From contig JAJFHT010000034.1 in the NCBI GenBank assembly GCA_021775495.1, forward strand, positions 1 through 44,131: a stretch of DNA of 44,131 nt, read 5' to 3'. Below, in pieces: positions 1-44,131 of this stretch; the stretch's first letter is position 1; every line of letters begins with the position of its first letter. The notes below the pieces were generated by a model that had not been told where the DNA came from, did not search any database, and saw nothing but the letters and a program-made list of their open reading frames with translations. The stretch is from Hyphomicrobiales bacterium. Lineage in GTDB: Bacteria > Pseudomonadota > Alphaproteobacteria > Rhizobiales > Rhizobiaceae. Made by a program: the position numbers and the translations under genes.

Positions 1-639
1 GACGCGCTGCTTGGCCCCGAAGACCTTTTTCTTTCAGCGGATTTGCGCGATCGGCCAAATGCGGCGGCGATTGTCCAAAATATATTGGAAAAGATGGGTC
101 GTCTGGATGGTCTGGTCCAGAGCGCTGGCACATCGCATGTCGTCGGTTTTGATGAGCAGACCGACGATGACTGGGACGAGGTGCTTTCGGTCAATCTCTC
201 GGCCGCCTACCGACTGCTCCGCGCCGCTGCCCCGGTCATGGCCGGTTCCGGAAACGGCGGTTCGATTGTCCTGATGTCGTCAATCGGCTGGAAAAGCGGC
301 GGTACCAACCCGGCCTACGGCGCGGCCAAGGCCGGCATCAACAATCTGGTCTATAGCGGCGCACAGAAATATGGGCCAAGCGGCGTCCGCATGAATGCAA
401 TCGCCCCCGGGGTCGTCGACACCGGCATGATCAAAAACGCCTTCCCCGGCAAAGCCTATGACCGGATCATCAAAGCCGCCAGCGCCCGAACCCCCTTGCG
501 CCGTGTCGCGCAAGCGCAAGACGTCGCCGAACTCGCAGCATTCCTGTTGTCAGACCGGGCGTCGTTCATCACCGGCGCGATAATCCCGCTCACCGGCGGG
601 TTCGAACTCGTGCCGCCGATGGGCGGAATTGGGCACTGA
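1..639 (+). CDS. SDR family oxidoreductase, 5'-truncated by the window edge
   Basis: The frame is open from base 1, so the N-terminal nucleotide-binding part lies outside the window. What remains is the C-terminal two thirds of a classical short-chain dehydrogenase/reductase. The sequence shows SAGTSH at the NNAG position, a serine in LMSSIGW, the YGAAK catalytic Tyr/Lys motif, NAIAPGVVDTGM, and a C-terminal ITGAIIPLTGGFEL segment. These proteins are cytosolic NAD(P)-dependent oxidoreductases; the substrate cannot be read from the sequence. The gene converges on paaX with 11 bp between the stops. It may belong to the phenylacetate cluster (for example as a hydroxyacyl-CoA dehydrogenase-like enzyme), but that is only inferred from position. 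Confidence 0.88.
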   Translation, partial: DALLGPEDLFLSADLRDRPNAAAIVQNILEKMGRLDGLVQSAGTSHVVGFDEQTDDDWDEVLSVNLSAAYRLLRAAAPVMAGSGNGGSIVLMSSIGWKSGGTNPAYGAAKAGINNLVYSGAQKYGPSGVRMNAIAPGVVDTGMIKNAFPGKAYDRIIKAASARTPLRRVAQAQDVAELAAFLLSDRASFITGAIIPLTGGFELVPPMGGIGH

Positions 640-650
640 ACTCAACCGTC

Positions 651-1538
651 TCACCCACCAAAACGCCTAGAAAACGCCACGCGATCCGTCAATGGCGCAA
701 GACCCGAACCATCGAGCCAATCCTCGCTCGCGGGCCTGAGGTGGGCATACATCCGGCGAACCTGATCACGGGCCACCTCGCCGGCCCAGTCCTTCGGCAG
801 CAATTCGGCCGGCAATCCGGGATCACGCAGGACAATACGGCGCCAATTGTGGATCAGCAGCGTTCGTGCCGCCATCGCATCGATTCCGGCAAGGTCTCCA
901 TCGGTGTCCAATGCCTGACCAAGCGGATGCAGGTCTTTGCTCAACGTGCTGTAGGCCGCACCGATTTCCGACAGGGGCCACAGCGCCGAAACCCACTCCG
1001 GCAGTTGCTCTGCCCTGGTTCTGAACACCAGCATGCCTGCCAGAACAGCGCATTCGGCAGGCTCGCATTCGGCGCGCAGAAAGACATTGCCCGCGATTTT
1101 CTCAAACCCGGCTTCCTGAAGGGCCGCTTCGTCTGCTTCCGGCGCGCCGGGCTGCCCGACAGCAATGGTCCAGTCCCCATCCCAGTCCGGCGGACCGGAG
1201 GCATAAATTCGCCGGGTCGCCTGATCAAAAGCATGCCGCCCCTTGCCCTCGAAACGATAAAAACTGAGACGACCCTTCTTCTGCCGGTCAATCCAGCCCT
1301 CGGCTGCAAGACGCGACATGGCAGTGCGCAAGGCCCCGGGTTCAATGCGCAGCCGCTGCATGATGTCCTGCAAGACCGACAGCGCCACGGTTCCGCCGCG
1401 CGGGCTGACCGCGTCGCCAAATATGGTGATTGCCAGGGACCACACCCGCAGACGGCCCTGACGATGCAGATCGTCAATCAGTGCGTCCAGCGCCTGAACG
1501 GCGGAAAGATAATGGCGTTCCATCGATCCAGATGGCAC
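651..1538 (-). CDS. paaX: PaaX-family phenylacetate degradation repressor
   Basis: This 295-residue protein matches the size and layout of PaaX, the GntR-like winged-helix repressor that responds to phenylacetyl-CoA. An N-terminal helix-turn-helix segment (roughly residues 45-90, including IEPGALRTAMSRLAAEGW) is followed by the PaaX effector and C-terminal domains, with the typical WxRIVLRDPxLPxELLPxDW segment near residues 230-250. It is the last gene of the minus-strand run paaI, paaK, tetR, paaX, 92 bp after the TetR gene, so it may have its own promoter. The listed start is GTG at 1538; an in-frame ATG at 1523 is an alternative. It is presumed to control the paa genes here together with the TetR protein. 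Confidence 0.9.
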   Translation of the reverse strand: MPSGSMERHYLSAVQALDALIDDLHRQGRLRVWSLAITIFGDAVSPRGGTVALSVLQDIMQRLRIEPGALRTAMSRLAAEGWIDRQKKGRLSFYRFEGKGRHAFDQATRRIYASGPPDWDGDWTIAVGQPGAPEADEAALQEAGFEKIAGNVFLRAECEPAECAVLAGMLVFRTRAEQLPEWVSALWPLSEIGAAYSTLSKDLHPLGQALDTDGDLAGIDAMAARTLLIHNWRRIVLRDPGLPAELLPKDWAGEVARDQVRRMYAHLRPASEDWLDGSGLAPLTDRVAFSRRFGG

Positions 1539-1630
1539 AGCGGGCGCCTTTGTGACAAGCTGGCAGCGCGACGCACCTTAGGCTTATCTTGTTTGTACGG
1601 AATCATTTGACTGGATTAACAAGAAACGCT

Positions 1631-2227
1631 CTACCGCAAGGTCGAAACACCGCTGACCAGAATATGGGTTGCCAGCCGTGCATACTCCTCCCGGCTGACC
1701 GGACCATTGTCTCGAAACCACATATAGAACCAGTTCAGCATGCCAAACAGCGACATTGTTACTGGTTTCAGCAGGGGCTTTCCCTCGAAAGCGGCGGGAT
1801 TCACTGCCCGTATCGCTTCGGCAAAAATGTCGACAAGCCGGCGTTCGAGCGCAAACAGTTTCTTCTGATCGGCATCCGGCAGGGTTCGCAGCGCAGACAA
1901 TTGCACCTTGTGCTCGGCGTCCGCGTCCCGGTAGGCATCCAGCAGCGCGACAACCAGCGCCTCCAACCGGTCCTGTGGCGCCAGATCCGGCAAATCAGCA
2001 CGCTCCACCGCCTCGACCAGTTCGGTCAGGTGGGCATCGAGCATGTCAAAAAGCAGGGCTTCCTTGGAATTGTAATAATGGTAGAGCAGCGCTTTCGACA
2101 CATTGCATTCGCTGGCCAGAACCGACATCGGCGTGCGGTCATATCCGTGTTCGGCGAACACCCTCGCCGCGGCGCCCAGAATGGCTCCGCGTTTCTCGTC
2201 ATAGTCACGGGCGCGGGTGCGCGCCAC
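1631..2227 (-). CDS. TetR/AcrR family regulator of the phenylacetate genes (PaaR-like)
   Basis: A 198-residue TetR-family repressor. The N-terminal helix-turn-helix is clear: ILGAAARVFAEHGYDRTPMSVLA followed by CNVSKALLYHYYNSKEALLFDML (about residues 15-62). The rest is a variable helical ligand-binding domain. It begins with GTG 34 bp after paaK and is probably co-transcribed with paaI and paaK. TetR regulators adjacent to paaK respond to phenylacetyl-CoA in other bacteria (PaaR type). Its likely binding site is the dyad in the paaI/P450 divergent promoter at 4097-4108. The ligand and autoregulation are inferred. Confidence 0.88.
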   Translation of the reverse strand: MARTRARDYDEKRGAILGAAARVFAEHGYDRTPMSVLASECNVSKALLYHYYNSKEALLFDMLDAHLTELVEAVERADLPDLAPQDRLEALVVALLDAYRDADAEHKVQLSALRTLPDADQKKLFALERRLVDIFAEAIRAVNPAAFEGKPLLKPVTMSLFGMLNWFYMWFRDNGPVSREEYARLATHILVSGVSTLR

Positions 2228-2261
2228 TACCTGCTTCCTGATCGGCCGGGCCGCATCCGAC

Positions 2262-3572
2262 TTAACCTTTTTCGCGGTTGTCGATTATGCGCACGGCCTT
2301 GCCCTGGCTGCGGGCCACGTCGCCCGGATCCCGTATCGAAACAGCTATCGAGATACCGACGCTGCCCTTGACCCGTTTTGCAAGGTCCGCCGCCGCGGCG
2401 GCACGATGATCTTCGCTGCCGCTGTCCTCCAGCACCTCGACATGGACCGTCAGCGTATCCATCCGGCCCTTCGTGGCCAGTTCGATCTGGAAATGCGGCG
2501 CAAGGCCTTCGACCTCGAGCAATTGCTCCTCGATCTGGGTCGGGAACACATTGACCCCACGCAGAATAATCATGTCGTCGGTTCGGCCGGTAATTTTCTC
2601 CATTCGCCGCATGGAGCGGGCAGTGCCCGGCAGCAGCCGAGTCAGATCGCGCGTGCGATAGCGGATGATCGGGAAGGCTTCCTTGGACAGCGAGGTGAAC
2701 ACCAGTTCGCCCATTTCTCCATCTGCAACCGGTTCTCCGGTTTCGGGATTGATGATCTCGGGATAAAAATGGTCTTCCCAGACATGCAGCCCGTCCTTGG
2801 TTTCCACGCATTCATTGGCGACACCCGGCCCCATCACTTCCGACAGGCCGTAGATATCGACGGCATGCATGTCAAACGCCGCTTCGATCTCCAGGCGCAT
2901 GGCGTTGGTCCAGGGTTCCGCTCCGAATATACCGACCTGCAACGGGCTCTCACGCGGATCCAGCCCCTGCGCCCGGTATTCATCCAGAATCGACAGCACA
3001 TAGGAAGGCGTCACCATGATGGTCGAGGCGCGGAAATCCTCGATCAGCGTGATCTGCCGCGATGTCATGCCACCCGATACCGGAACGACGGTACAACCCA
3101 GCCGCTCCGCCCCGTAATGGGCGCCAAGCCCTCCGGTGAAGAGCCCGTAACCATAGGCGATGTGAACCACATCACCGGGCCGTGTGCCCGAGGCCCGCAT
3201 CGATCGGGCAACCATGTCGGCCCAGACGTCGATATCGTTTTTTGTGTATCCGACAACGGTCGGCTTTCCGGTCGTTCCGGATGAGGCGTGAATGCGCGAG
3301 ATTTTCTCACGCGGCACTGCGAACATGCCGAACGGGTAATTGTCTCTGAGATCGGTTTTCATCGTGAACGGAAAACTCTTCAGATCACTCAGCGATTTCA
3401 GATCGTCCGGATGAACCCCCGCCTTGTCAAAGGCGTTCCGGTAGAATGGGACATTTTCGTAGGCGTGCGCCAATGACCACTTCATGCGTTTCAACTGCAA
3501 CGCGCCGATCTCGTCACGTGAGGCGATCTCGATCGGATCGAGATCTTCCTTGCGCGGGGTCAAATCCAACAT
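2262..3572 (-). CDS. paaK: Phenylacetate-CoA ligase
   Basis: A 436-residue member of the ANL adenylate-forming family, the usual size for PaaK. It activates phenylacetate to phenylacetyl-CoA with ATP and CoA in the cytosol, the first step of aerobic phenylacetate degradation. The sequence shows the AMP-binding motif SSGTTGKPTVVGYT near residue 100, GAEPWT, IYGLSEVMGPGVA, the IRYRTRDLT segment, and GRTDDMIILRGVNVFPTQIE near the C-terminal domain. The ATG at 3572 has a strong AGGAGG Shine-Dalgarno about 9 bases upstream; a TTG one codon earlier is less likely. It lies 33 bp after paaI and 34 bp before the TetR gene, consistent with one operon. Confidence 0.96.
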   Translation of the reverse strand: MLDLTPRKEDLDPIEIASRDEIGALQLKRMKWSLAHAYENVPFYRNAFDKAGVHPDDLKSLSDLKSFPFTMKTDLRDNYPFGMFAVPREKISRIHASSGTTGKPTVVGYTKNDIDVWADMVARSMRASGTRPGDVVHIAYGYGLFTGGLGAHYGAERLGCTVVPVSGGMTSRQITLIEDFRASTIMVTPSYVLSILDEYRAQGLDPRESPLQVGIFGAEPWTNAMRLEIEAAFDMHAVDIYGLSEVMGPGVANECVETKDGLHVWEDHFYPEIINPETGEPVADGEMGELVFTSLSKEAFPIIRYRTRDLTRLLPGTARSMRRMEKITGRTDDMIILRGVNVFPTQIEEQLLEVEGLAPHFQIELATKGRMDTLTVHVEVLEDSGSEDHRAAAAADLAKRVKGSVGISIAVSIRDPGDVARSQGKAVRIIDNREKG

Positions 3573-3605
3573 CAAAAAACTCCTCCTGTCGGCAGGGTGT
3601 CTGCC

Positions 3606-4046
3606 CTACCCGTCATCTTCCTCGAAATGGGTGCCTTCCAGAACGCGCGAATTGCCGCGGAACTCCGCAATCAGTTTTTCGTCCTGATTGACGACACGAA
3701 CGTCATAGATGCCCGAGCGGCCATAACGGACGACTTCACGAGCCTCCGCCGTCAGCACGTCACCCAACTTGCCTGGGGCGACAAAGGTGACGGTATTGTG
3801 CTGCGCCACGGCAAGCTTGTTGTAGCTGTTGCAGGCGAAGGCAAAGGCCGAGTCGGCCAGAGTGAACATGAAACCGCCATGGCAGATACGATGGCCGTTC
3901 ATGTGGTGCTTTTCCACGGTCATCGAAAGACGGGCGGTCCCGGGGCCGATGGAGTCGAGCGACAATCCGAGCCACCTGGAAGCGTCGTCCCGTTCCCACA
4001 TGCATTGCGCGCTTTTTTCCGCCCGCTGCTGATCCGTCAACTTCAA
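3606..4046 (-). CDS. paaI: PaaI-type hydroxyphenylacetyl-CoA thioesterase
   Basis: A 146-residue hotdog-fold acyl-CoA thioesterase of the PaaI family. PaaI hydrolyses ring-hydroxylated phenylacetyl-CoA and relieves CoA trapping when the pathway stalls. The hallmark HMNGHRICHGGFMFTLADSAFAFACNS (hydrophobic helix with the HGG and the following Asp) lies near residues 48-75. The start is TTG at 4046: an in-frame stop lies three codons upstream, and AGGGAG sits 9 bases before the TTG. It is the promoter-proximal gene of the minus-strand paa operon and is divergent from the P450 gene. Confidence 0.93.
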   Translation of the reverse strand: MKLTDQQRAEKSAQCMWERDDASRWLGLSLDSIGPGTARLSMTVEKHHMNGHRICHGGFMFTLADSAFAFACNSYNKLAVAQHNTVTFVAPGKLGDVLTAEAREVVRYGRSGIYDVRVVNQDEKLIAEFRGNSRVLEGTHFEEDDG

Positions 4047-4085
4047 TGCCCGTCACTCCCTGTCGCTCCAATTCGATCATCAGAC

Positions 4086-4116
4086 TTGCATAAACCGACC
4101 GGACGGTCAATAATAC
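4086..4116 (+). promoter_or_regulatory. Candidate P450-paaZ promoter with embedded TetR-type operator
   Basis: The 96-bp divergent gap between paaI and the P450 gene holds a dyad GACCG-GA-CGGTC at 4097-4108, in the context AACCGACCGGACGGTCAA. This resembles the ACCGACCGGTCGGT-type palindromes bound by many TetR repressors. A weak plus-strand sigma70-like pair flanks it: TTGCAT at 4086-4091 and TAATAC at 4111-4116, with a 19-base spacer. A repressor here could shut both operons. The nearby TetR protein is the obvious candidate, by position only. Confidence 0.5.
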
Positions 4117-4142
4117 TTGCCGAATGCCCAAAGGAGACTCCC

Positions 4143-5375
4143 GTGCCAGAATCCGACCGCGCGCTTGCGGACAATTTCGAGCTGACACAATTGCCGCCGG
4201 GATTTGCCGACGAGCCTTTTCCGGTCTACCGCGCGCTGCTGGAACATGCGCCGGTGAAACATTTTTCCGATGGTTCGATCATGTTGTCGCGCTGGGCCGA
4301 TCTGGACCGCGTCTATCGTGATACGGAGAATTTCTCGTCCGACAAGAAAGTCGAGTTCCTGCCGAAATACGGCGATACGCCGCTCTACGAACACCACACG
4401 ACAAGTCTGGTTTTCAGCGATCCGCCGCTGCACACAAGGGTGCGCAAGATCATTGTCGGCGCACTGACACCGCGTGCGCTGGCAGCGCTCGAACCCGGTC
4501 TGGTGAAGGTCGTGGACAGCCTTCTGGATGCAATGGCGGAAAAAAACGATGTCGACCTCATCGAAGACTTTGCCTCATGCATCCCAATCGAAATCATCGG
4601 CAATCTGTTCAACATCCCGCACTCCGAACGCGGCCCGTTGCGGGCCTGGTCGCTTGCCATTCTCGGCGCGCTCGAGCCGGTGCTGACACCGCAGCAGCAT
4701 GAAATCGGCAACAAGGCCGTCGTGGATTTCAAGGCCTATCTGGCAGACCTGACAGAAGACCGGCGAAGAAATCCGGGCGATCCCGCGACTGATGTCCTGA
4801 CCCGCCTCATAAATGGCATTGACGGGGAATTGCTCAGCGATGTCGAACTGCTGCAGAACTGCATTTTCATCTTGAACGCAGGCCATGAAACGACAACCAA
4901 CCTGATCGGAAATTCTCTCTATCTGCTGGCCGAACATGCCGGAGAGCGAGAACGGCTAATTGCCGACCCCAATCTCATCCAGACCGGTGTCGACGAGTTT
5001 CTGCGTTTTGAGAGCTCCAACCAGCTCGGCAACCGGATGACCCGGAACGCCGTCGAATTCCATGGTGAAACCATAGCGGCAGGCACGCCGGTTCATCTGT
5101 GCATCGGCGCGGCAAATCGCGATCCGCGCCAGTTTCCCGATCCTGACCGGCTCGACCTGTCCCGCAAACCCAACAAGCACCTTGCCTTCGCCGGCGGGCC
5201 GCATCTGTGCGCGGGATTTTCCCTGGCCCGCATGGAGGGCCGGATTGCCGTGTCGCATTTCCTGCGGAGGTTTCCCGACTACCGCCTCACCGAAGGCGCC
5301 CACCGATCCGGGCGCGTGCGCTTTCGCGGATTTGATTCCCTGCCCGCCCGGCTTTCCCCATCAGATCGGACCTGA
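4143..5375 (+). CDS. Cytochrome P450
   Basis: A 410-residue soluble bacterial-type P450. It has the I-helix oxygen-activation motif AGHET at 246-250, the K-helix ExxR motif (E285-R288), and the heme-binding loop FAGGPHLCAG with Cys356 as thiolate ligand. The first Gly-x-Gly of the usual FGxGxHxCxG is altered to FAGGPHLCAG, a tolerated variant. The GTG at 4143 is chosen because AAAGGAG lies six bases upstream; the frame upstream of it overlaps paaI and is not coding. The stop is three bases before the paaZ ATG, so the two are almost certainly co-translated. A P450 is not a core paa gene. It may feed the pathway by hydroxylating a phenylacetate precursor or by-product, but the substrate is unknown. 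Confidence 0.95.
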   Translation: MPESDRALADNFELTQLPPGFADEPFPVYRALLEHAPVKHFSDGSIMLSRWADLDRVYRDTENFSSDKKVEFLPKYGDTPLYEHHTTSLVFSDPPLHTRVRKIIVGALTPRALAALEPGLVKVVDSLLDAMAEKNDVDLIEDFASCIPIEIIGNLFNIPHSERGPLRAWSLAILGALEPVLTPQQHEIGNKAVVDFKAYLADLTEDRRRNPGDPATDVLTRLINGIDGELLSDVELLQNCIFILNAGHETTTNLIGNSLYLLAEHAGERERLIADPNLIQTGVDEFLRFESSNQLGNRMTRNAVEFHGETIAAGTPVHLCIGAANRDPRQFPDPDRLDLSRKPNKHLAFAGGPHLCAGFSLARMEGRIAVSHFLRRFPDYRLTEGAHRSGRVRFRGFDSLPARLSPSDRT

Positions 5376-5378
5376 CCC

Positions 5379-7409
5379 ATGAGCATGATCAGCCTTCAAA
5401 GTTTCGCCGTCGGCCAGTGGATCGATCCTGCCGGAGACATCAAGACCTTAAAAAGCGCGGTCACCGGAAAAGACATCGCGCGAATCGGTTCAAGCGCGCT
5501 CGATTTTGCGGCGATGGCCGGCCATGCCCGGCGGACCGGCGGCCCTGCGCTGCGCGATATGACGTTTCACGAGCGCGCGCACAGGCTGAAAGCGCTGGCG
5601 CAATATCTCAACGAACGGCGCGACGCGCTGTACGAACTGTCCTACGAGACCGGCGCGACGAAAGCCGATTCCCAGATCGACATCGATGGCGGCATTGCCA
5701 CGCTTTTTGTGTTTTCTTCCAAGGGCCGGCGCGAAATGCCGGACGGTCACGTCTTCATCGACGGCGCGACCGAACAATTGTCGCGCTCCGGCGGGTTCCT
5801 CGGCCAGCATGTCTGCACGCCCATGCAGGGTGCGGCGGTGCATATCAATGCCTTCAATTTCCCGGTCTGGGGCATGCTGGAAAAACTCGCGCCAACTTTG
5901 CTCGCCGGCATGCCGGCCATCATAAAGCCGGCCTCGGCAACCGCATGGCTGGCGGAAGCCTGTTTCCGCATGATTGTCGAATCCGGCATCCTGCCCGAAG
6001 GTGCCGTCCAGTTCATTGCCGGCCATACCGGTGATCTGCTTGACCACCTTGCATGCCAGGACATTGTCTCTTTCACCGGCTCGGCAACGACCGCGACAAT
6101 GTTGCGGTCGCATCCCGGCCTGGTTGAAAATTCGGTGCGCTTCGTTGCCGAGCAGGACTCTTTGAACGCATCGATTCTCGGTCCTGACGCCGACCCCGGC
6201 ACACCCGAATTCGAAAGTTTCATTCGCGAGGTCGTACGGGAAATGACCGCCAAGGCCGGGCAGAAATGCACAGCGATCCGGCGGATCATCGTCGCCGAGC
6301 CGCATCTCGGCGCCGTCCGGGATGCCATCGTCGCCAAGCTGGAAAAAACCACTACCGGTGACCCCCGCGCCGAAACCACCCGCATGGGTGCGCTTGCCAG
6401 CATCGCCCAGCGCAACGACGTGCTTGAGAAAGCGTCGATCATCGCAACCGAAGCGGAGCGGGTGTTCGGGGATCCCGACACGTTTCTGCCAACTGGCTCG
6501 GGGCTGTCAGGTGGCGCCTTTTTGCCGCCAATGCTGTTCCAGTGTACCGATCCGGATTCGGCTGAAAAAGTCCATGCGGTCGAAGCTTTTGGCCCCGTTT
6601 CGACAATGATGCCTTATCGCGATCTCGACCATGCCATTGAACTGGCCAATCGGGGCCAGGGTTCACTGGTCGCCTCGATCTTCACCCATGATCCGGAGGT
6701 CGCCCGGCGGGCGGTGATGGGTGCCGGCGCCTATCATGGCCGGCTTTATTTCGCCAATCGCGACACCGGCAAGGAAGCGACTGGGCACGGCTCGCCCCTG
6801 CCCCACATGGTGCATGGCGGCCCCGGCCGGGCCGGTGGCGGCGAGGAACTGGGCGGCGTGCGCGGTGTCCTGCATTACATGCAGCGTACGGCCATCCAGG
6901 GCAGTCCCGATATCCTGACAGGAATTACAGGTGTCTGGACCGGGAATTCGACAGAGATCAAAAAGGATGTTCACCCGTTCCGCCTGAAATTCGGCGATCT
7001 GGAAATCGGTCACACTCTCTGGACGGAAAGCCGCACGGTAACGCTCGACGATATCGAACATTTTGCCGGGTTCACCGGCGATAATTTCTACGCTCATATG
7101 GACGAAGAAGCCGCCAGCGCAAATCCGTTCTTTCCCGGTCGCGTAGCGCACGGATACCTGATCCTGAGTTTTGCCGCCGGCCTGTTTGTCGACCCTGAGC
7201 CAGGACCGGTTCTTGCCAATTACGGCTTGGACTCCCTGCGTTTTTCAAAACCCGTCATACCGGGAGACGCATTGAAAGTTCGTCTGACTGCCAAGCAGAA
7301 AGCGGTTCGCAACGACGAATATGGTGAGGTCCGTTGGGATGTGTCGGTGGTCAACCAGGATGATGAGGAGGTCGCAACTTACGACCTTCTCACCATGAAT
7401 GCTCGGTAG
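5379..7409 (+). CDS. paaZ: Bifunctional oxepin-CoA hydrolase / 3-oxo-5,6-dehydrosuberyl-CoA semialdehyde dehydrogenase
   Basis: A 676-residue fusion with the full PaaZ layout. The N-terminal aldehyde dehydrogenase domain (about 1-520) carries the catalytic Glu258 in FVAEQDSLN and Cys297 in [10 protein letters not shown], very close to the E. coli PaaZ positions. The C-terminal MaoC-like (R)-enoyl-CoA hydratase domain (about 530-676) shows [13 protein letters not shown] and [11 protein letters not shown]. PaaZ opens the oxepin-CoA ring and oxidises the resulting semialdehyde-CoA. It starts three bases after the P450 stop. It meets the next gene tail to tail with six bases between stops. The epoxidase genes (paaABCDE) and the paaFGHJ beta-oxidation genes are not in the window. 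Confidence 0.96.
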
Positions 7410-7415
7410 TTCACG

Positions 7416-9503
7416 TCAGCAGGCGCGGTCTTCCAGCGAAGTGGTGGATTCCTCCGCCACTACGGTGCAGCTATTGGCCTTCACCGAAACGCCGAGCAGA
7501 CCTGGCAGCGCCTGCGGCGCTATTCCAGCACTGGCGATGATCTGCAGCATCGGCACCGGATTTTCCGGTGCGATGCGGATCGACAGGTCGCGTGGATCGG
7601 AGAAGAATTTCTCGGCCGCACTCGTGACCATCGTGGTGAAGGAATCATCACCAACCATCGCAAGCGCATTGCTCAATTGAAAGCGCAGGAACTGAACCAT
7701 CTGGTCCTTGGTTGCACCTGATTGCTTGGATGCCAGCGTCAATGCCGCCTCAACGCCACCCTCATTGAACAGATCAAAATCCAGCGACTTTAGGCTGAGC
7801 GTTGCTGCAGCCGCCTGTATTTGTTCCGGGTTTTGCAGAACGGATTTCGGCATGCCGCCCAGCCTGGCCTTGGCGCGTACCACGCCGATCGGCGCGACGT
7901 CGATGACAAGGTTTTCAACTATCAGGTCCTCGCTCTGCTCGTCCCAACGAATTTTCAGATCTTCGGTCAGCCGCAACCTGTCGATTCCGGCTGCCATCAG
8001 CATGCCCCGCGCCTGCTGGTCTTGAATGATGGAAACCGGTATTTCGAGACCTTCGACCGACAATTCGATCTCGGTTGGAACCGGCGGTACACTTGTCCGC
8101 ATGTTGAGCTGATAGCGATCCAGTCCAGCTTCCACATCGCCCGGAACCCGAAGGAACAGATCATCGATGCCCATTGATATCGACCGCGGCGTAAACGCTC
8201 TGGCAATTTCCAGCGGATCCGGTTCACTGGTGCCGGCGACGAACTGTTCAATCAGGGCTTTCATCGGGCCGTAGGGCGCAAAATCAATGTCGCTGACTGA
8301 AAACTTGCCGAGCCGGAACGTGCCACCCGATCCTGCGTTTGCCTTGACCGAAGACACCGAGAATTCTCCCAGCCCTTCGGCACTCAGTTCCGAAACCAGC
8401 ATCTTGCCCATTTCCGCCGATGCCGTTGCCGATGGGTTTTCCGGATCGGGAAACTCAACGCTGACACCGTCAATCGACATGCGACCGATCGCAATTGCGC
8501 GATAGATGTCGAACAGGGCAATACCCAGTTTTGCTTCGTCGACATCCTGACCGGAAAGCATTCCATCAAGCAATGGAAGGAACTGGGTTTCGGGTGGCCG
8601 GACGGCAAAATCCTCATAGGTGATCCGGTCGATAGCAATTTTTACCGGACCGGCTTCAATCCGGTAATCCTGCGCCGTCATTGATTCAAGGGCGCTGGTG
8701 TATTCCGTATTATCCGCCAATGCCGGATCAAACAGGGAGAACAGAGCCTTGATATCGTAACGGGTCGCCTGCGAACCGGCCATGGTAATCTTGACGTCAA
8801 CCGGGTTGCCGCTCTCATCGGTGATCGGTGCAGTCTGACTGAACAGACCGGTCGCATAGCGACCGACAACGCCATCCCGCATATCCTTGATCAGCAGGTC
8901 ACGAATATCATAGGTGATCGTCTGGGACGGGTTGGAACCTCCGGATTCCGTCATGGAAAAAGCCATACGTGCTATGCTGTTTTCAGCAATTTCATATTCG
9001 GCGACGGTCTGCAGGACTGGCAGCCAGCGGCTCACAGGACGGTTTGCATCTTCCTCAATTTCCGGGTAGCGCGGCCAGAACGCATCGACCAGCAGATATC
9101 CCTCCACACTGCCTTTGAGGGAAATATCCGAGCCGTTTTCGGCATCGACCTGGACGTCGAAACGAGTGTCGTCCGAGAGCGTCAGGCGATCGACCGAATA
9201 CCCGTCTTTACCTTCGGCAAATCCCACCGCGACAAGTTCCGGTGTCGTCCAGGAAAAATCGACTTTTGCCGAACCCACTTTTGTCTGTTGGTCTCCCGGC
9301 ACCGTCAGCGAATAGGAAAGCCGGAAATCCCGGACCGAAAGACTATTGCCGGATTCGTCGGCCGAGGAATAATTCGCCTGCATCCCCAGATCGGAATAGG
9401 ATTTCAGCCAGTCGTCGAAAGCTTCTTTTCCGCTGGATTGAGCAAAAACCGGCGAAGAAAATACCGCCGCGACACACCAGACCAAAAGCAGATAACGCTT
9501 CAT
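7416..9503 (-). CDS. Large exported protein of unknown function
   Basis: A 695-residue protein I do not recognise. The start at 9503 gives a clean Sec signal peptide (MKRYLLLVWCVAAVFSSPVFA, cleavage near residue 21) and has GGGAG eight bases upstream. The open frame extends 65 codons further, but that stretch lacks these signs. The mature part is rich in alternating beta-strand-like segments with many Asp/Glu and repeated I/V-D-x-V patterns (such as MSIDGVSVEFPDPEN). There is no transmembrane helix and no recognisable catalytic motif. Two cysteines near the very C-terminus could form a disulfide. The pattern recalls AsmA/YdgA-like periplasmic proteins, but this is a guess. It lies 95 bp downstream of the MFS gene, so read-through from the pca operon is possible. 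Confidence 0.85.
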   Translation of the reverse strand: MKRYLLLVWCVAAVFSSPVFAQSSGKEAFDDWLKSYSDLGMQANYSSADESGNSLSVRDFRLSYSLTVPGDQQTKVGSAKVDFSWTTPELVAVGFAEGKDGYSVDRLTLSDDTRFDVQVDAENGSDISLKGSVEGYLLVDAFWPRYPEIEEDANRPVSRWLPVLQTVAEYEIAENSIARMAFSMTESGGSNPSQTITYDIRDLLIKDMRDGVVGRYATGLFSQTAPITDESGNPVDVKITMAGSQATRYDIKALFSLFDPALADNTEYTSALESMTAQDYRIEAGPVKIAIDRITYEDFAVRPPETQFLPLLDGMLSGQDVDEAKLGIALFDIYRAIAIGRMSIDGVSVEFPDPENPSATASAEMGKMLVSELSAEGLGEFSVSSVKANAGSGGTFRLGKFSVSDIDFAPYGPMKALIEQFVAGTSEPDPLEIARAFTPRSISMGIDDLFLRVPGDVEAGLDRYQLNMRTSVPPVPTEIELSVEGLEIPVSIIQDQQARGMLMAAGIDRLRLTEDLKIRWDEQSEDLIVENLVIDVAPIGVVRAKARLGGMPKSVLQNPEQIQAAAATLSLKSLDFDLFNEGGVEAALTLASKQSGATKDQMVQFLRFQLSNALAMVGDDSFTTMVTSAAEKFFSDPRDLSIRIAPENPVPMLQIIASAGIAPQALPGLLGVSVKANSCTVVAEESTTSLEDRAC

Positions 9504-9598
9504 CGAGCCATGCTCCCATTTCATTGATGTCAGACCATACCGCTTCAGGCCGATTTGCATAGAGCAAAGCCGGATATCGGTCCCGGGAAAGCCAACGT

Positions 9599-10795
9599 TC
9601 AGTTCCGGGAAAGTACCCGTCCCGGTTTGGCCAGCAAGAGATAGACCGACGCTGCAGCAAAGCAGATTATGCAGATCAACAGCAGCAGACCCGACCATGC
9701 CTCCACGCTTTCCCCTGCCAGATAAACCAGTCCCGAAACGATGATTGCCGAGACGATCTGACCGACAAAGCCATAGAACGAGGCGGCGAACCCGGCGATG
9801 TCGCCGTGCGGATCGAGTACCAGGGCGGCGGCATTTGAATAGACGATCAGGTAGCTGGTCGCGAACAGGACCAGCAAGGCCGAAAGATTGATTGCCGTCA
9901 GGACATCAGTCAAAGCGCCCACATACATCAGGCCGGAGGCAACAACCAGCACGACACTGGCCAGAATCATCGATCGTTCGGTGCCGATCAGGGTGATCAG
10001 CCGCCTGTTGGCGATCTGGCCGACGATGATGCCCAACCCATGCAAGGCGAACAGGAAAGCAAACCACAATCCGGTCACTCCGAACGCGGCCTCGTAGACA
10101 CGCGGTGCACCGCTGAGAATGAGAACCATCGACGACAGAATGATGCCGGTCAGTGCCAGGAAATATCCGGACTGAGGATGCACCATCAGTCGCTTTGCCC
10201 GGCGCAGCATGACGCGCGGGTCGAGTGCATCGGGCGATCTTTCGGGGATTGTTTCGGGCATCCGGATCAGCAGAACCAGCAGCAGCAGGCCGAGCAGCGC
10301 CATGGCCACGAATACGAACCGCCAGCTCGTCAGTTCAGCGATCACAGCGCCGACAAGCGGCGCAACAATGGGACCCAGCGCAAAGACGGCGGTGGCCAGC
10401 GCCAGGTTTCGGGCCAGTTCCGTTCCCGAGAAGAGGTCACGAATGATTGCCCGCGAGCAGACGGCCGCAGCCGCCCCTCCAATGCCCTGCATCAGCCGGC
10501 CGGCAAGCAACCAGTCGATGCTCGGAGCCGCAATCGACAGGATCGAACCGGCCAGGTAGATTGACAGGCCGACGGCAAGCACGCGCTTGCGGCCAAAACG
10601 ATCCGATGCCGAGCCCCAGAACAATTGCCCGATACCGAGCGCAAAAATATAGACGGTCACCGTCAGTTGCACGCGCTCGTAAGGCGTTTGCAGATCAGCG
10701 GCGGTTGCGGAAAATGCCGGCAGGGTGATGTCGATCGAAAAAGCCGAAGCCGCCATCAACAGCCCGCAATAAATGACAATTGCACGTGGACTCAA
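9599..10795 (-). CDS. Bcr/CflA-type MFS transporter
   Basis: A 398-residue inner-membrane protein with about 12 hydrophobic segments. It has the Bcr/CflA signature: FSIDITLPAF in helix 1, the loop 2-3 motif GSASDRFGRKRVLAVG, and MQGIGGAAAAVCSRAIIRD in helix 4. These are drug:H+ antiporters. The TTG start at 10795 overlaps the pcaB stop by four bases (TTGA), so translation is probably coupled to pcaB. This links it to protocatechuate/4-hydroxybenzoate metabolism, perhaps exporting an aromatic acid or intermediate. The substrate is not shown by the sequence. Confidence 0.92.
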   Translation of the reverse strand: MSPRAIVIYCGLLMAASAFSIDITLPAFSATAADLQTPYERVQLTVTVYIFALGIGQLFWGSASDRFGRKRVLAVGLSIYLAGSILSIAAPSIDWLLAGRLMQGIGGAAAAVCSRAIIRDLFSGTELARNLALATAVFALGPIVAPLVGAVIAELTSWRFVFVAMALLGLLLLVLLIRMPETIPERSPDALDPRVMLRRAKRLMVHPQSGYFLALTGIILSSMVLILSGAPRVYEAAFGVTGLWFAFLFALHGLGIIVGQIANRRLITLIGTERSMILASVVLVVASGLMYVGALTDVLTAINLSALLVLFATSYLIVYSNAAALVLDPHGDIAGFAASFYGFVGQIVSAIIVSGLVYLAGESVEAWSGLLLLICIICFAAASVYLLLAKPGRVLSRN

Positions 10796-11853
10796 CTGGC
10801 TGCACCGGTAGCCGTAAACCGAATTGAATCAAGCAGCGATGCAGCGGTTCTCAATCCGGCAGCGGTCGCCATGACCATCTGCGGCAATAACATCCATTCC
10901 AGTGTCCAGGCCGCGCCGGAACGCTCGTTTTCATGAACCCCCGCATGGTGCATTCCGGCAATCAAGGTCGCATTGAACCGTGCCAGCGTAACCAGGGTTT
11001 CAGCTCCAACCGGGTTGACCTTGTGCGGCATCGCGGATGATCCACCTCCGGAAGACAGGATCACCTCACCGATTTCATTCTGCGCCATCAGGCAGATATC
11101 CTGTCCCATCTTTCCCAGCGATGAGCTGACCGACGAGAGCCAACCGGCAAGCAGAATCTGGCCGTCGCGTTCGCTGTGCCGAGCACCCGGGACATATGGA
11201 AGGTTTAAGGCCGCCGCCATGTGACGGGCGACTTTTTCGCCTTCGTCGCCAAGCTTGTCGAGCGTTCCGGCAGCACCGCCAAAATGCAGCAGAACAACCG
11301 CGTTTTTGATTTCATCCATCCGCCCAAGCGAACGCCACAGCGGATCGCGCCAGCTCGCGATCTTGCGCGAGACCGGGACCGGAACAGCTTTCTGCATGCG
11401 TGTGTGCGCCTGGACGACCAGCGCACCGTCGCGTTTGTCCAGCGTATCAAGCCTGCCGACAATTTCGGTCAGGCGATTTGCAAAATCATCAAGCACCGGA
11501 GCAATGCAGAGCGAAAACGCTGTATCGATCACGTCCTGACTGGTCGCACCAAAATGCAGGTGATGCCGGTGCGCTTTGTCCACGACAGCACGCAGCTGCG
11601 CTACCAGTTCCGGGACGACCACTCCGTCCCGCGCCGTCGCCCGTTGCAACGCTTGGGTGTCCGGCGCGAACGAGCCAATGGCGGCCACAATCGCAGCAGC
11701 CGCCTCCACAGAAATGACTCCGGCAGCCGCCTCGGATTCGGCCAATGCCGCCTCGAAAGCCAGCATTGCTCTTACCGCCTCTTCAGCCGAGAGTCGGCCG
11801 GCCGTGTCCGGGTCTCCGATCAGACCAGACAGATGGGGATGATCAAATATCAA
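10792..11853 (-). CDS. pcaB: 3-carboxy-cis,cis-muconate cycloisomerase
   Basis: A member of the fumarase/aspartase superfamily that lactonises 3-carboxy-cis,cis-muconate to 4-carboxymuconolactone. The superfamily signature is clear as GGGSSAMPHKVNPVGAET, and the substrate-binding GATSQDVIDTA motif is also present. With a TTG start at 11853 the protein is 353 residues, the short form seen in rhizobia rather than the longer Pseudomonas form. The N-terminus then reads MIFDHPHLSGL, which fits the family. An upstream extension is open but would run deeper into pcaG. It overlaps the end of pcaG by 11 bases and the MFS gene by four, so the three are translationally linked. Confidence 0.94.
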   Translation of the reverse strand: MIFDHPHLSGLIGDPDTAGRLSAEEAVRAMLAFEAALAESEAAAGVISVEAAAAIVAAIGSFAPDTQALQRATARDGVVVPELVAQLRAVVDKAHRHHLHFGATSQDVIDTAFSLCIAPVLDDFANRLTEIVGRLDTLDKRDGALVVQAHTRMQKAVPVPVSRKIASWRDPLWRSLGRMDEIKNAVVLLHFGGAAGTLDKLGDEGEKVARHMAAALNLPYVPGARHSERDGQILLAGWLSSVSSSLGKMGQDICLMAQNEIGEVILSSGGGSSAMPHKVNPVGAETLVTLARFNATLIAGMHHAGVHENERSGAAWTLEWMLLPQMVMATAAGLRTAASLLDSIRFTATGAAS

Positions 11854-12457
11854 AAAACACTGTTTCCCTGTCACCCTGAAGACGGATGTCGAAACCGAAA
11901 ACATTGCCCTTTCGCGCTGCGATCAGCGTTTCGATTCGATCAGGCTGCCGTACTTTTTCAAGAACCGGATCCATGGCGTTGGCCTCCGCTTCATCGCCGA
12001 AATACATTCGCGTTTGCAGGCCCAGATTGATCCCGCGCGCAACAATCCAGAACGTAATGTGAGGCGCCATCAAGCGACCATCGACATATGGAACCCGACC
12101 CGGTTTGATCGTTGCGAAGGAGTAGACCCCGGATTCACCGTTGGTCGGGCAACGCCCCCATCCTGTAAAATTTGGATCGGCTTCCCCGCGCCGTTCCGCC
12201 GGGCTGTTGTAAAGGCCGGAACTGTCAGCCTGCCAGATCTCAACAAGTGCATCTGCGACAGGAGCGCCGGATCCGTCCAGAACACGACCCTGGATGTTTA
12301 TTCTTTCACCCTTGGTCTTGTCATTGACCATCTCGATTCCGAGATCGGCATCATAGACGCCGGTTATGCCGCAATGGTTGGGTGTCAGGCCGATATGAAC
12401 GTAAGGGCCCGCCGTCTGTGATGGCGTTTCTTTAACAATCGCCGGATAGGTGGTCAT
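11843..12457 (-). CDS. pcaG: Protocatechuate 3,4-dioxygenase alpha subunit
   Basis: A 204-residue intradiol dioxygenase-fold subunit that pairs with PcaH to cleave protocatechuate to 3-carboxy-cis,cis-muconate. The family segments TPSQTAGPYVHIGL, GRVLDGSGAPVADALVEIWQAD, GWGRCPTNGESGVYSF and APHITFWI are all visible. As in other alpha subunits, the iron-ligand histidine pair is not conserved (APHITFW). The ATG at 12457 is preferred: it shares one base with the pcaH stop and has GGAGG seven bases upstream. Confidence 0.96.
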   Translation of the reverse strand: MTTYPAIVKETPSQTAGPYVHIGLTPNHCGITGVYDADLGIEMVNDKTKGERINIQGRVLDGSGAPVADALVEIWQADSSGLYNSPAERRGEADPNFTGWGRCPTNGESGVYSFATIKPGRVPYVDGRLMAPHITFWIVARGINLGLQTRMYFGDEAEANAMDPVLEKVRQPDRIETLIAARKGNVFGFDIRLQGDRETVFFDI

Positions 12458-13197
12458 CAATTGCCCTCCAAACGGTTTTCAAACAAGGTTGATCTACGGC
12501 CACGCAAAACAATGTCGAAATGATAGGCTTGGGCGTCCATTGGTATGGTGTTTTCCATATCCAGTGGAGCGATCAGGCTGCGGACCGCGTTCTCGTCGCT
12601 GATGGTCCGCACGATCGGGCATTTCCAGATCAGCGGATCGCCTTCGAAATACATCTGGGTAATCAGCCGCTGGGCGAACCCGTGCCCGAAGATCGAAAAA
12701 TGGATATGTGCCGGTCGCCAGTCGTTGACACCGTTTGGCCAGGGATATGGGCCCGGGCGGACGGTCCGAAATGAGTAGTAACCCTGCTCATCAGTGATAC
12801 TTCGCCCGCACCCGCCGAAATTGGGATCGAGTGCTGCAAGGTACCCTTCGTTCTTGTGGCGGTACCGCCCACCGGCATTGGCCTGCCAGAACTCCACCAG
12901 CGCTCCTGCGACGCCATGGCCGCGCTCGTCGATCACCCTGCCATGGACGATAATACGTGGACCGATCGCCGACTCACCGGGCTTGGCAAAGTTGTGGATC
13001 AGATCATTGTCAGCTTCACCGATCGTCGAATGGCCGAACACCGGTCCAGTGATTTCGGACAGAGTATTGTTCAGTGAAATCAAGGCTTTTTGCGGCGAGC
13101 GAAGGATCGACGTCTTGTACCAGGGCGTATAGGCAATCGGCTGCCACGTCCTGTCACGCGGGAAAAACGCACCTGTTTCGGGTTCTTTTTTCTGCAT
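12457..13197 (-). CDS. pcaH: Protocatechuate 3,4-dioxygenase beta subunit
   Basis: A 246-residue iron-binding subunit of the (alpha-beta)n Fe(III) intradiol dioxygenase. The non-heme iron ligands expected from the Pseudomonas enzyme are all identifiable: Tyr in GGRYRHKN, Tyr in [12 protein letters not shown], and the two His of [11 protein letters not shown]. The Gly-rich DPNFGGCGR segment is also typical. GGAG lies seven bases before the ATG at 13197. It follows pcaC by 12 bp and is joined to pcaG by a one-base stop/start overlap. Confidence 0.97.
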
Positions 13198-13209
13198 TGT
13201 TCTTCTCCG

Positions 13210-13614
13210 TCAGTCAGATGCTTCCAGATCCATTTCAGCAAACACTCTCTTGGCAATTTTGAACGCGCTGTTGGCCGCCGGCACACCGCCATAGATGGCA
13301 ACATGCATCAGTGCTTCGGTAATGTCTTCCCGGCTGCAGCCTGTGTTGACGGACGCCCTTACATGCATGGCGACCTCTTCGTCATGACCGAGCGCCGCAA
13401 GCAGAGCAATGGTCACCATGGAGCGCTCACGCCGGGTCCAGTGTGGCCGCGACCAGACATGCCCCCAGGCTGCCTCGGTAATCATTTCCTGAAACGGCGC
13501 ATCGACGGATGTCTTGCCGGCCTCGGCGCGATCCACATGGGCATCACCGAGCACCTGGCGGCGCATAGCCATGCCCTGTTTGTGACGGCTGTTTTTCTCG
13601 GCTGAGTCGGTCAT
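13210..13614 (-). CDS. pcaC: 4-carboxymuconolactone decarboxylase
   Basis: A 134-residue protein of the CMD/AhpD-like family, the normal length for stand-alone PcaC. It decarboxylates 4-carboxymuconolactone to 3-oxoadipate enol-lactone. Typical segments are ATNAPFQ-like DAPFQEMITEAAWGHVWSRP, RRERSMVTIALLAALGHDEE and CSREDITEALMHVAIYGGVPAANSAF. It lies between pobA (36 bp) and pcaH (12 bp). It is not fused to PcaD, and no separate pcaD is present nearby. Confidence 0.96.
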   Translation of the reverse strand: MTDSAEKNSRHKQGMAMRRQVLGDAHVDRAEAGKTSVDAPFQEMITEAAWGHVWSRPHWTRRERSMVTIALLAALGHDEEVAMHVRASVNTGCSREDITEALMHVAIYGGVPAANSAFKIAKRVFAEMDLEASD

Positions 13615-13650
13615 GATCTCATTTCATCTGGGAGCGCGGACATCACATAC

Positions 13651-14838
<1,188 letters not shown>

Positions 14839-14873
14839 CTAATTGGCACGGCCACGGAAGTGCGGTCAATGTA

Positions 14874-14891
14874 CCACTGCCGTGGCAGTGG
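14874..14891. promoter_or_regulatory. Palindrome in the pobA / GH116 divergent promoter region
   Basis: The 130-bp gap between the divergent pobA and glycosidase genes contains a perfect inverted repeat, CCACTGCC-GT-GGCAGTGG. Arms of eight bases around two bases suit a protein-binding site better than an RNA hairpin. It lies about 50 bp upstream of the pobA ATG. The cognate regulator is not in this neighbourhood. Confidence 0.45.
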
Positions 14892-14953
14892 CGGATCGAC
14901 TTGACTTTGGCCCGCAATACGATCTGTTGACCGTTCACCAGACTGGTCCGATC

Positions 14954-17293
14954 ATGCCCGCCGCCAACGATCCCTTCGCAGCTCCGAACTCCGCCTTGAG
15001 CCGCAGGCTTGGTACGCCACTCCCCAGGTCATCCGGCAAATGGGATATGTTGTTCCAGCCGATAGACGGCACCGGCGTGCCGCTGGGTGGTATCGGTACC
15101 GGTGCAATCACGCGCGCTTCCGACGGGCGCTTCACCCGATGGACCATCAAGGCCGGCGGCGTCAAAGATTTCGCGCTCCCGGCAGCCGGATTTGCATTAT
15201 GGGAAAAGAAATCAGCTTCGGCTCCGGTTACGGTGGCATTGCAGCCGAGACCTGAAACACCGGAATTGTCGGCCTTCTCGTTCGGCGGCCAAAACGGTGA
15301 CTGGAACGGACTGTTTCCAAAAGCCTGGCACTCCCACGAGGCCGATCAGGATCGAAGCATTGCGGCCGAATGCCTGTCCTTTTCTCCGGTGGTTCCAGGC
15401 AATCTCGAGGTCTCTTCGCTGCCGCTGGCACTGTTTCGCTGGCGCCTGACCAATACCTCCGATGAACCAGTCGATACGTCTGTTCTGTTCCATTTCCCAA
15501 ATCTCAATGGCTGGTTCGAGGATTTCGATGAAGGCAGGCCGAAACGCGCGCCGGCCGGCTGTTTCAACCGTACCGCCGATGAAGGTCTGGCCGGCATTAT
15601 CTTCGACCGGCGGCGTGCCGGCGACACGCTTTCGGAGGGAAGCGGAGAGTGGTGTATTGCTGCGGCGGAGCAACCCGGCATCGAATTGACGCGTACAATC
15701 TGTTTTGACGGAGCAGGAGACGGGTCGGACCTTTGGGCCGGTTTTTCCAACGATGGCCGCGCACCAGATCTCGGTTCCGGCTGGCTGGTCGAGAGCGGTT
15801 TCAGAGAGTCGCCCCCCGGACTGCCGACCGGAGCAATTTCGGCACGCATATCGCTCGCACCCGGAGAGAGTCGCGAAGTGACCTTTGCGCTGGCTTGGGA
15901 CCTGCCGGTAATCCGGTTCGGACAGGGACGCCGCTGGTTCCGCGCCTATACCGATCAATGGGGCAGCGATGCCCGTTCATCTTCAAAACTCGCCGCCCAT
16001 GCACTCGAAAACGCCGCGATCTGGGAATCGCAAATTGCCGCATGGCATGCAGATGTCCATGCAGCCGTGGGCAATGAACCGCACCGCGCCGGCGTCGCCA
16101 TCAACGAACTTTATTTTCTGGTCGACGGACTGACTGTCTACACATCGGCGGCCGGCTCACCGGACAAAAAACAGCATTTTGGCCTGATCGAATGTCACGA
16201 TTACGCCCTCTACAACACACTCGATCTATGGATCTACGCCGCCGAAGCCGTGGGCCGGCTCTATCCCGATCTTGCCGCATCGGTCGCGGAGGATTTTGCC
16301 GAGCAATTGCTTGCCACCGACCCAGCACCTCGGCGACATCGCTGGGACAAGACCTTGTTCCCGATCAATGTTGCCGGTGCCTGCCCGCACGATCTCGGCG
16401 GACCTGGGGAAGATCCGTTCGTCGTGGTCAATTCCTACACTTATCGCGACCCGACGATCTGGAAGGATCTGAACTGCGACCTGGTTCTGTGCATCTGGCG
16501 CGAGGGACAGGCCATGGGGCCTGCCTGGCGAGAACGCCAGTTTCCGGCGGTTCGCGCCGCAATCGACCACCTGCAGCAATATGACCGTGACGGCGACGGA
16601 CTGATCGAGAATGACGGATTGCCGGACCAGACCTTCGACAATATTCCGATGAAAGGCCCGTCAAGCTATTGCGGCGGATTGTGGATTGCGGCGCTGAAGG
16701 CCGGCGCGCATCTGGCCGAAGAAGCCGGCGAGCGGAAACTGGCCGAAGGCTGGTCGGCGCAAGCCGCCGCCGCAGCGCGGATTTGGCAAAGGCGACTGTT
16801 CAACGGCCGGTATTTTCGTGTCGACACGGATGGCCCGCTGTCCGAAGCCTGCTTCATCGAACAATTGTTCGGCCCGTTTCTCGCGCGACGCCTGGGACTG
16901 GGAGACATCGTCCCTCCGGAGATCGCTATATCGGCACTGAAGGCGATCTACGAATTGAACTTTATCGGTGAAGGCGGCGGTGAAGGAGCGGTGTCTTTGG
17001 CACGTCTGCCGGAGGACGGGGCAAATGCCCTGCCCCACACCGACGACACTTCGTTCCAGACGGCGGAAATTCAACCGGGATTCAACATGTCCTTTGCCGC
17101 GCAACTGGAATGCTGGGGATTGAACGATGAGGCAGATTCCGTCCGCAAGGCTTTGTTCAACGAACTTTACATCAGGCGAAACCTGGTTTTCCAGACACCG
17201 GCGGCGATAGATCGCGGAACGATGAGCTGCCGTGCCATCCTGAACATGCGCCCGATGGCGGCATGGTGGGCTCTGCCGTGGGGAAAAGACTGA
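14954..17293 (+). CDS. GH116-type glycoside hydrolase (non-lysosomal glucosylceramidase family)
   Basis: A 779-residue protein with the two-domain GH116 layout: an N-terminal beta-sandwich opening with PLGGIGTGAITRASDGRF, then an (alpha/alpha)6 barrel. The barrel holds the active-site segments FGLIECHDYALYNTLDLWIY (Glu413, with Asp416 where relatives often have a second Glu) and NDGLPDQTFDNIPMKGPSSYCGGLWIAAL (Asp558/Asp562). These match the nucleophile and acid/base regions of the family that includes GBA2. Family members are retaining beta-glucosidases or beta-xylosidases. No signal peptide is visible, so the enzyme is probably cytosolic. The ATG at 14954 is chosen because the conserved region follows it and the frame upstream looks non-coding. 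It is followed by an SDR and a racemase-like gene on the same strand. Confidence 0.86.
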   Translation: MPAANDPFAAPNSALSRRLGTPLPRSSGKWDMLFQPIDGTGVPLGGIGTGAITRASDGRFTRWTIKAGGVKDFALPAAGFALWEKKSASAPVTVALQPRPETPELSAFSFGGQNGDWNGLFPKAWHSHEADQDRSIAAECLSFSPVVPGNLEVSSLPLALFRWRLTNTSDEPVDTSVLFHFPNLNGWFEDFDEGRPKRAPAGCFNRTADEGLAGIIFDRRRAGDTLSEGSGEWCIAAAEQPGIELTRTICFDGAGDGSDLWAGFSNDGRAPDLGSGWLVESGFRESPPGLPTGAISARISLAPGESREVTFALAWDLPVIRFGQGRRWFRAYTDQWGSDARSSSKLAAHALENAAIWESQIAAWHADVHAAVGNEPHRAGVAINELYFLVDGLTVYTSAAGSPDKKQHFGLIECHDYALYNTLDLWIYAAEAVGRLYPDLAASVAEDFAEQLLATDPAPRRHRWDKTLFPINVAGACPHDLGGPGEDPFVVVNSYTYRDPTIWKDLNCDLVLCIWREGQAMGPAWRERQFPAVRAAIDHLQQYDRDGDGLIENDGLPDQTFDNIPMKGPSSYCGGLWIAALKAGAHLAEEAGERKLAEGWSAQAAAAARIWQRRLFNGRYFRVDTDGPLSEACFIEQLFGPFLARRLGLGDIVPPEIAISALKAIYELNFIGEGGGEGAVSLARLPEDGANALPHTDDTSFQTAEIQPGFNMSFAAQLECWGLNDEADSVRKALFNELYIRRNLVFQTPAAIDRGTMSCRAILNMRPMAAWWALPWGKD

Positions 17294-17346
17294 TGCGTGA
17301 CAGCGGTGCTCGGCACTTCCAGTTCTGTTTCTAATGTCAAACTCGG

Positions 17347-18105
17347 ATGGACAATCAAATCATGGGCCGGCTTGAGGGAAAGATCTGCATTGTGACCGGA
17401 GGTGCGGCCGGCCTTGGACGAACCTATTGCAAGGCCATGGCCGCCGAAGGCGCACATGTCGTTGTCGCCGACATCATCGACGGCGAAGAACTCGCCGGGG
17501 ATATTGGCGGCCTTTACGCAAAGACAGATGTCTCAAGCCCGCAGAGCGCTTGCGCTTGTGCCGAAAGAACCATTGCCGAATATGGGAAAATCGATGTCCT
17601 GGTGAACAACGCAGCTCTTTATTCCAAACTGCCGATGCAACCCTATGCCGATATCGATTTTGACCTCTGGGATCAGGTCATGGCCGTCAATGTTCGCGGT
17701 GCATTCGCCATGATCAAGGCCGTCGGGCCGGTCATGCAGGCAAGGAAAACCGGCAAGATCATCAACATCACGTCCGGAACGACTTACAAAGGCATGCCCA
17801 ACATGCTGCACTACATCACCTCGAAAGGCGCCCTGGTAGCGATGACCCGGGCACTCTCGCGCGAGCTGGGGGACAGCAATATCTGCGTCAACAATCTTTC
17901 TCCGGGCCTGATCCTCAGCGACAGCATCGCGCAGAACAAGAACCACATCGACCAGACCGAAGACAGGGTGCTGGCATCGCGGGCACTCAAACGTCATGGC
18001 TTTCCGAATGATCTGATCGGTGCGTTGATATTTCTTGCCAGCAGCGACAGCGATTTTGTCACCGGACAGACAATTGCCGTTGATGGCGGCTCGGTGAATA
18101 CGTGA
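17347..18105 (+). CDS. SDR family oxidoreductase
   Basis: A 252-residue classical SDR. It shows the cofactor motif TGGAAGLGRTY, VLVNNAALYS at the NNAG position, the serine in INITSGTTYKG, and the YITSK catalytic Tyr/Lys. The C-terminus VTGQTIAVDGG is typical of 3-oxoacyl-ACP reductase-like SDRs. An acidic residue after the second strand (VVVADII) suggests NAD preference. The start is ATG 17347 or ATG 17362 (MGRLEGK); both leave the cofactor motif intact. It follows the glycosidase gene by 53 bp and is probably in the same unit. The substrate is unknown. Confidence 0.92.
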   Translation: MDNQIMGRLEGKICIVTGGAAGLGRTYCKAMAAEGAHVVVADIIDGEELAGDIGGLYAKTDVSSPQSACACAERTIAEYGKIDVLVNNAALYSKLPMQPYADIDFDLWDQVMAVNVRGAFAMIKAVGPVMQARKTGKIINITSGTTYKGMPNMLHYITSKGALVAMTRALSRELGDSNICVNNLSPGLILSDSIAQNKNHIDQTEDRVLASRALKRHGFPNDLIGALIFLASSDSDFVTGQTIAVDGGSVNT

Positions 18106-18136
18106 AGCGAAGAGTTTCAAGGATCGTTGGTATAAC

Positions 18137-18811
18137 ATGCATATCGGATTAATTGGCGGCATCGGGCCCGCCGCGACGGAGTTCTATTATCGCGGGCTTG
18201 TCAAAGCTCATGCCGATGCCGGCAAGACCATGGACCTTACCATTGTCCATGCCGATACCAGGCAGTTGCTCGGCAACATGACCAATGGCGCGGCCGGCGA
18301 CCAGGCGGAGATCTTCCTCGAATTCGTCAGACGCCTGCAGGCAGCAGGAGCCGATGCAGCGGTCGTCACCTCCCTGGCCGGTCACTTCTGCATCAAGGAA
18401 CTGGAAGCCATCTCGCCCTTGCCGATCATCAATGCGATCCCCGTTCTCGATCGCTGTTTTGCGCAGGCCGGCCACAAACGCATCGCGCTGCTGGGAACAC
18501 GGACCGTGCTTGAATCCCGGCTCTATGGCGGTGTGACATCCGTCGAGATCATCCTGCCGCAAAGCGACGACCTGCAGGCCACACACGACAATTATATCAA
18601 CATGGCGATGGCAGGATCTGCCACCGACTTCCAGCGCGACTTCTTCCTGTCACTCGGCAGGAAACTCTACCGGGATCAGGGTGCCGACGCGATTGCTTTG
18701 GCGGGAACCGACTTGTTCCTGGTATTCGATGGCGCAGATTGCGGATTTCCAGTGATCGACTGTGCCCAGGTTCACATAGACGCGATATTCGACGCATCGA
18801 CCGGCGATTGA
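18137..18811 (+). CDS. Asp/Glu racemase-fold protein lacking both catalytic cysteines
   Basis: A 224-residue protein with the aspartate/glutamate/hydantoin racemase fold: GLIGGIGPAATEFYYRGLV at the N-terminus and NAIPVLDRCFAQAGHKRIALLGTRTVLES in the middle. Two cysteines normally act as acid and base, in CNTxH and LGCTEL. Here the aligned segments are VTSLAGH (Ser79 for Cys, with His83 kept) and LAGTDL (Gly190 for Cys). Ordinary amino-acid racemase activity is therefore unlikely. It may be a decarboxylase, isomerase or binding protein of the same fold. It lies 31 bp after the SDR and converges on the E3 gene with four bases between stops. Confidence 0.85.
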   Translation: MHIGLIGGIGPAATEFYYRGLVKAHADAGKTMDLTIVHADTRQLLGNMTNGAAGDQAEIFLEFVRRLQAAGADAAVVTSLAGHFCIKELEAISPLPIINAIPVLDRCFAQAGHKRIALLGTRTVLESRLYGGVTSVEIILPQSDDLQATHDNYINMAMAGSATDFQRDFFLSLGRKLYRDQGADAIALAGTDLFLVFDGADCGFPVIDCAQVHIDAIFDASTGD

Positions 18812-18815
18812 GCCG

Positions 18816-20210
18816 CTACAGATCGGTGCAGATTCCAAGCGCAACTTCCGCGGCAGATGCAGTGGTTTCACCAAGCGTCGGATGGGCATGGACGGTCAGC
18901 GCCAGGTCTTCCAGATTTGCGCCCATTTCCATCGCCAGTACGATTTCGCCGATCAATTCGCCAGCATGAGCCCCAATGATCGTCGCGCCCAGAATGCGTC
19001 GGCTTTGCGGACACCAGACGATCTTGGTCATTCCAGGCTTACCTCCGGAGGCAAGGTTCCGTCCGCTCGCGGCCCAGGGAAACTTTGAAACCTTGTAGGC
19101 GATACCAGCCGCCTTGGCCTGCTCTTGCGTGATGCCGGCCCACGCCAGTTCCGGGTTCGTGTAACAGACGGCGGCAACAAGGTCAGTATCGAATGCCGAA
19201 GCCTGTCCGCAGGCGACTTCAGCGGCGATTTTTCCCTGATGCGTTGCCCTGTGCGCCAGCATCGGCGCTCCGGTCACATCACCAATGGCAAATATGTTGG
19301 CAACTCCGGTCCGGCATTGCCGGTCAACGCCGATAGTGCCATCTGCCACGACTGTCAGTCCGGCCTCCTCAGCGCCAACACCAGATCCATTGGCTCGACG
19401 TCCGACCGCCTGTATCACCCGGTGTGCCCGCAATTGACCGGAAAAATCACCCTCGCAGACCAGCGTGAATAATTTCGATGCTGGCCTGGCCTCGACAACT
19501 CTTGTTCCCGTGTGGATCACGCAACCGCGCTCAATCAAAGCATCCCGAAGCATGTTGGCCGCCTCGCGATCGGCCTCGCCAGCGATATGTCCTGCCAGCT
19601 CAATAATCGTAACGGAGCTTCCGAGCGCGCGGTAGATCGTCGCCATTTCCAGCCCGATGATACCGCCGCCGACGATGGCCAGCTGTTCTGGAATATCTTC
19701 CAACAGCAGAGCTCCGGCAGAGTCCATTATGCGCCGGTCGTCCGGCCAACCGGACAACCGAATGGGCGATGACCCGGCAGCGATAATGGCATGCCGAAAC
19801 CTGTATTCCAGCGTATCGCCGTCGCTCGTGACCTTGACCTGATCCGGAGACACGAAACCTGCGGTACCACGGATGATCCTGACGTTTCGGCGTGTCGCCA
19901 GATGGGCAAGCCCGTTGGTCAGCGATCCGACAATTCCGTCCTTTCGTGCCCGTAGCTCATCAAGCCGAACAGCCGGCTTTTCCATCGAAATGCCCCAGCT
20001 TTCAGCGTCGCGTATGGACGTGATGAGCTCCGCCGCATGCAACAGAGCCTTTGACGGAATGCAGCCCTCGTTCAGGCATACGCCTCCGAGCGTCGGTCTC
20101 GGATCAACCAATGTGACGGAACGACCAAGGTCAGCGGCGCGGAATGCCGCGGCGTAGCCTCCGGGTCCGGCGCCAATGACCAGCAGGTCGAGTGCTTCAG
20201 GATTGGTCAT
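18816..20210 (-). CDS. lpdA: Dihydrolipoyl dehydrogenase (E3)
   Basis: A 464-residue flavoprotein disulfide reductase that reoxidises the E2 lipoamide with NAD+. It shows the FAD motif VIGAGPGGYAAAF, the redox-active pair Cys45/Cys50 in GGVCLNEGCIPSK, the NAD-binding IVGGGIIGLEMA, and the dimer-interface catalytic HAHPTLGE at the C-terminus. The ATG at 20210 gives the standard E3 N-terminus; the open frame upstream runs into the E2 gene. It is the last gene of the minus-strand complex operon, 13 bp after the catalytic E2. It is a dedicated E3 copy for this complex. Confidence 0.95.
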   Translation of the reverse strand: MTNPEALDLLVIGAGPGGYAAAFRAADLGRSVTLVDPRPTLGGVCLNEGCIPSKALLHAAELITSIRDAESWGISMEKPAVRLDELRARKDGIVGSLTNGLAHLATRRNVRIIRGTAGFVSPDQVKVTSDGDTLEYRFRHAIIAAGSSPIRLSGWPDDRRIMDSAGALLLEDIPEQLAIVGGGIIGLEMATIYRALGSSVTIIELAGHIAGEADREAANMLRDALIERGCVIHTGTRVVEARPASKLFTLVCEGDFSGQLRAHRVIQAVGRRANGSGVGAEEAGLTVVADGTIGVDRQCRTGVANIFAIGDVTGAPMLAHRATHQGKIAAEVACGQASAFDTDLVAAVCYTNPELAWAGITQEQAKAAGIAYKVSKFPWAASGRNLASGGKPGMTKIVWCPQSRRILGATIIGAHAGELIGEIVLAMEMGANLEDLALTVHAHPTLGETTASAAEVALGICTDL

Positions 20211-20223
20211 TCGCCGGCGGCAC

Positions 20224-21126
20224 CTACAATAAAAGCTTGCGGGGATCAGCGAGCAGGCTGGCGAAACGGCTGACAAAACGCGCCGCATCGGCGCCGTTGA
20301 TCACCCGGTGGTCGTAACTGAGATCGAGCGGGCACATGAGTACAGGCTGAAACGACTGACCATCCCAGACCGGTTCCATCGATGCACGTGAAAGGCCCAA
20401 AATCGCCAGTTCCGGCGGGTTGATGATCGGGGTAAATCCAGTTCCTCCGATTCCGCCGAGATTGGAAATACTCATTGACGCGCCGCCCATTTCATCTGGC
20501 CGGATCTTTCGCTGCTGGGCACGCCTAGCCAGATCGATTAACTCACCGGCAATCTGCCAAAGGCCCTTGCGATCGCAGCCTCGCACAACAGGCACGACCA
20601 GACCCCGGGGCGTATCGACGGCAATACCGATATCGACGTATTTCTTCAGGATCAGGCTGTTGCCATCGGCCGAAAGCGATGCGTTAAAGCGCGGATATTC
20701 ACCCAGCAGCCGTGCCAGAACCTTCACATGGAATGCCAATGCCGTCAGCCTGGTGCCGCGCTTTTCAGCATCCGATGACAGAGAATTGCGAAAGTGTTCG
20801 ACCGCTGTCATGTCGGCGCGATCATGATGGGTGACGACCGGTATCAGCTGATGTGCTGCAGTCAGATTTGCTGATGCCACTTGTTCCATTCGTGACAGCG
20901 GAACCTGTTCGACCGGTCCGTAGTGTTGATGATCTACATCCCAGTAGTGTGAACCTTCAACGGGAGCGGTGACGGATCCGGTTGCTACAAGAACATCCGC
21001 CTCCGAAACGGTGTCACGGCCAAGCGACTTTGCCAGCACATCCGTGTCCAGACCGTGTTGACGCGCCAGTTGCCGCACTGAGGGGCTTGCACTTGGAGGA
21101 GGAGATCGGGTCGCCACCAGTCTCAC
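20224..21126 (-). CDS. E2 acyltransferase core without a lipoyl domain
   Basis: A 300-residue protein made of an E3-binding domain (SPSVRQLARQHGLDTDVLAKSLG, about residues 13-47), a short linker and a complete 2-oxoacid dehydrogenase acyltransferase domain (about 70-300). The catalytic signature is intact: Asp272-His273-Arg274 and Gly278 in YDHRVINGAD. SISNLGGIGGTGFTPIINPPE is also canonical. No lipoyl domain is present and the usual DKA motif is missing. The GTG at 21126 overlaps the aldehyde dehydrogenase stop as GTGA, so the N-terminus is real and not a truncation. It must receive acyl groups from a lipoyl domain on another protein, most likely the one encoded at 22567-23586. Confidence 0.93.
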   Translation of the reverse strand: MRLVATRSPPPSASPSVRQLARQHGLDTDVLAKSLGRDTVSEADVLVATGSVTAPVEGSHYWDVDHQHYGPVEQVPLSRMEQVASANLTAAHQLIPVVTHHDRADMTAVEHFRNSLSSDAEKRGTRLTALAFHVKVLARLLGEYPRFNASLSADGNSLILKKYVDIGIAVDTPRGLVVPVVRGCDRKGLWQIAGELIDLARRAQQRKIRPDEMGGASMSISNLGGIGGTGFTPIINPPELAILGLSRASMEPVWDGQSFQPVLMCPLDLSYDHRVINGADAARFVSRFASLLADPRKLLL

Positions 21127-22553
21127 CAAAGCGTCGAAATATATTGGGTTTCCATGAATTCCAGCATGCCTTCCTTACCGCCCTCTCGGCCAAGACCGGA
21201 CTGTTTGACACCTCCGAACGGCGCGGCCGGGTCTGATACCAGCCCGCGATTGAGCCCGATCATGCCGAATTCAAGCTGTTCGGAGAGACGCAGCCCACGT
21301 TGCAGGTCCCGGGTAAAGACATAGGCGACGAGGCCATATTCGGTGGCATTGGCCCGGCGGATCACCTCGTCCTCGTCGGTAAACGACTGGATGGCGGCAA
21401 CCGGACCAAATATCTCGTCATCAAGGCAATCGGCGGTCTCCGGCACATCGGTCAACACTGTCGGCGGATAGAAAAATCCGGGCCCGTCCGGCCGAACGCC
21501 GCCAAGCCGCAAACTGGCGCCCTTGGCAATTGCATCTTCGACAAACGCCGCGACCTTGTCTCGGGTATCGGCATTGACCAGCGGACCGACGTCAATGCCA
21601 TCATCAATTCCATTGCCGATCTCCAACGCTGCCATGCGCACAACAAACTTTTCGACAAACACATCGGCAACGTCCTCATGCACGAAAATGCGATTTGCCG
21701 CCGTGCAGGCCTCACCAAGATTACGCATCTTGGCCATCATCAGTCCTTCGACAGCAGCTGTAATATCGGCATCACGGCATACGATAAACGGAGCGTTTCC
21801 ACCCAATTCCATAGCCGGCTTTAATATTTGATCAGCCGACGAACGAAGCAGTTTACGACCAACCCCGGTCGAACCGGTGAATGACACCACACGCACACGC
21901 GGATCATGCAACATCGCATCGACCACGGCTCCCGATTGCCGCGAAGGCAGTACGTTGACAACACCTGGAGGTACCCCGGCCTCTTCCAGCAACGGCATCA
22001 GCGCGAGCATGGTCAACGGGGTCTCGCCGGCCGGCTTGATGACAACTGTGCAACCGGCTGCCAGCGCCGGCGCGATCTTTCTGGTGCCCATCGCCGCCGG
22101 ATAGTTCCATGGTGTTACCAGAACCGCGACACCGGCCGGCTTGTGATGTACCAGCGTGCGAGCCCCGGACGACGGTGCCATGCCCATATGGCCATCAACC
22201 CGAACTGCCTCCTCGGCGTACCAGCGAAAAAACTCCGCCGCATAAGCCGCCTCGCCCATCGCGTCCGCACGGGCTTTACCGTTTTCCAGGGTTATCAGCC
22301 GGGCGAAATCCTCAAGCCGCGCCGTGAACAGTTCAAACGCCTTTCGAAGTATTTCGCCGCGTTCACGTGGCTTCAGGCCGGACCACTCAGCCATTGCCGC
22401 GTGTGCTGCGGCAACAGCGGCAATAGCGTCCTCGACTGTTCCTGATGACACCTGCGCAAGCACGGTTTCGTCCGCCGGGTTCAGAACATCAAACCGCTCA
22501 CCATTTGCAGATTCCCGCCAGGCTCCATCGATGTAAAGCTCGGTGTGGATCAT
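21123..22553 (-). CDS. NAD(P)-dependent aldehyde dehydrogenase (succinate-semialdehyde dehydrogenase-like)
   Basis: A 476-residue cytosolic ALDH-superfamily enzyme. It shows TPWNYPAAM and KPAGETPLTML for cofactor binding, SFTGSTGVGRKLL, the general base Glu in ELGGNAPFIV, and the nucleophile Cys in GEACTAANRI. The ENGKARADAMGEAAYAAEFFRWYAEEAVR stretch resembles GabD-type enzymes. The ATG at 22553 has AAAGG nine bases upstream. The gene sits inside the E1/E2/E3 operon between the two E2-like genes. That placement suggests it removes an aldehyde released by the complex, as acetaldehyde is in acetoin cleavage. This role is inferred. Confidence 0.93.
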   Translation of the reverse strand: MIHTELYIDGAWRESANGERFDVLNPADETVLAQVSSGTVEDAIAAVAAAHAAMAEWSGLKPRERGEILRKAFELFTARLEDFARLITLENGKARADAMGEAAYAAEFFRWYAEEAVRVDGHMGMAPSSGARTLVHHKPAGVAVLVTPWNYPAAMGTRKIAPALAAGCTVVIKPAGETPLTMLALMPLLEEAGVPPGVVNVLPSRQSGAVVDAMLHDPRVRVVSFTGSTGVGRKLLRSSADQILKPAMELGGNAPFIVCRDADITAAVEGLMMAKMRNLGEACTAANRIFVHEDVADVFVEKFVVRMAALEIGNGIDDGIDVGPLVNADTRDKVAAFVEDAIAKGASLRLGGVRPDGPGFFYPPTVLTDVPETADCLDDEIFGPVAAIQSFTDEDEVIRRANATEYGLVAYVFTRDLQRGLRLSEQLEFGMIGLNRGLVSDPAAPFGGVKQSGLGREGGKEGMLEFMETQYISTLW

Positions 22554-22566
22554 CCTTTGTTGCCTT

Positions 22567-23586
22567 TCAAAGCAGATGTCGGAGAGGTTCGGCCACACGG
22601 CAAGCAAACCCGTTCATGAGTTCAGCCGCCCGTTCCGGTGACAACAAATCGTGTTGAAACTGCAATGTGAGACGGAGTTTCTTCTTGCCCTTGCGCGCAA
22701 CAACGAACGTCACATTCGCATCGGTGTCTCCTGCAGAGTACCCATCAAGTGCAGTACCGGTCAGATCGATGACGGACACATCGACAGTCGGTGTATCCCC
22801 TGTCAGTTCAACACCAGCCAGACCGCAAAGATCGGCATCTGTTGCGGTGGCCCTTGCACCGCGGCAACAGAGCGCCTGATACGCTGCGTGGAGGCTGGAA
22901 TAATAATCCTGGTTGTCACGCAGTGCGGCGCTGGCGAATGCCAGCCAGATCACCGCTTGCGTTACAGTTCCACCGCTTTCCTGTTTTGCCCACGCGGCAA
23001 ATTCTTCAAAAGTCTTTCGTTTCACGTTTGCCGTCACTGTGCTGATGGCGCCACCTTGTTTTGTCGGGCTGCTCAGCTTTTCCAGATCGGCAACGTGAAA
23101 TGGTTGATCGACACCCTGTCTAGTCAGTTGGCGCAGATCGAGCCCCCGCTCGTACGCCAGTCGCCTGGCTTTGGGTGACGCCAGAACCCGATCCGCAGAT
23201 GGCAAAATCGCAGCGCCGGACACGGGCTTGGGAGGAGCGATTTCAGGCGTCTGCTGAATTGGTTCTTGCTGCACTTCCGTTTCGTCAGAACTATCTGATC
23301 CAACGATTCCGGGTCCATCCGATTTAGGCGCAGCCGCGACAGCGCCCGGACGATCGGAGATGACCGCAATTACATCCCCGATCGGCACGTCACTTCCGGC
23401 CTCGGCTCGGATCTCCGTCAAAAACCCGTCATGACCGGCTTCAACTTCCATTGTGGCCTTGTCGGTCTCAACCTCCATCAGGATGTCGGCGGATTTGACC
23501 GGGTCGCCGGGCTTCTTCTGCCAGCTGACGATGATGCCGCTGTCCTGCGCCATGCCAAGCTGCGGCATTGTTATCTCATGCGACAC
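22567..23586 (-). CDS. Lipoyl-domain E2-like protein with a degraded catalytic domain
   Basis: A 339-residue protein with three parts. The first is a lipoyl domain (about 1-78) with the lipoyl Lys43 in VETDKATMEVEAG. The second is an Ala/Pro-rich linker leading to an E3-binding domain (ASPKARRLAYERGLDLRQL, about 135-171). The third is an acyltransferase-like domain (about 185-339) that aligns at its end with the intact E2 over 34 residues without gaps. There the DHRxxxG motif has become Gln311-His312-Asp313 with Pro317 in place of Gly, so catalysis is unlikely. The GTG at 23586 overlaps the E1beta stop by 11 bases and has GGAG nine bases upstream. It probably acts as the swinging-arm carrier of the complex. 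Confidence 0.9.
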   Translation of the reverse strand: MSHEITMPQLGMAQDSGIIVSWQKKPGDPVKSADILMEVETDKATMEVEAGHDGFLTEIRAEAGSDVPIGDVIAVISDRPGAVAAAPKSDGPGIVGSDSSDETEVQQEPIQQTPEIAPPKPVSGAAILPSADRVLASPKARRLAYERGLDLRQLTRQGVDQPFHVADLEKLSSPTKQGGAISTVTANVKRKTFEEFAAWAKQESGGTVTQAVIWLAFASAALRDNQDYYSSLHAAYQALCCRGARATATDADLCGLAGVELTGDTPTVDVSVIDLTGTALDGYSAGDTDANVTFVVARKGKKKLRLTLQFQHDLLSPERAAELMNGFACRVAEPLRHLL

Positions 23587-24571
23587 GGAAGAGTTCTCCA
23601 CGAACGGCAAGACGCGCCCGCTGCGCAACCACCTCGGCGGTTGGAACCGTCAGATCCTCCAGTGCCGGAGAAAACGGCACCGGAACGTCCATTGCGCCCA
23701 ATCGCCCAACCGGCGCATCGAGATGGTAAAATGCCTGCTCCGAAATTCTTGCAGCGATTTCCGCTGTGACACCGTAACTCTGATGGCCTTCATCGATAAC
23801 CATCGCCCGGCTGGTCTTTTTTACCGATTGAACAATGGTTTTGTCATCCAGAGGGACGATCGTGCGCGGATCGATCACTTCGGCAGAAATACCGTCAGCG
23901 GCCAACAGGTCCGCTGCCGCCAGCGCCACCTGAACCATCGAAGAGATCGCCACCAGCGTGATGTCGTTGCCTTGCCGCAGGACATTCGCCTCTCCGAAGG
24001 CAATGGTGTATTCCTCCTCCGGCACTGGTGCCTTGTCCTGGTACATCAGCTTGTCTTCAAAGATAACAACCGGGTTATTGTCGCGGATTGCCGTCTTCAG
24101 CAGGCCTTTGGCCTCATAGGCGCTGGAGGGAAGCGCCACCTTCAGACCTGGAATGTGGGCGACAAGCGCATGCAGCGACTGGCTGTGCTGGGCGGCCGAG
24201 CGGCGTGTCGCACCAAGATTGGTCCGCAAGACCATCGGCACGTTCAGCTTGCCGCCAGACATATAGTGGGTTTTGGCAGCCTGATTGCAGATCTGGTCCA
24301 TCACCAGAAACAGGAAATCGCCGAACATCAGATCAACGATCGGCCGCATGCCGGTCATGGCCGCGCCGACGGCAATTCCGGCAAAACCAGGTTCGGATAT
24401 CGGCGTATCGACAATGCGGTCAGGTCCAAATTCCTCGACGAGACCGGACAGAATCTTGAAAGGCGTACCGGCCTCCGCGACATCCTCCCCCAACAGGACG
24501 ATTGTCGGGTCGCTGCGCATTTCCTCAGCGATAGCTTCGTTGACGGCCTGTGAAAGCGTAATCTCGCGCAT
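23576..24571 (-). CDS. Thiamine-dependent acyl-CoA-forming dehydrogenase E1 beta subunit
   Basis: A 331-residue E1beta of the pyruvate/acetoin dehydrogenase type. It shows ITLSQAVNEAIAEEM at the N-terminus, VLLGEDVAEAGTPFKI with the ThDP-activating Glu region, DTPISEPGFAGIAVGAAMTGMRPI, and ATRRSAAQHSQSLHAL with the histidine usual in this family. The C-terminal transketolase domain carries IDPRTIVPLD. The ATG at 24571 has GGGAGG six bases upstream. With the adjacent alpha gene it should form an alpha2beta2 E1. The sequence does not distinguish a 2-oxoacid from an acyloin substrate. Confidence 0.93.
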   Translation of the reverse strand: MREITLSQAVNEAIAEEMRSDPTIVLLGEDVAEAGTPFKILSGLVEEFGPDRIVDTPISEPGFAGIAVGAAMTGMRPIVDLMFGDFLFLVMDQICNQAAKTHYMSGGKLNVPMVLRTNLGATRRSAAQHSQSLHALVAHIPGLKVALPSSAYEAKGLLKTAIRDNNPVVIFEDKLMYQDKAPVPEEEYTIAFGEANVLRQGNDITLVAISSMVQVALAAADLLAADGISAEVIDPRTIVPLDDKTIVQSVKKTSRAMVIDEGHQSYGVTAEIAARISEQAFYHLDAPVGRLGAMDVPVPFSPALEDLTVPTAEVVAQRARLAVRGELFRVA

Positions 24572-24610
24572 CACCGTCCTCCCGCCCTGAACACTGGCTG
24601 TGCCGGCCAC

Positions 24611-25591
24611 TCAAGCAGCGTAGACATGAGCATCGACCTCCGAGGATGGCGGATATGGAGCGTTCAGCGCATAATCGACGGCGGCCTTGGCGTTGGCGCG
24701 GATGCCTTCGTTTAGCGCATCAAGATCGGCGGCACTGGCGATCTTTTCCGCAATCAGCCAATCGCCGAAATTGGTGATCGGATCGCGATTTTTCTTCCAA
24801 TCTGCCTCTTCTTCCTTCGACCGGTAATAGGTCCGGTTGATGTCGCCGACATGGTGGCCGTGGTAGCGGTACGTCGCCAGTTCAACAAAAAAGGGGCCTT
24901 CGCCCTTGCGGGCGCGCTGAACCAGATCCTGGGTCAGCCGGTTGACGGCAAGAACATCCTGGCCATCGACCTTGAACGCCTCGATGCCAAAAGCTCTTGC
25001 CCGTCCGCCGATTTCTCCGGCCGCCATTTCCGACACATGGGTGTACTCGCCGTAAAGATTGTTTTCGCAGGCATAGATCATCGGCAGCCTCCACAGCGCC
25101 GCCATGTTCATGACCTCGTAGAGCAACCCTTGGCCCAGAGCGCCGTCGCCGAAAAAACAGACGGAAACAGCACCTGTTCCCAGTCTTTTGGCCGTCAATG
25201 CAGCCCCGGTTGCAATGCCCGCAGAACCTCCGACGATGGCGTTGGCGCCAAGATTGCCGTTCTCCTGATCGGCAATATGCATGGAGCCACCCTTGCCGCG
25301 GCAATAGCCTTCCGCCTTGCCCAGCAATTCACAGAACATCTCCTTGAACTTGGCGCCCTTGGCAACGCAATGCCCGTGGCCGCGATGGGTCGATGTAATA
25401 TGGTCGGTTTTCTCCAGTGCCTCACAGATTCCCACTGCGACGGCTTCCTGACCGCTGTACATGTGGGTCAGCCCCGGCATTTTTGCCGACAGGTAAAGCT
25501 GGTTGGCGTTGTCTTCAAATGTGCGGATACGGACCATCTGCTCATACATGCGCAGCAGGCCATCCGCATTGGAGGATTTCTTCTTCGCCAT
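24611..25591 (-). CDS. Thiamine-dependent acyl-CoA-forming dehydrogenase E1 alpha subunit
   Basis: A 326-residue E1alpha, closest in overall look to acetoin dehydrogenase and pyruvate dehydrogenase alpha chains. It shows HMYSGQEAVAVGICEAL, the THRGHGHCVAKGA histidine motif, GKAEGYCRGKGGSMHIAD, and the ThDP/Mg motif GDGALGQGLLYEVMNMAALWRLPMIYACENN. The phosphorylation-loop region YRYHGHHVGD is also standard. AGGAA lies eight bases before the ATG. It is preceded by the M24 gene (10 bp) and followed by E1beta (39 bp). It catalyses ThDP-dependent cleavage and acyl transfer to lipoamide; the physiological substrate is unknown. Confidence 0.94.
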   Translation of the reverse strand: MAKKKSSNADGLLRMYEQMVRIRTFEDNANQLYLSAKMPGLTHMYSGQEAVAVGICEALEKTDHITSTHRGHGHCVAKGAKFKEMFCELLGKAEGYCRGKGGSMHIADQENGNLGANAIVGGSAGIATGAALTAKRLGTGAVSVCFFGDGALGQGLLYEVMNMAALWRLPMIYACENNLYGEYTHVSEMAAGEIGGRARAFGIEAFKVDGQDVLAVNRLTQDLVQRARKGEGPFFVELATYRYHGHHVGDINRTYYRSKEEEADWKKNRDPITNFGDWLIAEKIASAADLDALNEGIRANAKAAVDYALNAPYPPSSEVDAHVYAA

Positions 25592-25601
25592 GTCGCGGTT
25601 C

Positions 25602-26900
25602 CTAGTAGCGATTGGCGATCGGGAGATCCTGTGCCGGGAACAGGCTGATGACCTGGCACCCGGTATCGGTCACCACAACCTCCTCTTCAATCCGAGCCGC
25701 CGAATAGCCGTCATCGGCCGGACAGAAAGTCTCCAGTGCAAACACCATGCCGGTGCGGATTTCCATCGGGTCGTCGAATGAAACCAACCGCGAGATGATC
25801 GGCCGCTCGTGCAGCGCCAGACCAAGCCCGTGACCGAACTGCAGGCCGAAAGCCGCCAATTCGTTCGGAAAACCAAAATCCTCAGCCTTGGGCCACACGG
25901 CAGCAACGGTGTCGGTCGATATACCGGGCTTGATCAGCGAAATCGCATGATCCAGCCATTCGCGGCACTTCACATAGGCATCGTTCTGGCCAGGCGTGGC
26001 AAAACCGACATTGAAAGTGCGGTAGTAGCAGGTTCTGTAGCCCTGGTAGGATTGCAGGATGTCAAAGAACGCCTGGTCGCCCGGCCGGATCAGGCGGTCG
26101 GTAAAATTGTGCGGATGCGGACTGCAGCGCTCGCCCGATATGGCGTTGATAGCCTCGACGTCATCCGAGCCCATCTCGTAGAGCATCTTGTTGGACATGG
26201 CGACGATATCGCTCTCGCGCACACCCGGCTTCAGCTCTTCGTAAATCATGTGATAGACGCCGTCGACCATCGCGGCGGCCTGGTTCAGCAGCATGATCTC
26301 GTCGATATTCTTGATCTCACGCGCATCGAGCATGACCTGCTGGCCATCGACGATTGTCATCCCTGCCTTTTGCAGTTCAAAAAACATCGCTGTTTCGGCA
26401 TAGTCGACACCGACCGGCATATCGGCAACGCCGGCCGCCTTGAGCAGGCCCATGATCTCCTCGGCATGGTTTTTCATCAGACCTACGGCCGGCGGCACGG
26501 TTCCCCGCATGCCGAGCATGCCCGCACGGCAGCGCTCTGGATCAAGCCAGTCACAATAAAGGCGGTGATGCACGGCAGCGGAACCAAAATCCCAGACGAT
26601 CGGCTCCTCATCACCCATCAGCAGCGCGAAACGGCACAATTTGTCCCGCTCCCACTCGCCAATCTTCGTCCCCGACACGTAACGGATATTGTTGACGTCA
26701 AACAGCAACAAAGCGCCGCACTCGGAGTTCTTCAGAGCTTCGCGCGCCCGTGCAAGCCGGTAGCGGCGCAACCGGTCATGATCGACACGCCTTTCGAAAT
26801 CGACGGCCATGTGGCCCGGCGCCGGGATATGGCGGTCCCACCGCCAGTTCGGGTTCATGTCTTCAGGGCGCAGAAGCCGTGGGTTGAGTGCCGTGTTCAT
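25602..26900 (-). CDS. M24 (pita-bread fold) family protein, DddP/creatinase-like, altered metal site
   Basis: A 432-residue two-domain protein of the Xaa-Pro peptidase/creatinase superfamily. The N-terminal part contains CGALLLFDVNNIRYVSGT, which resembles the DddP DMSP-lyase branch. The C-terminal pita-bread domain normally binds two metals through Asp, Asp, His, Glu, Glu. Here Asp280 (FFDI), His357 (FGHGLGLALHE), Glu390 (ALETF) and Glu405 (RIEEE) are kept, but the second Asp is Cys291 (YRTCYYRTF). A normal dinuclear peptidase site is therefore doubtful. The ATG at 26900 has GGAGG close upstream. It sits between the regulator and E1alpha, so it probably prepares the E1 substrate as a lyase or hydrolase. 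That is inferred. Confidence 0.9.
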   Translation of the reverse strand: MNTALNPRLLRPEDMNPNWRWDRHIPAPGHMAVDFERRVDHDRLRRYRLARAREALKNSECGALLLFDVNNIRYVSGTKIGEWERDKLCRFALLMGDEEPIVWDFGSAAVHHRLYCDWLDPERCRAGMLGMRGTVPPAVGLMKNHAEEIMGLLKAAGVADMPVGVDYAETAMFFELQKAGMTIVDGQQVMLDAREIKNIDEIMLLNQAAAMVDGVYHMIYEELKPGVRESDIVAMSNKMLYEMGSDDVEAINAISGERCSPHPHNFTDRLIRPGDQAFFDILQSYQGYRTCYYRTFNVGFATPGQNDAYVKCREWLDHAISLIKPGISTDTVAAVWPKAEDFGFPNELAAFGLQFGHGLGLALHERPIISRLVSFDDPMEIRTGMVFALETFCPADDGYSAARIEEEVVVTDTGCQVISLFPAQDLPIANRY

Positions 26901-26938
26901 CAGTTGCCTCCAATCGGCCCCTGATGACGGTTCAGAGG

Positions 26939-28759
26939 CTAGTAATGTCCGTGAGACCGCATCAGCGCATCCGCACGGTTTTGTGCATTGGCCAGCGCCT
27001 GTTCGACGGATTTTGCACCGAGCAACATGTCGTGCACCTCCTCGCCGGCGATGGCGATGATATCTGTGATCTCGGGAACCGGGGGCCGCGGCCACATCTG
27101 CAGAACTCCGAAACGGGCCATCTCATCCACTATGGAAATGAGCGGCGAAATCCGTTTGACTTCGGGGTCCATTGCGACGCTGAACCGTGGGCTCACAAGG
27201 CTTCCGTTCTCCAGATAGAGCTTTACCGTTTGCGCCGAGGTAAGCGATATCAAAGCTGTCCAGATTGGATTAACCCGCTCCGGAGCGATGTTTGCGGGAA
27301 TGGCAAGTGCATATCCGCCGATCGGCGCAATGCTGCGCGCGCCCGGACCTGCGGGGTGCGGCAGATACTCGGTGTTGCCGAATGCCGGCGAATTCTTGTC
27401 GAGTTCGAACAGCGGCGCCAGCAATGTTGCGCAGTAGGCGATCGCGGCGCCGCCATCGGCATAGCAGCGGGCTCGCTCGTACCAGGACATGTTGAGAATT
27501 CCGCGCGGTGAGTAGTTCAGCAGTTCGCGGAAATATTCGGCAGTGGCCCTAGCCTCCGGCGTATCGAACATCGGTCGGAAATCTTCACCCTCGACATTCT
27601 CTCCGTCAAAACCAGCACCCAGTCTTTTCAGGTTGAGCACCGGCAGGCCGAAGGCACTCATGACGAACAGGAAAGAGTGTCCGAGCGGAGTGCCACGGGC
27701 AGCGTTCCAGGCAATTCCGGAGATGCCGCGAAACGGATCGTGCAGTTTGCGGGCCGCACTAAGCGTTTCCTCGATGGTGCGCGGCGGCTCGATGTCATTT
27801 GCGGCAAACACATCGCTGCGGCAAACAAGCAACTCGGGAGTTGTCTGCACCGGAATACCGAATTGCCGGCCATGGTAGCGAGCGCTGGCCAGAGCTTCGG
27901 AATGGAAATCAGTCGTATCAAAATTGGAAGCCGCAATCAGATCATCCAAAGGCATCAGATGACCGGATGCGGCCATTTCGCCGAACCAGGGAAGATCGCA
28001 GGCAATGATATCGTAACGCGATGTCGGCGCTTTCGCATTGTCGAGGATTTCCTCGCGCAAGCGATCTATCGACAAAGCCCGGCTGCGAATGCCGACGCCA
28101 AAGACGTTTTCGAACTGCTTCTTCAGCACATGCATCGCCATGAAGGTCGGATCGGCATGCACCAGTATTCTGAGGTCCTGGCTGATCGACAATTTCGATT
28201 CCAGAATACTGGGCGCCGGCAACACGCTGCCGGTTGTATATGATGCACCGAAAAAATACTCCGAAGCAGCCGGTTCAGCCGAGTTGCCCTGACTGGCCAT
28301 GACACCCAGCAGGGAACGCGTCCGCCGGGCATATTCCTGCCATTCCTGCAGCATTCTCTCGGTCGGGTGCAGCGAAAAGGATTTGCCCGTCGCGGTCCGT
28401 GGTCGCCGCGAGACCAGACCACGCTCGAAAAGTGAATCAATTCCGCGCATGGCCGTGCCATAGGACAGGCCGGAACTGCCAACCAGTGATGAACTCGTGG
28501 TCAGTTTCCCAGTCAGATGATTGCGCAGCAGCGCAATCATCATGCGCATCTCGCTGTAGCCGGTCTTGATCGACAAGGCGCGTTCGGTTTCGCTTTCCAA
28601 CTGCTCGACAAAATCAAGAAACCGCGCCATCTCGTGGCTCGATACACCGAAGACCTGACCATGAACCGAGGTATCATAGGGCCCCTCCGGCTTGCCCCTC
28701 AGGCGTGTCGGAGGAGTGATCCGCTTTGCAACGGCTGCTGTGTGCGTGAGTTCGGGCAC
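26939..28759 (-). CDS. Fusion regulator: winged-helix DNA-binding domain plus solute-binding-protein domain
   Basis: A 606-residue protein without signal peptide or membrane segment. Residues about 60-150 form a MarR-like winged helix: RMMIALLRNHLTGKLTTSS, GLSYGTAMRGIDSLFERGLV as recognition helices and SRRPRTATGKSFSLHPTER as the wing. After a linker, residues about 195-595 resemble a full family-1 extracellular solute-binding protein (DLRILVHADPTFMAMHVLKKQF, YDIIACDLPWFGEMAASGHLMPLDDLI, FGIPVQTTPELLVCRSDVF, SFLFVMSAFGLPVLN). The whole is therefore likely a cytosolic one-component regulator sensing a sugar-like ligand. It starts with GTG; AGGA lies six bases upstream, inside an inverted repeat. 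It stands between the CUT2 transporter genes and the enzyme genes and is the only DNA-binding regulator in that run. Confidence 0.88.
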   Translation of the reverse strand: MPELTHTAAVAKRITPPTRLRGKPEGPYDTSVHGQVFGVSSHEMARFLDFVEQLESETERALSIKTGYSEMRMMIALLRNHLTGKLTTSSSLVGSSGLSYGTAMRGIDSLFERGLVSRRPRTATGKSFSLHPTERMLQEWQEYARRTRSLLGVMASQGNSAEPAASEYFFGASYTTGSVLPAPSILESKLSISQDLRILVHADPTFMAMHVLKKQFENVFGVGIRSRALSIDRLREEILDNAKAPTSRYDIIACDLPWFGEMAASGHLMPLDDLIAASNFDTTDFHSEALASARYHGRQFGIPVQTTPELLVCRSDVFAANDIEPPRTIEETLSAARKLHDPFRGISGIAWNAARGTPLGHSFLFVMSAFGLPVLNLKRLGAGFDGENVEGEDFRPMFDTPEARATAEYFRELLNYSPRGILNMSWYERARCYADGGAAIAYCATLLAPLFELDKNSPAFGNTEYLPHPAGPGARSIAPIGGYALAIPANIAPERVNPIWTALISLTSAQTVKLYLENGSLVSPRFSVAMDPEVKRISPLISIVDEMARFGVLQMWPRPPVPEITDIIAIAGEEVHDMLLGAKSVEQALANAQNRADALMRSHGHY

Positions 28760-28765
28760 GGCTGG

Positions 28766-28794
28766 TCCTGTAAACGAGATCGACGTTTACAGGA
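28766..28794. promoter_or_regulatory. 11-bp inverted repeat overlapping the regulator gene's ribosome-binding site
   Basis: TCCTGTAAACG at 28766-28776 and CGTTTACAGGA at 28784-28794 are perfect inverted repeats separated by seven bases. On the minus strand the downstream arm ends in the AGGA Shine-Dalgarno, six bases before the GTG start of the fusion regulator. The element could be an operator for autoregulation, or an mRNA hairpin that hides the ribosome-binding site. Confidence 0.6.
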
Positions 28795-28795
28795 T

Positions 28796-28814
28796 AATAT
28801 CCAATTCAGATATT
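28796..28814. promoter_or_regulatory. Operator-like palindrome 1 upstream of the fusion regulator
   Basis: AATATCCAATTCAGATATT contains AATATC and GATATT arms around seven bases. It lies in the 84-bp gap between the second permease gene and the regulator gene. It aligns with the site 30 bp away (28826-28844) to give the consensus AATRTCCAWWTYRGATATT, reducible to TATCCA-N3-TGGATA. Confidence 0.5.
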
Positions 28815-28825
28815 TCTAAGCAGAA

Positions 28826-28844
28826 AATGTCCATATTGGATATT
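28826..28844. promoter_or_regulatory. Operator-like palindrome 2 upstream of the fusion regulator
   Basis: AATGTCCATATTGGATATT has seven-base arms with one mismatch around five bases. Its core ATGTCCATATTG (28827-28838) recurs exactly, on the other strand, at 33698-33709 in the ABC/SDR divergent promoter region. It touches the stop codon of the permease gene. Its centre is 30 bp, about three helical turns, from palindrome 1. Confidence 0.55.
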
Positions 28845-29908
28845 TAACCAACCCCACTCGCCGCAGCCGCTCGTTTCTTTTCCAGAAACATTTCCCGTCG
28901 TCGATCGACATCGCGCATGACCTGATCACGTCGCTGATGATCATCAAATATCCGCGAACCGGTCTGGAACATGATGACCACCATCAGCAGAATGCCGAGA
29001 TAGAGTTGCACCATGAATGCCGGAGTGACGTTGAAGACCAGGCCGGTGTTGAGAAAATTCACTGTCAGCGTTCCGATCGCAGCACCAATCACGCCACCGC
29101 GTCCACCAAGAATGCTGACGCCACCAATGAAAGCGGCGACAGTTCCAGCCAGAAGCAGATATTGCAGGCCCAGTGCCTGGGCCGTTCCCGAGCGCAATCC
29201 GATGATAACGCCACCAAGTCCGGCACAGAAGCCGGAAATTGCGAATACGATGATCATCGGTCGTTTCAGACTGATGCCCGACGCCAACGCTTCCTTGCGC
29301 GCACCGCCGATCGCATAGATCTCGCGGCCAAACCGGGTGTAATTCATGAACAGGCCGACCAGAACGAACGTCAAAATCACCAGCAGGCTGGCGGGCGAGA
29401 AGTAACCCAGCATTTTCTCCGAAATGAAATCCGGGACCGTGAAGTCGGTCAGCATCACGGTTTTCTCTTCCGCGGCAAATAGCGCCACACCCCGCAGCAA
29501 CATCAGCGTACCAACTGTCAGAACGATGGCCCGAACCCGCAAATAGGCAATGAAATAGCCTTGAATCAGACCGATAGTGGTAGATGTCGCGACCGCGATC
29601 AGCAATGCTGTCTCAGCGCCAAGACTGTCGGTAAACCGCACGACGATGACCGCGGCAAGCGCCGCGTTTGAACCGATCGAAAGGTCGATTTCACCGGCAA
29701 TGATACACAACGTCAGCGCCAGGCCGACCAGCCCAAGAACCGCGAAGCGTTCCATGATCGCGTAAACGGTGCGGTGGGTGGCGAAAAACTCGTTGGTGAA
29801 AGCGAAATAGCCATACACACAGACGGCCAGCAGAATAGCGAATGCCAGATCCGGATTATGGGCGACTGCGTTTTTGAGCCGGGTGAACATGCCAGTCTCC
29901 GTGTCCAT
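28844..29908 (-). CDS. CUT2-type sugar ABC transporter permease
   Basis: A 354-residue integral membrane protein of the ribose/branched-chain permease family (BPD_transp_2). About ten hydrophobic segments are visible. Family features are GLALTLCIIAGEIDLSIGSNAALAAV in the first half and FIGGVSILGGRGGVIGAAIGTLTVNFLNTGL in the second. A charged C-terminal tail (RRDQVMRDVDRRREMFLEKKR) is probably cytoplasmic. It follows the other permease gene with two bases between. The pair would form a heterodimeric channel fed by the binding protein at 32552-33589. Confidence 0.93.
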   Translation of the reverse strand: MDTETGMFTRLKNAVAHNPDLAFAILLAVCVYGYFAFTNEFFATHRTVYAIMERFAVLGLVGLALTLCIIAGEIDLSIGSNAALAAVIVVRFTDSLGAETALLIAVATSTTIGLIQGYFIAYLRVRAIVLTVGTLMLLRGVALFAAEEKTVMLTDFTVPDFISEKMLGYFSPASLLVILTFVLVGLFMNYTRFGREIYAIGGARKEALASGISLKRPMIIVFAISGFCAGLGGVIIGLRSGTAQALGLQYLLLAGTVAAFIGGVSILGGRGGVIGAAIGTLTVNFLNTGLVFNVTPAFMVQLYLGILLMVVIMFQTGSRIFDDHQRRDQVMRDVDRRREMFLEKKRAAAASGVG

Positions 29909-29910
29909 GA

Positions 29911-30936
29911 CTATTCCTGTGCCCTGCTGCCGCGCCTTACCAACGCGAAGACTATGATGCTGAAAACAATCATCAGTCCGACGGCAAGGACCCGCGGCCC
30001 GCTATTGAAACCATGCAAAACCATCATGTTGTCGACGGTCGAGATGAATACGGCACCGAGACTTGATCTCAACGTCGAGCCAAATCCGCCCATAATCGAG
30101 TTCCCGCCGACCATCACCGTGGCAATGACCAGAATGGTCATGTCACCGGATGACCCGAACTCCGACGAGAAATAGTTGACGTGGGCGCTCGAAACCTGGG
30201 CGGAAAAAGCAATCGCCACAAACGCCGAACAAATTGATGCGATGGCGCATGTCTTGATTGCCATGGAAAAATTTTCGTGGCCGGTTGCTTTGCCAGCGGC
30301 ACGGTTGGCGCCGATCAGATAAACCTGACGGCCGAAGGTGGAATAACGCAGCACGATTTCGGCAGTGATTGATATCAGGATAAAGGCAATGGTGATGTTC
30401 GGCAGACCAAACAGCGAGCCCGATCCAAGCCATTCCGCGCCGTGTGGACGGCGAAAGGACACCACGAGATTCTCGCTCCACCAGGAGGCAACACCGAAAA
30501 ACAGACCGGCCGCCCCGAGCGTCACGACGATCGGATTGCCGCCAAGACCGATCAACGCGCCCTGTAGAACGCCGGCCGCCAGCGCAATCAGCATGGTGAA
30601 CAGGAAGGACAGCTCGAAGCCGTATCCCGCTGACATCGCAGTTGCAAACGCAATGATCGACAGCGCCGCTGTCTCCTTCATGGAGAGCAGGAAAAAATTT
30701 CCCGAAAGCGTCACGAAGGTCAGACCAATGGCCATGATCCCGACCAGCGCGGCATCGCGAACGATGGTCTTGAGATTGAACAGGGTCAGGAAATTCGGCG
30801 CCGTGACCATGCCGTAGAGAAACACCGCAAGGAACAACGCGACCAATACGATGACGATCGGTGAGTGGTTCTGAATAATCCGATTGAACAGGGAAGCCGG
30901 AGACGCGCTGGCGTAGACATTGGCGGTGGTGTTCAT
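29911..30936 (-). CDS. CUT2-type sugar ABC transporter permease
   Basis: A 341-residue membrane protein of the same family as its neighbour: IMAIGLTFVTLSGNFFLLSMKETAALS and MVGGNSIMGGFGSTLRSSLGAVFISTVDNMMVLHGF are the paired family motifs. About nine or ten hydrophobic segments are present. It starts 15 bp after the ATPase stop. Two different permeases in one CUT2 operon are usual for one transporter. Confidence 0.93.
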   Translation of the reverse strand: MNTTANVYASASPASLFNRIIQNHSPIVIVLVALFLAVFLYGMVTAPNFLTLFNLKTIVRDAALVGIMAIGLTFVTLSGNFFLLSMKETAALSIIAFATAMSAGYGFELSFLFTMLIALAAGVLQGALIGLGGNPIVVTLGAAGLFFGVASWWSENLVVSFRRPHGAEWLGSGSLFGLPNITIAFILISITAEIVLRYSTFGRQVYLIGANRAAGKATGHENFSMAIKTCAIASICSAFVAIAFSAQVSSAHVNYFSSEFGSSGDMTILVIATVMVGGNSIMGGFGSTLRSSLGAVFISTVDNMMVLHGFNSGPRVLAVGLMIVFSIIVFALVRRGSRAQE

Positions 30937-30951
30937 GGCTCTCGACCGTTT

Positions 30952-32457
30952 CTAAAGATTGGTTTCATCGAACGGATCGGTGATCTGTTTGAGGATCGCC
31001 GCGGCAGTCATGTCATTCAGTCCGATCTCACCGATCTGCATACCGCGATAGAAGGTGATGACCCGGTCGGGCAGATTGGAGATCTCCTGAATATCAGTCG
31101 ATGCAACGACGATCGCCGCGCCATCGTCGGCCAGATCACGCAGCTTGCGATAGATTTCCGCACGTGCTCCGACATCAACGCCCCTTGTCGGTTCGTTGAC
31201 AAGAATGATTTTCGGTTCGATCGACAACCACTTGCCGAGCGCAACTTTCTGCTGGTTACCACCGCTCAGAACACCGGCTTCGGCACCGAGACGACTGACA
31301 TCGATGGTGTATTTTGTGGCGATTCCGCGGGCCATCGTCCGCTCGGCGAGTCTGGACATCCACCCGAAACTCGATACCGCACCGAGCGCCGGCGACGTCA
31401 GGTTTTCCCGTATCGGACGTCCGAGAAACAGGCCGTCATGCTTGCGGTCTTCCGAACAATAGCCAATGCCGTTCGCGATTGCTTCCTGCGGATTAGCCGG
31501 CAGGAATTCACGCCCCTGATAGGCCAGTTTGCCATCGCGTGTGCGCTGAGCGCCGCCAATAGCGGCCAGAATTTCGCCCGATCCACTACCAAGCTGTCCG
31601 GCAAGACCGAGAATTTCGCCTGGATAGATATCGAAACTGACCGGTTCAAGCAGACCATCCGGCCAGAGGTCTTTTACGCCCACCAATGGTTTCGGGCGCT
31701 CGATGACGGCGGGCCGCTCAGGAAACATGTTCTTCAGTTCCCGGCCAAGCATCAGCTCGACAAGCGAATTGACATCCAGTTCGCTGGCCTTTTTCGGTTC
31801 CTGGCTTTCTCCGTCCCGCAACACCGTGATCCGATCGGTTATCTTGAATATCTCATCCATGCGGTGGCTGACATAGATGATCGACTTACCGCGTTCGGCC
31901 AGGCGCGCGACCATCTCCAATATGCGGATACTGTCGGATTCCCCCAGCGCTGCTGTCGGTTCATCAAGGATGAGTACCCGCGGATCGTGGGCAATCAGCC
32001 GGGCCACTTCGACCAGATGGCGTTCCCCGACTGACAGACGATCGACACCAGTCGCCGGATAAATGTCACCGAGACCGACCTCATCAAGATATTTGCGTGC
32101 CTTGCGGGCAAGATCGCGTTTGGTTGCAAATGTCGGGACGTTGTGGCCGGCCAGAAAGATGTTTTCGGCGACGCTCATCGTCGGTATCAGGCTGAGCTCC
32201 TGCTGGGCAATCGCAATGCCGGCCTGCTCGGCTTTTCCGGGGTTGGAAAACCGGATTGGATTCCCATCAAGCAGGAACTCGCCGGTATAACCGTCATCAA
32301 ATCCGCTGATGACCTTCACAAGTGTGGATTTCCCTGCTCCGTTTTCGCCGACCAGACCCATGACCTCACCGGGTCCGATCTCGAAATCGACGCCGCGCAG
32401 CGCGTGGATGGCACCGAACGACCTGGAGACAGAAGAGAGTTTAAGCAGAGGTTGCAT
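30952..32457 (-). CDS. CUT2-type sugar ABC transporter ATP-binding protein
   Basis: A 501-residue protein with two ABC domains, as in RbsA/XylG. Domain 1 has Walker A GENGAGKSTLVKV, signature LSVGERHLVEVARL and Walker B VLILDEPTAAL. Domain 2 has a degraded Walker A (GQLGSGSGEI), signature LSGGNQQKVALGKW and Walker B IILVNEPTRGVDVG with Asn for the usual Asp. Degeneration of one nucleotide site is common in this family. It energises import by the two permeases that follow. It begins after a 94-bp gap holding two hairpins. Confidence 0.95.
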   Translation of the reverse strand: MQPLLKLSSVSRSFGAIHALRGVDFEIGPGEVMGLVGENGAGKSTLVKVISGFDDGYTGEFLLDGNPIRFSNPGKAEQAGIAIAQQELSLIPTMSVAENIFLAGHNVPTFATKRDLARKARKYLDEVGLGDIYPATGVDRLSVGERHLVEVARLIAHDPRVLILDEPTAALGESDSIRILEMVARLAERGKSIIYVSHRMDEIFKITDRITVLRDGESQEPKKASELDVNSLVELMLGRELKNMFPERPAVIERPKPLVGVKDLWPDGLLEPVSFDIYPGEILGLAGQLGSGSGEILAAIGGAQRTRDGKLAYQGREFLPANPQEAIANGIGYCSEDRKHDGLFLGRPIRENLTSPALGAVSSFGWMSRLAERTMARGIATKYTIDVSRLGAEAGVLSGGNQQKVALGKWLSIEPKIILVNEPTRGVDVGARAEIYRKLRDLADDGAAIVVASTDIQEISNLPDRVITFYRGMQIGEIGLNDMTAAAILKQITDPFDETNL

Positions 32458-32477
32458 TCAATTCTCGCGCCCGATGG

Positions 32478-32497
32478 TTTGGTCACAGATGACCAAA
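32478..32497 (-). other. Small hairpin in the binding-protein/ATPase intercistronic gap
   Basis: TTTGGTCA-CAGA-TGACCAAA is a perfect eight-base stem with a four-base loop. It lies just upstream of the ATPase start on the minus-strand transcript, after a stronger hairpin. There is no following U-tract, so it is not a classic terminator. Confidence 0.45.
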
Positions 32498-32501
32498 ACC
32501 A

Positions 32502-32528
32502 CCCGGGAAACCGTGAGGGTTCCCCGGG
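32502..32528 (-). other. Strong intercistronic hairpin after the binding-protein gene
   Basis: CCCGGGAAACC at 32502-32512 and GGTTCCCCGGG at 32518-32528 pair across a five-base loop. The single mismatch on the plus strand becomes a G-U pair in minus-strand RNA, so the 11-bp stem is complete in the operon's transcript. It lies 23 bp after the binding-protein stop. It probably protects the upstream mRNA or attenuates read-through, giving more binding protein than transporter, as in other ABC operons. Confidence 0.6.
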
Positions 32529-32551
32529 CGGCAGTTGCCTGAAAATTCTGC

Positions 32552-33589
32552 TTAGTTGGCCCAGGCACCCGAACACAGTTCTTCGATGCCGTAAAGCTTG
32601 CCATCAAAACCGCGTAGCGCAGTGGTGGCGATGGTTTCCTTGGTTACCGCAGGATTTGGAGTGAAGTTGATGTAATTCTGCAGTTTGCCGGTCGCCAGGT
32701 ATTCCTCGACCAGCTTGATGGCGAGCTGACCTTCATGCAGCGGTGACTGCAAGGTCGTTCCGAACTGCTTGCCTTCCTCGATCAGCTGCTTGTCGCCATT
32801 GCACACCGTGCCGACGGCAATCACATCATCGCCCATCTTGAAACCGGCTTCTTCAAGCGCCTTGATACCGCCGGTCAGAATGGCATCATCCATACCATAA
32901 ACAAAGTGGATGCCCTGATCCTTGAGTTTTGCGACGAGTTTGGCCGCACCCTTGTAGCCGTTGGCCTGACCGAAACCTTCGTCGACATCACCGATGACCT
33001 TCAGATCGGATCCGGCAATGGCTTCATTGAAGGCATTGATCGACAGGCCGTATCCACCATAGGAATGCGGGTAGGCAAGGACGAGCACATTGAAGCCGTC
33101 GCCGCCCGCTGCCTTCTTTGCCGCGGCCGCCTCACGCATCATGTAACCGGCATTGCGCGCCCGCAAACGATCGTCAGGACCGGCATATCCGAAGATATAC
33201 TTCTTGTCCTGCTCGTTTGGCAGCTGGTTGATTTTCAGCACCGGAACGCCGGTTTTGTGCAATGCGCGCAGTGAACCGAGACCCGCCGTCGCATCCGATG
33301 GCCACCAGATGAAAACGTCCGGAAGCTGGCCAGCGGCCAGCACCTGCTGAACCTGCTGGTCCTGCTCCGCCTGGTTGAACTGGTTCTCAAAAACCTTGAT
33401 GTCATAGCCCTTGAGCTTGGCTGTTTCCTTGATGCCGGTGATGAAGCGGCCGATATAGGCCTCACCCGCCGGTCCATTGAATGAAACAATCGAGCCCTTC
33501 TTGTCCTGTGCCATCGCGCCCGAAAGCACAACGCCCAGACCGATGCACATCGCGGCGACAAAGCCGAATGCTCTTCTCAAATTAATCAT
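32552..33589 (-). CDS. CUT2-type sugar ABC transporter periplasmic binding protein
   Basis: A 345-residue type-I periplasmic binding protein (ribose/autoinducer-2 family). The Sec signal peptide ends near residue 27 (GVVLSGAMA-QDKKG). The mature protein shows GEAYIGRFITGIKETAKLKGYDIKV, VQQVLAAGQLPDVFIWWPSDATAGLGSLRAL and the late VYGMDDAILTGGIKALEEAGF. GGGAGGA precedes the ATG. It is the first gene of the operon and should be the most highly expressed. The ligand cannot be read off. Its fold differs from the solute-binding domain of the fusion regulator in the same operon. Confidence 0.95.
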   Translation of the reverse strand: MINLRRAFGFVAAMCIGLGVVLSGAMAQDKKGSIVSFNGPAGEAYIGRFITGIKETAKLKGYDIKVFENQFNQAEQDQQVQQVLAAGQLPDVFIWWPSDATAGLGSLRALHKTGVPVLKINQLPNEQDKKYIFGYAGPDDRLRARNAGYMMREAAAAKKAAGGDGFNVLVLAYPHSYGGYGLSINAFNEAIAGSDLKVIGDVDEGFGQANGYKGAAKLVAKLKDQGIHFVYGMDDAILTGGIKALEEAGFKMGDDVIAVGTVCNGDKQLIEEGKQFGTTLQSPLHEGQLAIKLVEEYLATGKLQNYINFTPNPAVTKETIATTALRGFDGKLYGIEELCSGAWAN

Positions 33590-33671
33590 GGAATCCTCCC
33601 ATACCTGTTGAGGCCAATGCGAATAGCCTGCCGCAGTGTGTCAGATCGCCTGTGACTGGATGAATAGCGGT

Positions 33672-33690
33672 TTTATCCAGATTGGCTCAT
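33672..33690. promoter_or_regulatory. Degenerate operator-like site in the ABC/SDR divergent promoter
   Basis: TTTATCCAGATTGGCTCAT keeps the left half TATCCA and the TGG of the TATCCA-N3-TGGATA consensus. Its centre is 20 bp from that of the better site at 33692-33710. A CTGGAT half-site at 33656-33661 also forms an inverted repeat with ATCCAG at 33675-33680. Taken alone this site would be weak. Confidence 0.3.
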
Positions 33691-33691
33691 T

Positions 33692-33712
33692 CATGTTCAA
33701 TATGGACATATT
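33692..33712. promoter_or_regulatory. Operator-like palindrome in the ABC/SDR divergent promoter
   Basis: AATATG-GA-CATATT at 33699-33712 is a perfect palindrome in the middle of the 197-bp gap between the divergent ABC operon and SDR gene. The 12-mer CAATATGGACAT (33698-33709) is the exact reverse complement of the core of the site at 28826-28844. The position suits control of both directions by one regulator. Confidence 0.55.
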
Positions 33713-33786
33713 TGCAATTCCAAGCTTTTGCGCCAGACGCCAGTGTCGATGCAGTTTTGTAGCAATAGCATTGGAGGAAATCCGGG

Positions 33787-34590
33787 ATGGACAAATCAAG
33801 GCTCGCCGGAAAACACGTCCTCATCACGGGCGGCGCCCAGGGCATGGGAGCCGCGATTGGCGAATATTATGCGGCACAGGGCGCAAAAGTCTGTCTGGGT
33901 GATCTGAACCTGCAGGGTTGCCAGGATGTCGTCGAACGCATCAAGTCCGCCGGCGGAGAGGCTGTGGCGATTTCACTTGATGTCACCGAACGTGCGCAGA
34001 TGGCAGCTGCCGTGCAGGCCACTGTCGACGCGTTCGGGTCGATCAACGTCATGCTCAACAATGCCGGCATCAACAAGCCTTTGATGTTCCTTGATGTCAC
34101 CGAGGAAAATTTCCGCAAGATCATGGATGTCAATGCACTCGGCGTTCTGATCGGCATGCAGGAAGCAGCCAAACAGATGATCAAACAGGGGAAACAGGAC
34201 TACCCCTACAAGATCATCAACGTCGGCTCGATCCTGTCGCGTCAGGCTTTTGATGATGTTGTGCCCTATGCCTGCTCGAAACATGCCGTTCTCGCGATGA
34301 TCAATGGTGGCGCCAAGGCGCTTGTCGAACACAACATCACTGTCAACGGCTATGGCCCGGGTGTGGTGCGGACTGAATTATGGGAACAGCTGGACAAGGA
34401 TCTTGTTGCGATTGGCAAGTTCGAGAAAGAAGGCCAGTCGATGGACCAGCTCGCCGAAGACATGATCCTGATGAAACGCTACTCCTATCCCGAAGACGTT
34501 GTCGGTTCGGCAGCCTTCCTGGCATCGGCTGAATCCGATTATATGACCGGGCAATTGTTCATGATCGACGGCGGAATGATCATGCAGTAA
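33787..34590 (+). CDS. SDR family oxidoreductase, divergent from the ABC operon
   Basis: A 267-residue classical SDR with the cofactor motif TGGAQGMGAAIG, an Asp after the second strand (CLGDLN, favouring NAD), MLNNAGIN, the serine in INVGSILSRQ, and YACSK as the catalytic Tyr/Lys. The C-terminus MTGQLFMIDGG is standard. GGAGG lies about ten bases before the ATG. It is transcribed away from the transporter operon from a shared promoter region and is followed by an ABM-fold gene. It probably oxidises the imported compound or a derivative; the substrate is unknown. Confidence 0.94.
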   Translation: MDKSRLAGKHVLITGGAQGMGAAIGEYYAAQGAKVCLGDLNLQGCQDVVERIKSAGGEAVAISLDVTERAQMAAAVQATVDAFGSINVMLNNAGINKPLMFLDVTEENFRKIMDVNALGVLIGMQEAAKQMIKQGKQDYPYKIINVGSILSRQAFDDVVPYACSKHAVLAMINGGAKALVEHNITVNGYGPGVVRTELWEQLDKDLVAIGKFEKEGQSMDQLAEDMILMKRYSYPEDVVGSAAFLASAESDYMTGQLFMIDGGMIMQ

Positions 34591-34625
34591 AAGCACCGGT
34601 CAACGCGGAAGCTTCGGGAGAAACC

Positions 34626-34925
34626 ATGATTGTCGTTACAGGAACCCTGGAATTGAACCCGGAGGATATGGATGCGGCTATCGGCTACGTCCTCGAAGCG
34701 GTTCACGCGACCAATCAGGAAGAAGGTTGCATTACCTACGGATTCTACCGTGATCTAGAGAATCCCGGACAGTTCCGCATCTATGAGGAATGGGAATCAG
34801 AAGCCCATCTTGCCGCGCACGGAAAGGCCGAACACATGGCCGCATTCCGGAAAAAACTCGGTACGTTGCGCGTACTCGGCCGCTCGCTGAAAGTCTTCGA
34901 CGGCACAAACGAACGTTCACTGTAG
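34626..34925 (+). CDS. ABM-fold protein (putative quinol monooxygenase/YgiN-like)
   Basis: A 99-residue ferredoxin-like dimeric alpha-beta barrel protein. It shows the antibiotic biosynthesis monooxygenase pattern: MIVVTGTLELNPE, the TNQEEGCITYGFYRD segment, FRIYEEWESEAHLAAHGKAEHMAAF, and the final LKVFDG strand. The family includes YgiN, cofactor-free monooxygenases and LsrG-type isomerases, so function is open. GGGAG precedes the ATG. It lies 35 bp after the SDR and is probably in the same unit. Confidence 0.9.
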   Translation: MIVVTGTLELNPEDMDAAIGYVLEAVHATNQEEGCITYGFYRDLENPGQFRIYEEWESEAHLAAHGKAEHMAAFRKKLGTLRVLGRSLKVFDGTNERSL

Positions 34926-34961
34926 AACCGGCGGGATCGTGCCCTGGCAGGCAAACCCGGC

Positions 34962-37900
34962 TCAATAGTCTCGTTCGAAGAATATACCACCCTTGGTTTC
35001 GCCGCTGTCGCTGGCCTGCCCGCGCAGTTTCAGCCCGCGGCCGATCGACAGGTCGATGGTCGCCTTGCCTGATCCGGCCTTGGATCCCTTTTCAATGCTG
35101 AGATAGGTCCGGTCATTCAGATATTTGCCCACTGCCACCGATGTGTCACCGGTGTCGCCGTCGGTTTTGACATCGATGTCGTCGACACCAATCTGGCTGC
35201 GCAACTTACCGAGCAGGCCGGACGAACCGCCCACACCGCTCAATTCGGCAACGGCATCCGCCAGTTGCGCGATCTGCAACGGCGAAAGATTGCTGAGTGA
35301 CTGTCCGAATACCAATTGCGCCAGCACCTCGTCCTCAGGCAGCGAGGGGCTGGAACTGAAAGTGAATTTCGGATCATCCGCCGAGCCCGATACCCGTACA
35401 CGGACGGTGGCATCGCTGGTGGTGGTCTCGGCTGTCAGGTCGATTACCGGAACCAGCGATCCGGAAAATCCGGCGGTTCCTTCGGTAAAGTTCAAACGCC
35501 GCCCGAGGATGGAAAGACGCCCACGGATGAGACTGAACTTGCCGGTTGCACGCGGTGACCCGGTTGTTCCGGAAAGTTTGAGCGAACCGCCAAGTTCGGC
35601 ATCAAGTCCCCTGCCCCGAACAAAAATCCGGCTGGGCGCGTTCAAAATGACATCCAGGCCAAGATTGGAAGAGGACTCGTTACCACCGCCGCTAGGCTGC
35701 AGGGCGTCCACCTGTTTTTGCACCCGCGCCGATGCATTCTTGTGCTTCACATCCAGCCGCGCCAATGAACCCGGCAGGGTGTCGGGAATGCGAACCGTCA
35801 CTTTGCCGAAGTCAATCCTTCCGCCGAGGATACCGCCGGCGACAATCGGACCTTTCAGGGTCAGATCGCCCCCCAGGTTGGCCGTCACCAGTTCGCCGTC
35901 CGTATAGCGCCCGTTGCGCAGCGAAAGCGACAGATCGGCTGGCAACCCGTCCTCGATGCGAATTCCGATCGTCCCTTTCGCCGCAAGAGTTCCCCCAGTC
36001 GAGAGTTCGCCGCGCAATAGCCTGATAGTGGCCACTGCCGAGGACAGTCCGATGTCAGCGCTGATATTGTTGATCGCGATGCCGGAACGGGCATCGATGA
36101 ACCGGGCGTTTGCAGTCGAAACAGTACCGGTGATGTCGGGAAGCGGCGGAGATCCGGATATCTTGAGATCGACTTTTGCCGCACCTTCCAGCTTGATGCC
36201 TTGCGCGGCAACCCCGGCCGAGGCCAGCCGCATCGGAACAGCACCGGTAATTTTGAGATCGAGAACCGTCCTGGCACCGGTCCGCACGCTTCCGCCGCCG
36301 TTGAGCGAAAGGCCGGCCGCATCGGAAAGAACTGCTTTGAAGACCAGCCTGTCACCGGCAAATCGACCGTCGGATTTAATGGACAGTCCTTTCACCCCGG
36401 CAGCGCGGCTTTGCGCAACCGAAGCGTTCGCCACGGACAGATCATAATCAATTGCCGGCGCGGCAGCCGCGCCAGACACGGTGACAAGACCGGAAACCGA
36501 GCCATTGGCGCCAAGTGCCGGAACGAAGACATTGGCGGCTGAAGCGGAAACCGTCGCCAGTTTTGCCGTCAACACCAGCGTCTCTCCGGCCGTGCCACTG
36601 ACGTCAACTTTGCCGCCTCCCACCACCAGCGCCAGTTGCTCGATGTCAGCGACGCTGTTTTTGACGGTGATTTGCGACGGCGCGCCAAGTCCTACGCGCA
36701 AACCCCGCAGATTGGCTTTGCCCGACGCCAACCGGATTGTGGTCGCACCGGAGCCAGCCTTAACGTCGCCGGCCAGTTCTGCCGGATTGCCATCCACTTG
36801 TGCCGAGCCGGAAAAGCGCGTCCGGTCTTCGTCTTGCTGAAGATCGACCGCAAGATCGGCGATTTTGGTATTCCCGGCCAGCAGGCGTGCAACACCGATT
36901 TTTCCCGCCACGCCCGGTTCGGACAGATAGTTTTCAACGACCGCATCAATATCCAGTCCCTCGGCAACGATCTCTCCGCTACGAACTCTTGCACTTTCCG
37001 CGCGTACGTTGAGGATCGGCACATCCGCGACGATCAGAAATTCCGCTGTGCCCTTCAAATCGCCCTCGGCCTGCTGCAGCGCCAGCGCTGCGATCTGCGA
37101 CAGATTTGGCAGGACAATATCGAGCACCCCTGTGGGGCGAAAACCGGCATCAAGCTGCAGATCACCGGCGATGACGTTTTCTCCAATCGCAATCCGGGCG
37201 CGCTCGATCAATTTCTGGCCGTCCCGCGTCGACAGGCTCGCCGCGCCGTCGATAGTGGCTTCTTCCATCTTGCCGGAAAGGCGAACGTCGGCCGATGGTG
37301 CATCGGGATTGGCAATGCCTTCAGCGGTCAATGCAAGATCTGTGATCGATTTGCCGATCGCCTCCAATACGTCTGACCGCGCCTCGAATTTGAACGATGG
37401 AGCGGAAACGGAACCCTCTGCAGAAGCAGAGAAGGAAAGCGCACCGGCGAGTTTGTCACTGGCTGCCTTCAGGGACGATAGTTCTCCCGAAATCGATGAT
37501 TGAAGCATGTCGCCATCGAGCCGCCCCTCGCCGCTTGCTTTCAGCGCCGCCCCGTCCAACTTGAGATTGTCGACCGACACGACGCCGTCGGCGTTGCGAT
37601 TCAACCGGGCGCCAATGGCAAGTTTGTCTCCGGCCAGCGAAGCGACTGCTTCGGGCAGTCCGGCGGGAAGTATTTCAATCCGGGAATTCAGATCGAACTG
37701 GCTGAAATCCGTTGTGGCGCGCCCCTTGATCCCGGCATTCAAATGCGCCGCTTCCAGCGCCACACTGTCCAATGTCATTTCGCTGCCATCGACCCGGCCG
37801 GTGGCAGAAACCACAATCCCGCCTCCGGCAAGGCGTTGAAGATCGGCATTCGCGCTTTCAAATTCATTCGCCGTAGCACTGAGTTTAAACGGCCCCGATA

Positions 37901-39125
37901 CAGTTGTCGGGTCAAATCCGTCCGAGGAAATCCTTGTTCGTATGTCTGAAAGGGAAATGTCGGCCAGATCGAATGCCGCCAGTTCCGCTTCCGCCACAAG
38001 TGCGAGCTTGTTACCAGGGCCTTTCAGGGATGCCCTCAGAACTTTCAGGTCAAATACCGTGGCGTTTTCAGCCTCATTGAGCTGCAGCCGAACGGGACCG
38101 TCAACACCGTGCGCCGCAAAGCGCATATCGCTTTCACCCTGGGGATCGAAAGCCCCCGAGGCTTCGGCCGTAAATTTTGTGGAATGCAACCGGGCCCGAT
38201 CGATCGCATAGGCACCGCTGTCATTCGCACGCGCGACAATTTCGAAATTTGCTCCGCCGGCCATCAGGCCGGCATAAGGCTGCGGCAGAATCAGATCGAA
38301 CGCACCGGAACCATCGGCCGATAAAGTGCGCCCGTCCCGGTCCTGACGAATAGCTGCAGAAACCCGCGCCGACTCGCTGCCATCGAAAGCCAGGGTGGCC
38401 ACACCGCTCCAGTCCGCTGCGGGGCCCGACCCGTTGACCAGCAAATCAACACGCGGTTTGCCCTCGATTCCGAGCAGGTTGACCAGGATTCCGTCACCGG
38501 GCTCGGAGCCTTTGAGATCGAGATCCAGACGGTCCCCATCGGGATGGTAAACGATCCTGGCTTGCAGTGACCCATCCGTTCCGTCGGTTCGGTTGAGCGC
38601 TGCATCGGCCTCAATTCGGATCGGCGCTGTATCGGCAATAAGACTGGCTCTGGCGGACATTTGTGCGATTCCGCCGGCAAGACTGTCATCGAGAAGGATT
38701 TGCGGCAGATCGATTGCGCGAATGTCCAACCGCACCGGCAAGGAGGTCGAGCCTTTCGATGCACCGTCGCTTTTGGTCTCGGGCGGCCGGGCGATTTCCA
38801 CCCGACCGGCGCGGATCAGATCGGCCGAAAAACTGCCGGACAGCAATTTCAGCGGGGACCAGTGTATTTCTATGTCTTTGGCCAGCAGCCAGGCGGTCTC
38901 GCCATCCTCAACCACGACATGACTGATCGAAAGATTGCCGGACCAGATGCCCTTGACCGACCCGATTCCGATCCGCCGCTCAGGGCTGGAAACGGCTTGC
39001 GACACCATGCCGGCAAGCGACTTCCGACCGGCCGAGGTTCCGGTCAGCAACGCCATGGCGCCGATTGTCAGCACCAGAACAAGGGCAAGCGCGAGCAAGC
39101 CGATTTTTGCGAAACGGCCAGACAT
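34962..39125 (-). CDS. tamB: Translocation and assembly module protein TamB
   Basis: A 1387-residue inner-membrane-anchored protein that spans the periplasm and works with TamA in outer-membrane protein and/or lipid transport. An N-terminal hydrophobic anchor (LLALALVLVLTIGAMALLTG, about residues 9-28) precedes a long beta-rich AsmA-like region. The C-terminal TamB domain (about the last 300 residues) shows GSADDPKFTFSSSPSLPEDEVLAQLVFGQSLSNLSPLQIAQLA and ends in GGIFFERDY, a typical aromatic terminus. It starts 21 bp after the tamA stop. Confidence 0.95.
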   Translation of the reverse strand: MSGRFAKIGLLALALVLVLTIGAMALLTGTSAGRKSLAGMVSQAVSSPERRIGIGSVKGIWSGNLSISHVVVEDGETAWLLAKDIEIHWSPLKLLSGSFSADLIRAGRVEIARPPETKSDGASKGSTSLPVRLDIRAIDLPQILLDDSLAGGIAQMSARASLIADTAPIRIEADAALNRTDGTDGSLQARIVYHPDGDRLDLDLKGSEPGDGILVNLLGIEGKPRVDLLVNGSGPAADWSGVATLAFDGSESARVSAAIRQDRDGRTLSADGSGAFDLILPQPYAGLMAGGANFEIVARANDSGAYAIDRARLHSTKFTAEASGAFDPQGESDMRFAAHGVDGPVRLQLNEAENATVFDLKVLRASLKGPGNKLALVAEAELAAFDLADISLSDIRTRISSDGFDPTTVSGPFKLSATANEFESANADLQRLAGGGIVVSATGRVDGSEMTLDSVALEAAHLNAGIKGRATTDFSQFDLNSRIEILPAGLPEAVASLAGDKLAIGARLNRNADGVVSVDNLKLDGAALKASGEGRLDGDMLQSSISGELSSLKAASDKLAGALSFSASAEGSVSAPSFKFEARSDVLEAIGKSITDLALTAEGIANPDAPSADVRLSGKMEEATIDGAASLSTRDGQKLIERARIAIGENVIAGDLQLDAGFRPTGVLDIVLPNLSQIAALALQQAEGDLKGTAEFLIVADVPILNVRAESARVRSGEIVAEGLDIDAVVENYLSEPGVAGKIGVARLLAGNTKIADLAVDLQQDEDRTRFSGSAQVDGNPAELAGDVKAGSGATTIRLASGKANLRGLRVGLGAPSQITVKNSVADIEQLALVVGGGKVDVSGTAGETLVLTAKLATVSASAANVFVPALGANGSVSGLVTVSGAAAAPAIDYDLSVANASVAQSRAAGVKGLSIKSDGRFAGDRLVFKAVLSDAAGLSLNGGGSVRTGARTVLDLKITGAVPMRLASAGVAAQGIKLEGAAKVDLKISGSPPLPDITGTVSTANARFIDARSGIAINNISADIGLSSAVATIRLLRGELSTGGTLAAKGTIGIRIEDGLPADLSLSLRNGRYTDGELVTANLGGDLTLKGPIVAGGILGGRIDFGKVTVRIPDTLPGSLARLDVKHKNASARVQKQVDALQPSGGGNESSSNLGLDVILNAPSRIFVRGRGLDAELGGSLKLSGTTGSPRATGKFSLIRGRLSILGRRLNFTEGTAGFSGSLVPVIDLTAETTTSDATVRVRVSGSADDPKFTFSSSPSLPEDEVLAQLVFGQSLSNLSPLQIAQLADAVAELSGVGGSSGLLGKLRSQIGVDDIDVKTDGDTGDTSVAVGKYLNDRTYLSIEKGSKAGSGKATIDLSIGRGLKLRGQASDSGETKGGIFFERDY

Positions 39126-39146
39126 GCACCCACCGCGAATCGTTTG

Positions 39147-41075
39147 TCAGAATGATTGGCCGATTCCAGCGTAGACGCCAAATGTGTTTTCGCCGGGGCG
39201 CCGGTTGAGCGGTATGCCGGCATCGATCCGCAGCGGTCCGACCGGCGTCAGATAACGCACGCCAAGCCCGGCACCAACCCTGACGGAAGAAGAATTCAGC
39301 GTGCTGCCGGTCGAAACCGTTCCGACATCGATAAACGGTACCAGTCCGATCTGCTCGGTGATCTGTATTCTCAGTTCAAGCGACGCTTCGCCAAAGGAGC
39401 GGCCACCTGTCGGATCGCCATTCGCATCCTTCGGTCCCACTCCCTGGAAAGAATAACCTCTGACGGAACCGCCGCCGCCGGAATAGAACCGGCGATGCGC
39501 CGGAATCGAGGTAAGTCCGGCACCGACGATCATTCCACCGGCGACCCGACCGGCAAGTATGACCTTCTTGGCCCGGTCCACCGCCAGATAGGCTGATGCG
39601 GCCCCGCTGATCGAAACAAAGGACGCGCTCGACTGGATATCATGGGCGGGCTCAATCCTGGCCAGCAGCCGATAGCCCTTGGACGGGTTGAGCTTGTTGT
39701 CGCGCATGTCGACGACATATTCGATCGGCACGCTGGCGATCAGATGTTTGGCTGTGCCGAAACTGTCGGTGACACGCGACCAGTCAAGCTCCAGTCCGAC
39801 CGAAACCGTCTGCCGTCTGGTCAATTCGTAGACCACACCGACACCTCCACTTACGGAAGAGCGGTCATAGGCGTCCGGATGCTCGAAACTGGCCCTCAGA
39901 TTGGAAGTGAATTTGGTCAGCGGCCCGAATGCGCCGGGTTTTTCGAACAAGATGGCGGCGTTGTAGTCCAACTGTCCCACCGAGGCCTCACCGATCCGTC
40001 CGACGGCTGCCTCGACCCGCAGTTTTTCGGCCCGTCCGAACAGGTTTCGGTGCCCCCAATATCCCTCGATACCGGCACCATCGGTGCTCGACAATGTTGC
40101 GCCAATGCCGAGATAACGTTTCTTGCGCTCTTTGACCTTGAAAGCGACCGGGTAGGAACCGTCCGGGTCGAGATTTTCGACCGGTTGCGTTGAAACGCTG
40201 TCGAAAACCTCCAGCCCGATGAGTCGGTCGCGCGCTCGCTTCACCTCTTCCGGATCGTAAGTCCTGCCGGCCTCGATATCGGCATATTCAGCGACAAAGC
40301 CCGGATCCATATCCTCGGTCCCGGAGACGGACGTCGCGCCAAATGGCGCCACCGGACCGGCGGCAAGTTCCAGCACAATATCGAGTGTTCTGCTTGAGTG
40401 GTCGGCAACGATTTCACGGTCGGAAATACGTGCCAGCGGATGGCCCGATTTCTTCAGCTCCTCGACCATTGCGTCTTCAGCGCCGATGATTGCGCCGGAA
40501 TTCGCATTTGAGCCGGTTTGCAGCCCGAAATCCAGCGGATCGAGGCCAGCGACATCGCCAGTCAGTTCGACCTTGCCAAAGCGGTAGACGCTGCCCGGTT
40601 CAATTCGGATGACCACCGGGATCGGCACACCTCTGGAGAACTCGGCATCCGGCGGAATGTCGTCAAAAGGCCGGCCGGCGACGGTGATATCGACGGTCCC
40701 GCTGTAGCGCGCGGATTCGTACAGCGCGGCAACCAGCCGTTCCCGATCATCGCGAACCTTGACCAGCAGCCCAAGCGAGCCGGACACCGGTTTTTCCTGA
40801 TCCTTGACCAGAACCGAGGCCTGCGTCAGCGCGTCAGTCAAATCCTCGTCCAGATTGCCAGTCTCAAGCGACACGGCATAGGAGACGGGATCCACAACAA
40901 CCTCTTCTTCCGCGGCCTCGGGTTCGAACAGTTTCAATCCGAACAGTTCGATCGCCTGGGCCGGAATGGGGACGAGCAGAAGCGCGGCCACGGCGAGGCA
41001 TGGCAGCAGGAGGCGACTCAGCACCTTACTGTCGACAGGCATGACGCAATACTGACCCTGCTCAACGCGTTTCAT
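39147..41075 (-). CDS. tamA: Outer-membrane translocation and assembly module protein TamA
   Basis: An Omp85-family protein of 642 residues from ATG 41075, or 631 from ATG 41042. The second start gives a more usual signal peptide (MPVDSKVLSRLLLPCLAVAA through PAQA). Neither start has a strong Shine-Dalgarno. POTRA domains occupy the N-terminal half, including RFGKVELTGDV and TYDPEEVKRARDRLIGLEVFDSVS. The C-terminal 16-stranded barrel contains the family GGGGSVRGYSFQGVGP motif and ends in a Phe (YAGIGQSF), as outer-membrane proteins do. It is followed directly by tamB. Confidence 0.95.
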   Translation of the reverse strand: MKRVEQGQYCVMPVDSKVLSRLLLPCLAVAALLLVPIPAQAIELFGLKLFEPEAAEEEVVVDPVSYAVSLETGNLDEDLTDALTQASVLVKDQEKPVSGSLGLLVKVRDDRERLVAALYESARYSGTVDITVAGRPFDDIPPDAEFSRGVPIPVVIRIEPGSVYRFGKVELTGDVAGLDPLDFGLQTGSNANSGAIIGAEDAMVEELKKSGHPLARISDREIVADHSSRTLDIVLELAAGPVAPFGATSVSGTEDMDPGFVAEYADIEAGRTYDPEEVKRARDRLIGLEVFDSVSTQPVENLDPDGSYPVAFKVKERKKRYLGIGATLSSTDGAGIEGYWGHRNLFGRAEKLRVEAAVGRIGEASVGQLDYNAAILFEKPGAFGPLTKFTSNLRASFEHPDAYDRSSVSGGVGVVYELTRRQTVSVGLELDWSRVTDSFGTAKHLIASVPIEYVVDMRDNKLNPSKGYRLLARIEPAHDIQSSASFVSISGAASAYLAVDRAKKVILAGRVAGGMIVGAGLTSIPAHRRFYSGGGGSVRGYSFQGVGPKDANGDPTGGRSFGEASLELRIQITEQIGLVPFIDVGTVSTGSTLNSSSVRVGAGLGVRYLTPVGPLRIDAGIPLNRRPGENTFGVYAGIGQSF

Positions 41076-41256
41076 AAGGAAGCCGGATTATCGCTCTGGT
41101 TTGTGAAATAACAATTAGCGTCCCAACGGAACAGTCCGGTCAACGCCATGCGATGTCAATATTTATACAATTCAAGACGCACCCGCCAGCCGGATTGCTT
41201 GTCAGATGCCAAAAGACAGGATTAGCTCCGGCGCAGGCATCGGACAAACAGAGCGA

Positions 41257-41940
41257 ATGAACGGGCACAACATAGAACTGGTCATTTTTGATTGCGACGG
41301 CGTGCTGATCGACAGCGAAATCATCAGCGCGGGGATTCTGATCGATCAGCTGCGCGCAGCCGGTGTGAACGTCGATCTGGACTATGTACAAAACAATTAT
41401 TTGGGCAGAAGCTTTCCGAAAGTGGCGCAGGACATCCGCGAGCACCTTGGCGTGGAACTGCCCGACAGCTTTGAGACCGAGTACCGGGCCAGCCTTTTGT
41501 CAGCATTCGAAGTGGGTCTGAAAAAGACCAATGGACTGGATGACATGCTTGGACAGTTGCGGCCGAGAGCCTGTGTTGCGACAAGCAGCAGTCCGCAACG
41601 GGTGAAACGGTCGCTTGAGCTTGTCGGGCTTGATCGCATGTTTGCCGACAACGTGTTCACCGCGTCCGAAGTTGCCAACGGCAAACCGGCTCCTGATCTG
41701 TTTCTCCACACCGCCAGGTCAATGGCCGTATCTCCGGTCAATTGCCTGATTGTGGAGGACAGTCTGCCGGGAATAAGGGCGGCGATCGCAGCTGAAATAG
41801 GTGTGGTTCGATATGTCGGTGCGAGCCATCTGAGCGGCTCGCATCAGAGCCTCCCGGCCGACATCGACGATGTCCCGCTGTTTGACAAATGGCCGATGTT
41901 CTTTGATTTGTTGCCTGGACTGCGGCGTGATGACCATTAG
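41257..41940 (+). CDS. HAD-superfamily hydrolase (phosphatase, subfamily IA)
   Basis: A 227-residue phosphatase with all four HAD motifs: VIFDCDGVLIDSE (nucleophile Asp), CVATSSSPQRVKRSLELVGL (Ser/Thr), NGKPAPDLFLHTA (Lys) and CLIVEDSLPGIRAA (acidic pair). A helical cap follows motif I, as in beta-phosphoglucomutase/sugar-phosphatase-like enzymes. The ATG at 41257 is chosen next to motif I; an in-frame ATG at 41206 is possible. It is followed in 13 bp by the SorC regulator and then the polyol transporter. HAD enzymes are often found in smo/mtl polyol loci; the substrate is probably a sugar or polyol phosphate. Confidence 0.92.
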   Translation: MNGHNIELVIFDCDGVLIDSEIISAGILIDQLRAAGVNVDLDYVQNNYLGRSFPKVAQDIREHLGVELPDSFETEYRASLLSAFEVGLKKTNGLDDMLGQLRPRACVATSSSPQRVKRSLELVGLDRMFADNVFTASEVANGKPAPDLFLHTARSMAVSPVNCLIVEDSLPGIRAAIAAEIGVVRYVGASHLSGSHQSLPADIDDVPLFDKWPMFFDLLPGLRRDDH

Positions 41941-41953
41941 GCGGGGAAGATAA

Positions 41954-42910
41954 ATGGCAAGCAAGGTCGATACGGATAAAAGCCGCCTCGACGAGGCAGC
42001 AAGAGCCGGGTGGCTCTATTATGTTGCCGGCAACACCCAGGATGAGATTGCCCGCAAACTCGGAGTATCGCGGCAATCGGCGCAGCGACTGGTGTCGCTT
42101 GCCGTCAGCGAACGGCTGATCAAGGTCCGGCTTGATCACCCGATTGCCAATTGTATGGAACTGGGTGCGCGACTAAAGGATCGGTTCGGCCTGCGGTCCT
42201 GTGAGGTTGTGCCGAGCGACCCCGATTCGGCCGGATCGAACATCGGAATTGCCCTTGCCGGTGCCGCCGAAATGGAACGGCATCTCAAATCCAACCACCC
42301 GAAAATCATCGCCATCGGTACCGGGCGCTCATTGCGCGCCTGCATTGATCAGTTGCCGCAGATGGATTGCCCGCAACATCAGATTGTCTCGCTTCTGGGA
42401 AACATGACGCCCGATGGCTCGGGCTCGGCCTATAACGTCATCATCAACATGGCTGACCGGGTCAATGCTCGGCACTATCCGATGCCGTTACCGGTTTTTG
42501 CTACGTCAGCCGAGGAACGCGAAGTTCTGCAAAATCAGAAACCGGTACACAACATCTTGCTTCTGGCCAGGCAGGCAGATCTGACATTTGTCGGTATCGG
42601 TAATTTTGATGACAACGCACCGATTCTGATTGACGGGTTTTTGTCGCGTGATGAAATGCGTGTGCTGCGCAAGGCCGGTGCCGTCGGCGAAATCACTTCT
42701 TGGGTTTTTAATCGCCATGGCAGTATCATTGAAGGACCGATCAATGATCGTGTTGCCAGCGCACCGCTGCTGCCAGATCGGCCCAATCTCGTGGTCGGAA
42801 TTGCGGCCGGACCGCAAAAAGTTGCTGCAATCCGCGGTGCCATCATCGGTAAACTGATCAATGCTCTGATCACAGATGAAATGACTGCAGAGCAATTGCT
42901 CGAAGATTGA
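41954..42910 (+). CDS. SorC/DeoR-type sugar-binding transcriptional regulator
   Basis: A 318-residue regulator. An N-terminal helix-turn-helix (GNTQDEIARKLGVSRQSAQRLVSLAVSERLI, about residues 26-56) is followed by the SorC-type sugar-phosphate isomerase-like effector domain, with IIAIGTGRSLRACID, VSLLGNMTPDG and LTFVGIGNFDDNAPILIDGFLS. It likely controls the polyol transporter operon that starts 167 bp downstream, where palindromes are present. The effector is probably a phosphorylated sugar or polyol. Confidence 0.93.
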   Translation: MASKVDTDKSRLDEAARAGWLYYVAGNTQDEIARKLGVSRQSAQRLVSLAVSERLIKVRLDHPIANCMELGARLKDRFGLRSCEVVPSDPDSAGSNIGIALAGAAEMERHLKSNHPKIIAIGTGRSLRACIDQLPQMDCPQHQIVSLLGNMTPDGSGSAYNVIINMADRVNARHYPMPLPVFATSAEEREVLQNQKPVHNILLLARQADLTFVGIGNFDDNAPILIDGFLSRDEMRVLRKAGAVGEITSWVFNRHGSIIEGPINDRVASAPLLPDRPNLVVGIAAGPQKVAAIRGAIIGKLINALITDEMTAEQLLED

Positions 42911-42954
42911 GCAATTTCCACAACATCATAACAATTTGTTTTTAAAGAGTTTTA

Positions 42955-42970
42955 TTGCCATATCTGGCAA
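42955..42970. promoter_or_regulatory. Inverted repeat upstream of the polyol transporter promoter
   Basis: TTGCCA-TATC-TGGCAA is a perfect six-base-arm inverted repeat upstream of the likely -35 box of the smoE-type gene. It is a candidate upstream operator for the SorC regulator encoded just before. Confidence 0.35.
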
Positions 42971-42998
42971 AGGTTCGGCACGAGCTGACGCCAGAAGC

Positions 42999-43028
42999 TT
43001 GACAGCAATTCAACCTTGTGTGAATATT
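42999..43028 (+). promoter_or_regulatory. Candidate sigma70 promoter of the polyol transporter operon
   Basis: A consensus -35 box TTGACA (42999-43004) is followed after 18 bases by AATATT (43023-43028), a four-of-six match to the -10 box. It lies about 50 bp upstream of the binding-protein ATG and just before the 43034-43050 palindrome. Confidence 0.45.
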
Positions 43029-43033
43029 TGCCC

Positions 43034-43050
43034 GCATTTGTAGCAAATGC
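43034..43050. promoter_or_regulatory. Operator-like palindrome at the polyol transporter start site
   Basis: GCATTTG-TAG-CAAATGC has perfect seven-base arms around three bases. It lies directly after the predicted -10 box, where a bound repressor would block transcription. The adjacent SorC-type protein is the natural candidate. Confidence 0.5.
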
Positions 43051-43077
43051 TCATATGCCGATTTTTGGGAGGAAGTT

Positions 43078-44131
43078 ATGAAATTACTCGCCCGCACCCT
43101 TTTGGGTGCGTCTGCGCTCGCTGTTGTACTGACACCCGCGCTTGCAGAAGAACTCACTATCGCCACTGTCAACAATGGCGACATGATCCGCATGCAGAAA
43201 TACACCGATGATTTCACCAAGAAAACCGGCCACAAGGTCGAATGGGTGACGTTGGAAGAAAACGTCCTGCGCCAGCGCGTGACGACGGACATCACCACCA
43301 AGGGCGGTGCCTTCGATATTATGACGATCGGCATGTACGAGACGCCGATTTGGGGCAAGAACGGTTGGCTGGTTTCGCTGAACGATCTCTCCGCAGAATA
43401 CAACGTTGATGATATTCTGCCTGCGATGAAAGGTGGCCTGTCCCACGACGGCACCATGTACGCAGCACCCTTCTATGGTGAATCGTCGATGATCATGTAT
43501 CGCACTGATCTGATGGAAAAAGCCGGTCTAAAAATGCCGGAGGCGCCGACTTGGGATCTGGTGCGCAAGGCTGCCGCAGCGATGACTGACCGCGACAATG
43601 AGATCAATGGCATCTGCCTGCGCGGCAAGGCTGGATGGGGTGAAGGTGGCGCTTTCATCACGGCAATGTCCAACTCGTTCGGTGCACGCTGGTTCGATGA
43701 AAACTGGAACGCCCAGTTTGACACCAAAGAATGGGCCAACACCCTGAACTTCTATAAGGGCATGATGGAGGAATCCGGCCCTCCGGGATACGCCACCAAC
43801 GGTTTCAATGAAAATCTTTCACTCTTCCAGCAAGGAAAGTGCGGCATGTGGATTGATGCCACTGTTGCTGCATCTTTCGTAACCAACCCGAAGGACTCGA
43901 CCGTCGCTGACAAGGTCGGTTTTGCTCTGGCGCCGGACACGGGCCTTGGCAAGCGGAGCAACTGGCTCTGGGCCTGGGCATTGGCCATTCCGGCTGGAAC
44001 GAAGAAAGAAGCTGCTGCGAAGGAGTTCATCGAATGGGCAACCGGGACAGGCTACATTGAGCTGGTTGCTTCGAAAGAAGGTTGGGCAAACGTTCCTCCG
44101 GGCGCACGTAAATCTCTGTACGAAAACCCGA
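43078..44131 (+). CDS. smoE: Sorbitol/mannitol-type ABC transporter binding protein, 3'-truncated by the window edge
   Basis: The frame is open to the window end, giving 351 codons of a family-1 extracellular solute-binding protein. The Sec signal peptide MKLLARTLLGASALAVVLTP-ALA is cleaved before EELTIATVNNGDMIRMQ. The sequence shows TVNNGDMIRMQKYTDDFTKKTGH, KGGAFDIMTIGMYETPIWGKNGWL, APFYGESSMIMYRTDLMEKAGL and GKCGMWIDATVAASFV, the pattern of SmoE-type polyol-binding proteins. GGGAGG lies five bases before the ATG. It would be the first gene of a transporter operon continuing outside the window. Confidence 0.92.
   Translation, partial: MKLLARTLLGASALAVVLTPALAEELTIATVNNGDMIRMQKYTDDFTKKTGHKVEWVTLEENVLRQRVTTDITTKGGAFDIMTIGMYETPIWGKNGWLVSLNDLSAEYNVDDILPAMKGGLSHDGTMYAAPFYGESSMIMYRTDLMEKAGLKMPEAPTWDLVRKAAAAMTDRDNEINGICLRGKAGWGEGGAFITAMSNSFGARWFDENWNAQFDTKEWANTLNFYKGMMEESGPPGYATNGFNENLSLFQQGKCGMWIDATVAASFVTNPKDSTVADKVGFALAPDTGLGKRSNWLWAWALAIPAGTKKEAAAKEFIEWATGTGYIELVASKEGWANVPPGARKSLYENP

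Follow-up and report, generated by a model that had tools for sequence, protein, structure and literature searches.

In SgrR of E. coli and DsvR of Vibrio cholerae, an N-terminal helix-turn-helix (HTH) is followed by a C-terminal SBP_bac_5 solute-binding domain, as described in PMC13060122, where E. coli SgrR is also said to regulate itself negatively. A related design is known from synthetic PBP-DBD chimeras, in which a periplasmic binding protein joined to a DNA-binding domain yields a ligand-responsive transcription factor (PMC6079105). Our literature search, partial in its coverage, returned no report of a regulator composed of an HTH and an SBP_bac_1 domain. LysR and LacI proteins combine a DNA-binding domain with a binding-protein-like effector domain; the LysR effector domains are much smaller and those of LacI are type-I folds. 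MarR proteins, which are often repressors, have about 140 amino acids and accommodate their ligands in this one small domain. Btr of B. subtilis consists of an AraC HTH and a siderophore-binding-like domain, and fusions of GntR with SBP_bac_1 may exist in Firmicutes.

The window analysed here, a stretch of DNA of 44,131 nucleotides, contains a gene (26939..28759, minus strand, open reading frame with GTG start) for a 606-aa protein with a MarR-type winged helix and a family-1 solute-binding domain. It shares with SgrR and DsvR a layout (PMC13060122) in which a single chain combines an HTH with a complete solute-binding domain; it has no export signal and is, like them, sugar-related. It differs from them in having SBP_bac_1 in place of SBP_bac_5, a MarR-like DNA-binding domain, and catabolic operons with a sugar-type ABC transporter and a short-chain dehydrogenase (SDR). 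The original prediction had regarded such an effector module as unusual; the domain itself is supported, but SgrR and DsvR offer a precedent (PMC13060122). In contrast to the engineered chimeras, the fusion is natural and conserved across Proteobacteria, and it would show a full-size maltose-binding-protein-type domain working as sensor in a natural one-component regulator, a design that synthetic biologists assemble by hand. The evidence points to an intracellular DNA-binding switch that would sense through an entire sugar-binding-protein fold. The predicted regulatory role is supported, as are the two domains and the cytosolic location.

A winged helix joined to a solute-binding domain

The N-terminal domain (residues 36-156; 28292..28654, minus strand) is backed by a structural model, the match to MepR and invariant residues. 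Modelled alone it reached a pLDDT of 90.5. Helices are predicted at 41-61, 70-82, 89-96, 100-112 (the putative recognition helix) and 134-155, and strands at 116-120 and 128-132; the long first and last helices are those of the MarR winged-helix fold. Comparison with MepR (4l9t) gave a Z of 12.5 (rmsd 2.7, 115 residues aligned), a value within the range reachable by a common arrangement, and the 50 rows of the fold search with this domain were mostly MarR-family proteins by title, with a few others (2qvo and T4 MotA 1bja, Z about 10). R79, H81, G84, S96, Y100, T102, R105, R119 and H131 are invariant across 41 aligned sequences. A MarR-like winged helix had been predicted at about residues 60-150; an HTH is indeed modelled there, and only the limits proved slightly short (about 40-155).

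The winged helix came from structure prediction and not from Pfam: none of the HTH models reached its cut-off with the window protein, the best being PF22168 (E 0.12, residues 76-117), and MarR and MarR_2 gave no match at E up to 1. The likeness to the MarR family lies in the fold. Among 41 family members, MarR_2 was matched weakly in 14 (best E 0.0014) and MarR in five (0.0052); SgrR_N (presumably PF12793) and SBP_bac_5 were absent from the 18 families matched by these members at E up to 1, and membership of SgrR or MarR by Pfam was rejected. Likewise, neither the LysR nor the LacI HTH family appeared among the Pfam matches of the window protein or of the 41 members. A betaproteobacterial relative (L146) carries on one chain HTH_IclR (31.0 bits, cut-off 22) and SBP_bac_1 (68.5 bits, cut-off 26).

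A linker of low confidence (residues 156-184; 28208..28294, minus strand; pLDDT below 50) leads to the solute-binding domain (residues 188-606; 26942..28198, minus strand). The profile search placed SBP_bac_1 (PF01547) at residues 248-490 (E 1.1e-15, 58.9 bits, cut-off 26) and SBP_bac_8 at 214-535 (E 6.8e-11, above its curated cut-off), and both were present in 41 of 41 family members. The model (residues 188-600) has the full two-lobe fold, with a Z of 47.0 against 5iai (Arad_9887; rmsd 2.3, 395 aligned) and of 42.8 against MalE3, so that the domain foreseen at about 195-595 is confirmed with slightly wider limits. Many W, R, H, D, N and P residues are invariant in 41 sequences, down to 40% identity. 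The nearest solved relatives are transporter binding proteins, from which the regulator differs by lacking a signal peptide, by its fusion to a DNA-binding domain and by falling into a separate clade. The ligand of 5iai we take to be ribitol.

Cellular location, relatives and public annotation

Absence of a signal peptide had also been predicted, and we assessed it with an 11-residue hydropathy scan for which unfused homologues served as control. In 22 of 27 unfused homologues, a segment above 1.8 lay directly in front of the mature domain. Among 30 fused relatives, only one had such a segment before the winged helix (L093, in an overlong start extension), and none of the 30 exceeded 1.8 in the linker. 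The window protein scored 0.55 at the N-terminus and 1.11 in the linker, both below 1.8, and thus shows neither a signal peptide nor a lipoprotein anchor, the mark of exported binding proteins, which supports a cytosolic protein. A 19-residue scan agreed on the window protein; it is a weak test that flags only six of the 27 unfused homologues, and for this reason the controlled scan was preferred. The first 19-residue scan was limited to the matched part of 40 relatives; on first-start reading frames it flagged L063 alone of 53, in sequence preceding the probable start, and, within the 30 fused relatives of the tree, L093 and L145.

Relatives were found at 57 genome loci and in 36 plasmid records; 33 of these 36 cover at least 80% of the regulator length. 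Alignment A1 comprised 40 of the 57 loci; fragments, one interrupted copy and near-duplicates were excluded by hand (L048, L056, L062, L064, L066, L069, L071-L073, L075, L076, L080, L081, L083, L086, L087, L089). The fused reading frame runs uninterrupted even in relatives with as little as about 26% identity, and a frameshift joining two genes is therefore ruled out. The domain tree groups 31 fused proteins in a single clade, separate from 22 unfused ones (SH-aLRT 99); five unfused proteins with short matches had been dropped and two transporter proteins added, and the placement of several branches is unsure because they are long. Frameshift and chance fusion were rejected on the conserved open fusion and this single clade, and the orthologue check proposed with the original prediction, in genome loci and plasmid records alike, returned a conserved fusion.

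Contrary to this evidence, public annotation treats the regulator as an exported sugar-binding protein. The label 'extracellular solute-binding protein' stands in 28 of 36 plasmid records, correctly in at least one of them (H35/L147, unfused). Many 'extracellular' binding proteins would thus be intracellular regulators, and transporter inventories of marine and soil bacteria would be affected.

Neighbouring genes and an operator-like palindrome

The regulator gene is followed downstream by genes for an M24/creatinase-fold enzyme (25602..26891) and 2-oxo-acid-dehydrogenase-type E1 alpha (24611..25591) and beta (23576..24610) subunits, all on the minus strand. On its other side lie, also on the minus strand, a sugar-type ABC transporter with two permeases (28844..29908 and 29911..30936), an ATPase (30952..32457) and a type-I (Peripla_BP_4) binding protein (32552..33589), and divergently the SDR gene (33787..34590, plus strand), which is the most constant neighbour of the regulator gene; the binding-protein and SDR genes are likely targets. 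The transporter having its own Peripla_BP_4 protein, the regulator does not appear to serve as its binding protein. It had been suggested that uptake and sensing rely on different folds: this is so in the window (Peripla_BP_4 versus SBP_bac_1) but not throughout the family, since two plasmid loci, L142 and L145, place the regulator next to a transporter whose binding protein is SBP_bac_1/SBP_bac_8. A plasmid search with the type-I protein at 1e-60 gave no match, and a literature search for a hydroxyquinol or inositol link to the substrate returned nothing on topic.

Both DNA stretches proposed for binding contain a 15-base palindrome, TATCCANNNTGGATA, in imperfect copies with one to three mismatches (28798-28842 and 33674-33708). 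Upstream of the regulator gene, TATCCAATTCAGATA (28798..28812, two mismatches) is followed at 30 bp by TGTCCATATTGGATA (28828..28842, one mismatch); between the SDR and transporter genes, TATCCAGATTGGCTC (33674..33688, two mismatches) is followed at 20 bp by TGTTCAATATGGACA (33694..33708, three mismatches). At two mismatches the palindrome is not specific genome-wide (107 matches versus 60 for the reversed control). Scanning for sigma-70 promoters gave no promoter-like match in 33500-33850, and in 28650-28950 one 9-of-12 match on the plus strand, against the direction of the regulator gene.

In relatives, 18 of 19 alphaproteobacterial SDR/transporter promoters hold the palindrome within two mismatches, against a mean of 0.21 and a best of 3 for 89 permuted controls. 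Ahead of the regulator gene it is present in 13 of 21 alphaproteobacterial regions (controls: mean 0.13, best 2) and missing from the other eight. Six loci, L049, L050, L084 and the more distant L092-L094, did not contribute SDR promoters to these counts; upstream of their SDR no palindrome was found within three mismatches. Pairs with starts exactly 20 bp apart, defined as one site within two mismatches and a partner within four, were present in 17 of the 19 promoters. Eight of eight sites in five annotated plasmid loci were intergenic, versus 12.4% of positions, although gaps in the PLSDB gene tables can make too much count as intergenic; these were five of six fused plasmid loci, the sixth, L146, having no palindrome within two mismatches. 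In the genomes of L034, L047 and L084 the exact match lay only at the regulator, among the matches listed. The palindrome also adjoins relatives at about 34% identity (L096), and Halomonas SDR promoters carry it in 24 of 32 cases at three mismatches and in one of 32 at two (rank 7 of 90). It accompanies the regulator gene across alpha- and gammaproteobacteria despite changing catabolic genes, and adjoins the gene in many loci.

Alphaproteobacterial promoters, when aligned, revealed no common promoter. In the Halomonas type, where promoters were inferred from conservation, all 12 transporter promoters have the site centre 51 bp from the -10 element by a loose pattern (TTGNNN-N17/18-TANNNT) picked after inspection of the sequences, standard sigma-70 scoring giving this promoter in only one of 12; under strict scoring, the site centre lies 50 bp from -10 in 16 of 32 SDR promoters. 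Both spacings put the site centre at about -62/-63 of a conserved promoter-like element, and the weaker second half of the pair abuts -35.

Proposed mechanism and rival readings

We consider it likely that the protein is a cytosolic one-component regulator that binds the palindrome pairs, senses a substrate with its solute-binding domain and switches transport and catabolic genes. Its MarR-type winged helix, probably as a dimer, would bind TATCCANNNTGGATA pairs in front of the regulator gene and in the spacer that separates the divergently oriented SDR and ABC-transporter genes. The cleft of the two-lobe domain may receive either the imported substrate itself or the product of its first oxidation, possibly a sugar-, polyol- or cyclitol-like compound, and lobe closure would change the geometry of the winged-helix dimer and so switch the genes. 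The regulator would thus be a ligand-responsive one for a sugar- or polyol-like catabolic regulon and is probably an activator, a position of about -63 being typical of activators. The site and the candidate regulon give routine experiments a defined starting point for identifying the ligand and the pathway. Chances slightly better than even are given to the wider proposal of an uncharacterised, widely mislabelled family of ligand-sensing activators that occurs in alpha-, beta- and gammaproteobacteria, small AT-rich genomes of alphaproteobacteria among them, and would derive from one MarR-type and maltose-binding-protein-type fusion. Its tandem 15-bp palindromes, 20 bp apart on one helix face from about -62, would have been kept as operator while operons were swapped, with an oxo-acid-dehydrogenase type in many alphaproteobacteria and a ring-cleavage dioxygenase type in Halomonas and Marinobacterium.

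Activation is favoured because of the site position in Halomonas-type promoters, although MarR proteins are often repressors. The same architecture and site could belong to a classic repressor that blocks promoters when ligand-free and is released by ligand, and the sites upstream of its own gene would permit negative autoregulation, as described for E. coli SgrR (PMC13060122). Yet the Halomonas-type site centre at about -62/-63 is upstream of -35 and not over it, at nearly equal distance in two different promoters, which leaves repression a tentative reading to which we give about one chance in three. A solute-binding domain that takes no ligand and serves dimerisation or protein contacts, with control through regulator abundance or a partner, is improbable for a domain that is complete, strongly conserved in 41 sequences and nearest to transporter binding proteins.

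The link between protein and palindrome is drawn from co-occurrence, and the palindrome might belong to another regulator of the same genes, with the window protein as a cytosolic cofactor; we hold this to be distinctly improbable, as the palindrome travels with the regulator gene across alpha- and gammaproteobacteria while catabolic genes change, and adjoins that gene in many loci. That the protein is an ordinary exported binding protein whose N-terminus happens to be unusual, as the 28 plasmid labels and the top Pfam match to SBP_bac_1 would have it, is hardly credible against an N-terminus and linker free of signal-like segments (versus 22 of 27 unfused homologues), the modelled winged helix, the transporter's own type-I binding protein and the conserved DNA site in neighbouring promoters. 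It should be added that a perfect inverted repeat at 28766-28794 was rejected as an operator, since none of 20 alphaproteobacterial relatives has its arm within the 200 upstream bases, and is better read as an RNA hairpin.

Architecture and predicted cytosolic location of the proposed regulator

The regulator gene (26939-28759, - strand) starts with GTG and comprises 606 codons. Pfam searches placed SBP_bac_1 (58.9 bits, cut-off 26) and SBP_bac_8 (42.9 bits, cut-off 27) in the C-terminal two thirds of the product but found no family above cut-off in its N-terminal part. In the AlphaFold model (41 aligned sequences; mean pLDDT 79.7, pTM 0.78), residues 41-155 form an N-terminal helical domain bearing a beta wing, residues 156-184 a linker modelled with low confidence, and the chain from residue 196 onward a two-lobe domain. 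Structure comparison matched the two-lobe part with 5iai, an ABC-transporter binding protein from Agrobacterium (Z 47.0, rmsd 2.3; 395 residues aligned at 25% identity). Maltose- and trehalose/maltose-binding proteins also aligned (Z 42.8 and 42.5, respectively), in agreement with the proposed family-1 solute-binding domain. Residues 36-156 modelled alone reached pLDDT 90.5 and returned MarR-family regulators on top, MepR being first (Z 12.5, rmsd 2.7, 115 aligned); judged by title, the majority of the 50 matches listed were MarR-type, with the non-MarR-titled chains 2qvo and T4 MotA also reaching Z of about 10. MarR-family chains were likewise on top among the Foldseek matches listed (E 9.5e-5 to 1.4e-3), and the MarR-like winged helix could thus be upheld.

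Absence of a signal peptide, also claimed originally, was assessed with an 11-residue hydropathy scan (threshold 1.8) of segments before the mature domain, before the winged helix or within the linker. Of 27 unfused homologues, 22 have a segment above the threshold immediately N-terminal to their mature domain; of 30 fused relatives, one has it ahead of the winged helix (locus L093, within a start extension far upstream) and none in the linker. The regulator itself scored 0.55 at the N-terminus and 1.11 in the linker. A 19-residue scan gave the same answer but was insensitive. Because the 11-residue scan flags most unfused homologues and not the regulator, the latter is predicted, by a test detecting most exported homologues, to be without an export signal. 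It should be added that 28 of 36 plasmid records with relatives (H1-H36) are annotated as "extracellular solute-binding protein", a label that is contradicted for fused members by this predicted absence.

Distribution of the fusion and its gene neighbourhood

When about 85,000 species genomes were scanned with a pattern-based method, relatives turned up at 57 loci (41-79% identity over the best segment), including some in Rhizobiaceae- and Rhodobacteraceae-like alphaproteobacteria, Halomonadaceae, Marinobacterium and Saccharospirillum, and near-full-length relatives (34-54% identity) were present in 6 of 60 related genomes. The 36 plasmid records, from Phaeobacter, Rhizobium, Shinella, Tritonibacter and others, showed query coverage of at least 80% in 33 cases; not all are fusions, and H35 (L147), for one, is an unfused binding protein of the ordinary kind. 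Searching with a winged-helix profile alone gave matches in 6 of 289 genomes of the class. These occupy seven places, one of them in the window, and each lies in an open frame of 567-641 residues; the six places beyond the window (L135-L140) all carried SBP_bac_1 above cut-off. A single chain from Paraburkholderia likewise combined HTH_IclR (31.0 bits, cut-off 22) with SBP_bac_1 (68.5, cut-off 26). Judging from these sequences, the fusion is real and conserved. A quick maximum-likelihood tree built from the solute-binding domains had one branch separating 31 fused from 22 unfused sequences (SH-aLRT 99), long branches cautioning against further reading; a single fusion event would be the simplest reading. 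In Halomonas cerina, the match at L069, which lies on a 3.2-kb contig, extends over about 2.3 kb rather than 1.75 kb, and this copy therefore looks interrupted; the same strain has a second, intact copy (L077).

Upstream of the regulator, the - strand of the window encodes a sugar-type transporter (28844-33589) with a type-I (Peripla_BP_4) binding protein, a sugar-type ABC ATPase and two permeases, divergent to a short-chain dehydrogenase (SDR) gene (33787-34590, + strand). Downstream are genes for an M24/creatinase-fold enzyme and 2-oxo-acid-dehydrogenase-type E1 alpha and beta, followed by a lipoyl protein, an aldehyde dehydrogenase, an E2 catalytic domain and an E3-like flavoprotein. The E2 is split into two genes with the aldehyde dehydrogenase between them (20224-23628, - strand; lipoyl protein 22567-23628, catalytic domain 20224-21129, both - strand), an order also found on Phaeobacter plasmid pGal_E78.

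The operon context was retained among orthologues to differing extents. Eighteen of the 57 loci preserve the order of SDR, the four transporter genes and regulator; at 34, in Halomonadaceae and Marinobacterium, the regulator was followed by a convergent SDR gene (about 80% identity). Since SDR was present at 53 of 57 loci (the remaining L037, L038, L048 and L069 lie on short or cut contigs) while neighbouring operons differ, regulator and SDR are, from gene order, the apparent constant pair. At L053 a different operon precedes the regulator, with a type-I binding protein (26% identical to that of the window), permeases, ATPase, iron alcohol dehydrogenase, amidohydrolase, 3-hydroxyisobutyrate-dehydrogenase-like protein, catechol-type ring-cleavage dioxygenase, nitroreductase and TauE. 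The dioxygenase was confirmed also at L074 and L049; M24 and aldehyde dehydrogenase genes took its place at L071. At L053/L121, L074 and L049, regulator and SDR thus stand beside a ring-cleavage operon instead of the oxo-acid-dehydrogenase one, hinting at two possible routes for one substrate. Neighbours of distant relatives are annotated as inositol dehydrogenase, sugar-phosphate isomerase, maleylacetate reductase and intradiol dioxygenase, and gene names suggest sugar-, polyol- or cyclitol-like compounds as a shared theme. In the 1.4-Mb alphaproteobacterial genomes of L138 and L139 (33-34% GC in the fetched stretch), which by their size and base composition may belong to a streamlined marine group, the regulator gene is divergent to that of a type-I binding protein, which at L138 is 72% identical to that of the window, the regulators being 32% identical.

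A candidate operator

Reading of upstream regions revealed a repeated 15-bp palindrome, TATCCANNNTGGATA, at 28798 and 28828 upstream of the regulator gene (2 and 1 mismatches) and at 33674 and 33694 between SDR and transporter (2 and 3 mismatches); a first-order Markov model predicts, for 44 kb, 0 sites at either 0 or 1 mismatch and 0.4 at 2 mismatches. It ranked first against 89 permuted half-sites scored on the same sequences. At 2 mismatches it was found in 18 of 19 alphaproteobacterial SDR|transporter promoters, the regions between these divergent genes (control mean 0.21, best 3), and in 13 of 21 alphaproteobacterial regulator upstream regions (mean 0.13, best 2), being absent from the other eight. 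At 3 mismatches it occurred in 10 of 12 Halomonas-type transporter promoters (mean 0.90, a near-variant reaching 9) and 24 of 32 Halomonas SDR promoters (mean 2.58, best 10). As TATCCANNNTGGATA was derived from some of the counted sequences, these counts are not fully independent of its discovery. At 2 mismatches one of the 32 Halomonas SDR promoters retained it (rank 7), because the form there reads ATCCAATCTGGTCA, and no site within 3 mismatches precedes SDR at L049, L050, L084 and L092-L094. Genome-wide numbers count against TATCCANNNTGGATA: 107 sites versus 60 for the reversed control in the window genome (2 mismatches) and 76 versus 36 summed over 14 further genomes (1 mismatch). Two results speak for it. 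In the L034, L047 and L084 genomes, the one exact match among those listed lies beside the regulator, and at the five annotated plasmid loci that contain sites, all 8 are intergenic versus 12.4% of positions (binomial P 5.5e-8, treating sites as independent); controls averaged 0.19 intergenic and 1.33 coding. L138 and L139 carry AT-rich versions, TATTCAAATTGAATA and TATTCAATTTGAATA.

In 17 of 19 alphaproteobacterial SDR|transporter promoters, the starts of two sites are separated by exactly 20 bp (one site within 2 mismatches, its partner within 4), the 10 other pairs detected being scattered among 8 other spacings. Upstream of the regulator, pairs lie 29-31 bp apart in 7 of 21 alphaproteobacterial regions and 21 bp apart at all four more distant loci examined. 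These spacings are near whole DNA turns, as would be expected for two dimers on one face. In all 12 Halomonas-type transporter promoters, 51 bp separate the site centre from the first base of a conserved TTGNNN-N18-TANNNT element, a loose pattern picked after viewing the sequences; one of the 12 passed standard promoter scoring. Under strict scoring, 16 of 32 Halomonas SDR promoters have CTGTCA-N18-GA(C/G)AAT at 50 bp. The distance of 50-51 bp puts the candidate site near -62/-63 in the presumed promoters, a common place for activator binding.

Proposed function and precedents

Taken from sequence and models, the protein is quite probably a ligand-responsive one-component regulator; we moderately favour an activator over a repressor, and lean slightly towards a sugar, polyol or cyclitol as ligand. 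The putative winged-helix dimer would sit on the palindromes, and the solute-binding domain would act as cytosolic sensor for the imported compound or its SDR product, putative lobe closure being passed on to the dimer.

The effector module had been considered unusual, and this stands in part. No regulator combining HTH and SBP_bac_1 was reported in the literature searched, but PMC13060122 describes DsvR, a transcription factor that joins HTH to SBP_bac_5 and is homologous to E. coli SgrR; regulators containing an entire solute-binding domain are therefore already known as a kind. In the present family, no member had a match to SgrR_N or SBP_bac_5. Chimeras of binding protein and DNA-binding domain have, according to PMC6079105, been engineered on purpose, whereas the present fusion is natural. 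The main interest of the family thus lies in its broad distribution, conserved site and common public mislabel.

Just 5' of the GTG start there is also a perfect 11-bp inverted repeat (28766-28794, - strand), an arm of which was not found upstream of the gene in any of 20 relatives checked. The repeat folds as an RNA hairpin (-21.3 kcal/mol, z -5.1) with AGGA, a likely-looking ribosome-binding site, in its 3' arm.
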